Positions 1 through 46,801 of a DNA stretch of 46,801 nt are shown here, piece after piece. The stretch lies in IMG/VR virus record IMGVR_UViG_3300032046_000050, positions 1-46,801 of that record; one strand, given 5' to 3'. This DNA comes from a virus. A model generated the notes under the pieces. That model was not told where the DNA came from. It made no database searches and saw only the letters and a list, made by a program, of their open reading frames with translations. Position 1 is the first letter of the stretch. Every line of letters begins with the position of its first letter. The position numbers and the translations under genes were made by a program.

Positions 1-126
1 TTTTTGTGAATATAGATACGTTCCGTTGCCCGTTGGTATGCTTGTTTCAGTCGTGTCGTTTATTGTTGAGTTTATAAGATAGTTAGTATCTATTGAGGAA
101 ACACCAGCATTTGCATTATTGGCTGT
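1..126. repeat. Terminal direct repeat, left copy (circular junction)
   Basis: Bases 1-126 are identical to 46675-46800; the next base differs (c at 127, a at 46801). A coding frame continues through the join, so the repeat is most simply the overlap left when a circular molecule or circular assembly graph is written as a line. A repeat of this length is also typical of a long k-mer assembler overlap. A true short terminal redundancy in the packaged DNA is possible but is not needed to explain it. Confidence 0.9.
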
Positions 127-1488
127 CGCTATATTTTCAGCCACATTATGCCCGCATGGTGAAAGTGTATTAAGGGTAAACCCCAATCCATAAGTTAGGT
201 TGTTATTCATAACCGAATCGCTTAAGTAATTATTTGGGCAACTTACAAACGAAATCCCAAATTTATCATTATTACTACAGAAGCAATTAAATATACTTCC
301 AAATTGTGTTGCGGTGATTATTCCGTCATTAACATTTCCGACATTAAAGCAATTTGAAAAAGTTATTCCCCGAGAATATAAATAAATGCCCTCCTGATAT
401 CTAACGAAAGAAATATGATTAATGATGGAATAAGTCTTGCCATTAGAATAAAGTCCCCACCCCAAACCAGTCAAACCATCAAAAAATGTTTCACCCGTTT
501 GTAAGGTAGTTACCCTATCATATCCACCCTGATATTGTATTTCACTACCAACAGTCCCACTATCTTGTAAATTTTCGGTGACTCCCGTTGTTGTTCCCAG
601 TCCAACGTCTGTTTTTATTGTTTCTCTGTAGTAAAATGGTGCTAATTCAGGTGATGTTCCTGATGTCCAATAACCCCTACCTGCATTAGCTAAATTTTGC
701 GGACTATTATCTATCAAAATTGTTGAACCAACTATGCTTTGAATCGGATACCACCCCTCCATTCCGCCCTGTTCTGCTGAATTTTTAGAAATCAAACTTT
801 GTAGGTTTAAACCATTAGAAGTTGTTACTAAAAAGTTGTCCAACTGATTGACGAAATTACCCAACGGCACTGTAGAACCAGTGTAGAAAGCTATAGATTG
901 TATTGGACTACCGAGATTGCCGCCGCCCTCTTTAGTTAAATTAAGTGGTTCCCAATAACAAGGGGTGTTGCTTCCTGAGGGTATCTTGAAGTAATCAACT
1001 GGCGTGGCACCAGCAGTATCTGAGCATAAGGTAATATAGAAGTTATCTGCCATTATTGCACTGCCGAGGAAATTTTTAAACCAGAAAGTTAGTTTCTGGT
1101 AACCCGACAAATCAAGTCCGCTGGGTAGTGTGTAATATCCCATTAAAGAGTTTGCAACTGGTGATGCTGGTGTGATTATCCTCACGGCACTCCCGCCTTG
1201 TTTGCATACTGTTTGTAGACTACATGTTCCGCTAACGGCAGTCCAAGCCAATTCGCAATTAGTTATGGTAACGAGGGGAGCCGAATCTAAAATTACTGTT
1301 TTTGATAAACTTGTCCAAGTGGCACTACCTAATTGTATCGGTGTCGGGCTTTTTGCTATTCTTATTATATCTCCTGGTGCTATCCTTGCGGCTGTGGCTC
1401 CAGATGTAATTGTCCTCCAAGCGTTGTCCCAATCGCTACCGCTATTGACATCATTTCCGCTTATGTAGTCTATGTAAAATATGCTCAT
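1..1488 (-). CDS. Beta-helix tail fibre, N-terminal part (continues at 46240-46674)
   Basis: The ATG at 1488-1486 overlaps the stop of the previous gene (TAATG). Reading leftwards, the frame is open to base 1 and continues at 46674 down to a stop at 46240, giving about 640 residues over the circular junction. The N-terminus (YIDYISGNDVNSGS, then a PGDIIRI-like step) matches the opening of right-handed beta-helix, pectate-lyase-like proteins used as phage tail fibres or tailspikes. The middle is rich in N, S, G and T with short beta-strand periodicity, and the C-terminus looks like a carbohydrate-binding jelly roll. Likely role: receptor recognition or glycan degradation at the virion surface. 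I see no definite catalytic residues. Confidence 0.7.
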   Translation of the reverse strand, partial: MSIFYIDYISGNDVNSGSDWDNAWRTITSGATAARIAPGDIIRIAKSPTPIQLGSATWTSLSKTVILDSAPLVTITNCELAWTAVSGTCSLQTVCKQGGSAVRIITPASPVANSLMGYYTLPSGLDLSGYQKLTFWFKNFLGSAIMADNFYITLCSDTAGATPVDYFKIPSGSNTPCYWEPLNLTKEGGGNLGSPIQSIAFYTGSTVPLGNFVNQLDNFLVTTSNGLNLQSLISKNSAEQGGMEGWYPIQSIVGSTILIDNSPQNLANAGRGYWTSGTSPELAPFYYRETIKTDVGLGTTTGVTENLQDSGTVGSEIQYQGGYDRVTTLQTGETFFDGLTGLGWGLYSNGKTYSIINHISFVRYQEGIYLYSRGITFSNCFNVGNVNDGIITATQFGSIFNCFCSNNDKFGISFVSCPNNYLSDSVMNNNLTYGLGFTLNTLSPCGHNVAENIATANNANAGVSSIDTNYLINSTINDTTETSIPTGNGTYLYSQK

Positions 1489-2039
1489 TAGAACTCCACT
1501 CCGTGACAAACCATATTCAAACTTGGAGCACCGCCTGTGCTCCCAGTCCAGAATACATTAACTGGTATCCTATCTACGTAAAAGGTAAACAAAGTTGCAT
1601 CGTTGCCGATGGTTGCGTTCAGTTTGATATAGAAACTTCCTGCTTTTAACTTACCTACATTCCAAGGAGAGCCTGGAGTCGTGTTTGTTATATCGACAGT
1701 CCAGTCCGTGTCCGTTGTAGGCTCGTCTGGATTGGTTACCTCCGTGCTCCAAGTCGCTCCAGAATTTGTTGTGTATTGCAATCCTAAGACACCTATTATA
1801 GATACGTTTGTGCTTAGTTTGAATCTCGGTATGACTATAACTGAGCCGACTGTGTCTGTTGAAGCCATCGAACCAGTGAAGTTATATGTCCCCCAGCAAC
1901 CAGAGGCAGTCGTGTTTTTAGCGAGTGTAGCCCAAGAGGCATACTCAGCATCAGCACCAGTCCCGAAAGCACTGCCTGGATTGCTCCACTGTGTCCAGCC
2001 GCTTCCAGTTGCTCCGAAATACCAGCTACCCGTCGTCAT
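1488..2039 (-). CDS. Beta-rich virion-associated protein, unknown function
   Basis: 183 residues, rich in T, S, G, W and N, with no hydrophobic segment. It looks like a small beta-sandwich of the kind found in tail appendages (aromatic strands such as WTVDI and FYIKLNATIG). It lies between two fibre genes, its stop overlaps the next ATG (TAATG at 1490-1486), and its start overlaps the preceding gene by 14 bases, so it is translated with the fibre module. I do not recognise the family; an accessory tail-fibre subunit is inferred from position only. Confidence 0.6.
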   Translation of the reverse strand: MTTGSWYFGATGSGWTQWSNPGSAFGTGADAEYASWATLAKNTTASGCWGTYNFTGSMASTDTVGSVIVIPRFKLSTNVSIIGVLGLQYTTNSGATWSTEVTNPDEPTTDTDWTVDITNTTPGSPWNVGKLKAGSFYIKLNATIGNDATLFTFYVDRIPVNVFWTGSTGGAPSLNMVCHGVEF

Positions 2040-2256
2040 ATTTTACACCAGTCGTTATATCCCTCGCACTATGCCATGTTTCGGGAGGATACTCAACCTC
2101 TTTAATATTTCCTATCGTTATAACTATAAGGGGGATGTGAATATCTACATATCTCAACCAGAAATCAACATGGATTCCCAACGAAAATCCTATATTAATT
2201 CCGTATTGAACCATAAAATAATTTCTTTTGTAAACATTCCATCTCATATCAATCAC
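2026..2256 (-). CDS. Small tail-module protein
   Basis: 76 residues, containing GFSLGIHVDFW followed by YVDIHIPLIVITIGN. Small phage proteins encoded beside tail fibres often carry a similar pattern (a GIHID-type stretch, then a YIDIHL hydrophobic strand); that likeness is from memory. The start overlaps the end of the large repeat fibre (ATGA, 2256-2253). Function unknown; the single hydrophobic stretch is too polar at its edges to be sure of a membrane span. Confidence 0.55.
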   Translation of the reverse strand: MIDMRWNVYKRNYFMVQYGINIGFSLGIHVDFWLRYVDIHIPLIVITIGNIKEVEYPPETWHSARDITTGVKYDDG

Positions 2257-4979
2257 GAGAAACTTGAAGCACCTTGCCCATAGTAATTAGTTCCGTCACA
2301 ATAGAATGAAACTATATCTAAAACATTAAGTGTCTGTGAGTTTACGAACTTAGTCCCGCCCTGCCATTTGATTAAAGTAGTGTTGTAATCTGCTGTGAAA
2401 GCACCACCATTCTTTAATCTAAGTACATAGTTTCCCACGCTTCCGTTAGTGAAGTTGAATGTAAGTCCCCCAGATACTAATACTAATTGCTTGTTTCCGC
2501 TTGCCCAATTTATTACTACTGGTGAACCGATTAGAGAGCCGTTGTTGTATTCTGAATCGAAGTAAACTCTTTGATAGATTCTCGGGTTAGCCATAGTTCC
2601 AGCGAATGAACCAGTCAACCAACCAGCATTAGTCGGTGAACCTATCAGTCCGAATGTAGTCCCCGATTGAATGCCCCACAGACTTCCAGTTAAAGAAGCA
2701 CAAGTTGAGGGAGAACCAACGGCACCAGTAAATGTCCCGAAATTTGCTCCACTTGAAAAACCAACGAGACTCCCGACTATACATGCCGCATTAGTCGGAC
2801 TTCCAATCAAACCCCAAGTTGTTCCAGACTGAACTCCCCAGAAACTGCCAGTTATAGACGGTGCGGCACAAGGAGATGAACAAGTTCCCAAGAATGTCCC
2901 TGAAGCGTTTAATATTGCTGGAGAACCTATTACACCATATTGAGAACCAACCATCGTTCCAGAAGCTGAGAAATTAGATACGTTTAATGAACCAGCGTAT
3001 GTTCCAACGTTGGTTGTCTTTACATAAGTGAAAGCAGAAGCACCAGCCATGGTTCCCCCATCATTAAATTGGAAAGAGGTAGTCGGGTTTGCACCACCAG
3101 CCGCTATCGCTGAACCTGCCCACAAACCATCGTGTATACCTGTAAATGAACCCGTTGCGAGAACTACTAAAGTGGGCGAACCTAATGTCTTTGAAGTTAG
3201 TGTCTGTGCTGAGACATCTATGATAATCGAGCCATCGGTTCCTGGGAATGTATAAGTTGAAGTTCCGCTACCTAAGAGTGTTATATCAGCACCAGAAATG
3301 TATAGAGTCCTTGCTGTTCCCGTTCCTCCCTGTATTGCAAAACCATCTGTTGCGTTTGTAAGTAAAAGAGAAGCGATTGAAGTAACACCAGTGGTTCGGT
3401 TATATGTCATTAACGAAGCTCCCTCAAGTGTTGTCGAGTTAGCATATTGGAAGCTTGTATCTGGGGTAGCGGCACCAGCTACGACTGTCGAACCTGCCCA
3501 TAAGCCAGTGTAAACTCCAGTAAAGCTTCCAGTTATTTGAGTCGCCGTTGTTGCTTTAGTTGTCTTGTTATAAGTCAGTCCAGACGCCCCAGCTAAAGTT
3601 GTTGAATCGGCAAATTGGATAGAAGTATCTGGACTTGCCGCACCCGCACTTATGGAAGAACCTGCCCAGAGTCCCGTATGGATTCCGATAAATGAACCAG
3701 TTATGCTTGCCGCAGTGGCTGGAGAACCGATTGTTCCAGATAATATAGAACCTGTGAGAACCCCGCTTCCAGTAAATGCTCCCGTGTGAACTCCAGTTAA
3801 AGAGCCAGTGAGATTACCAGTGAAGCCTCCGATTAATGTTCCTGAACCCGTTATAACTGCGGGAGAGCCAACTATGCCATAAACCGAACCAATAAGAATT
3901 CCACTTCCCCCGTGCTGTCCGACAAAACTTCCAATACCCCAGAAACTTCCTGTCGCTGATTGGATTAAAGTGGGTGAACCAAGTGTGCCAGATAGTAATG
4001 AACCAGTTAGGATACCACTGCCTATGAATTGTCCAGTATGAGCACCAGCGAATGAACCTAATCCCCAGAAAGAACCTGTTGCTGATTTTATAGTAGACGG
4101 ACTGCCGACAATCAAAACGCCCGAGTTTAGTAATCCGCTTGCCCATAATGCAGTTCCGCTTCCGTATGTAGCCCGTCCGTCTACCGAAGTAACAGTTCCC
4201 GATAACCCGACAAACCCGCCGCTCGTCCACTGAGCCGTTCCTGAAGCATAATTAGCGATTCCTAAAGTAGTGACACCAGCTCCAGATACAGTAATCAAAG
4301 CACCACTAACTCCGTCAATACGTCCAGTTTGTGTATAAAGTGCTCCAGAGGTTGCGAGTGCTAATCCAGATACGTATTGTGCAGTCCCACTTGCGTAGGT
4401 TGCTATTCCAGTTGCGGTTACTCCAGCACCCGAGACAGTTACTAATGCTCCGCTTACACCGTCAATCCTTCCGATTTGGGTGTATAATGCCCCGCTTGTA
4501 GTGATATCTATGATATTGCTACCGCTCCATAATCCAGTATAAACTCCTATGAAAGAACCAGTAACGCTTGTCGCTGTTGCTGGGCTACCTATTTTTAAGA
4601 TTCCCGAATTTAACAATCCAGATGCCCAGACGACTGTTCCTGATGCGTAAGTAGCCACGCCAGAAGCGGTTGTTATGTTCGTATTCTGTGTCGCATTTAC
4701 GCCCGATATGGTAACTATGTTCCCAGATAGAGAGTTAGTAGTTCCACTGAGTCCCGTGAAATTAGTAGTTAGCGTATATTGTGCTCCAGATAAAGATACA
4801 ACGGTGCCAGACACCCCGATTAGATTAGTATTGGTGGTTACGCCTGCCCCAGAAACCGTAAGTAAGACACCAGAAGCAGCGAGAGCGGTTCCAGAAGTAG
4901 CATTAATCAAAGTAGTCATAATGTTCCATTCTGAACTTGCGATTATATCCGAACCCGCTTTAGTTGTATCCCAAGCCAT
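2253..4979 (-). CDS. Long repeat-rich tail fibre / adhesin
   Basis: 908 residues of very low complexity in G, S, T, A and V. At least three repeat types can be seen: ALYTQxGRIDGVSGA units near residues 155-250, TGSFxGxxTGLWAGS units followed by a PDTSxQFAxSTTL stretch in the middle, and short GSPxxxxxxTGSFWG units throughout. The N-terminus (MAWDTTKAGSDIIASSEWN) resembles the usual tail-fibre opening with an SxWN step, and the C-terminus (LRLKNGGAF, then DIVSFYCDGTNYY) resembles phage fibre ends. Cys is nearly absent apart from one short cluster near residue 700. It is the largest gene here, likely a trimeric receptor-binding fibre. It lies right after the head-tail connectors instead of after the tape measure. 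Confidence 0.8.
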   Translation of the reverse strand: MAWDTTKAGSDIIASSEWNIMTTLINATSGTALAASGVLLTVSGAGVTTNTNLIGVSGTVVSLSGAQYTLTTNFTGLSGTTNSLSGNIVTISGVNATQNTNITTASGVATYASGTVVWASGLLNSGILKIGSPATATSVTGSFIGVYTGLWSGSNIIDITTSGALYTQIGRIDGVSGALVTVSGAGVTATGIATYASGTAQYVSGLALATSGALYTQTGRIDGVSGALITVSGAGVTTLGIANYASGTAQWTSGGFVGLSGTVTSVDGRATYGSGTALWASGLLNSGVLIVGSPSTIKSATGSFWGLGSFAGAHTGQFIGSGILTGSLLSGTLGSPTLIQSATGSFWGIGSFVGQHGGSGILIGSVYGIVGSPAVITGSGTLIGGFTGNLTGSLTGVHTGAFTGSGVLTGSILSGTIGSPATAASITGSFIGIHTGLWAGSSISAGAASPDTSIQFADSTTLAGASGLTYNKTTKATTATQITGSFTGVYTGLWAGSTVVAGAATPDTSFQYANSTTLEGASLMTYNRTTGVTSIASLLLTNATDGFAIQGGTGTARTLYISGADITLLGSGTSTYTFPGTDGSIIIDVSAQTLTSKTLGSPTLVVLATGSFTGIHDGLWAGSAIAAGGANPTTSFQFNDGGTMAGASAFTYVKTTNVGTYAGSLNVSNFSASGTMVGSQYGVIGSPAILNASGTFLGTCSSPCAAPSITGSFWGVQSGTTWGLIGSPTNAACIVGSLVGFSSGANFGTFTGAVGSPSTCASLTGSLWGIQSGTTFGLIGSPTNAGWLTGSFAGTMANPRIYQRVYFDSEYNNGSLIGSPVVINWASGNKQLVLVSGGLTFNFTNGSVGNYVLRLKNGGAFTADYNTTLIKWQGGTKFVNSQTLNVLDIVSFYCDGTNYYGQGASSFS

Positions 4980-4980
4980 A

Positions 4981-5292
4981 TTATCCCCTTAGAGCATACT
5001 TAATTGCATTATGAATTATATATTGTCCTCCCTGATGATAAAATCTTCCTAATGAATCCTCTCCAACAAAACCGTATTCTATCCTTGGAGCATAAGTAAC
5101 GTTATTGAATATGAAATAACCATCTGAATCCTTATCATAATCATAAGCCGCAATCAATCTGCCCGTTTTGACTGGGGTGGGTGGATGCTGTCGGCAACGA
5201 ACCTTTGCCTTGATTGCTATTAATTCCCCGAGTTGTTCCTCGAGATTATGTATATCTTTTTTATCAAATTTTACTTCCAAAACTCTCACCAT
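4981..5292 (-). CDS. HK97 gp10-like head-tail / tail completion protein
   Basis: 103 residues. PVKTGRL followed by a strand and FNNVTYAPRIEYG is the usual pattern of the HK97-gp10 family (neck or tail-completion proteins acting where the tail joins the head). Length fits the family. It follows two other connector genes, and its 5' end overlaps a small zinc-domain gene by 29 bases. The next gene starts one base after its stop. Confidence 0.75.
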   Translation of the reverse strand: MVRVLEVKFDKKDIHNLEEQLGELIAIKAKVRCRQHPPTPVKTGRLIAAYDYDKDSDGYFIFNNVTYAPRIEYGFVGEDSLGRFYHQGGQYIIHNAIKYALRG

Positions 5293-5425
5293 TCTTTTTA
5301 ATCGCTTCTCTTCTGTCTCTGAGTTCGGCTATCTTGCCTTTATTCCAGCCGTCTACTTTTGAGAAGAATCCAGTTACTCGAGTCATGTGTTCTATATTAT
5401 TTGAACCGCAACAAGGACATGGCAT
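5264..5425 (-). CDS. Orphan NrdD-type C-terminal zinc domain protein
   Basis: 53 residues: CPCCG near the N-terminus, then TRVTGFFSKVDGWNKGK and an ELRDRRE tail. This closely matches the C-terminal zinc-binding end of anaerobic ribonucleotide reductase NrdD (CPxCG ... RVTGY ... WNxGKxxELxDR), but the barrel, ATP cone and glycyl-radical loop are absent, and only one of the two usual Cys pairs is obvious. No reductase gene occurs in the window. It sits among head-tail connector genes with a 4-base gap to the preceding gene. It cannot be a reductase alone; it may bind a host enzyme or be a recycled zinc fold in the virion. The resemblance is strong, the role is unknown. Confidence 0.65.
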   Translation of the reverse strand: MPCPCCGSNNIEHMTRVTGFFSKVDGWNKGKIAELRDRREAIKKNGESFGSKI

Positions 5426-5429
5426 TTAA

Positions 5430-5789
5430 TCACTCGAAATCATAATTCTTAACCAAGAACGCTTTATATCCCCATTCTACCCCAGCACGATGGATTGGTT
5501 TCCTACCTTTCACTAAATAGTCGTCGCCCTCGAATTCTAATATGTCGTTATTATAAAGAGAACCAGTTGATTTGAAAGTAATGATTAAGTTATCTATATT
5601 TCTTAAACCTTCTGGGTAAAGTTCAAGTCTCTTAGTATCGAGATGATGAACTAACCCAGACATAGCGAGGGAACCAGTGATTGTTCTTGTTCTTTCGCTC
5701 CACTTATTAGAACCAGTAGTAAATGTCTTTTTCCAGAATATGTGCCCTTCTGTATCTATTATGTTGTCAACATCTGTCACAAACCCCAA
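5430..5789 (-). CDS. Head closure / head-tail adaptor protein
   Basis: 119 residues, mostly beta. Order and size match the head-closure (SPP1 gp16-like) proteins that follow the gp15/gp6-like connector: a short N-terminal strand, then GDDYLVKGRKPIHRAG near the C-terminus, resembling the DxYxVxG step of such adaptors. It overlaps the preceding connector by 13 bases. Assigned mainly by synteny; sequence motifs are weak. Confidence 0.6.
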   Translation of the reverse strand: MGFVTDVDNIIDTEGHIFWKKTFTTGSNKWSERTRTITGSLAMSGLVHHLDTKRLELYPEGLRNIDNLIITFKSTGSLYNNDILEFEGDDYLVKGRKPIHRAGVEWGYKAFLVKNYDFE

Positions 5790-6106
5790 CTCTTCTTGAA
5801 CGAAATACCGTGATTCTGAATAATGGATTTATTGAATTCCTTCAGCCACCGTGTCTCCTCAAGATAAGCGAGGTTCATGCCTTCGTCTGAGAAATCGGTT
5901 ATGTTGCCTTTCAGTCTCGTCTCGCCAAGATGTGCTGCGTAAAGGGCTGAAAGGAATTGTTTTTGTGCTGCGGTTGCGGAGACTATGCCGAACGAGTCGA
6001 CTTTTGAATCGGAGAAAACAATCAGACTGCCTAAAACTGCGTCCGTTATTGTCCCTGAAGTCCAGCCAGTGAGGTTTCTTACATCATCGGCTGTTGCATA
6101 AGCCAT
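5777..6106 (-). CDS. Head-tail connector (gp6 / SPP1 gp15-like)
   Basis: 109 residues, mainly helical. It starts MAYATADDVRNLTG, typical of the small connector that docks under the portal ring (Y-x-T-x-D-D-V-R pattern). Helices follow, with AAQKQFLSALYAAHLGE, and the C-terminus is basic and aromatic. The gene lies after the capsid genes and before head closure, as in SPP1- and HK97-type viruses. The stop overlaps the next gene. Confidence 0.7.
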   Translation of the reverse strand: MAYATADDVRNLTGWTSGTITDAVLGSLIVFSDSKVDSFGIVSATAAQKQFLSALYAAHLGETRLKGNITDFSDEGMNLAYLEETRWLKEFNKSIIQNHGISFKKSWGL

Positions 6107-6550
6107 TTAAATCCACGTCAGCATGAATTTACCGATGTGAGTCCCCGCCGCACCCAATCCCGAACCAGCTATGTATAATGTCCGTCCGTCTATGTAAACT
6201 GGAACGATATGGGTTCCGCTTGTTGTTGCCCCCGTTGAGTCCTGAGCGTATGCCGCAAGGTAATATCTTTGTAATTTTGTTCCTGATGCCGCAACTAATA
6301 CTCCTAACTGACTTAAAGTAGTTCCAGAAAATCCGAAGAACAAAGAACCGTTCTCAGCCACTAAGCCGATTCCAGTCCCTGATGTTCCTGCGTTTATCTC
6401 GAAGTTAACCAGCTTTCCAGTTAATACTCTATTCGCATCGGAGTAGACTATGAATGCCCCACTTGCTGTCGCACAGTTCTGAGTTGCATAGATTCTTGTG
6501 CCCGAACCTGTATTCTGGATAAATGTATACGTCTTTACATCTTCCCACAT
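6107..6550 (-). CDS. Hypothetical beta-rich capsid-module protein
   Basis: 147 residues, rich in G, T, S and A, with strands such as LVNFEINAGTSGTG and HIVPVYIDGRTLYIAGSG. No membrane segment or signal peptide. It lies between the capsid gene and the connectors, where decoration or head-fibre proteins are often found. The family is not recognised; a virion surface role is an inference from position and composition. Confidence 0.55.
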   Translation of the reverse strand: MWEDVKTYTFIQNTGSGTRIYATQNCATASGAFIVYSDANRVLTGKLVNFEINAGTSGTGIGLVAENGSLFFGFSGTTLSQLGVLVAASGTKLQRYYLAAYAQDSTGATTSGTHIVPVYIDGRTLYIAGSGLGAAGTHIGKFMLTWI

Positions 6551-6560
6551 ATACTCACCC

Positions 6561-6974
6561 TTAGCGTTTTCCGATTGCTAACCAGTCGAATGTATCTGCT
6601 GCCGCTTCTCCAACTGCATAGAAACTTCCAGCGTTTGTGCTCCCAGTGAATATCAGGACAGTTTTTGCCGATGTTTTGTTGTTCTGTGCAAATACTATTG
6701 GTGCTGCCGCAAATGGAGAGCCGAATGCTACCCATAAGACTGATGCCGCACTAAGTGTCGCACCCGTTCCGTATTCTATTGCCTGCGGTGAATGTGCCGC
6801 TGGACTCCCCGTTCTTATTACGGGAACTCCAGAACCACAGTTCACTGGCAATACAGCTGCTGAACCTATTTCAGAAGTTCCAATTTGAGCCGCTCCCGCT
6901 ACTAAGACTGCTACGCTACCTGTTTCTAAGATAGTAAGATTTGCTGTTCCTAATCCATCCTGTAAATTTGTCAT
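6561..6974 (-). CDS. Hypothetical capsid-module protein
   Basis: 137 residues. The start has a good Shine-Dalgarno (GGGGTGGAT) about ten bases upstream, and the gene follows the capsid gene by 21 bases. Ala/Gly/Thr/Ser-rich with beta periodicity, e.g. LTILETGSVAVLVAGAAQIG and TVLIFTGSTNAG. Composition is like the neighbouring decoration candidates. A second decoration or head-fibre protein is plausible but not shown. Confidence 0.55.
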   Translation of the reverse strand: MTNLQDGLGTANLTILETGSVAVLVAGAAQIGTSEIGSAAVLPVNCGSGVPVIRTGSPAAHSPQAIEYGTGATLSAASVLWVAFGSPFAAAPIVFAQNNKTSAKTVLIFTGSTNAGSFYAVGEAAADTFDWLAIGKR

Positions 6975-6995
6975 GTTCTATCCACCCCTAAGGAT

Positions 6996-7853
6996 TTACG
7001 AAGTGACTATCTTCGCAATAGCGTCTGCTCTTAATTGTCTATATACAATTCTTTGCGTTACAACGGCTCCGCTCAAATCATGAACCTTGTCGTCATAGTT
7101 CTCAACAGTTACTGGACGTTTTTCTGCAACCACGTAGGCTTGTGTCGGGTCTACAATATACGCATATTTTGCATAAGTTGTCGACGGTGCTGAGTTTGTC
7201 TCGAATCTCACAATCTTCATACCAAAGATTGTTCCAACGAGTCCATTCTCGAACGCTTCCCTTGTCCCGAGTTTGTGTGCCTCGACGAAGGTATCTATGT
7301 TCCTCAAATCATTAGCTACTTCCGTTCCCACGAACATTACCTTAGGTATGTAAGATTCGTCTTCGAGATACTTCATACCAGCCGTTATGTCTGAGATTGT
7401 CATAGCTGTTGCATTTGAGACTGTGTTTGTGGCATTATCGAGAGCATCCTGCAATAACAGTTTGTCCTCGTTATAAGCCATATAGAGTCCTGCCTGAGTG
7501 ATGTTGTGAGCCAATAAGTCCCACTTTGCGTCCTCTTTCATTTCCTTTGTCATGAGGATTCTCAGCCCGTATTTAACTGGTTTCATGTTAAATGACTGAT
7601 ATGTCTCAAGAGTCAGGGGAATTGCAGCACCCTCTGATACCTTATGCACTTTCATGCTCTTCGGGTCTACAGTGTCTATATCGACTGAGCTACCTTTTAT
7701 TCCCGCTCCGCCAATTACTACTGCTGCGAATTGTCTTCCAATTCTCGTCCTAACTACGGGGTCGATTAAAGTGTCATAAATCGTCTTTTCGATTAATAGA
7801 CTACCTTCTGTTCCTACCGCAGTAGTTAAGAGTTCTTGTATTGTTTGTGCCAT
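6996..7853 (-). CDS. Major capsid protein, HK97 fold
   Basis: 285 residues. It has the usual pattern of HK97-type capsid proteins without a long N-terminal delta domain: helical N-arm, E-loop region with KVSEGAAIPLTLETYQ, a spine helix near ITQAGLYMAYNEDKLLLQDAL, and a P/A domain with the MFVGTEVANDLRN step, ending in ITQRIVYRQLRADAIAKI-like strands. The start has an AAGGTGAG site. It lies after the protease and decoration genes in standard order. It forms the icosahedral shell; whether its N-terminus is cut by the upstream protease cannot be told here. Confidence 0.88.
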   Translation of the reverse strand: MAQTIQELLTTAVGTEGSLLIEKTIYDTLIDPVVRTRIGRQFAAVVIGGAGIKGSSVDIDTVDPKSMKVHKVSEGAAIPLTLETYQSFNMKPVKYGLRILMTKEMKEDAKWDLLAHNITQAGLYMAYNEDKLLLQDALDNATNTVSNATAMTISDITAGMKYLEDESYIPKVMFVGTEVANDLRNIDTFVEAHKLGTREAFENGLVGTIFGMKIVRFETNSAPSTTYAKYAYIVDPTQAYVVAEKRPVTVENYDDKVHDLSGAVVTQRIVYRQLRADAIAKIVTS

Positions 7854-7864
7854 GTATTCTCACC

Positions 7865-8338
7865 TTATATGTTTAATCTTATTGCAGCGAATCCTGCTTC
7901 ACTTGCAGATGACGTGAGTGCCGTTCCTATCGGGAAACATGAACCTGCTCCCGCAGTCAAAGCCTCGACACAGCAGTTATTGTAACTAACTGCTCCACCG
8001 ACTCCGTAACCTACAGCATACACTCGCTTCCCTGCTAAAACCCCGTTGCTTCCAGTAGGCAGCAAAAATACTCCCTCTTGTCCAACGGTAACTATATTAC
8101 CGCTTGAAGCATTCGTTAAGGCTATACCAAGGCACTGTTGTTTTATGGTTGCATCGTTTGAACCTGCAATTACTGACACGGTTGTCGTTGCGTAGGTTGA
8201 TGTTCTCGAACCTATCGTTCCGAAAGTCGTGTTACCTGAGACTGCTACAACCAAGTCACCTGCGAGAATGCTCCCGCCTGCTTTGGCTGTTAGGAATCTT
8301 TGCTGGTCTTGCACCATCAATAAACTATCGTATGCCAT
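7865..8338 (-). CDS. Capsid decoration / cement protein (DUF2190-like)
   Basis: 157 residues. The N-terminal QQRFLTAKAGGSILAGDLVV and the later QCLGIALTNASSGNIVTVGQ and GVFLLPTGSNGVLAGKRVY follow the pattern of small beta-barrel capsid cement proteins, which stabilise the shell after maturation. It sits directly before the capsid gene, the usual place. The four Cys residues in the C-terminal half (including CC near residue 120) are unusual and may form bonds or bind metal. Confidence 0.65.
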   Translation of the reverse strand: MAYDSLLMVQDQQRFLTAKAGGSILAGDLVVAVSGNTTFGTIGSRTSTYATTTVSVIAGSNDATIKQQCLGIALTNASSGNIVTVGQEGVFLLPTGSNGVLAGKRVYAVGYGVGGAVSYNNCCVEALTAGAGSCFPIGTALTSSASEAGFAAIRLNI

Positions 8339-8340
8339 TT

Positions 8341-9555
8341 CTATCCACCTCTAATCTGTATCAGTTCGGCTGCGTTTTTCGCCATGCCCAACTTCTTGTC
8401 ATAGAAGGACACCCCTTTCGCTGTCCTTTCGACAATAAAAGTATCACTGATTTTGTTTTCTACTGCTACCTCTCCTTTCTTTCCCATTTCTGTAGATAAC
8501 AGCTTTACCTGTTCCTCGAGTTTCTTATTCTTTTCCTCGAGTTCTTTTAATTTTGCTTCATCCATATCGATTACCTCTTTAATTTGTATTTCTGCATTAT
8601 GTCTAACCTTTTTCTTTCTGTAATATTTCCTTCCGCCACCATGACATTCCTCTGCGTCTGGGAAAGCGGATTCACCAAATTCGCATCCGCAATCATCACA
8701 AATAACCCTCGCAGGAGAACCGCCAACGTGTAAGTTCGTTCCACCGCAGTCTGGACATTTCATTCCCTTAGCCAGGTCTGCGGGAGTTACTTCCTTAGTT
8801 TTTGCTGATTCTTCCTCTTCCTTCTCTTTCTCTGGTTTCTCACTCGGTTCTTTCGGGGGAAATTCTGGCTTTTCTTCTTCGCCTTCCTCTTCCTCTTCTT
8901 CGGGTTCTGCTGGTAATTCGGGTGTCTCTTCCGATGGTGCGTGTAATGCCTTTAATCGCTCGATGTCCGCTTGAATTGTTGTAAGCATCTGTAATATCTG
9001 AGCCATGTCGCCCTCTGGCATTTTTTTCTCTTCTTTGGGTTTCTCTGGTTCTGGTTCCTTCTTAGGTTCCTCGTCCTGTTCCAGTTTCAGAGCCTCAGCA
9101 ATAGCACACTGAAAGTTATTGGCTACTAAGGAAGCATTAGGCACTCCTTGAACTGCCACTAATGATAGTTCCATGAATTCCAATCCAATAGCGGTTGCAA
9201 ATTTCTTTCCGTCTGCTTCGGTTTCTTCTAATTTCTCAACCCTCGCTCCGATTGAAACTGTATTGATTCTGCCGTCTTTAATCATTTCTTGGTATTTTGG
9301 TTCCATCACATCTGCCTCATATTCGATTCTTTTTGCAGTCGGATTATAAGTTGCCTTCGTTACCCTTCCGACTATGGAATCGATTGAGTTCTCATGGTTT
9401 TTTAGTAATGGTTTGCCGATTAAAGTATGTGCTGACTTCTCTAATTCCTCGCCCTTGTAGAATATGTCGTTGTAAGAAACAGTCTCGTCTACAGCTACGC
9501 CATGAATTCCTAATCCAGCTTCTTGTATCGGTGCGTAATAATTAATATTCATCAT
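8341..9555 (-). CDS. Prohead protease fused to zinc ribbon and scaffold
   Basis: 404 residues in four parts. Residues 1-150 are an HK97/herpes-type prohead protease: His54 in LKNHENS, Ser101 in VSIGAR, and the LEFMELSLVAVQGVP strand. Residues about 155-260 are an extended K/E/P linker with long acidic runs. Around 263-292 is a CPDCGG ... CDDCG zinc ribbon. From about 325 to the end is a coiled-coil scaffold with an internal Met (MDEAKLKELEEKNKK) that could be a separate start for free scaffold. The enzyme would cut scaffold and itself during capsid maturation. The zinc ribbon between protease and scaffold is uncommon. The start overlaps the previous stop (ATGA). Confidence 0.85.
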   Translation of the reverse strand: MMNINYYAPIQEAGLGIHGVAVDETVSYNDIFYKGEELEKSAHTLIGKPLLKNHENSIDSIVGRVTKATYNPTAKRIEYEADVMEPKYQEMIKDGRINTVSIGARVEKLEETEADGKKFATAIGLEFMELSLVAVQGVPNASLVANNFQCAIAEALKLEQDEEPKKEPEPEKPKEEKKMPEGDMAQILQMLTTIQADIERLKALHAPSEETPELPAEPEEEEEEGEEEKPEFPPKEPSEKPEKEKEEEESAKTKEVTPADLAKGMKCPDCGGTNLHVGGSPARVICDDCGCEFGESAFPDAEECHGGGRKYYRKKKVRHNAEIQIKEVIDMDEAKLKELEEKNKKLEEQVKLLSTEMGKKGEVAVENKISDTFIVERTAKGVSFYDKKLGMAKNAAELIQIRGG

Positions 9556-9860
9556 TCGCTCACCTGTATGTATTCTAAATGTTGCCTCGTCCTGTGAGTC
9601 GCTGCCCTCTTACCACGTTCTGTCCAATCGTAAACTTTGATGCCCAATCTGTCTGCTTCCATACCGTAGACTTTATTCTGGAGTCCTTGTAGGTTTGTTT
9701 CATTATTGGATTTTGTTAATTGCTGAGTCATGTGATTATAGAAGTCGCCAGTGTTAACTACATCTTCATTATCTAAAACCGTCTTACCTGAGTGGCATTC
9801 GTGGATTAAATCTCCACTATCAGAAGCAGTCCACTCGAGGCAACGTGGGCAACGAATCAT
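9552..9860 (-). CDS. Small zinc-finger protein of the capsid operon
   Basis: 102 residues. An N-terminal CPRCLEW ... HECHSG motif could bind zinc (C4, C7, H/C near 19-22); the rest is polar and helical with a basic C-terminus. A TATA-like element (CGTATAAATATAA) about 25 bases upstream and no Shine-Dalgarno site suggest a leaderless transcript, making this the first gene of a head-gene transcript. Function unknown; scaffold partner or regulator are both possible. Confidence 0.6.
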   Translation of the reverse strand: MIRCPRCLEWTASDSGDLIHECHSGKTVLDNEDVVNTGDFYNHMTQQLTKSNNETNLQGLQNKVYGMEADRLGIKVYDWTERGKRAATHRTRQHLEYIQVSE

Positions 9861-9880
9861 GATAGTGTTTTAGAAGGAGG

Positions 9881-9893
9881 TTATATTTATACG
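9881..9893 (-). promoter_or_regulatory. Archaeal TATA-like promoter for the head operon
   Basis: On the minus strand CGTATAAATATAA lies 21-33 bases before the ATG at 9860. The spacing suits an archaeal TATA box with transcription starting at or near the start codon. Confidence 0.5.
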
Positions 9894-9922
9894 TTTGCTA
9901 TATACTCAGTTAATTAATAGGT

Positions 9923-10183
9923 TTACTTGTTTGGCGGATAACTGATTTCATCTGGCTCTTTTGCTTTCTCTTCAACTATTTTTTCCAATTCAATTCTATT
10001 AGTCATCTCAGTTTGAACGCCACGTATCTTGAATTGTTCGTTCTTATAACACTGATAACATAGTAATTTGGTTCCGTCAACGTAGGATGCTACCATTATC
10101 CCGTTCTCTTTCTTGCATATCTCGCATTTCGGAAACTCTAATATTGTTTTCGGTTCTTCCATTTTAATCACTACTTCAACCAT
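9923..10183 (-). CDS. Small zinc-ribbon protein
   Basis: 86 residues with CEICKK ... CYQCYKN, a four-Cys zinc ribbon with about 20 residues between the pairs, then a basic and acidic helical tail. I chose the ATG at 10183 because it overlaps the portal stop (TAATG), the coupling seen throughout this genome; an alternative start 24 bases upstream lies inside the portal gene. Position after the portal suggests late expression. Function unknown. Confidence 0.6.
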   Translation of the reverse strand: MVEVVIKMEEPKTILEFPKCEICKKENGIMVASYVDGTKLLCYQCYKNEQFKIRGVQTEMTNRIELEKIVEEKAKEPDEISYPPNK

Positions 10184-11904
10184 TATACCACCGCATTCCA
10201 GTAACATCTACAGTTGGGGTGCTCTGGAATAAGTCCCCTTGCCTTTTCTATCGGATATTTCTTTCCATTCTGTTTCTTACATACTTCGCAAGTTGTAGGG
10301 GTGATTGGGGTTGTCCAAACGACTTCCTTGACTAAATTCGATTCCTTATACCTGTTTAGTTCTCCTTCTGCTGAGGCTCTCGATAGTTCAGTCCTCGCAA
10401 CTACTTCCGCCATGCTCTTGTCCTTTAGATACGGTTTGATGTCTTCGGCTACCTTATTGACTGAATAGCCCTGCTTAAATGCGTCCTTGAGTGTCTCCCT
10501 GAACTTGTCTACCATTCGCCTGTCTAAACTTGATATGTCCTTGAAGTCTCTCTTTTCCAAGTAATCGAGTATGTGCTGTAGGTTACCACTGAATTCATGG
10601 CATAACCATTCCCTTAAAGTTATATCCGCAGATTCTTTACTACCGAAAGGAAATTGGGGTGGTTGTGGTTTATTGAGCATAGTTGGTAATACTTGCCCCG
10701 TGAAATCCAATAACGTTCTGATTCTGTTTTCAATATCTGTTTTCGTTAAATCGGAAAGACTTGTCGTATCTAACAATAACTTAAGCATATTGATTTCCTG
10801 TTCCTTAACGAAATCTGGCATTCCCCAAACGAACTCATAGTCATAGTCTGAACGTGGGATTTTAAATAGTCTTAAGTGCTCTGTTAGTATCTTCTCACAT
10901 AACGTTGCTTTGATTGAATCTTGGATGGCTTGGACTCTGAGCAAAAATGTTTTCATCTGAGCGTTGGCTAATCCTTCTGGGACATTACCCTTACCGAGCA
11001 ATACCTCGGGCACTTGTAAACCATAGATTAACTGATTGTCGAAGTGCTCAAGATAAGGTAATTCACGTCCTATGTTGATGTCGATTGGAGTAATCTTAAC
11101 CAAATCCGAACTTATGAAGTCGTTCCTGTTTTCTAAAGTCGTAGCGTCTGCGTAAACCGAATCTAATTCTGTTGCAGTTGCTTCTATGTATTGTCCCCCA
11201 CGTTCCCCACCAAGTTGATAATGAATCGGGCATGCGGCTTTCTTGTGGACTACCTTTGCTGAATCATTCTCTATTTGGAGTTTAGTCATTAATACCTTCC
11301 TAAGCGACTCTATTGCAGATACGCCATAAGGCAAGTCTCCGAGAATTTTGAATTTAAAATGGACTATCTCACTTGTTTTGAAATGAACGTCTTTAGATTT
11401 CCCAACGACTTGGATATACTCCATAGTCTCGCCCTTGTCGTTCATCTTGATAAATATGTTCTTGGGACTCCAGACTTTAAGTTCGGAGATTGATATAGGT
11501 ATGGGTTCCCTGCTATCCATGGCTTTGACTATCTCGACATAAACGTTACCGTAAACCAGCAAGTCGTGGGCAATATTCCTCAAAAATAGGTTGAAATTAT
11601 GCTTAACCATGAAGTCTTCTAATGCTTTCTTTGTTTGGGCATTCTTGGATTCGATATAATAACCCGAGCCGACTACGTAATCGACTGTCTTATCTATAGC
11701 ACCAGCGAGTAATGGAATACCGAATACCATCAATTCGTTGTCTTCATACTTCTCTGGGTGTTCTACTCTATTGTCAGTTCCTAATTTTATTGTGTTTAGG
11801 TTTGGCATTCCCTTTAATGTTTCCTGAACTAAATTAGATGGTGTCTTATAAATGTGAATTTCCTTAATAGTTTTAGGAGTTAGAAACCTATCCCATATTG
11901 CCAT
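10183..11904 (-). CDS. Portal protein fused to MuF-like domain
   Basis: 573 residues. Residues 1-400 are an HK97/SPP1-type portal: helical wing, VYGNVYVEIV, a WSPKNIFI strand region, FKFKILGDLPYGVSAIE clip/stem-like elements and QVPEVLLGKG. Residues about 440-573 are a phage Mu gpF-like head morphogenesis domain, with ARTELSRASAEGELNR and the zinc-type CEVCKKQNGK ... HPNCRCYW ending. The portal ring is the DNA entry vertex and terminase dock; MuF domains are delivered or act in head assembly. Portal and MuF are often separate adjacent genes; here they are one polypeptide. Confidence 0.87.
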   Translation of the reverse strand: MAIWDRFLTPKTIKEIHIYKTPSNLVQETLKGMPNLNTIKLGTDNRVEHPEKYEDNELMVFGIPLLAGAIDKTVDYVVGSGYYIESKNAQTKKALEDFMVKHNFNLFLRNIAHDLLVYGNVYVEIVKAMDSREPIPISISELKVWSPKNIFIKMNDKGETMEYIQVVGKSKDVHFKTSEIVHFKFKILGDLPYGVSAIESLRKVLMTKLQIENDSAKVVHKKAACPIHYQLGGERGGQYIEATATELDSVYADATTLENRNDFISSDLVKITPIDINIGRELPYLEHFDNQLIYGLQVPEVLLGKGNVPEGLANAQMKTFLLRVQAIQDSIKATLCEKILTEHLRLFKIPRSDYDYEFVWGMPDFVKEQEINMLKLLLDTTSLSDLTKTDIENRIRTLLDFTGQVLPTMLNKPQPPQFPFGSKESADITLREWLCHEFSGNLQHILDYLEKRDFKDISSLDRRMVDKFRETLKDAFKQGYSVNKVAEDIKPYLKDKSMAEVVARTELSRASAEGELNRYKESNLVKEVVWTTPITPTTCEVCKKQNGKKYPIEKARGLIPEHPNCRCYWNAVV

Positions 11905-11936
11905 GATATCATCTCGGTATATAGTTTAATCGCAAG

Positions 11937-11949
11937 TAGTATATAAATT
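11937..11949 (-). promoter_or_regulatory. TATA-like element before the portal gene
   Basis: The minus strand reads TAATTTATATACT just after the terminase stop codon (11948-11950), 33-45 bases before the portal ATG. Spacing suits a transcript with a short leader. It may give extra expression of the portal and head genes. Confidence 0.4.
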
Positions 11950-13321
11950 ATGCGGTGGAGCGAGAGAAAATATGCTTAGTTGTGGGCATTCTCCAAAGGG
12001 CAATAGCTAAAGCGTCTGCCCAGTCGGGTGAGTCGGTTACATCGTCAGTGATATCCGATTTGTCCATTATCGATATCTTTTGGTTGCCTGAGAACTCGTA
12101 TCTTAGTTGCGGTATTTGAGATAAAAACCTGTCTAAATGCCTTCCTTCTACTGATTTGTCGAAAAGTATCCTGTTGGTTTCAAACAAAACCCGCATATTC
12201 CAGAAGATTTGTGCCTTTAGATTGCCGAATTTGACATCGCTACTTGCCGAACCGAAGTTGACTGGAACTATCTTATTCGATAGATAACTGTGCTTTAACG
12301 ATGTAGTTACTCCGCCACCTAACCCAGTATCGTCAATTAGTATCTTGTTTACTCTATGCTTTAAATCTAACTCTTGTGCTCTGCCTGCCGTGAAGAACTC
12401 GTCTTTCTTTGAGTGTGCAACTACGTCCCTTACTATTATCAAGTCCGATTCATGTAACCATTCGCAGACTACTAAAACCGAGTAATTTGTTCCATATCTT
12501 GCCACGTCTACGCCAGTTTGCATGTAAGAGCGGTTATTATGGACGGGAACGTTGAAGTCCTCTACATTTATTCCCATGCTTCTTTCAACCAATCTTAAAG
12601 GAATTAACACATCTACTCCTTCTTCTGGGAACTCGCCTAAGACTCTGGCTTGGTAGATTGGACTGTTTTCTCCCCATTCTCTCTTTCTGTCCTCTATCCA
12701 AGACGGTGAGACGAACTTTGATTTGGAACAAGATAATGTTATCGTTTTCCAAAATTCCTTATGTTTGGAGAAAGCATCATAAAAGTAGCCAACTGGATTG
12801 ACTGGATTGGATATCATCAGGATTTTAGCGTTGGTGGTTAGTGCTCCCTCAACTGCCCCGAAGATATTTTCATCGACTCCATTCGCCTCATCGATGATAT
12901 ACATTATATTCTCAGCGTGGAAGCCTTGAAGATTGTCTGGCTTATTTGAACTTACTCCGATTGCGAACATTTCAGTTCCGAGAGTCAGTTTTGTATCTAA
13001 TATTTCGGCACCCATAGTCCTCAATAGGCTCTTGTTATACCATTTGTGGACTTCGTGCCATAATATCTCTTTTACCTGTCGCCAAGTGGGTGCGGTTGTT
13101 ACTACCTTAGAGTTGGGATGAGTGAAAAGAAACCATAATAGAATAACGGCGGCACATGCGGTTTTACCTGTCCCGTGCCCAGATTTGACTGCCACTCGGT
13201 TGTATATGGCAATATTGTTGAATATCTCCATTTGTTGTTCGTCTGGCTCAAAACCTATAGCCCGACAGAACTCAAGCGGGTTATCGTGCTGTGCTTCGAG
13301 AAAATCAAGTGCTTCCTGCAT
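11948..13321 (-). CDS. terL: Terminase large subunit
   Basis: 457 residues. ATPase half: Walker A GHGTGKT (48-54), Walker B MYIIDEA (140-146), then the ISNPVNP coupling motif (170-176). Nuclease half, RNase H fold: Asp272 in GVDVARYG, Asp330/331 in ILIDDTG, and Asp433/436 in SPDWADAL. The full catalytic set is present, so it should pump DNA into the prohead and cut concatemers. It overlaps the small subunit by 17 bases. Nothing is missing compared with the family. Confidence 0.93.
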   Translation of the reverse strand: MQEALDFLEAQHDNPLEFCRAIGFEPDEQQMEIFNNIAIYNRVAVKSGHGTGKTACAAVILLWFLFTHPNSKVVTTAPTWRQVKEILWHEVHKWYNKSLLRTMGAEILDTKLTLGTEMFAIGVSSNKPDNLQGFHAENIMYIIDEANGVDENIFGAVEGALTTNAKILMISNPVNPVGYFYDAFSKHKEFWKTITLSCSKSKFVSPSWIEDRKREWGENSPIYQARVLGEFPEEGVDVLIPLRLVERSMGINVEDFNVPVHNNRSYMQTGVDVARYGTNYSVLVVCEWLHESDLIIVRDVVAHSKKDEFFTAGRAQELDLKHRVNKILIDDTGLGGGVTTSLKHSYLSNKIVPVNFGSASSDVKFGNLKAQIFWNMRVLFETNRILFDKSVEGRHLDRFLSQIPQLRYEFSGNQKISIMDKSDITDDVTDSPDWADALAIALWRMPTTKHIFSRSTA

Positions 13322-13739
13322 TTTTCCTCTCCTTTAAACGTTTTCCGAGTTCTTCGAGGAGAGTGATATAACCCATAGATTCAACACGCTCGGTTGCTTT
13401 GCCCCTGATTAATAGCCAGTGCCTCATTAACTCTATCGTGTCATGCGTTGATAATCCTTCTTTCTTCAGTTTCTTTTGTAGGGGTTTGAGTCCATCTCCG
13501 AGTAAACTTCGGGCTATTCTTTCTTGGGTGGCTACTATATCAGTCAGCTCATCGTCAAGTCTAATCTCGTGCTTTACGTTGACTGACTGTCGTTTTCCTT
13601 CCCAGTTGTATTTGTGATACCATTCCCAGAGAGTTTGTTTAGAGGGGTGTCCGCCGAGTTCTTTGCTTATCTGCTCCATGGATATTCCCTCTATCCATCG
13701 CTTTAAAGCTTCATTTTTAGTTGATTTAGGATATGGCAT
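13305..13739 (-). CDS. terS: Terminase small subunit
   Basis: 144 residues. The N-terminal helix-turn-helix (ALKRWIEGISMEQISKELGG, then SKQTLWEWYHKYNW) is the DNA-recognition domain common to small terminases; a coiled-coil middle and a basic C-terminus follow, suited to oligomerisation and contact with TerL. It directly precedes and overlaps TerL. It would choose the packaging site. Its start overlaps the upstream radical SAM gene by 14 bases. Confidence 0.82.
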   Translation of the reverse strand: MPYPKSTKNEALKRWIEGISMEQISKELGGHPSKQTLWEWYHKYNWEGKRQSVNVKHEIRLDDELTDIVATQERIARSLLGDGLKPLQKKLKKEGLSTHDTIELMRHWLLIRGKATERVESMGYITLLEELGKRLKERKNAGST

Positions 13740-14973
13740 CTAATCCCACCCATTTATACTTTAATTTGTTGCCTTCCTTTATAGGTTTGAGTCCCTTGAA
13801 GAATATAGACGGATTTACGCTCTTGGGGTTCTTCCATGCTTCTTCCATATAATCCTTAATCGTGTAGTCTATGTGCTGAATCCTGTATCTTCTGTCTTGG
13901 GTATTCCACATGTCCGCTACATGCTGTAATTCCATATATGGTTTTATCTCCAAATCCTCGAAACCGATTGTTCCCTTTTCTTTGGCTTTGAAAAGTAGTT
14001 TATTATAACACGATAGTTTTGAGTCCATATCGGGTATTTCGCCTTCTAATATACCGCAACAGGCATAACCGTCTCCGAGTGCTCTTGTTTGATTCTCGGC
14101 TGAAAAGAACTGTAAGTTGTGTTTATGTGCCAGTTCCTTTATGTTCTTCATTATCTTAAGTTTGTATGTATATGGATATTCCTTGTCTGCTCCCCTCGTT
14201 TCGCCTAAGGTATTCAGTTCTGTCAATACGTCTCTGCCTAAAACTTTGCCCAATTCTTTCCACTGCATCTTTACTCTTGAAGTTTGAAATACCGACAGTT
14301 TTAAGAATTCCACTGTTACCGCATCCGCTCCCGCCTCTTTAATAGCACCCATATAGTTATCTAATGATTCGTTCTCAAATATGCTCGGTATAAATGGTTG
14401 TAATCTCACTATGAGTTTCTTGACATGGGGACGCAGTTCTTTCATGGCTTTTAATCGTTCGGAGGGTAATGGTGCCCGTGGTTCGAGTTTCCTTGCCAGT
14501 TCATCATCTAAAGTTGTAAGGGTTACTTGTAATACGTAATTGCCCTTTCCGAACAGTTCTTTATATTCCACTGGCGGATTCTTTGTGCTGAATATGGCTG
14601 GATAATGGTATTTATTTAATAGTTCTAAGGTTTGCTTTCCTATTCCGTGTATCTCTTCTTCGCCCTTAGGAAATGGGTCGAACATTCCGCCTATATGTAG
14701 GGGTTGTCTTACGTTGAATAGAAATTGTATCATACGATTGAAACCGTGTCCGTGCCCGTATTCATTTCTAAGGTATTTTTCAATAACATTTAATTGTATA
14801 TGCCCCTGAACCTTGCCAAATACTTTATCTAAGAAACTTGCATTAGCGAAGAATTGTGTTAATGAAAAACAGTATCTACATGAATGGGGACAACCCTGAT
14901 AAATATCGAAACTTAAAGCGTAGGGGCAGAAATAAAATTGGGAACTAAGCTTTAGATTGTTAAATTTCTTCAC
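13726..14973 (-). CDS. Radical SAM protein, spore-photoproduct-lyase-like family
   Basis: 415 residues. C28-x3-C32-x2-C35 (GCPHSCRYC) binds the 4Fe-4S cluster that cleaves SAM. The fold is the SPL-like (COG1533-type) barrel, seen in FSTKNPP, VTLTTLDD and ELRPHVKKLIVRLQPFIP. A second Cys group (YACCGI and later SKLSCYNK) may hold an auxiliary cluster or bind substrate. It lies in the packaging operon between ParB-like and TerS and overlaps both neighbours or nearly so. Members include DNA-lesion lyases and many uncharacterised enzymes; substrate cannot be inferred. Viral DNA repair or base modification is one reading. Confidence 0.8.
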   Translation of the reverse strand: MKKFNNLKLSSQFYFCPYALSFDIYQGCPHSCRYCFSLTQFFANASFLDKVFGKVQGHIQLNVIEKYLRNEYGHGHGFNRMIQFLFNVRQPLHIGGMFDPFPKGEEEIHGIGKQTLELLNKYHYPAIFSTKNPPVEYKELFGKGNYVLQVTLTTLDDELARKLEPRAPLPSERLKAMKELRPHVKKLIVRLQPFIPSIFENESLDNYMGAIKEAGADAVTVEFLKLSVFQTSRVKMQWKELGKVLGRDVLTELNTLGETRGADKEYPYTYKLKIMKNIKELAHKHNLQFFSAENQTRALGDGYACCGILEGEIPDMDSKLSCYNKLLFKAKEKGTIGFEDLEIKPYMELQHVADMWNTQDRRYRIQHIDYTIKDYMEEAWKNPKSVNPSIFFKGLKPIKEGNKLKYKWVGLDAIS

Positions 14974-14977
14974 GTTA

Positions 14978-15529
14978 TCACTTCAATATTAGCTCTATTA
15001 TTGCGGCTTCCCTTCGTTTTGCTTGTTTTTCAGCGTATTCAATAAATATGTCATGTTCTTCTTTTGTGAAGAATAATGTCTCGGGAAAGATTGCGTTTTT
15101 ATTATCAGATTCAAATTCCCTATCGAACATGCTCTTATCGTCATCTGTTGACAGTAAGGCAGACAATTCTAAATCCGAGAATCCCGTTAAATTTATCTCA
15201 GTTTCTCCGAGTTCTTTGATTACATCCTTTAATTTATCGTAATCCCATTCGCCATGTATTTTATTTAGAGCAAGATTTAGGGTTTTTTCCTTAGATTCGG
15301 ATAGATTAACAACAACAACTTCGACTTCTTTTGCTTCTTGTTTCTTTAGAACTTCGAGTCTTTGGTGTCCGCCGACTACTTTGCCACTTTTTTCATTCCA
15401 GACTATCGGTTCTATGTATCCGAACTCAGTAATGCTACGCTCTAATGCGTCCATCTGTTCCTTAGACATCTTTCTTGGATTATTGTCCCACGGAATCAAT
15501 TTCTCAATCGGTATTTTTCTAAGTTCCAC
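14978..15529 (-). CDS. ParB/Srx-fold nuclease-like protein
   Basis: 183 residues. The N-terminal ParB-like domain is clear: RKIPIEKLIPWDNNPRKM, then FGYIEPIVWN and VVGGHQRLEVLK. The C-terminal 90 residues are helical and acidic (ALNKIHGEWDYDKLKDVIKE). In phages such domains often come with DNA methylases or near terminase genes and may act as nickases or DNA-binding switches; no methylase domain is attached here. There is no HTH like that of true partition ParB, so plasmid-type partition is not implied. Confidence 0.8.
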   Translation of the reverse strand: MELRKIPIEKLIPWDNNPRKMSKEQMDALERSITEFGYIEPIVWNEKSGKVVGGHQRLEVLKKQEAKEVEVVVVNLSESKEKTLNLALNKIHGEWDYDKLKDVIKELGETEINLTGFSDLELSALLSTDDDKSMFDREFESDNKNAIFPETLFFTKEEHDIFIEYAEKQAKRREAAIIELILK

Positions 15530-15731
15530 ACACTTCGCCCTCGATTGTTTCGTTTCCCTTAAGATAGTCTTCTATGTCTGCTATGGCTTTCTTTGCGTTT
15601 TCTATCTCATCCCTATTTGCCTTGAATAATGCCTGAGTCTGATTCTTATTCAATTTATTCACTTCGATTATTGTTACCTCATACTCGTTGTCATTTATCT
15701 TTTTAGTGTTTAGTTTCTTTGAAATTATCAT
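15519..15731 (-). CDS. Small hypothetical protein
   Basis: 70 residues, charged and helical, with no Cys motif or membrane span. The ATG overlaps the previous stop (TAATG at 15731) and the end overlaps the ParB-like gene by 11 bases, so it is in the operon. The C-terminus is acidic. Not recognised; an adaptor for the ParB-like protein is only a guess. Confidence 0.55.
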   Translation of the reverse strand: MIISKKLNTKKINDNEYEVTIIEVNKLNKNQTQALFKANRDEIENAKKAIADIEDYLKGNETIEGEVCGT

Positions 15732-15976
15732 TAGTCTCCCTCCATCTCCACTACTACTCCGTAGGGTATGTCTTTTGCTTCAGTTTTCCTTTTAGGTTGT
15801 CCAACGTGGAATCGTTCCCGTATTACGAATTCCTCTGTGGGATAGTCTCCGAGTTTGGCTGTGCTTTTCGCACCGCAAGAACAAACGAGAACTGGGTTGA
15901 TGTTTTCCTTAACCTCGACTTCAACGCTCTTCCCGCAGTTTCCACACCTAAGGTTTAGTTTCACGTTTAATGTCAC
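15731..15976 (-). CDS. Zinc-ribbon protein
   Basis: 81 residues. CGNCGK at 11-16 and CSCGA near 32-36 form a four-Cys zinc ribbon on a beta hairpin (VEVEVKENINPVLV), as in many archaeal small zinc proteins. The rest is polar. It overlaps the RHH gene by 29 bases and the next gene by one. Likely a nucleic-acid or protein adaptor; role unknown. Confidence 0.6.
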   Translation of the reverse strand: MTLNVKLNLRCGNCGKSVEVEVKENINPVLVCSCGAKSTAKLGDYPTEEFVIRERFHVGQPKRKTEAKDIPYGVVVEMEGD

Positions 15977-16451
15977 CAGCCTTGAGTCTCATCTTCATCT
16001 CATTCTTTCCAGCGAATGGATTGAACATGAATACTGGGACGTTAATCGTTACTCCGTGCCCCTTTTTGCACTTATATTTATACATACTCGAGATGTGTTT
16101 GCCGTATTGAGTTGAGTTTGAATTCTTCTCTATTACCTTATCTACCCCGAGTAATTCCAAGTCCGAGTATACCGATATTGCTTGAACCATGTGGCTTTCT
16201 TTCCAGTCCGAGAGGCAACAAGCCTGACAGAACCCCTTACCAGATTCCATAGCCGTTTTTATATTCTCGTCTATAAAATCTGCTATCGCTTTATAGTCAT
16301 CTAACGATTTCTCCATCAAATCACCTATTATCTTGCTCCTATCTATGCCGAGAGTTGAGGCTACTCCATCGACTTTATTGATTAGTTCCCTGTCTTCAGA
16401 AATAGAGATTACTGTCTTTTTATCAAGATTACTCATTCTCGGGCGAGCCAT
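15948..16451 (-). CDS. Ribbon-helix-helix regulator with C-terminal zinc region
   Basis: 167 residues. Residues 12-50 (KKTVISISEDRELINKVDGV, then LGIDRSKIIGDLMEKSLDD) follow the RHH pattern: strand, helix, helix. The middle has CQACC near residue 75, and CKKGHG around residue 130 suggests a metal site. A TATA box of the shared GCTTTAAATA type lies about 25 bases upstream with no leader, so it heads the packaging/head operon and may control it or its own promoter. Confidence 0.72.
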   Translation of the reverse strand: MARPRMSNLDKKTVISISEDRELINKVDGVASTLGIDRSKIIGDLMEKSLDDYKAIADFIDENIKTAMESGKGFCQACCLSDWKESHMVQAISVYSDLELLGVDKVIEKNSNSTQYGKHISSMYKYKCKKGHGVTINVPVFMFNPFAGKNEMKMRLKAGDIKRETKP

Positions 16452-16470
16452 GCCTAAGTTTAGAACAAGG

Positions 16471-16483
16471 ATGTATTTAAAGC
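16471..16483 (-). promoter_or_regulatory. TATA box of the packaging operon (leaderless)
   Basis: Minus strand GCTTTAAATACAT, centred about 25 bases before the ATG at 16451. Its core matches the boxes at 33871-33885 and 35014-35028. Spacing predicts transcription from the start codon itself. Confidence 0.6.
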
Positions 16484-16506
16484 ATTAGCTGGGTTTAATA
16501 GTTAAA

Positions 16507-16578
16507 TGGAGAGAGTTGGAGTTGCACCAACGTTCTCAAGCTCATGAGGCTTGCGGGATACTGCTTCCCCATCTCTCC
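16507..16578 (-). tRNA. tRNA, anticodon CAT (elongator Met-type or Ile2)
   Basis: 72 nt fold as a cloverleaf: 7-bp acceptor GGAGAGA/TCTCTCC, a 3-bp D stem GGG/CCC, a 5-bp anticodon stem CAAGC/GCTTG with loop CTCATGA (anticodon CAT, T33 present), a 5-bp T stem GTTGG/CCAAC, discriminator A and no encoded CCA. First pair G-C argues against an archaeal initiator. The T loop TGCAACT has G where the conserved T55 is expected, and the D loop lacks a GG pair, so the tRNA is diverged. It follows the next tRNA by only 2 bases. Confidence 0.8.
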
Positions 16579-16580
16579 GA

Positions 16581-16651
16581 TGCGTCCGAGGAGATTCGAA
16601 CTCCCGTTATTACGTTGGTGGCGTAATGTCCTGCCGTTAGACTACGGACGC
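16581..16651 (-). tRNA. tRNA with unusual anticodon loop (apparent ACC, Gly-type)
   Basis: 71 nt cloverleaf: perfect acceptor GCGTCCG/CGGACGC, D stem GTCT/GGAC with one wobble pair, anticodon stem TTACG/CGTAA, T stem GGGAG/CTCCT with loop TTCGAAT, discriminator A, no CCA. The 7-base loop is CCACCAA, giving ACC at 34-36, which would read Gly GGU, but C instead of the near-universal T at 33. Loop framing is fixed by the perfect stem. Identity is therefore uncertain. The 5' end overlaps the coding sequence upstream by 15 bases. Confidence 0.75.
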
Positions 16652-16855
16652 TTGACATAGAATCCTTTTGAAAGAGGCATCAGTCATATCGCTTTTTAGA
16701 TATTCAATCATTCTCTTCCAACTTTCGTTATTAGTGATATCTTGAGCCTCAAAATTCTTTATCCAAGTTAATCTGCAATTCTCACTGCAAAATCCTAAAA
16801 AGTCTTGTTCTTTATGACAGTATAAACAAATAAATGGTTTCTTTTTATCAGTCAT
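16637..16855 (-). CDS. Small zinc-finger protein overlapping a tRNA gene
   Basis: 72 residues. N-terminal CLYCHKEQDFLGFCSENC is a compact four-Cys zinc site of treble-clef type, followed by charged helices (ESWKRMIEYLKSDM). Its last codons and stop (16637-16639) lie inside the acceptor and D arm of the tRNA at 16581-16651, so the last four residues are dictated by tRNA sequence. Role unknown. Confidence 0.6.
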   Translation of the reverse strand: MTDKKKPFICLYCHKEQDFLGFCSENCRLTWIKNFEAQDITNNESWKRMIEYLKSDMTDASFKRILCQASVV

Positions 16856-16864
16856 TATTACACC

Positions 16865-17224
16865 TCAACAGTGCTTTCCCCTTATTACTACTTCCCTTAT
16901 GTTGTTCTTCATCTTCTTGTGAACGTGATGTCCCCATTCAATCCATCTGGGGCTTTTGGCTATGTTCTGCATCTTGGCATTTATATATCTCAGTTTATTC
17001 TTGAAGTTCTTATCCTTTTCGGCTCTTAACATGTCCTTGACTTCGTGCTTCAAGTCTATGAACCAGTATCGACAATAAAGCCACTTATTCACGCCACGTT
17101 CAAGTAAAATTTGTCTCACCTTGTCTGCTTGGGCATTTGTTAGTCCAAGTTCCTTTTTGCAATCTATCACTATTAACTCGGGGTGGTTCTGCGGGTTATT
17201 CCAAATCGTCTTTTCGTTCATCAT
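16865..17224 (-). CDS. Hypothetical basic protein
   Basis: 119 residues, Lys/Arg-rich, with WLYCRYWFIDLKHEVKDML and several aromatic helices; no membrane segment. The 5' end overlaps the ASCH-like gene by 4 bases (ATGA). Basic charge suggests a nucleic-acid-binding protein but I do not recognise the family. Confidence 0.55.
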   Translation of the reverse strand: MMNEKTIWNNPQNHPELIVIDCKKELGLTNAQADKVRQILLERGVNKWLYCRYWFIDLKHEVKDMLRAEKDKNFKNKLRYINAKMQNIAKSPRWIEWGHHVHKKMKNNIREVVIRGKHC

Positions 17225-17538
17225 TTCATTACCTCTATTCTATGAATCCAACCAATTTTTTCTGGTTGATATAGCTTATTTTTTATTAACCAATCCTTGA
17301 ACTCTTGTTTGTTCAAAGGACTCTCAAGTATCCAATATTTCCTAACTAACTCATCTATTGATATTTGCCTCGGTTCGGAGAGCCTTACTATAAGTTTGGG
17401 TTCTATTGATATTGATTTGAACCAGCTACCTTTAACAACAACATACTCTCCATCGTGTTTCTTAGTTCTCCAAGTCGTCGTCTTCTTACCCATTCTTATC
17501 CAATCAATACAGTCTGGTTTGAACCATATTCGTTTCAT
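17221..17538 (-). CDS. ASCH/PUA-like RNA-binding domain protein
   Basis: 105 residues. The pattern FKPDCIDWIRMGKKTTTWR, then DGEYVVVKGSW and strands, follows the ASCH fold (a PUA-related beta barrel with a GxKxxTxR signature) usually linked with RNA or modified-base recognition. Single domain, normal length. Overlaps both neighbours by 4 bases. Could act in translation control or in modified-nucleotide metabolism. Confidence 0.65.
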   Translation of the reverse strand: MKRIWFKPDCIDWIRMGKKTTTWRTKKHDGEYVVVKGSWFKSISIEPKLIVRLSEPRQISIDELVRKYWILESPLNKQEFKDWLIKNKLYQPEKIGWIHRIEVMK

Positions 17539-17780
17539 GAACTCACCGTCCGTAGCTTCTGCTCTAACCTCTCACCATAATCTTCATAATGCTGTCTATC
17601 AAATGAATCAAGACTACTCTTAATTCGCTTCCATCTTTTGTAATCTTTCAGCACTTCCTCGAGGGTTTTATTGCGTTCATCTTCCCGCTCTTCCCTTATC
17701 ACCCACTTTATCCTATTTGAGACTTCTATCGCTTTCCCGCATTCTGGGCAGGTTATTTCAATCAAAGTATGTTTCGTCAT
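17535..17780 (-). CDS. Small zinc-site protein with coiled coil
   Basis: 81 residues. CPECGK near the N-terminus is one half of a zinc ribbon; a long charged helix (VIREEREDERNKTLEEVLKD) follows. The start at 17780 is chosen because it overlaps the upstream stop (ATGA); an upstream alternative would overlap that gene by 58 bases. Function unknown. Confidence 0.55.
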   Translation of the reverse strand: MTKHTLIEITCPECGKAIEVSNRIKWVIREEREDERNKTLEEVLKDYKRWKRIKSSLDSFDRQHYEDYGERLEQKLRTVSS

Positions 17781-17926
17781 TTGCTCAACCTCACTTCCTC
17801 GCCATTTACATAGGCGGTTCCGCATTTTGGGCAAATAATCCCTCCTTCGCCCTTACTATCAATAAAGGCACCACAGTTGCGGAATTGCCCAGCACCAGCG
17901 AATTTAAAACCGCATTTACATTTCAT
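17777..17926 (-). CDS. Zinc-ribbon microprotein
   Basis: 49 residues. CKCGF at the start and CPKCGTAY near residue 32, with one extra Cys between them, make a rubredoxin-like or zinc-ribbon knuckle pair. Stop overlaps the next ATG (ATGA). It fills an otherwise empty gap and has an in-frame ATG after a GAGGTGAG site. Confidence 0.55.
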   Translation of the reverse strand: MKCKCGFKFAGAGQFRNCGAFIDSKGEGGIICPKCGTAYVNGEEVRLSK

Positions 17927-17935
17927 TTACTCACC

Positions 17936-18184
17936 TCAAGTATATGCGACTTGGTTTGTGCTTTGTAGTTTAAATTCCTCGTGTAGTCTTGATAGAAGTT
18001 CTTTTAGTTCTATCAACACTGGTTCGTTTATATCACCAAAGGATACAACCTTAGTCCCGACTATGCTTACTACAAAAACATGTTCTCCTTTCGTTATGCC
18101 GTTCTTTATTATATTCAATCTGCCGAGTAGTTGTTTCTTACCCATGAATGATTCGGTTAGATTTGTTTCCCATGTGTCTTTCAT
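17936..18184 (-). CDS. Hypothetical small protein
   Basis: 82 residues, mixed strand and helix. GEHVFVVSIVGTKVVSFGD is a beta-hairpin-like stretch, and a helix (LIELKELLSRLHEEF) follows near the C-terminus. No Cys motif. Follows the preceding stop directly. Not recognised. Confidence 0.55.
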   Translation of the reverse strand: MKDTWETNLTESFMGKKQLLGRLNIIKNGITKGEHVFVVSIVGTKVVSFGDINEPVLIELKELLSRLHEEFKLQSTNQVAYT

Positions 18185-18352
18185 TTATTTCGCCTCCCAA
18201 TACCAACAATTATTCAACTGTTTAATGCTCCTTTCCGTTACTCTCTGTCTCCTCGCTCCGCAGTCCCATGCTACTGCCTTGCCCCATCTGTAGATTATCT
18301 TCTCTTGATTCTTACATTTGAAGCAATCTGGCTTGTGGTAGATAAGTTCCAT
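18185..18352 (-). CDS. Cys-rich microprotein
   Basis: 55 residues with CFKCKN at 10-15, then single Cys residues near 31 and 49, so a zinc site is possible but incomplete. It runs into the next gene with 0-1 base between stop and ATG, and overlaps the preceding gene by 41 bases in another frame. Supported mainly by the tight spacing. Confidence 0.45.
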   Translation of the reverse strand: MELIYHKPDCFKCKNQEKIIYRWGKAVAWDCGARRQRVTERSIKQLNNCWYWEAK

Positions 18353-18560
18353 ATAGTTTTCTCCTTAATCGCTTTAGGTAATTATGCCCTTTGGTGGAAT
18401 GAAAGAATCCACCCAGACAGGTTGAGCATAGTTTCTTATGTTCTCTGATGTATGCCCGTTCTTTTACCGTCAATATCTTCTTATACATCGTGTGGTTATT
18501 TGGTGCGAAATTACCCCGCATATTACACTTCGAGCATATACCTATCTGTCTTGTTGGCAT
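18312..18560 (-). CDS. Zinc-finger protein, basic
   Basis: 82 residues. Cys pairs CSKCNM and CSTCLGG are 36 residues apart, and the C-terminus is strongly basic (NYLKRLRRKLYG). I prefer the ATG at 18560, one base after the upstream stop; a GTG nine bases earlier is the alternative. Similar in style to HNH-like or recombination-associated zinc proteins, but no HNH residues are seen. Confidence 0.55.
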   Translation of the reverse strand: MPTRQIGICSKCNMRGNFAPNNHTMYKKILTVKERAYIREHKKLCSTCLGGFFHSTKGHNYLKRLRRKLYGTYLPQARLLQM

Positions 18561-18561
18561 A

Positions 18562-19386
18562 TCAACCACTTATGTGCATGTCCTTTACTCTCAGTCCGTT
18601 CCTGCATAGTTCTGGATAGAGTTTGATTTTGAGGACACCTGGCTTAATCGGTTCGTAACCTCTTTTGGCTTCGTAACCGTCTGCTCCCTCAATTGGGTGT
18701 CTCAGCATACCGCCAGTTATGCCGTATAGTCTTTTCCTCTGGGTTAACATATATCTGCCATGCCCCGCCTTAACTTCATTCAATAAGTCGGTGGCATACA
18801 CTAACTTATGTAGATGTCCCATGAGATAAATGTCGGCATCGTTGCTTCGGGATTTAGCAATTATCTTATTGAGAGCCATTCCGACTGTTCCGCCACCACC
18901 ATTTCCGTGTGTGCTGTATAGTGTAAAGTTAGCGATTGCTCTATTTTCATTCTTTACTTTACGTTCAAATCTCAATAAAGTCAGTGCTTCCCAACCGAGA
19001 TATTTCACTCCGAGAGATTTTGCTAAGTCCAAATCAGGGTCGTTAAATTCTCTGGTGGTTAATGTATCACCATGGTGTCCTGAATGCAGTCCGATTATCT
19101 TGTCTTTGATTTTATCGAACCATTTGTAGATATATGCATATTGTTCTGATGGGCGATATTCATCTATTACTCTGTAGTCATATCGTTTGTCTATTGGATT
19201 AATGCAGTCGCAATAGTCTCCCATTCCGATAACAAGAATTTCTTTCTGTTTCTTAATCCAATTTATAGTGTCCTCGAAATACTTCGTGTCGCACTTCTTG
19301 CTACCATAGTGTATGTCGCCTATGGGTATTATGACAGGACGATAGTTCCTACCACGATATCCAATATTTACTACTTGAACTTCCAT
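18562..19386 (-). CDS. Metallophosphoesterase (calcineurin-like)
   Basis: 274 residues. Metal-binding motifs in order: GDIH (D24, H26), GMGDYCD (D57), GLHSGHH (H101-H104 in place of GNH), STHGNGG (H160) and GHLH (190-193). This is the full calcineurin-like set found in Mre11/SbcD-type nucleases and other phosphoesterases. No capping domain. It is coupled to a PD-(D/E)XK nuclease gene (1-base overlap) and an OB-fold gene, so DNA processing is the best reading. The missing Asn of GNHD would be unusual for a nuclease. Confidence 0.82.
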   Translation of the reverse strand: MEVQVVNIGYRGRNYRPVIIPIGDIHYGSKKCDTKYFEDTINWIKKQKEILVIGMGDYCDCINPIDKRYDYRVIDEYRPSEQYAYIYKWFDKIKDKIIGLHSGHHGDTLTTREFNDPDLDLAKSLGVKYLGWEALTLLRFERKVKNENRAIANFTLYSTHGNGGGGTVGMALNKIIAKSRSNDADIYLMGHLHKLVYATDLLNEVKAGHGRYMLTQRKRLYGITGGMLRHPIEGADGYEAKRGYEPIKPGVLKIKLYPELCRNGLRVKDMHISG

Positions 19387-19955
19387 TATATCACTACCTT
19401 ATAGTTATTGACGTAGGGGTTTAAGATACTGATGGCTACATCCCTCGGAATAGCCAAGCCGATTGAATTTCTTTCGGCTGTTGCTGTTTTATACCAAGAT
19501 AGTTTCTCTACCTCGGCTGGTAATAGTCCTTCTTGTCCTTGTTTCTTCATTCTTAGTTCGTCTATTTCTTGTCGTGTTTTGATTAAATACTCTCTCAGTG
19601 CCTTCATATTGAACCGATAGAGAGTGAAATCCTCTACGAAATAATACCATAGTTCGTCGGATGTCGTTATAAATAGGCATCCATTTGCTCCAGTCACTCT
19701 CCCGATTTCAAAGAAGAAATTAGGTAGTTTGGTGAAGTCTATTTTTGCTTCTATGCTAAGTAGGATTTTATTTCCTGATTTAACTAAGAAGTCTACATCT
19801 TGTTTTTGATATTCTAAATCCTTCCTAACATCCATAACTACCCATGGGTTTCCCCCCCACGTCTCTGGGTTGTTGTTGACAAGTCTCCGCAGTAATTCAA
19901 CCTCTACTTCATCGGCTCGCTTGACGTCTCTCTCAAATTGGCTCGGGGTTTCCAT
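19386..19955 (-). CDS. PD-(D/E)XK nuclease-like protein
   Basis: 189 residues. KQDVDFLV (D53/D55), then SIEAK (E69, K71) gives the D-x13-E-x-K core on a beta hairpin, as in restriction-endonuclease-fold nucleases. The C-terminal half is helical and charged (REYLIKTRQEIDELRMKKQG). Genes next door encode a phosphoesterase and an OB-fold protein, suggesting recombination or end processing. A restriction-like defence role is less likely given the context. Confidence 0.65.
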   Translation of the reverse strand: METPSQFERDVKRADEVEVELLRRLVNNNPETWGGNPWVVMDVRKDLEYQKQDVDFLVKSGNKILLSIEAKIDFTKLPNFFFEIGRVTGANGCLFITTSDELWYYFVEDFTLYRFNMKALREYLIKTRQEIDELRMKKQGQEGLLPAEVEKLSWYKTATAERNSIGLAIPRDVAISILNPYVNNYKVVI

Positions 19956-19960
19956 TTAAC

Positions 19961-20443
19961 TTACTCCGAAATCTTCTTAACTGCTTCGAATAAGACAGTT
20001 GCTTCTTTTATCACTGAGTCGGTTGTCTTCTCCTTATTGAATAAAGGATTTGACACGATGTTATAGGCATGTCCGAGGCAGTTCATAAAGGTTATTTTGT
20101 CGTCCTTTACTGCCCAGACTGTCTTCCCCTTACCGAGTTTCTTCACTTTTGTTCCCTCTTTCTCTGGCGTGTATTCGGAATCCACTACTGGTTCTTCTGA
20201 TTCTAAGTGAGCCATAATGCCCGCAAACTCAGTTATGATTGGGTTCTTCCCCGTCTTGCTGTCCGTATAGTTCACGGTTATTCTCTCTCCTTCTACCAGT
20301 GTGTTTCTGATTGCTTCACAGTGTTCCCTGCTTTTGTCGAAGTAGGTATATTCGGTTTTATCCAGTTTCAAAACGAAGTAGGTATTCCCAGTCCTTGCCG
20401 TTCCGAGTTCTCCCACCAGTTTTATTTCCCCCTCTACTTTCAT
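19961..20443 (-). CDS. OB-fold single-strand-DNA-binding-like protein
   Basis: 160 residues. Residues 1-70 alternate strands (GEIKLVGELG, NTYFVLKLDKTEYTYF, GERITVNY) in an OB-fold pattern with aromatic residues for base stacking. An acidic linker follows, and a C-terminal helical domain (FMNCLGHAYNIVSNPLFN) could contact partners. Position with two nucleases supports ssDNA binding in recombination or replication. The fold is inferred by eye, without a named family. Confidence 0.55.
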   Translation of the reverse strand: MKVEGEIKLVGELGTARTGNTYFVLKLDKTEYTYFDKSREHCEAIRNTLVEGERITVNYTDSKTGKNPIITEFAGIMAHLESEEPVVDSEYTPEKEGTKVKKLGKGKTVWAVKDDKITFMNCLGHAYNIVSNPLFNKEKTTDSVIKEATVLFEAVKKISE

Positions 20444-20619
20444 GCTTTCACCTCTTTCATCCTTCTGACTTTTCCTATGGTTTTTTTCACTTGTATCGAA
20501 TCTATGGGTGCAAAATTAACCCCAGTTTTAACGAGTTCTCTTGCGTGTTGTAAGTTGTTGGCTTCAACTTCGTAGATGTTTTCCATAGTTAATTTTTCGC
20601 ATACTGTATATTTTTTCAC
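20440..20619 (-). CDS. Hypothetical small basic protein
   Basis: 59 residues from a GTG at 20619 with a good AAGGAG site 8 bases upstream; an internal ATG at 20586 has none. VEANNLQHARELVKTG is a helix, and the C-terminus is basic (KKTIGKVRRMKEVK). The stop overlaps the OB-fold ATG (ATGA). First gene after the structured leader. Confidence 0.55.
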   Translation of the reverse strand: MKKYTVCEKLTMENIYEVEANNLQHARELVKTGVNFAPIDSIQVKKTIGKVRRMKEVKA

Positions 20620-20634
20620 TTAATCAACTCCTTA

Positions 20635-20703
20635 CCGCCGCAACGCACCCCTTCGTGGAGGATGACTCGGGAGTGATTCCTAAGTCCATCGTTGCGGTAT
20701 CGG
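20635..20703 (-). ncRNA. Structured 5' leader or small RNA
   Basis: An 8-bp perfect stem (CCGCAACG at 20690-20697 with CGTTGCGG at 20638-20645, minus strand order) is extended by 3 bp (CCG/CGG) across a 3-base bulge. It lies between a palindromic TATA box and the Shine-Dalgarno AAGGAG of the GTG start at 20619. The enclosed 44 bases hold a smaller ACTC/GAGT pairing. The transcript should begin near the base of the stem, so this may be a leader that controls translation or stability. Confidence 0.5.
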
Positions 20704-20713
20704 CGAGTTTTCG

Positions 20714-20726
20714 GGTATATATTACC
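20714..20726 (-). promoter_or_regulatory. TATA box of the leader/recombination operon
   Basis: GGTAATATATACC, a perfect 13-base palindrome with a TATA core. With about 25 bases to the expected start, transcription would begin at the base of the leader hairpin. The symmetry leaves open a repressor site on the same bases. Confidence 0.5.
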
Positions 20727-20769
20727 ACTTTATGTAGGCATAAACCATGATATATCGGTTAAAAATGCC

Positions 20770-20937
20770 CTAACATCTGTCATGTGCGGGAAAGTCGTCT
20801 TTCGTTACTAACCCGTTTTCTTTCACGTATCCCCCAAGGCATGTCCAAGTGCAGAATATCTGGGTTCTTGTAGCATCCGTTGTTACTAATACCCCAGTTC
20901 CCCGCTTTACGTCTCTCGCACAATAACTACAGTTCAT
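20770..20937 (-). CDS. Small treble-clef zinc protein
   Basis: 55 residues. CSYCARDVKRG at the N-terminus and CTWTCLGGYV later form a C-x2-C ... C-x3-C site as in MYM/TRASH-like knuckles. Start overlaps the previous stop (ATGA). One of five successive microprotein genes here. Function unknown. Confidence 0.55.
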   Translation of the reverse strand: MNCSYCARDVKRGTGVLVTTDATRTQIFCTWTCLGGYVKENGLVTKDDFPAHDRC

Positions 20938-21068
20938 TTTTCTATCAACTCCACTATCTTTCCCTCTTTTATCTTGTTCCTTAGCCAGTCTTCCGCTTGG
21001 TTGAGGGTTGCTGGGTATGTATATCTTCCGTCACACCAAGGATGTGGCTCGTTTATGGTTATTCTCAC
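20934..21068 (-). CDS. Hypothetical microprotein
   Basis: 44 residues from a GTG start after GGTGATAAC. An aromatic N-terminal segment (EPHPWCDGRYTYPA) is followed by a charged helix (NQAEDWLRNKIKEGK). Stop overlaps the next ATG. Supported by coupling and by protein-like composition only. Confidence 0.5.
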   Translation of the reverse strand: MRITINEPHPWCDGRYTYPATLNQAEDWLRNKIKEGKIVELIEK

Positions 21069-21072
21069 GTTA

Positions 21073-21207
21073 TCACCCCGTTGTCATTCTTTGTATCATT
21101 TCGACTATTCTGGCTCTCTCGGTTTCTCTCGCAGTTCTCATTAGATTTAAAACCGAATCATGCGAGTAATAGATTGTTCCGTCTTTTCCTTCGATTATGT
21201 TTCTCAC
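21073..21207 (-). CDS. Hypothetical microprotein
   Basis: 44 residues from a GTG start (GGAGTGATACC upstream). A hairpin (IIEGKDGTIYYS) precedes an Arg/Glu-rich helix. Spacing to the next gene is 4 bases. Not recognised. Confidence 0.5.
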   Translation of the reverse strand: MRNIIEGKDGTIYYSHDSVLNLMRTARETERARIVEMIQRMTTG

Positions 21208-21211
21208 GGTA

Positions 21212-21352
21212 TCACTCCCTAAGTTTGCAGATTACAACGAATCCGCACCCTGGACATACATAATCTATATGTCCTTCGCCCTGCTCTGCTCTTATCAAGC
21301 GTTTCTTGTCTACTCTGCGTTTGCAATCCCTACACCAATAACTCTCTTTCAT
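21212..21352 (-). CDS. Zinc-ribbon microprotein
   Basis: 46 residues: CRDCKRR at 7-13 and CPGCGFVV near 33, a classical four-Cys zinc ribbon with a short loop. ATG start, 1 base after the upstream stop and 4 bases before the next start. Function unknown. Confidence 0.55.
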   Translation of the reverse strand: MKESYWCRDCKRRVDKKRLIRAEQGEGHIDYVCPGCGFVVICKLRE

Positions 21353-21353
21353 G

Positions 21354-21560
21354 CTATCCCTCCAGCAGTTTATATGCTCGTTTCTCCGTTGTTGCTATGA
21401 CTTCTTGACATTCCGAACACTCGTATTCTAATCCGCCATCACTAACGAATTCCTTACTATCATCATCGTAGCCATCCTTGCTCATGAAAGTTCTGTATTC
21501 TCCAGATTCCCAACAAACAAGTGCCCTTACTGGTTTTTTACATTTCGGACAATTCATCAT
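21354..21560 (-). CDS. Zinc-ribbon protein next to the amidotransferase
   Basis: 68 residues with CPKCKKPV and CSECQEV separated by about 45 residues of acidic linker, a zinc ribbon of XPA/TFIIS-like spacing. I take the ATG at 21560 because it overlaps the amidotransferase stop (ATGA). It is coupled to that enzyme and could be part of the same complex. Confidence 0.6.
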   Translation of the reverse strand: MMNCPKCKKPVRALVCWESGEYRTFMSKDGYDDDSKEFVSDGGLEYECSECQEVIATTEKRAYKLLEG

Positions 21561-22582
21561 TCCCACCTCTCCCATGTATCTCCATCGTCTATTGTTCCGA
21601 TGTAATAATCTCGTATTCTGCTTATTTCATATAAAGTTAATGCCGCACAGTCTATTGCTTTTTCTTTTAGTTCATCCAACATCCAGGTCGGTGCCGTCAT
21701 TCTCCAAGAATATGCTCCATTTTTTACAAAGAAGATGTCGTCCCTGAAAATATCGGATAGTTCTTCCGCTAATATACTTACATCTTCTTCGTCGCTGTAG
21801 CACATATTTTCCTCTCTATACGGATAGTATCTGAACACTTGCACGTGTGATGTTTCTTTCGGCTTTATTTTTCCTCTTTTAACTAATTTTACCCCATCTA
21901 TCTCATATACTATGTCCTCTTCTGGTTCAAGTTCCGCAGTTACTACATACCTGCGTCTCTTAAGTCCGTTGATTAGAATCTTCTCCGTGTCCCTGAAAAC
22001 ACAGGTGAGATTTCTCGAATCGGTAGAACCAACCAGCATTTTTCTGCTCACGCTTTCTATTCTCGCAAATAAGAAACTGGCGGAGTGCTTGACATAAAAC
22101 ACTTTCTTGTCTGGCTTGTGTATGATGAATACCGACAATCCCCCACCGAGTTGGTTTAATGCGGACTTGATTGCCTTTATTAATCCCTTCTTGTAGTATT
22201 TTTCCAATAAGACTCCTATCATCTGGCTATCTACCGCACACTTTACCTTATACTTTTCTTCCAGAGCGGCGTAGTTGTCTATTATCCCATTATGAGCAAA
22301 GATGAAATGCTCACTCTCGAATGGGTGGGAGTTCGGTTTACATGGCTTCCCAGACGTTGTTGCTCTGTTGTGCCCGAGGAAAAACGTTCCCTTCAGTTTA
22401 TTCTCGAATTGCTTTTTGTCTGCGAGAGCATATTTGTCCCCATCTTTTATTATCTCTACCCCGTCTGTTACTCCCCAACCGTCTTTGTTGTAGTCGTTTC
22501 CCTGCCATAGCATCTCATTTAATTCGTGTATGGCTTTCTTTCCCAAGTCCTTATCCGATGATATCAAATGTAGTTGACACAT
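21557..22582 (-). CDS. Class II glutamine amidotransferase (Ntn hydrolase)
   Basis: 341 residues from the ATG at 22582. This start leaves Cys2 as the N-terminal nucleophile after Met removal, as the family requires; a start 36 bases upstream would bury it. Other motifs: GHNRATTSG (70-78, Arg73 for glutamine), HPF (86-88), AHNGIIDN (96-103, oxyanion Asn/Gly) and DSQMIG (Asp118). The C-terminal 130 residues are not a synthetase and have no known partner domain. It would release ammonia from glutamine or act on a gamma-glutamyl amide. It starts one base after the amidoligase stop, with a GGAGG site inside that gene. Confidence 0.85.
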   Translation of the reverse strand: MCQLHLISSDKDLGKKAIHELNEMLWQGNDYNKDGWGVTDGVEIIKDGDKYALADKKQFENKLKGTFFLGHNRATTSGKPCKPNSHPFESEHFIFAHNGIIDNYAALEEKYKVKCAVDSQMIGVLLEKYYKKGLIKAIKSALNQLGGGLSVFIIHKPDKKVFYVKHSASFLFARIESVSRKMLVGSTDSRNLTCVFRDTEKILINGLKRRRYVVTAELEPEEDIVYEIDGVKLVKRGKIKPKETSHVQVFRYYPYREENMCYSDEEDVSILAEELSDIFRDDIFFVKNGAYSWRMTAPTWMLDELKEKAIDCAALTLYEISRIRDYYIGTIDDGDTWERWE

Positions 22583-22583
22583 G

Positions 22584-23825
22584 TTATTCATCCTCCCCGC
22601 TATCGCCGTCATCTTCATCTTCCTCGGTGCGTTCTCGGCTTACATACTCAACCGAATCGTCCTTAAATGCGTTTATTCTTCCCTTAATGTATCTATCTAA
22701 GGTGGTGCTTTTTTTGGTGCATACCTCTAACCATTTTTCGTAGGTTAGGTTCATTATATCTGGGAGTTCTGCTTCAAAAATCAGCCACCTTAGGAAGTTT
22801 CTATGAACTCTCAACCAGTGTATGAATTTTCTCCAGTTGGTTGTCCCTGCGTGTAATCTAATCTCTACCGTGTTTCTGTAGTATAGAGAATGCAGATTTA
22901 CCCAGTGATACCTTTTTCCGTTGTTATCCATTTTGTAGTTTTCGGGAATGTCGTATTCGTTCTTAATCCGCTCATCATAATAGTAACTCAACAGGCGGAA
23001 CATCCCCCGTGTCTTTAAAATTTGGTTCGAGTCGTATGCTTTCAACGATTTGCAGAAATCGTTTTTCCTTCTGCTTCCAGGCACCATCTTAAAGAAGAAA
23101 TCCTCTGCTCTGATATACCCTAACAATATCTTCTTTAGGTTTATTGTCGTTATCAAGTCTGGGTGCATATATAGGTGTGCGTGGTATCCGCATGATGAAT
23201 TGACTTTACATGCCGTTGCAAGTTTCTTCATACCGTCCTTTATTAGTCTTCTTTGTTCAGTCTTAGTCATGTCAAACGGTGGTATTAAGAACTCCTTGGG
23301 AATTCCGTGTCCGTCTATAGAGGCATCATCGGTTATTCCCCAGTGACGCAGTTCGGGGCACATGACATCCAGTTCTCCGATAACTAATGTCTCGAGTTCT
23401 GCCCCTGCGATGTTGAAAGAACTCACGGATTTTCGCAGGTTCTTCTCTTTCACTAACCAGTTCTCTTCTACTTTTCTATATACGTTTCTTATGCCGTCTT
23501 TCTTCACCCATTCAACGTAACAGTCTATACATCTACAGCCAGGTTGTTCGGCATAGTCTTCCCTGTCAAATACCTCCTTACAACCCACGCACATAAAGTA
23601 ACGTTCACCGAAACAAGTCGTGCACAAGTCTATTTGCTTAAACCAACTTCGGTTTTTCTTATCCAATTTACCGCACTGGGAACAAACAAAGTAGTTTTTC
23701 ACGCATTTTTTACATATCCGCATTTTATCGAATCTGGCGAGTCCCTTATCCTTATCTGATTCTCGTCCACAATCGTAACACGGACATTTAATCTGTTCTA
23801 TTATTGCTACTGAACGTGTTGGCAT
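22584..23825 (-). CDS. Putative amidoligase with N-terminal zinc-ribbon array
   Basis: 413 residues. Residues 14-102 carry about 12 Cys in C-x2-C pairs (14/16/19, 38/41, 48/51, 68/71, 79/82, 97/99/102), a string of three or four treble-clef or ribbon units. Residues 135-385 match the amidoligase_2 (glutamine-synthetase-fold ligase) pattern: GAELE (141-145), DASIDG (167-172), E178 in PKEFLIPP, CGYHAHLYM (212-220), and TVEIRLHAGTTN (319-330) with E321 and R323. The C-terminus is very acidic. It would join a carboxylate and an amine using ATP; substrate unknown. The zinc array suggests binding to a nucleic acid or protein target. It pairs with the amidotransferase. Confidence 0.82.
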   Translation of the reverse strand: MPTRSVAIIEQIKCPCYDCGRESDKDKGLARFDKMRICKKCVKNYFVCSQCGKLDKKNRSWFKQIDLCTTCFGERYFMCVGCKEVFDREDYAEQPGCRCIDCYVEWVKKDGIRNVYRKVEENWLVKEKNLRKSVSSFNIAGAELETLVIGELDVMCPELRHWGITDDASIDGHGIPKEFLIPPFDMTKTEQRRLIKDGMKKLATACKVNSSCGYHAHLYMHPDLITTINLKKILLGYIRAEDFFFKMVPGSRRKNDFCKSLKAYDSNQILKTRGMFRLLSYYYDERIKNEYDIPENYKMDNNGKRYHWVNLHSLYYRNTVEIRLHAGTTNWRKFIHWLRVHRNFLRWLIFEAELPDIMNLTYEKWLEVCTKKSTTLDRYIKGRINAFKDDSVEYVSRERTEEDEDDGDSGEDE

Positions 23826-23829
23826 TCAA

Positions 23830-23961
23830 TCATCCCTCAAGTGCGTGTTCTATCATGTATCGTTCTGCGAGGTTTTGGCTCAGTTCCTTGTCGCATTTTT
23901 CAAAAGACAGACTCCTTAACAAGTCGTCACGGTTTTCCTTTCGTTTTCTTATCTGATTCAT
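23830..23961 (-). CDS. Hypothetical microprotein
   Basis: 43 residues, highly charged and helical (RKRKENRDDLLRSLSF). It has a GGGAGTGAT site eight to ten bases before ATG and lies under a TATA box, so it is the first gene of the amidoligase operon. No motif recognised; a leader-type or regulator peptide is possible. Confidence 0.5.
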   Translation of the reverse strand: MNQIRKRKENRDDLLRSLSFEKCDKELSQNLAERYMIEHALEG

Positions 23962-24006
23962 CTCAAATCACTCCCGAGCATTACGCTCAACCTAATAAAG
24001 CGGTTG

Positions 24007-24018
24007 GGGTATATAAGG
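24007..24018 (-). promoter_or_regulatory. TATA box of the amidoligase operon
   Basis: Minus strand CCTTATATACCC, about 50 bases before the ATG at 23961, leaving a leader that contains a Shine-Dalgarno site. An upstream CGAGGCTCG palindrome followed by five T (about 24031-24046) may end transcription from the preceding gene. Confidence 0.45.
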
Positions 24019-24074
24019 ATATGCCCAAAAACGAGCCTCGCTTATAATGGTTTTTTGTGTGGCGGGGGCACATA

Positions 24075-24100
24075 GCGATTCTTGATTTGGGAAAAATCGC
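24075..24100 (-). terminator. Hairpin after the HTH gene
   Basis: GCGATT/AATCGC, 6 bp with a 14-base T-rich loop, directly after the stop of the gene at 24102. It is a plausible end of the HTH transcript. Archaeal termination depends more on T runs, and one (TTTTT) lies in the loop. The remaining 50 bases up to the TATA box show nothing else. Confidence 0.35.
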
Positions 24101-24101
24101 A

Positions 24102-24464
24102 TTATACTTTCAGCTCATCCATGAAGTTTCTGATATATCTTCGGCACCATTTTGGTTGATTAAACCCTCTCGCTATGCAGAATAATAGGTATCCGATTTC
24201 ATCTTCACCGATATGCGATTCTGCCTTCTTTAAAATTGTGGCTATCTTCCTTAATTCGCTATATGTATCCTTAGCAAAAATGGGTGGCTCATTAAGACGT
24301 TTTAAAATGTTAGAATCAGAGACGTATTTATAAGCCATCACTGAAGAGACTCCGAGTTTTCTTCCTATGTGTGAAAAAGGCAATCCCTCGGCTCTTAATT
24401 TACGGGCGTATTCAACCCGCTCTGTTAATTTTTCTATGTTTTCATCCTTACTGAACTTAGGCAT
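24102..24464 (-). CDS. Helix-turn-helix DNA-binding protein
   Basis: 120 residues. EYARKLRAEGLPFSHIGRKL then GVSSVMAYKYVSDS is a resolvase/MerR-style HTH. The rest is helical (FAKDTYSELRKIATILKKAE) with two Cys late (CIARG, WCRR) and no catalytic Ser/Tyr, so it is not a recombinase. A TATA box about 25-35 bases upstream implies a leaderless mRNA. It adjoins the inverted-repeat region and could be an initiator or repressor acting there. Confidence 0.65.
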   Translation of the reverse strand: MPKFSKDENIEKLTERVEYARKLRAEGLPFSHIGRKLGVSSVMAYKYVSDSNILKRLNEPPIFAKDTYSELRKIATILKKAESHIGEDEIGYLLFCIARGFNQPKWCRRYIRNFMDELKV

Positions 24465-24489
24465 CTTGACACCCGAGTTGTTAAGCGGG

Positions 24490-24502
24490 TTTTATTAATA
24501 AA
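24490..24502 (-). promoter_or_regulatory. TATA-like box for the HTH gene
   Basis: Minus strand CTTTATTAATAAA ends 26 bases before the ATG at 24464, spacing that suits a leaderless transcript. Confidence 0.4.
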
Positions 24503-24538
24503 GCTTGGGTTTAAACTGTTCAAAACATGCCAGTTTTC

Positions 24539-24784
24539 GTTAACCTTGTGCCGTTAATCTATGAAAGGTTAACAAAGTTAATCGGGTTGGCTCACGCTCA
24601 GGCTCATTAATAGATATAGTTAATAGTTAATAAAACAGTTAATAAAGTTAATAATATATTGATTAATTAGTATCAGTTTTCATTAATCCCTCATTAACCT
24701 ATTAACCTTATTTTGGGGTTTCTGGGTTCGTCTCGGTGCCATTAACTTTGTTAACCTTTTGTAGATTAATGTCGAAAGGTTAAT
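24539..24784. other. Candidate replication origin: inverted repeat and iterons
   Basis: The left arm 24554-24582 and right arm 24741-24769 are an inverted repeat of 29 bases with only a 2-base central mismatch: 8 bases TTAATCTA and 19 bases AAAGGTTAACAAAGTTAAT (the complement on the other side). Between them lie four direct AGTTAATA copies (24618, 24625, 24637, 24646) and an AT-rich core. Extra half-copies (GTTAACCTT at 24539; AAAGGTTAAT at 24775) flank it. This is the longest stretch without a gene (about 315 bases), lies next to an HTH gene and separates two operons. Origin is the best reading; a long operator is the alternative. Confidence 0.5.
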
Positions 24785-25835
24785 GCTCAATAATTCCTAC
24801 AAGTTTCTTGGCACTTTCTGCCCAAGTCCTATCTTTCACATCTATGAGTCTTTTCTTGTCCTCAATTTGCCCTCTGTTCTCGTAGATATCTCTCAATAGC
24901 TTGACAAGGTGTTCAGAAGATGGCGTAGCGAGATTGACTTCCTCGTATAAATAGTCGTTACCCGAATATGGCTCTAAAGTATAGTCAATTAGCCACCCAT
25001 TTTGACTGTTTACGTAATCTAAATGTCCTCCCCAGTTTGTTACCATATTAGGAACTCCGCATGCCATCGATTCTAAGGCAGGCATATTGAAAGCTTCGCC
25101 TTTGCTCGGATATACCATCAAATCTTGTGCCCGATAGAACTCTGCCATTTGGTTATCTGTAAACTCACCCATGTAGAGACTCATCGCTGGACGTTTATTC
25201 AATTCGGGTAAGTTCAGTGTCTTTAGTGATTCGTCTACCATTTCTCTTGATTGATATGCCATGTTCAATTTGATATTGAGAGCCACATCATCTTTATTGT
25301 CAAAAGCGGTGCAGTATGCTTCAAGGAGATATTGGAGTCCTTTTCTGTCATTTTTTCCCTGTGCCCAGCCACCAGCGAAACCGAAGTTTAAACCCCGCTT
25401 TTGATTCATCTCCATTTTGTTACCTACCGTTGAAAAAACTTCTGGGTTGAAGCCGTGAGGGATTAAATCTATATCCGCTTTACAGAATTTAGCCCTCTCT
25501 ACCAAATCTTGACAGAAGACAGAGGGAACAAGAACTCGTTTGATATAGCCTTTATTCAGGACATCAACCCAGAATTGAGGCAACTTATCGCCCTCATAAA
25601 TAAGAAATCCGTTGAAATTATATTTACTCGCACTGAACAAGTCCCAGAATGGCGGGGTGGTGATACAGACTAAGTTATCATAAAGTTCATCCCGAGATAG
25701 ATGTTTAGTTTGAAACCCGTGCCCATTTAGGGATGCCGCTCCGATTGTCGTGAACTTAGAACAAGCTAAAGCTAAATTAGAGGTATGTTTGGCATAACCC
25801 GATGTTCCCTGATAGCTTCCAAGAATACTTATCAT
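24780..25835 (-). CDS. Glycosyltransferase, GT-B fold (GT4-like)
   Basis: 351 residues. N-terminal GYAKHTSNLALA and middle NFGFAGGWAQGKNDRKGLQYLLEA are typical of GT4-type retaining transferases, with LMVYPSKGEAFNMPALESMACGVP as the donor-binding EX7E motif (two Glu seven residues apart). It would add a sugar from a nucleotide-sugar donor, in the cytoplasm or at the membrane. Last gene of the glycan cassette, next to the origin candidate. Start chosen by ATGA overlap with the upstream small gene. Confidence 0.85.
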   Translation of the reverse strand: MISILGSYQGTSGYAKHTSNLALACSKFTTIGAASLNGHGFQTKHLSRDELYDNLVCITTPPFWDLFSASKYNFNGFLIYEGDKLPQFWVDVLNKGYIKRVLVPSVFCQDLVERAKFCKADIDLIPHGFNPEVFSTVGNKMEMNQKRGLNFGFAGGWAQGKNDRKGLQYLLEAYCTAFDNKDDVALNIKLNMAYQSREMVDESLKTLNLPELNKRPAMSLYMGEFTDNQMAEFYRAQDLMVYPSKGEAFNMPALESMACGVPNMVTNWGGHLDYVNSQNGWLIDYTLEPYSGNDYLYEEVNLATPSSEHLVKLLRDIYENRGQIEDKKRLIDVKDRTWAESAKKLVGIIEH

Positions 25836-25999
25836 CTTAATCCAGCCAATAATCCTCTGATGTAATCCTTACTTGAAGCGACTTTACAACTCTCGATGCT
25901 ATCTTCTAAACTTTTGATTCTGGCTTTAACCTTTTCTTTAGTCATTACGTTCTTTTCTATCAGTCCGTGTTGCTTTCCAGTATCGTAACTATTCACCAT
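25832..25999 (-). CDS. Hypothetical small helical protein
   Basis: 55 residues with a charged helix (TKEKVKARIKSLEDSIESC). Stop overlaps the GT start (ATGA) and the start overlaps the preceding small frame by 11 bases. The in-frame codons just before the ATG, back to a TAG, also look protein-like, so the real start could be a non-ATG codon. Weak support. Confidence 0.45.
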   Translation of the reverse strand: MVNSYDTGKQHGLIEKNVMTKEKVKARIKSLEDSIESCKVASSKDYIRGLLAGLR

Positions 26000-26144
26000 A
26001 GCTTCCGCATCCCTCTGAGTTATCCCCAGTTGATAAGTCGTGTGCTAAGGTATCTAATGCGTGCTTGAAGTCGCTTAAGGATTTTTGACTTTGGCTTCCC
26101 CAAGATTCTGTTTTTCCATCGATTTTTGATTGTCTCTCTCCCAT
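25989..26144 (-). CDS. Hypothetical microprotein (low support)
   Basis: 51 residues, polar (S, G, K, D-rich) with a short helix FKHALDTLAHDL. It lies largely inside the 3' end of the PD-(D/E)XK-like gene in another frame. I list it because it would close the gap between coupled genes; composition alone is not convincing. Confidence 0.3.
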   Translation of the reverse strand: MGERQSKIDGKTESWGSQSQKSLSDFKHALDTLAHDLSTGDNSEGCGSYGE

Positions 26145-26461
26145 AGTTTCACCACACTTACGTTTTGTCCTTTGAATCGTTCTGCTCTTTTTTTGTTGGT
26201 TTCAATTTCAAATATTTCCCCCGTATCTAAACAAACAATATCTCTCCTGAATCCAGTTTTGTTCTCAACCGCTTCCGTTATGAAGTCGTATCCTTGTAAT
26301 TTTAACCAATAGCAAATCTTGAACTTCTCAAACTCATGTTCCCAGGAGTTCATCGGGGTGATGTAGATAGCATTCTTGGCACGCTTGATATAATTATTAC
26401 ATCCAGGCGTATGAAAACTTCTCATCACCGATATTTTAGCCAATAATAACTTCTTTTTCAT
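26075..26461 (-). CDS. Restriction-endonuclease-fold (PD-(D/E)XK-like) protein
   Basis: 128 residues. EHEFEKFKICYWLKLQGYDF, then RRDIVCLD (D74) and EIFEIETNKKRAE (E85, E87, K90) give a D-x10-E-x-E...K pattern on a beta hairpin, as in small archaeal nuclease-like domains of unknown partner. C-terminal 20 residues are charged. It sits inside the glycosyltransferase cassette. It could act in host DNA attack or defence against other viruses; substrate unknown. Confidence 0.55.
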   Translation of the reverse strand: MKKKLLLAKISVMRSFHTPGCNNYIKRAKNAIYITPMNSWEHEFEKFKICYWLKLQGYDFITEAVENKTGFRRDIVCLDTGEIFEIETNKKRAERFKGQNVSVVKLWERDNQKSMEKQNLGEAKVKNP

Positions 26462-26579
26462 TCTGTTCCTCTATTAGTAATGTGACTCTGGAATTAAGAT
26501 ACCTCAATCCTATTTGTAAGTCAGTGAGTTGGTGTCTTAGTTCTCTTAATTCTTTCCTTACGTTTTCTAACCCAGTCAT
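26436..26579 (-). CDS. Hypothetical coiled-coil protein
   Basis: 47 residues: LENVRKELRELRHQLTDLQ has regular heptads. Overlaps the nuclease-like start by 26 bases. An alternative frame at 26527-26619 encodes a 30-residue acidic then basic peptide (starting MDTPEEEDEEDDDW), so which frame is used is not certain. Confidence 0.4.
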   Translation of the reverse strand: MTGLENVRKELRELRHQLTDLQIGLRYLNSRVTLLIEEQNEKEVIIG

Positions 26580-26602
26580 CGTCTTCCTCTTCGTCTTCTT
26601 CT

Positions 26603-26827
26603 TCAGGCGTATCCATAATTGTCCCAGATTTTCTTTTTTAAATCCATTCCGATTAATATTCCCCGTTCCAACATGTCTTTAGCTAAATCCGTGTTGAAGC
26701 TTTTTTTATCCCTTTCTTCCGTTTCCACCAAATGTTCTATTAAATCTTGCAAGCATTCATGGTGCTCGTTGACTCTGACTACCAGTTCGTTCAATTTCTT
26801 CGTTAGATTTTTCCTTCTTCGTGCCAT
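26603..26827 (-). CDS. Small coiled-coil protein
   Basis: 74 residues, N-terminus very basic (MARRRKNLTKKLNEL), then helices with heptads, then FNTDLAKDMLERGILIGMDLKKK. The 5' end overlaps the glycosyltransferase stop by 25 bases. A helical adaptor of the cassette; no family recognised. Confidence 0.55.
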   Translation of the reverse strand: MARRRKNLTKKLNELVVRVNEHHECLQDLIEHLVETEERDKKSFNTDLAKDMLERGILIGMDLKKKIWDNYGYA

Positions 26828-27603
26828 TTGAGTAATCTCTTCTTAAGCCAGATAGTGTTTTCATTAACCTGTCTGACGTATTCCGCAGGTGGTATCCTAA
26901 CTCCGCCAGATTGTGCCTGAAGATGCCAACATAGTGCTTCAGGAACGGTGTATAGTTTATATCCGTTGACTCTAAGTTTGACTGTGAAATCTGTTTCCTC
27001 TCTGAATCCAGACATTCCGAGGTTTTCTGGGTGTAGTCCGACTTCAACTGCCGCTTTCTTCGAAAAGAGGAAACTGCTCCTAAGGTGGTGACTGGGTATG
27101 GGTTCAACACCGTAATAACTGAATCCACCATCGTCTTTAATCTCGACATCATCCTTGAATATTAACTCGTTGAAAGTATTTAAAGCTTTACGTCGCCAAA
27201 TCGGTTGTCCGAGAACTGGCACGATTCCACCAATAGCACCCACCTTTTCTCCCTTGTTAGTTAGTTTGTGGTAATAATAGTTTAACAGGGATAGATAGTT
27301 TTCGTCCAATACCGAGTCATCATCTGCTCTTAGACATAATTCAGATTTAGATTCCAATATAGCCATGTTCCTACTTCTACCTATTCCTTTCCCAGAGTCA
27401 TCACGAAGGTAGGTTACCCCATGTCCATCAAACTTGAATCTCATCAGGATGTCATTAATCATCTTCCACTTTCTTGCGTCCTCTCCAGAATCGACTATTA
27501 TTAAATCCCAGTCATCAATCGATTGATTCCAGAGACTGACAAGACATCCGTAGAGTTCACCTGCTCTGTTTTTTGTGCAGATTTGAACCGATATGTTTTC
27601 CAT
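26803..27603 (-). CDS. Glycosyltransferase family 2-like
   Basis: 266 residues of GT-A type: VQICTKNRAGELYGCLVSLW, DLIIVDSGED, GIGRSRNMAILESKSELCLR and the metal-binding DDDS (RADDDS), then EETDFTVKLRVNGYKLYTVPEALCWH near the C-terminus. Inverting transferase of the rhamnosyl/polysaccharide type. It overlaps the next small gene (25 bases). Part of the surface-glycan cassette. Confidence 0.85.
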   Translation of the reverse strand: MENISVQICTKNRAGELYGCLVSLWNQSIDDWDLIIVDSGEDARKWKMINDILMRFKFDGHGVTYLRDDSGKGIGRSRNMAILESKSELCLRADDDSVLDENYLSLLNYYYHKLTNKGEKVGAIGGIVPVLGQPIWRRKALNTFNELIFKDDVEIKDDGGFSYYGVEPIPSHHLRSSFLFSKKAAVEVGLHPENLGMSGFREETDFTVKLRVNGYKLYTVPEALCWHLQAQSGGVRIPPAEYVRQVNENTIWLKKRLLKWHEEGKI

Positions 27604-27734
27604 TTTTCCTCATTCCAGTGTAGTTGTCTCCTTATTAATTCCCCATGTCTTTTACAATAACGAATGAATGGTTTACCCGACATGGTGACATAAGTGACTG
27701 AATCTTGACTGCAATTATTATATTCGCACTTCAC
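27501..27734 (-). CDS. Small zinc-binding-like protein
   Basis: 77 residues from a GTG that overlaps the upstream stop (GTGA, 27734-27731). CEYNNC near the N-terminus and CKRHGE about 25 residues later make a C-x4-C ... C-x2-H site. Its last 100 bases lie inside the GT2 gene, in another frame, which is unusually long for overlap here; the C-terminal part may be non-essential. Confidence 0.45.
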   Translation of the reverse strand: MKCEYNNCSQDSVTYVTMSGKPFIRYCKRHGELIRRQLHWNEEKWKTYRFKSAQKTEQVNSTDVLSVSGINRLMTGI

Positions 27735-27805
27735 TTCTTCACCCGATAAATACATGATTGACAGCAATACTCTGGTGGGCATCGTCTCCAATATTTACAT
27801 TTCAT
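27731..27805 (-). CDS. Cys-rich 24-residue microprotein
   Basis: 24 residues with five Cys (C3, C9, then CC and C around 14-18), a very compact possible zinc or disulfide knot. ATG overlaps the methyltransferase stop (ATGA) and the stop overlaps the next GTG. Too short to judge by composition; coupling on both sides is the support. Confidence 0.4.
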   Translation of the reverse strand: MKCKYWRRCPPEYCCQSCIYRVKK

Positions 27806-28221
27806 TTCTCCAACTCCAAGTATAAAGAATCGTCTTTTATCTCCCCCTTAACCAGTTTGTATTGCCCGTTAACCCCAGCATTATCACTGTTGTAATCTTT
27901 ATGTAACCAGAAATCAAAACTTTCTGGAATGAAATAATGGACATGTGTCGGGTCGATGAATGCCCATTTGCCAGAGATTAAAGGCACGGATAGTTTTAAC
28001 CTCCCGCCGATTTTAAGTGTCCTATAAAATTCATTCATTACAAATACTAAGTCTTTAATGTGCTCTAAAGTCTGCTCGCAAAATATCTCATCAAAAGTAT
28101 AATCATTATAAGGGAGTCCTTTCTCTATGTCCCTGCAAACATCTGGATTGACAAAAGGATTGCAGTCTAAATTGATATATTCCCCCATCTTCTTCTTACC
28201 GCAACCGACATTAAGTTTCAT
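27802..28221 (-). CDS. SAM-dependent methyltransferase
   Basis: 139 residues. Motif I LNVGCGKK at the very N-terminus, motif post-I LDCNPF, and the EHI-type EQTLEHIKDLVFVMNEFYRTLKIGG step of class I, methyltransferase-11-like enzymes. The usual N-terminal extension is absent, so it is a minimal catalytic domain. Likely methylates a sugar or lipid in the cassette. Confidence 0.78.
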   Translation of the reverse strand: MKLNVGCGKKKMGEYINLDCNPFVNPDVCRDIEKGLPYNDYTFDEIFCEQTLEHIKDLVFVMNEFYRTLKIGGRLKLSVPLISGKWAFIDPTHVHYFIPESFDFWLHKDYNSDNAGVNGQYKLVKGEIKDDSLYLELEK

Positions 28222-28445
28222 TCAAACCACTCTTTAATTACCCAAGCGAAAAGATAAATCAAGAACATGATTGAGAATATCAAGATGAACATTTCGGGAA
28301 CTAATATCCATGAGTTAGGCTCGTAGTGACAAGCTATTCCACCCTGAGCAATTATTATAAAATCGTATAGCTTTATGCCACATACTATTATTGCCGATAG
28401 CATAGAAAGTATAAATGCAACAAGCATGTTTGTAGTCTTCATCAT
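28218..28445 (-). CDS. Small membrane protein
   Basis: 75 residues with two hydrophobic helices (about 6-30 and 47-68: LVAFILSMLSAIIVCGIKLY and ILVPEMFILIFSIMFLIYLF). Overlaps both neighbours by 4 bases. Could anchor the glycosylation machinery at the membrane; no family recognised. Confidence 0.6.
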   Translation of the reverse strand: MMKTTNMLVAFILSMLSAIIVCGIKLYDFIIIAQGGIACHYEPNSWILVPEMFILIFSIMFLIYLFAWVIKEWFE

Positions 28446-29044
28446 TCGAATACCCCAGCTAAAACTCCTTCCGAATCGAATAGATAAGTTGTGTCTATTG
28501 GAGTAAATTTCTTATAACCATATTCTTTAAACAAATCCTTCCACCATCTCTTAGTTCGGCAGGTTATGTGTGTCTTGTCCTTCCTGCTCGCATCAAACAC
28601 GAAATCCTCGCCATCTTTCGTGCAAATCGGTATCTTAACCAGCAATTTATTCGCCATCAGATTTAGCAACAGCATCCTAATACTTTTCTCTTTCATATGT
28701 TCTAATACGTCCAAGAACAGAACGTAATCGAACTTAGTTGTGCGTATGAAATTATCCCAGAACTTATCTACATGAACTATTAATCCCTTATTCTTTAAAA
28801 TCCTATGCCCCTCTTTCAAGGCATAATCACTGATGTCTGTTCCTATTGCGATAACTCCATAGCTCCTTAACTCGCTAACTAATATCCCCATAGCACAACC
28901 ATAGTCTAAAACAAACATTCCACCCAAATCGAATAGTTTGACTAAATCATTTGCGACTACTATAGTTTTTGGTGTAACTTGTTCTGCATAACCATAATAA
29001 TTGCTATCTTTTCCGTCTTCGAAATATGCTTTGCCGAATTTCAA
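28442..29044 (-). CDS. SAM-dependent methyltransferase
   Basis: 200 residues from a TTG at 29044 that overlaps the preceding stop (TTGA); an upstream start would extend 120 bases into that gene. Motif I MFVLDYGCAMGILVSEL, acidic strand IAIGTDIS, and FDYVLFLDVLEHM with a following LVKIPI strand show a class I fold. C-terminal aromatic WWKDLFKEYGYKKF may bind substrate. Confidence 0.78.
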   Translation of the reverse strand: MKFGKAYFEDGKDSNYYGYAEQVTPKTIVVANDLVKLFDLGGMFVLDYGCAMGILVSELRSYGVIAIGTDISDYALKEGHRILKNKGLIVHVDKFWDNFIRTTKFDYVLFLDVLEHMKEKSIRMLLLNLMANKLLVKIPICTKDGEDFVFDASRKDKTHITCRTKRWWKDLFKEYGYKKFTPIDTTYLFDSEGVLAGVFE

Positions 29045-29622
29045 AATCCCCACTTCTCCCTTAATTTTTGTAGCCCGTCTTTGAAATGAATATCGAGATT
29101 GGTTCCCCATAGTCTCTTCAGCGTTGTGCCGTATTCGTGCTTGTGGTTTAACTCCTCGCACATTTTCGGTTTGAGTCCAACATGCTTCATTCGGATACAG
29201 TAATCGTCCTCCTCGTAACCGCAGAAGAATTGCTCATCAAAATATCCCACTCTTTCTATTGTGTCACGATTTAGATAGCAAAAACCCATTAAACCCCAAT
29301 CATATTTGAATATCCCCCTTTCCTTTACGTCTGCGAGTATAGTTGAGAACCCGACTCCCGCTTCCTTCGCAGTTTTCTTTAGTTTATCAATCCATGTATC
29401 ATCTTCTAATACTATGTCGTCGGATAGCATAATCACATCATTCGGAGCGGAGATTCTAAGTGCCTTATTCCATGCTCTGACATGTCCAACTCTATCTGAT
29501 ACGATTATTAATTCGTAGGGTGTGTGATTGTATCTCGTGTTGTTCTCAATAGAGTCTAAGCATCTCTTAAGAATTTCCCTGCCCTTGGTATCGTTGTAAC
29601 TAACTACCGCTATTGTTATCAT
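29041..29622 (-). CDS. Glycosyltransferase family 2-like
   Basis: 193 residues from the ATG at 29622 (ATGA overlap with the upstream stop). GT-A motifs: VVSYNDTKGREILKRCLDSI, YELIIVSDR, VIMLSDDIVLEDDTW (metal-binding), and GYEEDDYCIRMKHVG (catalytic ED region). Short but with the full core. Confidence 0.82.
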   Translation of the reverse strand: MITIAVVSYNDTKGREILKRCLDSIENNTRYNHTPYELIIVSDRVGHVRAWNKALRISAPNDVIMLSDDIVLEDDTWIDKLKKTAKEAGVGFSTILADVKERGIFKYDWGLMGFCYLNRDTIERVGYFDEQFFCGYEEDDYCIRMKHVGLKPKMCEELNHKHEYGTTLKRLWGTNLDIHFKDGLQKLREKWGF

Positions 29623-30164
29623 TTCTTCACCCAATTCCGTCTGAATTCTACAAGTTCATATACGGGTTCTTCACCAAATCCTTCAAGTTTAATCGGTTGA
29701 TAATCAAACCAGTGTAGGTGTAAGTTATCCTCCGCTCTGTCTCTCCACGGGGTTGTCCAGATTATTCGCTCACCATATTCTTCTAACCAACCGAGAATTT
29801 TTAGTGGTTCTTCGAGGTGTTCCAAAACCTCACTAATGATTATGAAATTGAAGATTGGGTTTGGCTGCCAATCCAAGTATTCGCAGATATACTTTTCTAT
29901 ATCTTCACGAATCCACTCTACTTTATGCTCCGTGTCCTGTGTAGAGGCGTATTGAATAGCCTTTTCAGAGATATCGATTCCAGTGACTCTATGTCCCAAG
30001 CGAGCCAAGACTCGGCAAAGTTCTCCCCCACCGCAACCGACTACAAGTATCCTCTGATTTGGCTGTATAATTCTCTCTATTATGTGAACGTCATACTCCT
30101 TGAGATTTCGGTGCTTATCTATCTTGTCAATAAAGTCCCGCTCATAGACTTCTTTCTTGTCCAT
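29619..30164 (-). CDS. SAM-dependent methyltransferase
   Basis: 181 residues from the ATG at 30164, five bases after the upstream stop. Motifs: ILVVGCGGGELCRVLARLGH, VTGIDIS, FIIISEVLEHLEEPL, and RIIWTTP. This resembles UbiG-type O-methyltransferases. A start 39 bases upstream exists but would overlap the preceding gene. Confidence 0.8.
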   Translation of the reverse strand: MDKKEVYERDFIDKIDKHRNLKEYDVHIIERIIQPNQRILVVGCGGGELCRVLARLGHRVTGIDISEKAIQYASTQDTEHKVEWIREDIEKYICEYLDWQPNPIFNFIIISEVLEHLEEPLKILGWLEEYGERIIWTTPWRDRAEDNLHLHWFDYQPIKLEGFGEEPVYELVEFRRNWVKK

Positions 30165-30168
30165 ATTA

Positions 30169-30330
30169 TTACCCCAGTCCAGTAGGTTTTTTGTGTCCGC
30201 CACTTCCGAAACATAGTGGGCATCTTTTTGGAACTTTGTCGCCGAGATAACCCGAATTAACTTCTACCCAACCCCTTCCACCACAACCCCTACAAACAAC
30301 CCAATTATCCATTCCGTGTATCCAAGTCAT
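30169..30330 (-). CDS. DnaJ-type zinc-finger microprotein
   Basis: 53 residues with CRGCGGRGWV and CPLCFGSGG, i.e. two C-x2-C-x-G-x-G modules as in the DnaJ/HSP40 cysteine-rich domain, here without the J domain. ATG overlaps the radical SAM stop (ATGA). Zinc-binding chaperone-like or adaptor role possible. Confidence 0.55.
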   Translation of the reverse strand: MTWIHGMDNWVVCRGCGGRGWVEVNSGYLGDKVPKRCPLCFGSGGHKKPTGLG

Positions 30331-31259
30331 AAAAACTCCTCATGCTCCCTCGGTTGCATCAAGTCTTCTATCAACATGTTCTGCTCCTTGAAAAAACAGA
30401 GTCCGCATTTCTTCGTGTTAAATGGTTTCGGGTTCGCCCAGATTTGCTTGATTTGAGTCCAGTGCCCCATTCTGAAGTCTGGGTGGAATCTTCTTTCGAG
30501 TAGGGGATTGGCTGAACACTGGTAAAGATATCCATCACTATATAAAAATGGCTTTAAATATCCCATGTAGCAGTTAGTATGAGCCTCGTATTCTTTAGAC
30601 TGAAAAAAAGTATTCGGTATACTTCTAATCATCTTAGGGACTTCTTCCCTTGCCCTCTTAATAGATTCGACAGATAGACAATTCGGAACGACTCGAATAT
30701 ACTTTGCCTTATACTTCTTAGCATAATCAGCTATCTTCTTTAACATCTTGGCATTATATTCCTTGGGTTGGGTGTCGTTCCAGACATAAGAGAAACCGAG
30801 TGTGCATGTATCGGGTAACTTGGGAATGGTTATATCCGATACTTGCTCAAGACAGTTCATAGATATTCTTATCCACATCAACCTTTTTAAACTATCGGGT
30901 GTAAGTGCTTTTAGATTGGTTCCATTTGTTATCAACCCGCACTTGAGATGAAAGAGTCCATCTGTAATTATGAATATTAAGTCGTTTATATCCTTATACA
31001 TCGTCGGTTCTCCGCCACCAGTGAGTTCGACTGTCTTCAATCCGAGGTTCTTAAGTGCTTCTATCGAGTCTTTCATCGTATCCCACTTCAGTTCGTTCTG
31101 CTCTCGATTCCAGACACTACAAAAGGGGCATTTAAGATTACAGACGTCGGTTGGCGATAACTGTAAAGATTGCGGACGGAGTTTACCTTCCTTAATCTCC
31201 ATTATTTTTTCTGGGTTTCTGATTAACTTTGATGCCGTGCTTGTATAGATTCTTTCCAT
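30327..31259 (-). CDS. Radical SAM enzyme, SPASM-like
   Basis: 310 residues from the ATG at 31259 (TAATG with the upstream gene; an ATG six bases upstream is an alternative). CNLKCPFC is the 4Fe-4S site. ELTGGGEP and ISMNCL barrel strands follow. The C-terminal Cys group CYMG ... CSANPL ... KKCGLC looks like a SPASM/twitch auxiliary cluster. Such enzymes modify peptides or make sugar and lipid groups. In a glycan cassette it may act on a sugar donor, or on a small peptide encoded nearby. Confidence 0.82.
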   Translation of the reverse strand: MERIYTSTASKLIRNPEKIMEIKEGKLRPQSLQLSPTDVCNLKCPFCSVWNREQNELKWDTMKDSIEALKNLGLKTVELTGGGEPTMYKDINDLIFIITDGLFHLKCGLITNGTNLKALTPDSLKRLMWIRISMNCLEQVSDITIPKLPDTCTLGFSYVWNDTQPKEYNAKMLKKIADYAKKYKAKYIRVVPNCLSVESIKRAREEVPKMIRSIPNTFFQSKEYEAHTNCYMGYLKPFLYSDGYLYQCSANPLLERRFHPDFRMGHWTQIKQIWANPKPFNTKKCGLCFFKEQNMLIEDLMQPREHEEFL

Positions 31260-31519
31260 TACCATGAAATACTCCAAAATGGTGGATGACTTGTTCCGCA
31301 TTCCTTACATCTGGGTTCCATCTCTTCGACATACATTACGTCTCTTGCTTTAAATAGTTTCCTAATCTTTTCTCTTACCTTCTTATTGTCTCTTTTATAT
31401 TTAGTCGTGATGAATACTTCTGGTTCTTCATCAGCCACTTCGAAATTGTTTCCAGAATAATACGGCTTAATGATATCCCTATTCTCACGTATCAAATCTT
31501 GGATTTCCTCTATTTCCAT
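31259..31519 (-). CDS. Small protein with C-terminal Cys pair
   Basis: 86 residues, acidic N-terminal helix, basic middle (YKRDNKKVREKIRKLFKAR), and RCKECGTSHPPFW at the end. It directly precedes and couples to the radical SAM enzyme, so it could be its carrier or substrate, but this is only context. Confidence 0.5.
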   Translation of the reverse strand: MEIEEIQDLIRENRDIIKPYYSGNNFEVADEEPEVFITTKYKRDNKKVREKIRKLFKARDVMYVEEMEPRCKECGTSHPPFWSISW

Positions 31520-31657
31520 TTAGATTACCCCCAATATTTTTAATAGCACCATCAACAACGCTGGCGGAATCAATAAACAAATTCCCCCATAGATTACGAG
31601 TAACGCTGCTAATGCATCTTTTGCCCAATCCCATAAATCTATTTCTATTCGCATCAT
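31520..31657 (-). CDS. Small membrane protein
   Basis: 45 residues, one long hydrophobic helix (ALLVIYGGICLLIPPALLMV). An ATGATG pair is the start, after GGTGAA. The stop is next to the following ATG. Possible membrane anchor. Confidence 0.5.
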   Translation of the reverse strand: MMRIEIDLWDWAKDALAALLVIYGGICLLIPPALLMVLLKILGVI

Positions 31658-31663
31658 TTCACC

Positions 31664-31864
31664 TCAACTGTGGAGAATGCTTTCTCCCCGTATACATTCT
31701 TTTAATGCATCCAACATTTGTGCTCTGCTTATTCTCAAACAAAATTCCTTCGTCAGTTCTTCAGTTGGTAATGCCCTTATCCTCGCAAGTTCTGTTCTAT
31801 ACCATTTCTCACGGGCATCAGTTATCTTCATATTCTTATCTAACGTTAATGAACCATGTCTCAT
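31664..31864 (-). CDS. Hypothetical small helical protein
   Basis: 66 residues, charged helices (REKWYRTELARIRALPTEEL). ATG at 31864 overlaps the GT stop (ATGA). Not recognised. Confidence 0.5.
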   Translation of the reverse strand: MRHGSLTLDKNMKITDAREKWYRTELARIRALPTEELTKEFCLRISRAQMLDALKECIRGESILHS

Positions 31865-32541
31865 ATCCAATCCCTCAAGATTTCAATCGGTTGCTCTCCT
31901 TCAAATGGTTTAACCAAATATCTTCCATATAAGATATCTTCACAGTATCTTTTGTAATCGGCTGGATTGTGCATTTCCCATCTGGCTTTTTCAGTTCTCC
32001 ATTTATTCCGCATGTAACAATAAAGTCCTTTAACGTAACCAAAATGGTATATGATTGGTTCAGTAATGGTATATTCATTAGTTCCTTGCGGTAGCCCGTG
32101 CATAGTATTGGGTGGATAGTTAAGCCTTTTTGTGAGTCTGTTTTTGAAGATATGGATAGGTAATGTGGAGTCGATGGTAACCAGATTGAATATAAAATGG
32201 TATCCGATGAGGCTAATGGCGTCGTAACTCTTTGTGATATAGTCCTTGATGAGGTATTTCTTCTCCCCCAGTATTTCATCAGCATCAAGGTGGAGTATCC
32301 AGTCGCCCTTCGCCCGTTCGATGCCGAAGTTTCGTGAGTCTGTGTAAGAGTAAGAGTCTCTCCATCTCTTAATGAAACAGCGTATCTTTTTATCATCGCC
32401 ATACCACTCTTGTATCTTTAATGAGTCGTTGCCATTTGAGTCGACAATAATTATTTCATCGGCTAACTCGTAGACACTATCTACGCAGTTCTTTAATAAA
32501 AAGCTATGCTCGTCTTTGGTTAAAATTATCACACTTAACAT
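31861..32541 (-). CDS. Glycosyltransferase family 2-like
   Basis: 226 residues: SVIILTKDEHSFLLKNCVDSV, DEIIIVDSNGND, GIERAKGDWILHLDADEIL (DAD metal motif), then HIFKNRLTKRLNYPP. Pattern of the WaaE/KdtX-like GT2 group that adds heptose or glucose to surface sugars. The start overlaps the previous stop. Confidence 0.83.
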   Translation of the reverse strand: MLSVIILTKDEHSFLLKNCVDSVYELADEIIIVDSNGNDSLKIQEWYGDDKKIRCFIKRWRDSYSYTDSRNFGIERAKGDWILHLDADEILGEKKYLIKDYITKSYDAISLIGYHFIFNLVTIDSTLPIHIFKNRLTKRLNYPPNTMHGLPQGTNEYTITEPIIYHFGYVKGLYCYMRNKWRTEKARWEMHNPADYKRYCEDILYGRYLVKPFEGEQPIEILRDWI

Positions 32542-33719
32542 TATTTCTCACTCAGTTCTTTCAGTTTTCTCTCCCACTGTGGAAATACAACATCCCACGA
32601 GTAGTCCCGAATAACTGCCCTTCTTCCGTTCTTCCCCATTTCTATCCTTTCTTTCGGGTGCTCATACATATAGGAAAGTGCATCTGCGAATTTATCCTTA
32701 TCAACCATCGCTCGTTCTACGTTATAAGTTCCAGTTATTTCGGTAGATAATGGAACGGCTATCCCTGCGTTGTTGTCGGTTACTATCTCCTTAGTAGTAG
32801 TGTAATCTGTTATGACGCTCGGCACTTCGCAACTCATGGCTTCTATTGTTGGTATTCCCCAGCCCTCGCCAGAAGTAGTTAACGCATGAACATCGAAAGT
32901 ATTGTAGATTTCATTCAAGATTGATTCGGGATAGCCACGATAGAACTTCATGCCCGTCCAGTAGACTTTATTCTGAATCCCCAATCTCTTTTCCAAATCG
33001 TCTATCAATAGTCCTGGATTTGCGTTGTCGTTTTTATCCGAATGTAGAAGTAAGATTGAGTCTGGGTGTTTCTTATTAAAGGTAGCAAACGCCTTGAACA
33101 GTTCTGCCGCCATCTTCCTGCCTTGAAATCTCATCACCGCTCCGACAACGAAATTGTTGACTAAATCTACCCCGAATATTCTGCTCCATTTTTCTTTAAT
33201 CGCAATTTTATCTAATGGGTGAAATATATTGGTGTCTGTCGCATGCGGTATGTAATCGACATTCTTAATTCCCAAATCAGTTGCTTGCTTCTGTGCGAAC
33301 TTGGACATGGCAACTAAGGAATCTGCTTTATCAGTTACATTCTGGTATCCGACGGGCAAAGTCGCCCCACCATCGCTTGGGAAATACATCAAGAATTTAA
33401 TCGGTGCCATGTCGATATTTCGAACGTATTGAATCATGAAGATATCGGATAAGACAAAGAAAATATCTGGCTTAACCATGTTTAGATACTCTGGGAGTAA
33501 TTGTTGCCCAAAATCGTTCTGACTTGCGTTGGGTAATACTGGAAAAGGAATCTCCGTTCCGTCCTCAAAAACAGATTTAGTTAGAACTTGTCCCCAGTAT
33601 TGCCAAGCGAAATAGGAAATGTCGTGTCCTTTATTAAAAAGTCTTCTTGAGATTCCCCTTAATTGGTTAGCATATCCAGTCGGAATAAAGGGACTGTCAC
33701 CCATAAACATTATTCGCAT
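32541..33719 (-). CDS. Glycosyltransferase, GT-B fold (GT4-like)
   Basis: 392 residues: FMGDSPFIPTGYANQLRGIS (glycine loop), NFVVGAVMRFQGRKMAAELFKA (donor loop), and LTTSGEGWGIPTIEAMSCEVP with the EX7E pair. First enzyme of the cassette. It overlaps the AbrB-like gene by 10 bases. Confidence 0.85.
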   Translation of the reverse strand: MRIMFMGDSPFIPTGYANQLRGISRRLFNKGHDISYFAWQYWGQVLTKSVFEDGTEIPFPVLPNASQNDFGQQLLPEYLNMVKPDIFFVLSDIFMIQYVRNIDMAPIKFLMYFPSDGGATLPVGYQNVTDKADSLVAMSKFAQKQATDLGIKNVDYIPHATDTNIFHPLDKIAIKEKWSRIFGVDLVNNFVVGAVMRFQGRKMAAELFKAFATFNKKHPDSILLLHSDKNDNANPGLLIDDLEKRLGIQNKVYWTGMKFYRGYPESILNEIYNTFDVHALTTSGEGWGIPTIEAMSCEVPSVITDYTTTKEIVTDNNAGIAVPLSTEITGTYNVERAMVDKDKFADALSYMYEHPKERIEMGKNGRRAVIRDYSWDVVFPQWERKLKELSEK

Positions 33720-33853
33720 TTAGATACCACCAAGACATTTCCAGACTTAACTATGTCGACATCGGACTCTTTCCAATCTTCGACAAAAGCAGTGGGAATC
33801 GAAACACCATAGGTGACTCTATCTTTGTAACCAGCTATAACTCGAACTCGCAT
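33710..33853 (-). CDS. AbrB/SpoVT-like DNA-binding protein
   Basis: 47 residues. RVTYGVSIPTAFVEDW, then SGNVLVV, has the swapped-hairpin AbrB pattern (strand, IPxxF turn, strand). A TATA box of the shared core lies at the leaderless distance. It is coupled to the glycosyltransferases and likely controls this operon or itself. A MazE-type antitoxin is an alternative, but no toxin gene is next to it. Confidence 0.6.
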   Translation of the reverse strand: MRVRVIAGYKDRVTYGVSIPTAFVEDWKESDVDIVKSGNVLVVSKCE

Positions 33854-33870
33854 GGGAGTATATACTCATA

Positions 33871-33885
33871 CTATATATTTAAAGC
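33871..33885 (-). promoter_or_regulatory. TATA box of the glycan cassette (leaderless)
   Basis: Minus strand GCTTTAAATATATAG, centred 24-25 bases before the ATG at 33853. Shares its first 13 bases with the box at 35014-35028 and 11 with the one at 16471-16483. It overlaps the end of the small gene at 33871-34071. Confidence 0.65.
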
Positions 33886-34071
33886 AGGATGTGGACAAAG
33901 AATTAATCTTTTGGCTAAACCTAAGATACATTTTCCATTACCTTTAAAAATAGTGTAGTGGGACTTCCCTTTAGTCTTCCCAGATTCGTTCTTCTTTCCA
34001 CCATGCGGTTTTCGACAGTTGAACCTGTTCTTTCTCTTGTTGCAATACTTACATTCTAAATTGCACTTCAA
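33871..34071 (-). CDS. Possible small basic Cys-rich protein
   Basis: 66 residues from a TTG with a GGTGG site close upstream (another TTG lies 15 bases before). Cys residues C-x3-C-x2-C near the start and a later Cys plus many Lys/Arg suggest a nucleic-acid-binding zinc protein. There is no ATG, so support is moderate; the TATA box of the next operon lies in its last codons. Confidence 0.35.
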   Translation of the reverse strand: MKCNLECKYCNKRKNRFNCRKPHGGKKNESGKTKGKSHYTIFKGNGKCILGLAKRLILCPHPALNI

Positions 34072-34153
34072 TCCACCAATCTCCAATCCGCCTCGACTTT
34101 AGTCTCATCGGCTAAGATTTATGGATTCTCGTTCTTCAATTTTACTCACTCGG

Positions 34154-34197
34154 TATATTATCTGAAATGATAATATATTACTATTTATGATAATATA
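34154..34197. promoter_or_regulatory. Operator-like palindrome with third half-site
   Basis: TATATTATC-6 bases-GATAATATA (34154-34177) is a perfect 9-bp inverted repeat. The half-site TGATAATATA occurs again at 34188-34197, exactly 20 bases (two turns) on. This is the pattern of a regulator binding site. It lies upstream of the small basic gene and the glycan operon, within about 180 bases that otherwise hold no gene. Confidence 0.5.
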
Positions 34198-34251
34198 ACG
34201 GAAAAAAACAATCCGTTCAAGGTTAATATCTACTAAAATCTAATTTAGTAG
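34197..34251 (-). terminator. Two hairpins after the lysis module
   Basis: CTACTAAA/TTTAGTAG, 8 bp with a 6-base loop (34230-34251), touches the stop codon at 34252. A second, AACGGA/TCCGTT (34197-34217), has a seven-T run in its loop, which suits archaeal T-tract termination. Together they should end the tail/lysis transcript. Confidence 0.5.
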
Positions 34252-34419
34252 TTACTTGCTCTCGTAACCCCAATAAGCTCCGACTATTGCCCCAAACAGT
34301 GTAATTACTGGCTGAGTTACTTGCGGAACTACTGGAACGGTGAACGCTCCCGCAACTGCGGCGGCTGCTACACCAATCACTAAACCTAATCCACCCTTTA
34401 ATAGTTTCTCAACTTCCAT
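34252..34419 (-). CDS. Small membrane protein, holin-like
   Basis: 55 residues from the ATG at 34419 with AGGTGA eight bases upstream; a start 27 bases earlier lacks one. Two Ala/Gly/Val-rich segments (GGLGLVIGVAAAAVAGAF and PVITLFGAIVGAYWGYES) can span the membrane. Position after the protease gene and near the end of the late operon suggests a holin-like role. Confidence 0.55.
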   Translation of the reverse strand: MEVEKLLKGGLGLVIGVAAAAVAGAFTVPVVPQVTQPVITLFGAIVGAYWGYESK

Positions 34420-34514
34420 CGTATTCACCTCGGTTATTGTTGTCACTAAACAAAAGTGGTTTAGTGCAAAGAATTAGCGTAAAATCGCCTCCAGTTTTAA
34501 GCTGTAGGCATCAC

Positions 34515-34784
34515 CTAAGGTTGTATCTTGAGCCAGAGCCACTTTAAACCTTCGTTCAAAAGTGCCGTTCCGCCATATGCTACGAATAACGCATTAGCCG
34601 ATTCGAAGTCCATGCCTAACTTAGAGGCAGTAACCCCGACTATTGCTCCCAATACTCCCGAATAGATAAATTGTTTGAAGCTAAATGGTGTGACAGTTTC
34701 GGTATCGTGCCTGAGTTTATTCACATACCCCGTGATACTCCAACCTGCTCCACCTATCGCTCCGTAAAGTAAATCTTCGAACAT
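34515..34784 (-). CDS. Membrane protein, holin-like
   Basis: 89 residues: LLYGAIGGAGWSITGYV and FIYSGVLGAIVGVTASKLG as probable spans, and a third weaker one (ANALFVAYGGTALLNEGLK). Directly follows the structured RNA region, so its mRNA may carry that RNA as its leader. Role in membrane disruption at exit is inferred. Confidence 0.55.
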   Translation of the reverse strand: MFEDLLYGAIGGAGWSITGYVNKLRHDTETVTPFSFKQFIYSGVLGAIVGVTASKLGMDFESANALFVAYGGTALLNEGLKWLWLKIQP

Positions 34785-34814
34785 TTTAAATCAACTCCAT
34801 AATTGTTTCCCTTC

Positions 34815-35000
34815 ATCTCTTGGGTTTAAGTTACCACCCTACACCCAAGTCGGGGACATGTCGAATCCACGGTTGTGTCCAAACGTGGAGATGCAATAAC
34901 TGCGTTGGCAACAAAACCACGATGTTATCGCCAACGCTGTCCGCCCCAGCGTCGTGTCGCTTGCGGACTGGGCATGCAAGACTTATCCGCTAAGTCTTTA
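34815..35000 (-). ncRNA. Structured RNA candidate upstream of a holin-like gene
   Basis: About 185 bases without a convincing gene hold at least five hairpins on the minus strand: AAGACTTA/TAAGTCTT (34978-34998, perfect 8 bp, 5-base loop), GTCCGC/GCGGAC enclosing AGCG/CGCT (34939-34968), GCGTTGGC/GCCAACGC (34902-34937, perfect 8 bp), CCACG/CGTGG (34867-34888) and CTTGGGT/ACCCAAG (34819-34849). It is more GC-rich than its surroundings, and a TATA box (35014-35028) sits where transcription would start at the first hairpin. Function unknown: small RNA, leader or packaging-type RNA are all possible. Confidence 0.6.
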
Positions 35001-35013
35001 GTTTATACTCCCT

Positions 35014-35028
35014 CCATATATTTAAAGC
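35014..35028 (-). promoter_or_regulatory. TATA box for the structured RNA
   Basis: Minus strand GCTTTAAATATATGG, right after the stop of the transglutaminase-like gene. The next ATG is more than 200 bases away, so the transcript should start with the structured RNA. Confidence 0.6.
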
Positions 35029-35810
35029 TATGCGTGGATGATATAATTTTTACCAATTGTCGTTCCTTGTGTTGAAAATGCATACTTCTGGTTAAAACTG
35101 AACCAAATCTGATTGGTGAAATACATCGGTTCGTCTTTGTAATTTGGACGGCTGTCGAAAGGGGTTATGTCTGGATAATAGCACCAGTCGCAAACTTTCC
35201 AATTCTGCTCAATAAACGGTTTGGTTAATTGTGAATCAGAAAGGTAGGTTAAATAACAGTGCCCGCCACCCTGAACATCTCCAGCAGTTAATCTTACTCT
35301 CCAATAAGGAACTCCCGCCGAAACTGCGAGGTTTGCCATCAAAATAGCTCCATCCTCACAATCTCCCCTTCTTTTAGCCAGAGTTTCAATCGGACTTGCC
35401 CAGTATTCACCAACCTTATAGGTGTTTGTGTCCGTATCGTAAATTATGTTGTTTTTCACCCAGTTCTGGCAAAATAGCATCTTTTCATCATTAGTTCCCC
35501 CTAAAACTGGACTCACTATCAATTTAAACTCGTCTATCAAATCGTTGAAGAAAAACCACCTAACGTCTACTTGAACCCCGCTCCACCAAGAATCGTATTT
35601 GATAACGCTTGTTGGATACTTTGAATTCCAATAAAGTTCATTTTGGTTAGGGTTTTTAAGTTCGTTTAGTTCTTTTTCGAGGTTACTATTAGCTAATGAG
35701 AGATTGCTGTTCGTAGCCTTGAGTTGTGCTATCACACTCTCGTCTGCTTTAAGTTTATTCATCATATCTGCGTAGTTCGCACATACTAAATTCCTTATGA
35801 ATTCACACAT
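35028..35810 (-). CDS. Transglutaminase-like cysteine protease
   Basis: 260 residues. N-terminal coiled coil (about 20-52), then a transglutaminase/papain-like core: C151 in RRGDCEDGA, H184 in GGGHCYLTY, and Asp208 or Asp213 in the WKVCDWCYYPD segment, i.e. the Cys-His-Asp triad in order. No signal peptide. Such enzymes cleave or cross-link peptide bonds; methanogen viruses use related cysteine folds against pseudomurein. With small membrane proteins around, it may cut the host envelope at entry or exit. A tail-borne protease is an alternative. Confidence 0.72.
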   Translation of the reverse strand: MCEFIRNLVCANYADMMNKLKADESVIAQLKATNSNLSLANSNLEKELNELKNPNQNELYWNSKYPTSVIKYDSWWSGVQVDVRWFFFNDLIDEFKLIVSPVLGGTNDEKMLFCQNWVKNNIIYDTDTNTYKVGEYWASPIETLAKRRGDCEDGAILMANLAVSAGVPYWRVRLTAGDVQGGGHCYLTYLSDSQLTKPFIEQNWKVCDWCYYPDITPFDSRPNYKDEPMYFTNQIWFSFNQKYAFSTQGTTIGKNYIIHA

Positions 35811-35987
35811 CTAATCACCATAACTTCCCGAATCGCTTGAATCCGAGATATTTCCATCAATTGCGTAGTATTCCGAATTTGGATTTAAATAATACCCAGC
35901 ACTCAGTTTCTTATCAGTCCCTATGTTTACTAAATACATATTCTTAAGTGTATCTTGGACTGCTTTATGTCCAATATCTTCTCCCAT
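35811..35987 (-). CDS. Hypothetical small acidic protein
   Basis: 58 residues from the ATG at 35987, chosen to avoid a 79-base overlap with the XhlA-like gene. N-terminus helical, C-terminus an S/D-rich tail (DGNISDSSDSGSYGD). Not recognised. Confidence 0.5.
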   Translation of the reverse strand: MGEDIGHKAVQDTLKNMYLVNIGTDKKLSAGYYLNPNSEYYAIDGNISDSSDSGSYGD

Positions 35988-35989
35988 TT

Positions 35990-36244
35990 TTATAACCTTA
36001 GATAACTTGCAATTACCGTTATGATAATAGCAACAAATATCGCACCGTAAATTGCCCGATTTACCCACGTTTGCTGTTCGGCTCTTTCGTCGAGCACGGC
36101 AAGTTTTCTCCCGTGCTCTTGGACGGTGCCGTTGAGTTTGTCCAACCTGCTTAAAATCGCATTATGTGCCTCGGTATTGCTGTCTGCCAAGTCGTCTAAT
36201 TTCTGCTCTATTCTTGCTATGCTTCCAATTTCTTTCTTATTCAT
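35990..36244 (-). CDS. XhlA-like coiled-coil membrane protein
   Basis: 84 residues: coiled coil (SIARIEQKLDDLADSNTEAH ... LSRLDKLNGTV), then RKLAVLDERAEQQTWVNRAI, and one C-terminal membrane helix (AIYGAIFVAIIITVIASYL). This is the layout of hemolysin XhlA-type proteins that help lysis in many phages. Likely an anchor or antiholin in the exit module. Confidence 0.65.
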   Translation of the reverse strand: MNKKEIGSIARIEQKLDDLADSNTEAHNAILSRLDKLNGTVQEHGRKLAVLDERAEQQTWVNRAIYGAIFVAIIITVIASYLRL

Positions 36245-36248
36245 TTCA

Positions 36249-37100
36249 TCACTCGTTTATGTTTACAGAATAATCCTGTCGTTCCGTTATGTAAAGTTCA
36301 GTCGTGTTGTCTTTGGTGAATGGTGTCGCAGTCTCACGCATGTAGAGAGAGCCAGATGTGCTTGAGTCGAAAATACCAATCTCTGCGACTTTGTTGTTGT
36401 ATAAGTCAAGGGAATAATCCATAGTTCCCGACGCCCAGACGCTTCCATTCGTGTTTGAGGTTAAACCCAACCCGCTTGCGAACCCGCCTGCGTCACTTCC
36501 TCCCCAGTGGTAACAGTTGTTCGGCATACTTGTCCCAGAACATTTTAAGACTAAATGGTAAGATGTTCCAGAGGTTAACAGTGGTGCAGTTGTGAATGAA
36601 CCAGTCTGCCAAGTGTATGTTCCAGAATAGAAATCTGGAATAAGAATGCTTCCACCAGTTACTAATGAACCAGAAGGTATCCCGCTTGCGTCCGTTTGAA
36701 TCTGCATTAGAATATCCTGAGTCGGAGAACCTGCGTTATACTTAATTAATACCTTAGCTTCGACTATACTACAATTGAACGGTGCGGTGAATTTCTCTGA
36801 TAAGTATGTTGAGCCACCGAAAGTATAATCAGTTCCACTCGCCCCATAGTAGTAAAGTCTTAATGAGTTCGCTGTCGCTTGGTTGAATCGCCATTCCGTT
36901 GTATTCTGATTATTCGTTCTGTCTTCTGTGAATGATAATCCAGAACCCCGAGTTATATTTGCGGGCATCTTCAAGTTCGTGTCTGAAATCAAAGCAGGTA
37001 TTGTTGAGGTTCCTAAGTCTACCCATCTGTTTGCTGTTCCCGAAATCCAGTCTTCTAAATCTTTTTCGCATCCGCTTTTGTATATTGTAGTCAAAGTCAT
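36249..37100 (-). CDS. Tail-associated beta-rich protein
   Basis: 283 residues, G/S/T/Y-rich. N-terminal WISGTANRWVDLGTSTIPAL and a jelly-roll-like middle (LSEKFTAPFNCSIVEAKVLI, ILMQIQTDASGIPSGSL, TSYHLVLKCSGTSM). Repeating strands resemble the carbohydrate-binding domains at tail tips. It lies after the HxH proteins, before the exit genes. Likely part of the tail tip or fibre. Confidence 0.55.
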   Translation of the reverse strand: MTLTTIYKSGCEKDLEDWISGTANRWVDLGTSTIPALISDTNLKMPANITRGSGLSFTEDRTNNQNTTEWRFNQATANSLRLYYYGASGTDYTFGGSTYLSEKFTAPFNCSIVEAKVLIKYNAGSPTQDILMQIQTDASGIPSGSLVTGGSILIPDFYSGTYTWQTGSFTTAPLLTSGTSYHLVLKCSGTSMPNNCYHWGGSDAGGFASGLGLTSNTNGSVWASGTMDYSLDLYNNKVAEIGIFDSSTSGSLYMRETATPFTKDNTTELYITERQDYSVNINE

Positions 37101-37109
37101 ACTATCACC

Positions 37110-37577
37110 TTAATCGTTACTTGCATAAATTAAAACAGCATTAACTGCCACTCCGTTTCCAATAGCAGTTAGAGTCGCATCGGTTGTTGTGAAGTTGGTT
37201 ACTGAATGGGTATGCTGGTATTGGAATGAAACACCGTGAACGTGAACCAACGTTGGACGATTTACTCCGCCTATACCCAATCCGCCACCCGCATCAGCCG
37301 CCGTATTTTGTTTTGAAGTTTGTTGTGAGACTCCAGACGGCAAATTATCGGTTTCTTTTGCGGTTTGTGTCGCTTTATCATAATCAATTGTATAAAATCT
37401 AACTTTAGTTGCTGTTCCAGATATACTTGGAATCTTAACAATATATTTAGTATTATTGGTATAAGCAATAACCCCATTTTGTAACGGCATCTGAGCAGTC
37501 GTGCAAGTCAAGTCGCCGTTAGCGTCAGTATTACCTGAAAATGATTCTAAATGTAGATGATAACCTTTTAAGTTCAT
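37110..37577 (-). CDS. HxH tail-tip protein, paralogue 3
   Basis: 155 residues. Shares with the next two genes a GDLT start region, a VRFYTIDYDK-like strand, a LPSGV step, then VHVHGVSFQYQHTHS with two HxH pairs separated by about 8 residues, and a C-terminal ALIYA strand. HxH pairs in beta-helix tips (as in T4 gp12) bind iron or zinc at the trimer axis. Probable fibre tip or adhesin subunit. Confidence 0.6.
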   Translation of the reverse strand: MNLKGYHLHLESFSGNTDANGDLTCTTAQMPLQNGVIAYTNNTKYIVKIPSISGTATKVRFYTIDYDKATQTAKETDNLPSGVSQQTSKQNTAADAGGGLGIGGVNRPTLVHVHGVSFQYQHTHSVTNFTTTDATLTAIGNGVAVNAVLIYASND

Positions 37578-38044
37578 ATATAAATCACCGAAAGATTTAT
37601 TGCAACCGAACCTATTGCCGCACTCCCATTATTAGTCAAGGTAAATAATGAACCGACATGAGAGTGGGTATATTGATATGCAAAGTTATGGGTATGTGTG
37701 CCATCCGCCTGAGCTTGTCCAATTCCTCCTGCTCCGCCATCAGATTTAGTCGAACCACCCGCATCTGTTGCCGCTAATGAACCGCATGAACTGATTCCGC
37801 TCGGTAAATCTGAAATTGTGCTACCCGTATCAGTCGGTTTGTCGTATCTGACTGTCCAATATCTGACTGTTAAAGAACTGCCAGTTAAACCTTGGAAAGC
37901 GGGAATGCAACCAGAGGTGTTCGAATGCATGGAGATTGATTGACTACCAGTTGGAATCGCTTCTAATACAACTGCTAAATCTCCGTTAGTATCAGTAGCC
38001 GAATCGAATGTTTCAAAATGTAATAATCCTTTGTATTCAGTCAT
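37574..38044 (-). CDS. HxH tail-tip protein, paralogue 2
   Basis: 156 residues, same layout: HFETFDSATDTNGDLAV, VRYWTVRYDKPTD, LPSGI, THTHNFAYQYTHSHV. Overlaps its neighbours by 1 and 4 bases. It diverges from paralogue 3 mainly in the middle loop, which is Gly-rich here. Confidence 0.6.
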   Translation of the reverse strand: MTEYKGLLHFETFDSATDTNGDLAVVLEAIPTGSQSISMHSNTSGCIPAFQGLTGSSLTVRYWTVRYDKPTDTGSTISDLPSGISSCGSLAATDAGGSTKSDGGAGGIGQAQADGTHTHNFAYQYTHSHVGSLFTLTNNGSAAIGSVAINLSVIYI

Positions 38045-38514
38045 TAAGTCACCACATATAAAATTAATAATTCTACTGGTAATGAATTTGCCGTAGCCAC
38101 AGTCATATCCGTAGCAGTAAATGTTGAGATATTATGGGAATGGATATATTGGAAAGGAACTGCATGGGTGTGTGCTTGTGGAGAAACGTTATCTATATAG
38201 TATACTATATCCGCAGTTCCACCAGCAGTAGTGTTTTGTATCGTTCCAGTAGCAGTTACTCCAGTAGGCACATTATCCGCATCAGTTGCTGTTGAACTCA
38301 TCTTATCATATTGGAACTTGTAAAATCTAACTACCAAACTTGCCCCAGTTATGGACTGGACTTTGGGAACTACGTTTGCCGTATTTGAATATACCACGAA
38401 CTGAGTGGCTGTGTTTGCTGGCGTCGAACTTAAAGTTACTGTCAAGTCTCCCGAGCCGTCTGTGGTTCCCGTGAAATGCTCCATGTGCAGTTTCTTACTG
38501 CTGAAAGTTGTCAT
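38044..38514 (-). CDS. HxH tail-tip protein, paralogue 1
   Basis: 156 residues from the ATG at 38514 (ATGA overlap with the hub gene; an upstream start is less likely). HMEHFTGTTDGSGDLTV, VRFYKFQYDKM, VPTGV, AHTHAVPFQYIHSHN. It is the third member of a tandem family made by duplication. The HxH pairs are conserved in all three. Confidence 0.6.
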   Translation of the reverse strand: MTTFSSKKLHMEHFTGTTDGSGDLTVTLSSTPANTATQFVVYSNTANVVPKVQSITGASLVVRFYKFQYDKMSSTATDADNVPTGVTATGTIQNTTAGGTADIVYYIDNVSPQAHTHAVPFQYIHSHNISTFTATDMTVATANSLPVELLILYVVT

Positions 38515-39905
38515 GTGCTCCCCACGATTGCCCAAGCGTCTGCGTTTGAGCCTAAGTAAAATGAATTTATGATTGAATTAGTCGGGTGCCCGATTATAAA
38601 GGCACTTCCCATTCCCCTCGTTTGTGCTATTAAATGCGTGTGAATCTTGTAATTTAATGGATTTATGAAAGACTTTACCCACTGGTTTAATTCAGCCTCT
38701 CCCTTGAATTTCTCTTCTAACTTGTTTATCCTATTGTCCAGTTCGTTCAGATAATCAACCATTCTATATTCCTCGTTTCCGACTACTAATTGTATTCCCC
38801 TCTTAAGCCCGAGTATCTTCACTTCTTTTATGATAAAGGTGGTATTTATATCATTCACTGCGTCCACAACCGTCACTAATACGCCTGGAGTCAAAGTCAT
38901 ATCTGTAGTTTCCAAGTTTCCAGTCCAAAATGGTTGGGAATAACGACTTAATAGTTTGTTGGCATAAGTAAGAACATCTGCCCTTTCTTCTATATTCGGA
39001 TTCGTCTCCATGTAATCCTTCTCCCCGTAGATAACCATGGAATTAGCATCCTCTACCTGAATTATGTTTTCTACAGAATAGTCGTATTCAGTTATCCAAG
39101 TAGAGCCGTTAGGTGGGACTGATAGTTTGATTAACTTTTTCAAATCCACGTCGACTATATAGTCTGGGTTGATTGAAGCACCAGACATGCCACCCTTTAA
39201 TTCAGTTGTTCCCTCCATTATCCTGACGAATGTAACTGGCTTCTCAAGTAGGGTTGCCACGCTTCCCACCCCATCGAAAGTGAATATCGAACCACCACCC
39301 GTGAACTTGTTTGTCTTCATGTTCCTAATCTTGCCTAAAATCTTTATCTTGTTCTTCATCTTCGCCCTGTCCTGTCTCCAATTAGCGAGGGTTCGGCAGT
39401 TCGTTCCAACTGTTAGGGTTATCCCCGAATTTGTATTCCCATATGGTTCGAAGTAGAATGTTTTTGTTATCGAATCTACCCTGAACGTCCAATTCATTAA
39501 CTCTGCCAATTCTTTTATCACGTCGAATAAATATCTATCTTTGATTCTATATTTCTCTAAGTTTTGAGTCGTTGAGGTTATACCCGCAGTGCTGAAATCT
39601 GTATATTTTGATATCAAGTCAGTCACGATATACGAAACGGTGGCGTTGGTGTAGTTCTCGGTTATGTATAAGTGATTTAATGAGTCGCCTATCTCCTTGA
39701 CAGTTATTCTCATGTCCGTCTTGTAATCAATATAATCTATCCTGCCTTCGAACACTTTCGCACCAGCATCGAAGATTTTGATTATATTCCCTGCGTCTAT
39801 ATCTGGGTAGTCGTCAATCAATTTCTTAATGGCTATCACTTCCGAAACTCCGACTCTCTTATCGAGGGACGCTTTCTCAACATTCCAATCTAAGATATAA
39901 TTCAT
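38511..39905 (-). CDS. Tail hub / baseplate protein
   Basis: 464 residues. Early part: ASLDKRVGVSEVIAIKKLID, GAKVFEGRIDYIDYKTDMRI and VSYIVTDLISKYTDF, with a later LAELMNWTFRVDSITKTFYFE step, as in gp27/gpD-like hub proteins that open the tail tip; the C-terminal 100 residues hold a coiled coil (LDNRINKLEEKFKGE) and a HTH-L stretch (KIHTHL). It follows the LamG protein and tape measure genes. Assigned by order and domain pattern. Confidence 0.68.
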   Translation of the reverse strand: MNYILDWNVEKASLDKRVGVSEVIAIKKLIDDYPDIDAGNIIKIFDAGAKVFEGRIDYIDYKTDMRITVKEIGDSLNHLYITENYTNATVSYIVTDLISKYTDFSTAGITSTTQNLEKYRIKDRYLFDVIKELAELMNWTFRVDSITKTFYFEPYGNTNSGITLTVGTNCRTLANWRQDRAKMKNKIKILGKIRNMKTNKFTGGGSIFTFDGVGSVATLLEKPVTFVRIMEGTTELKGGMSGASINPDYIVDVDLKKLIKLSVPPNGSTWITEYDYSVENIIQVEDANSMVIYGEKDYMETNPNIEERADVLTYANKLLSRYSQPFWTGNLETTDMTLTPGVLVTVVDAVNDINTTFIIKEVKILGLKRGIQLVVGNEEYRMVDYLNELDNRINKLEEKFKGEAELNQWVKSFINPLNYKIHTHLIAQTRGMGSAFIIGHPTNSIINSFYLGSNADAWAIVGST

Positions 39906-41029
39906 GAGTTAGCCACCGCACCTATTGCCCAGTCCTGAGTTATAATTGTTGGATTGCCAGATGTCGCAAATTTGATTGCCTTTATATCGCTCCAGTCTAA
40001 AGTCCCACCGCTTGAAATTGGACTGCCCAAATCTATGCTTAAAAGATTCCAACCAGAACCTATGTTTGTTTTAACGTATCTATTGTAATTTGTAAACGAA
40101 GTATCTGAAGCAACGTCAATCTCCAAACTTCCTATTGTAACACTCGGGTTTATCCAGCCGATTAAGTCCCAGTTTGAAGCCAAAGCTCCCCAAGATTCCG
40201 TAAGATTTGTATTCTGAATTGCGGTTGAACCACCAGCACCGACACCATAAGAACCAGTAGTTATAGCAAACTCGGAAGCCACTTCAGTTGCAGTTAAGTC
40301 TCTATTCCAAACCTTGAAGTCATCTATCTTACCACACCAATAATAAGTGCTTACCCAGTTGTAGTATCCAACGAATAAAGAACCAGTGCTTTCGGTTATA
40401 TTGGTGGTTGCGGTTGAACCGATTAAAGAACCGTTGATATACAATCTTAGAAAATCGTTATTCTTCCAAGTCATAGCAAGATGAACCCATGAATTCTCGG
40501 GCACTTGCGAAGATAAGAAAGGGAGTGCATAATTATTAATGACTACATATCCAGAACCTATATTCCGAACATCTAATAACCAATCGTTACCCCCAGATGT
40601 TTTACTCCAGAGATGGTTGTATACATTAGCAGTCGCATAATTACTGCCATTAACCCAGCAACTTATACTCGCAATACTGCCCAAGGTAGAATTTGCGGTA
40701 GACATCATATACGCACCATTTGGATACATGCACGAGCCGAATTTTCCTATATCGAACCGTCCAGCAGAATTAGATAACGTTCCAGTATAGTTTCCTTTTT
40801 CGTCTGTGCAGGTAGTCCCAGCCTCTTCGAACTTATACCAAGAAACTAATCCAGATGGTTCAATATTTCCACCAGCAGTTCCAGATGAGAATTGAATAGA
40901 ATTAGCGAAAGATGGTTCTATCTTAGTCGAAGAAGTAGTAACATTCCCACCGCTCCATGCTCCAACCTCACTCATTTTTAACTGCGTCGGTTGTCTTCTG
41001 ATTATCGGTATGTCCCAAACTAATGCCAC
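39902..41029 (-). CDS. Tail protein with LamG (concanavalin-like) domain
   Basis: 375 residues from a GTG after a weak GAGG site; an ATG at 40975 overlapping a small gene's stop gives 357 residues. The domain near 60-250 starts LVSWYKFEEAG and contains ISCWVNG, WVHLAMTWKNNDFLRLYING and the CGKIDDFKVWNRDLTATEV end, the usual LamG pattern of sugar-binding jelly rolls. The C-terminal part is beta-rich. Likely a distal tail or adhesin component that binds host glycans. Confidence 0.72.
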   Translation of the reverse strand: MALVWDIPIIRRQPTQLKMSEVGAWSGGNVTTSSTKIEPSFANSIQFSSGTAGGNIEPSGLVSWYKFEEAGTTCTDEKGNYTGTLSNSAGRFDIGKFGSCMYPNGAYMMSTANSTLGSIASISCWVNGSNYATANVYNHLWSKTSGGNDWLLDVRNIGSGYVVINNYALPFLSSQVPENSWVHLAMTWKNNDFLRLYINGSLIGSTATTNITESTGSLFVGYYNWVSTYYWCGKIDDFKVWNRDLTATEVASEFAITTGSYGVGAGGSTAIQNTNLTESWGALASNWDLIGWINPSVTIGSLEIDVASDTSFTNYNRYVKTNIGSGWNLLSIDLGSPISSGGTLDWSDIKAIKFATSGNPTIITQDWAIGAVANS

Positions 41030-41138
41030 GTTCTATATCCCTCAATTGTATTCTTATATTTCCCAATTCCAATAATATCAATCTCATGTATTTTTCGTTG
41101 TCGTATCTTAATCCCTTTAACTCATCCAACTCAGTCAT
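40968..41138 (-). CDS. Small coiled-coil protein (possible)
   Basis: 56 residues, heptads LDELKGLRYDNEKYMRLILLEL. ATG overlaps the previous stop (ATGA). It overlaps the start region of the LamG gene by about 60 bases, so either it or the longer LamG start is right. Moderate support. Confidence 0.4.
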   Translation of the reverse strand: MTELDELKGLRYDNEKYMRLILLELGNIRIQLRDIERGISLGHTDNQKTTDAVKNE

Positions 41139-41533
41139 AAGTCCTCAATATCCCCATACGCAAAATCTATTCTTATATTTATGATGCAATTACTACCAGT
41201 GTCATTTACTCCTTCAGTTGAGTTAGAGAACCATTCCCAATTTGTTATAACCACGCTTTTAGTTCGTGAGTAGGGCAATTCTAACGATTTGGCAGTCTGT
41301 CGCCCGTTACATAAGGTATCTAAGAAGAGTAAAACTGAACCTATCCCCGACGGAGTTGATACGTATTTAGTCGTTAATGAAATATCCTGACTTGTTCCGT
41401 TCAAATCATAGATTAATCTTGCCGATGCTCCCGTTCTTGGCATAGGAAACGGTAGCAATCCGCAATTCGTTCCTTCTTTTATATCTTGAACTTGTCCTAA
41501 ATCCGAACCTGCATAAGTTATATTAGTTGCCAT
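41135..41533 (-). CDS. Tail protein, unknown
   Basis: 132 residues, beta-rich, with LIYDLNGTSQDISLTTKYVS, and VVITNWEWFS-like aromatic strands. It directly follows the tape measure (4-base gap), where distal tail (Dit-like) proteins stand. Short for a full Dit. Assigned by position only. Confidence 0.5.
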   Translation of the reverse strand: MATNITYAGSDLGQVQDIKEGTNCGLLPFPMPRTGASARLIYDLNGTSQDISLTTKYVSTPSGIGSVLLFLDTLCNGRQTAKSLELPYSRTKSVVITNWEWFSNSTEGVNDTGSNCIINIRIDFAYGDIEDL

Positions 41534-41537
41534 GTTT

Positions 41538-42983
41538 TTACCTCATACGATTGATAGTCGATACGCTCATAGTTCCTGTCGCCTGTGCGTTGTAAACGGG
41601 CATACTCGCTATTCTCTGAGCTAAGGCGTCTAATGCTCCCTTTGCCTGAGTCGCCGCTCCACCTATAGTTCCGAGACAACGGACTATCACTCCGCCGTAT
41701 TCAGTCGTCTTCTCGCTCATGGTTTTCCAAGTCGTCTGCCAAACCTTTGCGAACTCTTCTTGAATCGACTTGTTCTCCGTAACTGTATTGCCTTGAGTAA
41801 GTATGCCTAATGTTTGAATCTGAATAGCTGAAGCCATAGCCTCATCTTCTGCTTTCTGTTGTGCTGTGGCTGCTGCTTCGGCTTCTTTTTTAGTCGCTAA
41901 TTTATCTATCGCCTGATTGACTAACTCTATGTTATCTTTCGTTAGAACTGTAATGTTTAAGTAATCCATGGCACTTCTGAATAGCTTTTTAGTTGAGTCG
42001 TCAACAGTCCCTAATACTGCTACGTTTTTAGCCATCTCTGAGTTCAATTCAGCCATTCGGTTTGAGTAATCTTTGTTACCTAATAGTTTGCCTATGAACG
42101 AACCCTCAAAGTCCTGAACAGACGGTGTAGGCAAGATACCAAGTATATTGCCTTTCTGCGTTCCTGAAGACGCTGCCTTATTCGCCTCTTCCTGTGAGCT
42201 TAGTGCAAACTTAGCGAGTGACTTAGCTTTCTCTGCTGGACTACCCTCGCTTAGTAACTGTTCTGCGGTTAGTGTCTCTCTCCCGACTTTCATGTTAGCG
42301 ACTGCCGTTTCAAACTTCTTAGCAGCATCGTCTAAGTTTCCTTTAATAGCGAGTATAGTTAAGACTACTCCCGCAAGAGCTACACCCACTAATCCAATCG
42401 GAGATGATATAAACTTAAGTATCTGCCCCCCTACCCCACCGAGAGCACTCCATATAGCTGGGTTCGTTATTATATCCCAAATCTTAGTCCCGACTCCTGC
42501 AAGTGCCTTAGCTATACCGCTCAAGTCCAATCCCCCCAGTCCGACTGCCTTCAACAGAGCCGAGCCACCGAAGACTGTGTAGAGTCCTATAACCGCAGCC
42601 GTGATTCCACCTAAGACAATTAGTAAACTCTTGTCCATGCTTCTGACGAACTTGATAGCCATTATAAGAAAAGGAGCTAAAAGGCTAACCATAAAGGTAG
42701 CGAAGGGCATGAAAAATATAGTCAATAGCGTCCCAAATAGCTTGTTTAAGGCTTGAATCGGTGGTGCTATCGACTCCAAGAATGAGTTAGTTTTCTTGAT
42801 TCCCTCCGCTATGTATCCGAATACTGCTAATCCGAGTATTCCCGCCCCAACGGTTTCAGTTGTTTTCTTGGCAGTATCGAATCCTACTTTAGCTACTTTA
42901 AATGCCTTTCCAACTGCGGTTTCCAATTGTTTCTCAAAGTCAGAATCAATCTTAATCCTGACTTTAAGTGTGTCACTAACCAT
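41538..42983 (-). CDS. Tape measure protein
   Basis: 481 residues. N-terminal helix, several hydrophobic segments (TVGAGILGLAVFGYIAEG, TLLTIFFMPFATFMVSLLAP, GLVGVALAGVVLTILAIKG), and a helical, Ala/Lys/Glu-rich middle (AAKKFETAVANMK). Position after the chaperone pair and before the tail tip genes fits the tape measure that sets tail length and is ejected into the membrane. At about 1.5 Angstrom per residue the length suggests a tail near 70 nm, short for a siphovirus. Confidence 0.8.
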   Translation of the reverse strand: MVSDTLKVRIKIDSDFEKQLETAVGKAFKVAKVGFDTAKKTTETVGAGILGLAVFGYIAEGIKKTNSFLESIAPPIQALNKLFGTLLTIFFMPFATFMVSLLAPFLIMAIKFVRSMDKSLLIVLGGITAAVIGLYTVFGGSALLKAVGLGGLDLSGIAKALAGVGTKIWDIITNPAIWSALGGVGGQILKFISSPIGLVGVALAGVVLTILAIKGNLDDAAKKFETAVANMKVGRETLTAEQLLSEGSPAEKAKSLAKFALSSQEEANKAASSGTQKGNILGILPTPSVQDFEGSFIGKLLGNKDYSNRMAELNSEMAKNVAVLGTVDDSTKKLFRSAMDYLNITVLTKDNIELVNQAIDKLATKKEAEAAATAQQKAEDEAMASAIQIQTLGILTQGNTVTENKSIQEEFAKVWQTTWKTMSEKTTEYGGVIVRCLGTIGGAATQAKGALDALAQRIASMPVYNAQATGTMSVSTINRMR

Positions 42984-43162
42984 TACTTCGCCTCAAGCTT
43001 TTTTCCCTCTTCGTCCATTATCAAGTCAAGTGCTTCGATTGTTTCCCAATCCATGTTATCCACCTGCTCTGGCGTCCAGCCGTAAGATGTCGCAAACTTG
43101 TGGTATTTTATGAACTTTCCAACCAACCAGTCTTGGGTATATCCGATGTAGATAGCACCCAT
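42983..43162 (-). CDS. Tail assembly chaperone, second frame (T-like)
   Basis: 59 residues: YTQDWLVGKFIKYHKFATSY then WTPEQVDNMDWETIEALDLI, the pattern of the small downstream chaperone with a PEQVDxMxWxxIE end. ATG overlaps the upstream stop (TAATG). It is in the -1 frame relative to that gene, with a TTAAAAG tract before the stop, so a fusion product is possible as in lambda G/GT. Confidence 0.65.
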   Translation of the reverse strand: MGAIYIGYTQDWLVGKFIKYHKFATSYGWTPEQVDNMDWETIEALDLIMDEEGKKLEAK

Positions 43163-43494
43163 TATTCTTTTAACAAGGTTGGTTTCAAGTCCAAAGGGTT
43201 TATTACACTCACTACCTCATACAGATTAACGAAGTCCTGAGCACTTAAACTCCATAGTTCATTCTCACTCTTTAGTTCTTTTGGTTCTTTAATTGAGAAT
43301 AAGACTTGCTTAAGCTGTCCCAGTTCTGGTTGTGTCTTTCCAGAAATAGCTCCGTCTTTCGATAGAGTAGCGTTTCCCCTGATTGTCTCTAAGACTTCCG
43401 CTCTCTCTTTTGCGTTCATCTTGCGGAAAGTTACGTTAGTCCCTTTCCACTTACCACTGTCTGGTTCTCCTATCTGAATCTCGTAAGATTCCAT
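43162..43494 (-). CDS. Tail assembly chaperone (G-like)
   Basis: 110 residues: EIQIGEPDSGKWKGTNVTFR, then NAKERAEVLETIRGN, and a C-terminal LSAQDFVNLYEVVSVINPL. Acidic and helical, as in phage tail chaperones that coat the tape measure. It lies between the tail tube and the second chaperone frame. TTAAAAG at 43167-43173 overlaps its last codons. Confidence 0.65.
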   Translation of the reverse strand: MESYEIQIGEPDSGKWKGTNVTFRKMNAKERAEVLETIRGNATLSKDGAISGKTQPELGQLKQVLFSIKEPKELKSENELWSLSAQDFVNLYEVVSVINPLDLKPTLLKE

Positions 43495-43507
43495 ACTGAT
43501 TACCCCC

Positions 43508-44449
43508 TTAATAATCTGAACCTATTGCATCGTGGGCAAATACGGAACCTTGCAGTCCGACAAAATTCAGCGTCTGAGTCATGACTCCCTTGGTAACGGA
43601 TTCTACTGGTGCAGAGTTTAGTTTGCAGTTGTAGATGTTCCATTCCACGTAGTCACTTCCAGATGTCCTGATTAACTGAGTTTGGGCAGTGAACGCAGAA
43701 CCACTTCTTAAGTAATTCATGTATGTTACACCCGTCCCAGAAACTTCTATTGTTAACGTTCCCGAATGTTTACGTAGAAGTTCCGTAGGCTCAGCTATCT
43801 TGAACGTCACACCATCTTGGTTGATGTAATGTCTCACGTCTAAATTATTCTCTAAAGACATCTCACCGTTCAAGACTTCCGCTATAACGACATTATCCAC
43901 AGTAACTTTCCCATTCTGGAACATATAAGGAACTTCGGCTGTATCATTTACTGAACTCCTTGCGACTGCTGGCGTAACTGTTTTATCCTGTGCCACCCAG
44001 TCTAATGTCAAGCTTACTGGTTCCTCCTTAGCGAACTTTAACGTAGCTTTGTTGATTTTTAATCCCGTGTAGTTACGTATTGTCGTGTTTGTTGCAGAAC
44101 CTGCCATCGCCTGACTTACCTGAAAAGTTAGAGAGGGTATCGTTGCAGCACCCGTAATTGAGTGTGTCGAACCTGTTCTCCCATATCCACCGAAAATATA
44201 TTTGAATATTCTCGCATTTTGCGGTATAATCTCAACCGTTCCCTTTACTTTCCAAGCACCTGGGACTAATTGAGAAGTATCCCTTCCGCCACCGACTTTA
44301 GCGATTTCGTGTATTGTCCTTTCTTCCGTTGGTGTAAATCGCTGAACTAAACCGAGCCATATCCTTGTCCCGCTCGCATCGGTGCCGTAAGAACCAGCGG
44401 CTTCTGGTTGATATACCACTTGTTCATTTTCTCCAATCCATACTGGCAT
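43508..44449 (-). CDS. Major tail tube protein
   Basis: 313 residues, beta-rich, with GLVQRFTPTEERTIHEIAKV and KVKGTVEIIPQNARIFKYIF near the N-terminus, LEVSG-like strands (TLTIEVSGTGVTYMNYL), and NIYNCKLNSAPVESV near the end: the layout of tail tube proteins that stack as hexamers. It has a strong AAGGTGAT site. A TATA-like element precedes it. It is in standard order (tube, chaperones, tape measure). Confidence 0.75.
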   Translation of the reverse strand: MPVWIGENEQVVYQPEAAGSYGTDASGTRIWLGLVQRFTPTEERTIHEIAKVGGGRDTSQLVPGAWKVKGTVEIIPQNARIFKYIFGGYGRTGSTHSITGAATIPSLTFQVSQAMAGSATNTTIRNYTGLKINKATLKFAKEEPVSLTLDWVAQDKTVTPAVARSSVNDTAEVPYMFQNGKVTVDNVVIAEVLNGEMSLENNLDVRHYINQDGVTFKIAEPTELLRKHSGTLTIEVSGTGVTYMNYLRSGSAFTAQTQLIRTSGSDYVEWNIYNCKLNSAPVESVTKGVMTQTLNFVGLQGSVFAHDAIGSDY

Positions 44450-44472
44450 ATTATCACCTTTGTATTGTATTC

Positions 44473-44487
44473 ATTCTCCTTAATAAA
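44473..44487 (-). promoter_or_regulatory. TATA-like element before the tail tube gene
   Basis: Minus strand GTCTTTATTAAGGAG lies 24-38 bases before the ATG at 44449. It could start a separate, stronger tail-gene transcript. Weaker match than the shared GCTTTAAATA boxes. Confidence 0.35.
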
Positions 44488-44489
44488 GA

Positions 44490-45560
44490 CTACTCTGCTA
44501 TGTAGTCAAAAGTTATTTCCATCTCCTTTCTCTGTATTCTGCTCTCATCCGTATCGAGATTTCGAGTGCCAACAACCTTATAATTGAATAAACCAGCATT
44601 CGTAAAGGTATCCTTGCTCATTCTCAATAACTCGACTATATCGTCTGCGAGTTGTTCTTTTATTAAATTATTCTTTGTTATTACCACTAATGTAAATCTT
44701 ACCGTTTGACGTTGCATTAGACTCGTCATTCCGAGGTAACCATCGTCGAATTCGGTTGATGTTTTAACCACAATAAACGGATATTCAACTCTCTCTTGGT
44801 AATCTGGATATTCTGGGGTTATCCAGTGCGGGTTTGTTCTCACTGAAGCTCTCGGGTCGGTTAATCCTCCCCTAAGCATAGATAACATGAAGTCAGTTAG
44901 GTTCTCTATCGTGCTGGTTGAGTCTATAGTGGCTCCAGTTATTGTTAGTGTTGATGCCGCATTATCTGAGTCACTTCCGCTTCCATTAACCGCTCTGAAA
45001 GTCACCGTTCCTGCCGTTACCGTTCCTATTGCTGAACCCGAGATTACTTTTGAATAAGTTGAGTAGTTTGAGGTTGTTAATTGCCACGTTTTACCGTTAA
45101 TATCAACATAAACCGCATCCACGCTTGTCATGTTAGTCGCAGAGCAAGAAGCGGTGAAAGTCGTATTTAATGTTCCAGTATAAGCATCTAATTGCTGGGA
45201 ACTTATCACGGGTATGGCACTCGTCCTGAAATACTCGGTTTCGGTAGCCGCATTCACTCCAGTTGCTTTGGTGACTGTTAGTTTAGCATAGTATTCACCC
45301 ACAGTCCCAGCAGTTACCCAGTTTGGTGCCGTTCCTGCGTTTATATCCGTCTTGATATTCGCCGCCGTGTCTGCGGTGAAGTTGTAAGTCGTGTTTAATG
45401 GGGTGTCCTGTAAGGCATCGGCATCATTATAAATCTCAATCTTTACCGTAACTCCAGAGGTTGTTTTAGATAAGGTTATGTTACCATTTATGTAAACAGT
45501 TGCTCCCACTGAGAATAAACTGCATTCCGTCGTGCATGCTGAGTCCGAATAGGTTATCAT
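44490..45560 (-). CDS. Tail terminator fused to Ig-like domains
   Basis: 356 residues. Residues 1-110 (VGATVYINGNITLSKTTSGV, VGEYYAKLTVTKATGV) and about 115-205 look like two Ig-like/IPT beta sandwiches. From about 215, TIENLTDFMLSMLRGGLTDP, a YPFIVVKTS strand and FTLVVITKNNLIKEQLADDI follow the pattern of the tail terminator (gpU/Ne1-like). Fusion of the ring-forming terminator with surface-exposed Ig domains is not the common form. It stands just before the tail tube. Confidence 0.6.
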   Translation of the reverse strand: MITYSDSACTTECSLFSVGATVYINGNITLSKTTSGVTVKIEIYNDADALQDTPLNTTYNFTADTAANIKTDINAGTAPNWVTAGTVGEYYAKLTVTKATGVNAATETEYFRTSAIPVISSQQLDAYTGTLNTTFTASCSATNMTSVDAVYVDINGKTWQLTTSNYSTYSKVISGSAIGTVTAGTVTFRAVNGSGSDSDNAASTLTITGATIDSTSTIENLTDFMLSMLRGGLTDPRASVRTNPHWITPEYPDYQERVEYPFIVVKTSTEFDDGYLGMTSLMQRQTVRFTLVVITKNNLIKEQLADDIVELLRMSKDTFTNAGLFNYKVVGTRNLDTDESRIQRKEMEITFDYIAE

Positions 45561-45751
45561 GTAAACATCACTTTTGCTGGAGTAGATTCGGTAAAGTAAA
45601 TAAACGCATTTGAAGTATTAAAAGTAATGGGTGTGAAGTAAATATAGGCATCTCCAACTAATGGTGCTGGGACTATTATATCGAATCTTGCATAGTCGAA
45701 TCTACCGAAATCAAATACGCCATCGTATCCATCGTAATTCAAGTTTGTCAT
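45557..45751 (-). CDS. Small aromatic tail-module protein
   Basis: 64 residues with YDGYDGVFDFGRFDYARFD repeats of F/Y and D, then beta strands. ATGA overlaps at both ends. Resembles small structural proteins; no known family. Confidence 0.5.
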   Translation of the reverse strand: MTNLNYDGYDGVFDFGRFDYARFDIIVPAPLVGDAYIYFTPITFNTSNAFIYFTESTPAKVMFT

Positions 45752-45975
45752 CCAAATTTCAACTTCTTTATGTTCTTAATTTTAGTTATTTTGTAAAGGT
45801 GTTGCTTTCCACCAACAATCTGAGTCCCATAGGGATTTGCTACAAATGGTGTTGCTCTAAATGAGTAATCCATAGTTGTCAGTGTTATACTGGCTTTTGC
45901 GGGGATGGAGATAAATGGTTGTGCCTGAAACGAATAGTCCATCCCCCTTAAATCTGACGAATTAGGCAAGCTCAT
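45748..45975 (-). CDS. Small duplicated protein
   Basis: 75 residues with an internal repeat: MDYSFQAQPF (12-21) and MDYSFRATPF (35-44). The basic C-terminus (KITKIKNIKKLKFG) follows. Beta-rich and short; likely a minor tail subunit. Overlaps neighbours by 4 and 14 bases. Confidence 0.5.
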   Translation of the reverse strand: MSLPNSSDLRGMDYSFQAQPFISIPAKASITLTTMDYSFRATPFVANPYGTQIVGGKQHLYKITKIKNIKKLKFG

Positions 45976-46237
45976 CTTGTTTCACCATAATCATAATATT
46001 TAAATCATCTAAACTTGTTATATCCCCGAGTTTATCTAACGCAACTCGTTTTGCTTTCTCTTCGGCGTTCTTAGCATCTTCAACTGATTTGTTAACTAAG
46101 TATCTGTCAACCTCTCCTTTCAAGTTATCTGGTTCTTTATTGAACTTAAACATGGTTGCTTCATTACTGCCCAAATCTACGATTATCCTAATCTTTCCAG
46201 CCAAGTCCGTAAATTTATCAATTATATCATATTTCAT
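45962..46237 (-). CDS. Hypothetical tail-module protein
   Basis: 91 residues: beta start (IRIIVDLGSNEATMFKF), then a charged helix (VEDAKNAEEKAKRVALDKL). ATG is 2 bases after the fibre stop. Similar in style to small tail-fibre helper proteins that end in coiled coils. Not recognised. Confidence 0.5.
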   Translation of the reverse strand: MKYDIIDKFTDLAGKIRIIVDLGSNEATMFKFNKEPDNLKGEVDRYLVNKSVEDAKNAEEKAKRVALDKLGDITSLDDLNIMIMVKQDELA

Positions 46238-46239
46238 GT

Positions 46240-46801
46240 TTAAGCCTGCGTTATAGTCATATCCTCAACATAAACATTTGAAGATGCTGATACGTAATAA
46301 CCCCATGCCTCTATTTGGACTACACCGTCTTCTGTTGGTGTGAATGTTATTGTTAATTCTTCCCAGTTGGTATCGTTTGCTTTTGTTGCAATAGCATCAT
46401 TATCAACACCAGATATTTGTCCACCACGACAAATAATTAGTGCTCCGACTGTTGATGCGTTGTCTTTCTTCATATATGCTTTGACGGTTACCAAATTACC
46501 CGAAGTTACTGCTATCTGTGCTATTGGTAGAGCGATTGGATTTTTAATGTCTCTTGTTGAACCCGACGGTATGATTTTCCACATTAATCCAGTTCCGCCG
46601 ACTCTATCAGTTGCTAATGAATTAATAGTTCCGCCGTCAGTAAAAATCCAGTTGTTGCCCGTTGTTCTATCGTGTTTTTGTGAATATAGATACGTTCCGT
46701 TGCCCGTTGGTATGCTTGTTTCAGTCGTGTCGTTTATTGTTGAGTTTATAAGATAGTTAGTATCTATTGAGGAAACACCAGCATTTGCATTATTGGCTGT
46801 A
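46240..46801 (-). CDS. Beta-helix tail fibre, C-terminal part (joins 1-1488)
   Basis: Continues the frame of the fibre that starts at 1488; bases above 46674 repeat 1-126. The C-terminal 110 residues (TSGNLVTVKAYMKKDNA, NWEELTITFTPTEDGVVQIE, EAWGYYVSASSNVYVEDM) form a jelly roll like carbohydrate-binding modules of the CBM4/9 type. Thus the fibre is a beta helix with a sugar-binding end. The stop lies 2 bases before the next gene. Confidence 0.7.
   Translation of the reverse strand, partial: TANNANAGVSSIDTNYLINSTINDTTETSIPTGNGTYLYSQKHDRTTGNNWIFTDGGTINSLATDRVGGTGLMWKIIPSGSTRDIKNPIALPIAQIAVTSGNLVTVKAYMKKDNASTVGALIICRGGQISGVDNDAIATKANDTNWEELTITFTPTEDGVVQIEAWGYYVSASSNVYVEDMTITQA
46675..46800. 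repeat. Terminal direct repeat, right copy
   Basis: Identical to 1-126 over 126 bases; the final base of the window differs. Removing one copy gives a circle of 46,674 bp through which the fibre gene reads without a break. Confidence 0.9.

Follow-up and report, generated by a model that had tools for sequence, protein, structure and literature searches.

A viral amidoligase with a LIM-like cysteine array and a coupled glutamine amidotransferase: a possible zinc-docked form of a phage cassette

Introduction

What reaction might a virus perform with an amidoligase that carries a long N-terminal cysteine array and is coupled to a class II glutamine amidotransferase (GATase)? Such a pair lies in the window analyzed here, a viral contig of 46,801 nucleotides (IMG/VR record IMGVR_UViG_3300032046_000050). 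The proposal that phages modify peptidoglycan is reportedly due to Iyer et al. in 2009. Amidoligase-GATase pairs in phages are already published. An earlier note on this DNA stated that comparative genomics links such ligases with amidotransferases in peptide-bond or isopeptide modification. The two genes occur together in UFV-P2 and other LUZ24-like phages (PMC3890496), OM43 phages (PMC10580990), and Phage-ZRK32 (PMC10945688). RIO-1-like podoviruses carry a "peptidoglycan modification cassette" of two amidoligases, an ATP-grasp enzyme, a gamma-glutamyl cyclotransferase, and a GATase, which has been hypothesized to prevent superinfection, the peptidoglycan substrate being likewise a hypothesis (PMC5498523). 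Pairs of this kind recur in phages, and a cell-wall or superinfection role is repeated across papers as a hypothesis. Literature searches returned no assay of this enzyme pair and no publication on an amidoligase with a zinc ribbon; judged by title, the matches for the latter concern other subjects.

Organization of the locus

An open reading frame (ORF) check placed both main ORFs on the minus strand at the coordinates of the earlier note. The adjacency and 1-base coupling described there are confirmed: the TAA stop of the ligase is followed by one base and then by the ATG TGT of the GATase. The features of the locus are as follows.

22584 to 23825, minus strand: array-bearing amidoligase, 413 aa (PF12224, E 2.6e-17; gamma-glutamylcysteine ligase / glutamine synthetase fold)
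23520 to 23786, minus strand: LIM-like array, 14 Cys in ligase residues 14-102, arranged as three C4 units that repeat every ~31 residues (alignment; weak LIM-chain profile matches)
22791 to 23411, minus strand: ligase catalytic core, residues 139-345, with GAELE, CGYHAHLYM, and VEIRLHAGT (key residues invariant in 35 sequences)
21557 to 22582, minus strand: predicted class II GATase, 341 aa, Cys2 nucleophile (PF13522; invariant residues; GlmS glutaminase fold; GGGGAGG before the start)
21354 to 21560, minus strand: 68-aa ORF with two CxxC pairs (sequence; its ATG overlaps the GATase stop)
21212 to 21352, minus strand: 46-aa ORF with two CxxC pairs, an uncertain member of the system (sequence; weak zinc-finger matches)

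We infer that ligase and GATase share a transcript. The GATase stop and the start of the 68-aa ORF overlap as ATGA, and the 46-aa ORF begins 1 base after the 68-aa ORF. The earlier note had described 21354-21560 as a coupled, separate zinc-ribbon gene. Its coupling and its two CxxC pairs stand; the zinc-ribbon matches of both small ORFs are weak and all fall below curated cut-offs.

Catalytic domains of the ligase and the GATase

The C-terminal part of the ligase belongs to Amidoligase_2 (PF12224; 63.9 bits against a cut-off of 22), and the GATase to GATase_6 (PF13522; E 7e-10, 39.4 bits against a cut-off of 27). Both family assignments of the earlier note thus pass an HMM search. Its three ligase motifs, GAELE, CGYHAHLYM, and TVEIRLHAGT, are all present in the window ligase. 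Across 35 aligned ligases, residues G141, E143, E145, D167, E178, C212, H215, H217, R305, E321, R323, and H325 are invariant. Ten of them (G141, E143, E145, D167, E178, H215, H217, E321, R323, and H325) are the conserved metal/ATP-site residues of Amidoligase_2, and all are kept. An AlphaFold2 model built from the 35-ligase alignment (mean pLDDT 77.4, pTM 0.63) resembles YbdK, gamma-glutamylcysteine synthetase, and glutamine synthetase in Foldseek (best E 1.9e-5). Alignment of the model to these folds with VIA-align gave Z scores of 13.0 to 10.2 over 175-250 residues at an rmsd of 3-6.

For the GATase, the mechanically called ORF begins at 22618, 36 bases before a Met-Cys start at 22582. The latter was taken as the start because a GGGGAGG run sits 9 nt upstream of it and its cysteine aligns with a C2 that is invariant among 20 GATases, which bears out the earlier reading of a Cys2 nucleophile once the right start is chosen. 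The protein keeps C2, R73, H86, N98, G99, and D118, and C2, R73, N98, G99, and D118 are invariant in the same alignment. Loss of catalytic residues is therefore seen in neither enzyme. The GATase model matches the GlmS glutaminase domain (E 1.2e-11), although its mean pLDDT is 62.8, with a C-terminus under 50, and it is good over part of the glutaminase domain only. The sequence profile likewise matches GlmS. PurF and AsnB are further matches of the GATase, and all three are ammonia-supplying. On sequence grounds, 21557-22582 is a predicted class II glutaminase.

The N-terminal cysteine array

The earlier note counted roughly twelve cysteines in an unusual, zinc-ribbon-like array. The array itself is real, with 14 cysteines within residues 14-102, of which 12 are in register with relatives and form three CxxC-x16-18-CxxC units at a period of ~31 residues. 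Among 14 aligned array-bearing ligases, six cysteines are invariant and four nearly so. The best PDB sequence matches of the array profile are LIM proteins, although weak ones (E 0.004 and weaker). The LIM family PF00412 gave no match in the window ligase and scored 21.9 and 20.2 bits in two relatives, L090 and L058, just below the cut-off of 22.9. A true LIM domain has a two-residue spacer between its two zinc sites, whereas the inter-unit spacers here are 6 and 7 residues (C41-C48 and C71-C79); hence the array is termed LIM-like. Its sequence thus points to LIM-like modules rather than a zinc ribbon, and it is predicted to bind zinc.

LIM domains are known above all from protein assembly in eukaryotes, and LIM-like modules on a viral enzyme would be unusual. 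The array, which the earlier note called unusual, is rare in annotated phage genomes but common in uncultured viruses, and it is therefore no peculiarity of this virus.

Conservation of the pair among relatives

As single queries against IMG/VR, the window ligase, GATase, and terminase returned no relatives. A search with a seven-sequence ligase alignment returned at least 467, of which 80 were kept for analysis. Amidoligases with a cysteine array are encoded on dozens of contigs from uncultured viruses and also on two Omnitrophica contigs and in one archaeal bin. For counting, a copy was classed as array-bearing if at least three CxxC precede its catalytic core. Of the 56 array-bearing copies, 53 have a GATase within 3 kb (50/52 viral and 3/4 genomic); of the 130 copies that lack the array, 22 do (6/53 viral and 16/77 genomic). 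These counts are not independent events, because many array-bearing copies come from one lineage. The pair is thus conserved together; failure of the two genes to stay together in relatives would have spoken against the earlier reading.

One arrangement, shared by 24 of the 80 kept loci, is ligase 1, GATase, a gap, and ligase 2. Ligase 1 (~605 aa) has an internal cysteine cluster, ligase 2 (~380 aa) has the N-terminal array, and most of the GATases end with CxxC...CxxC. In L010 the gap holds a small ORF that matched no family in a family search. The C-terminal CxxC...CxxC of L010-type GATases may be a counterpart of the 68-aa ORF in the window. L015 and L058 show an array-bearing ligase followed by a GATase. 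In the catalytic-domain tree, the window groups with L015, L058, and L102 (99/88), although its branch is long; five changes are needed to explain the distribution of the array label. One 63,940-base IMG/VR contig, recorded as L013 and L046, holds two separate ligase-GATase-ligase blocks, so it may be a chimera or contain two phages.

Among genome contigs, the pair is found in the two Omnitrophica contigs and in one assigned to a Nitrososphaeria bin, L144. On the Omnitrophica contig L090 (1509-7563), a type IV secretion / conjugative coupling protein lies near the pair, which may therefore also travel on conjugative elements. The L144 ligase has cysteine-rich motifs close to both ends, and the CxC...CxH motif with which it finishes resembles a SWIM finger. 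At 2260-7803 that contig encodes, in a row, a DNA methylase, a Cas4-like PD-(D/E)XK nuclease, the amidoligase, and the GATase. The L144 ligase matched nothing as an IMG/VR query. Of 349 genomes drawn from the same phylum, the one with L144 alone has the amidoligase family, so L144 may be misbinned.

Genomic surroundings and host

The earlier note took the window for an archaeal virus, a claim that is not established. TATA-like motifs were considered as evidence for an archaeal host and rejected: 10 occur on the coding strand against 6.4 expected, and up to 14 appear in 100 randomizations. At low identity, the terminase and portal genes match a mix of Enterococcus, Bacillus, Methanosarcinales, and haloarchaeal viruses.

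Elsewhere in the window, 10183-11904 encodes a portal-like protein with a C-terminal Mu F-like domain, apparently a fusion. Just upstream of the terminase genes, 13726-15529 holds a ParB_N gene and a gene resembling radical SAM, whose match is below cut-off, and a Transglutaminase-like cysteine protease domain is encoded at 35028-35810. The ORFs at 19386-19955 and 19961-20443 have no Pfam match, and guesses of a nuclease and an OB-fold for them were dropped. The AT-rich, non-coding stretch 24489-24785 is full of GTTAA/TTAAC motifs and contains an inverted repeat (24540-24582 / 24741-24783; 43 nt, 86% complementary); it is a possible origin or regulatory site. A surface-glycan-like cluster at 24780-33719 comprises two GT4- and three GT2-type glycosyltransferases, three methyltransferase-like genes, and a radical SAM gene.

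Proposed mechanism and alternative readings

The reading we favor, tentatively and at a probability of roughly 0.45, takes the pair for a stripped form of the phage amidoligase cassette that docks through zinc modules and uses ammonia from glutamine to make an amide, on a substrate that is peptide-like or gamma-glutamyl. The ligase would activate a carboxylate with ATP, probably that of such a substrate, and would then form the amide on it. The coupled class II glutaminase would split glutamine at Cys2 and supply the ammonia. The three C4 units, perhaps together with the two-CxxC ORF, may hold the target or the glutaminase in place. What was observed of this scheme is the identity of the genes, their intact motifs, the folds, and the co-conservation of the pair. 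The reading is favored by the intact active sites of both proteins, the retention of the array across divergent ligases, the adjacency of the pair in otherwise unrelated phages, the ligase fold, the ammonia-supplying neighbors of the GATase, the co-occurrence counts, and the presence of the same enzyme classes in phage cassettes. Against it stand the absence from the window of the PF14395 ligase, the ATP-grasp enzyme, and gamma-glutamylamine cyclotransferase (GGACT, PF06094), the poor GATase model past the glutaminase domain, and residue 3 of the GATase, which is Q in the window and G in nearly all relatives. Peptidoglycan peptides, the hypothesized target of bacterial-phage relatives, need not apply to the window pair; if the binning of L144 is correct, its pair would speak against peptidoglycan being the only substrate. 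The analysis favors none of the targets suggested in the earlier note, a host protein, a nucleotide, or an envelope peptide, over the others.

The main rival, which we consider credible but on balance unlikely, is a gamma-glutamyl on/off system, in which the ligase would attach gamma-glutamate to an amine or thiol and the GATase-like protein would act as a gamma-glutamyl hydrolase. EgtA/EgtC in ergothioneine synthesis and PuuA/PuuD in putrescine breakdown offer analogies. The best solved-structure neighbors of the ligase are gamma-glutamyl-cysteine ligases, and the Manatee Spring podovirus has a Peptidase_C26 gene near its pair. EgtC (TIGR03442) matches the GATase weakly, but at 23.7 bits it falls far under its cut-off of 218.65, and the GATase is far nearer GlmS.

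The distribution of GGACT also speaks for this rival. The gene was found in 20 of 24 viral contigs of the array-bearing set, two of which (L033 and L088) have array-less ligases, and in none of 38 random viral contigs, which were drawn by a 15-mer and also have no amidoligase. It occurs as well in 17 of 36 contigs whose amidoligases lack the array and in 27 of 37 helicase-relative contigs; as 34 of these 37 have an amidoligase, they were unfit as an amidoligase-free control and the random sample was used instead. GGACT lies at least 5 kb from the ligase where checked, so the association holds at genome level only, and a distance of kilobases from the pair is usual, which weakens the rival. So does the window, where no GGACT was found; the best candidate ORF (E 0.13) was rejected. 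The GGACT of relatives and the gamma-glutamyl ligase fold nonetheless suit the gamma-glutamyl rival and the amidation reading equally well.

A more far-reaching reading is improbable: the pair would be a virus-encoded machine on LIM-like docking modules, with a host or viral protein, not peptidoglycan, as the target of its amidation or gamma-glutamylation, and viruses and mobile elements of bacteria and archaea alike would use it. Protein tagging as such, in which a host or viral protein docked by the array would be amidated or gamma-glutamylated by the pair in favor of infection, is rather improbable. LIM domains usually bind proteins, and the array recurs on divergent ligases. However, no target or fused substrate was seen, and the array may merely hold the partner enzyme.

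Amidation of a virus-directed surface glycan, turning its uronic acids into uronamides, would draw on the glycosyltransferases, methyltransferases, and radical SAM gene just upstream, yet ~1 kb with an HTH-like gene and the AT-rich non-coding region separates them from the pair. In the relatives inspected, we noted no comparable cluster next to the pair, and we regard this reading as quite improbable. Auxiliary metabolism that moves glutamine nitrogen into host amino acids is how the same enzyme classes were read in Phage-ZRK32 (PMC10945688), but a docked ligase so divergent from glutamine synthetase would be odd for bulk metabolism, which makes this very improbable. Thymidine hypermodification is not supported (no thymidylate-synthase-family gene in 25 records), and anti-phage defense was set aside (no PADLOC family match).

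Comparison with known systems

The glutamine synthetase / gamma-glutamylcysteine ligase superfamily (YbdK, GshA, and glutamine synthetase) has the fold of the ligase catalytic domain, but at ~10-13% identity over the aligned region, and with neither an array nor a GATase partner. In the EgtA/EgtC system, an enzyme of glutamate-cysteine-ligase type works with a protein of class-II-GATase fold; EgtA, however, belongs to a different ligase family, and the likeness of EgtC is limited to the weak match given above.

Among phages, the pair was directly observed in NV1, Salgado, a Leptolyngbya phage, and a Manatee Spring podovirus (MW202697); the two genes are adjacent in otherwise unrelated phages, with the ligase usually first. 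In Arthrobacter phage Salgado (genes 98/99), the amidoligase is directly followed by the GATase, and the 4.7 kb shown contain no other cassette genes; its ligase, unlike that of the window, has no cysteine array and is only ~22% identical.

The cassettes of RIO-1-, phiEco32-, PaP3-, and LUZ24-like phages resemble the locus in that an Amidoligase_2 gene adjoins a class II GATase, within a region of early or replication genes. The cyclotransferase of the RIO-1/phiEco32/PaP3 cassette is also present in most array-bearing relatives. PF14395, the phiEco32-like COOH.NH2 ligase type 2, was absent from the window, which is possibly a fragment, and from 17 related array-bearing contigs; the same search detected it in NV1 and MW202697. 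ATP-grasp families PF07478 and PF08443 were likewise absent from the window and the 17 contigs, although a divergent ATP-grasp could escape this search, which recovered both families in NV1 and PF08443 in MW202697. The window also differs from the RIO-1/phiEco32/PaP3 cassette in its LIM-like array and its missing cyclotransferase. Of that cassette it retains the ligase-GATase core alone, and two adjacent genes with intact catalytic residues form the smallest unit for assaying this chemistry.
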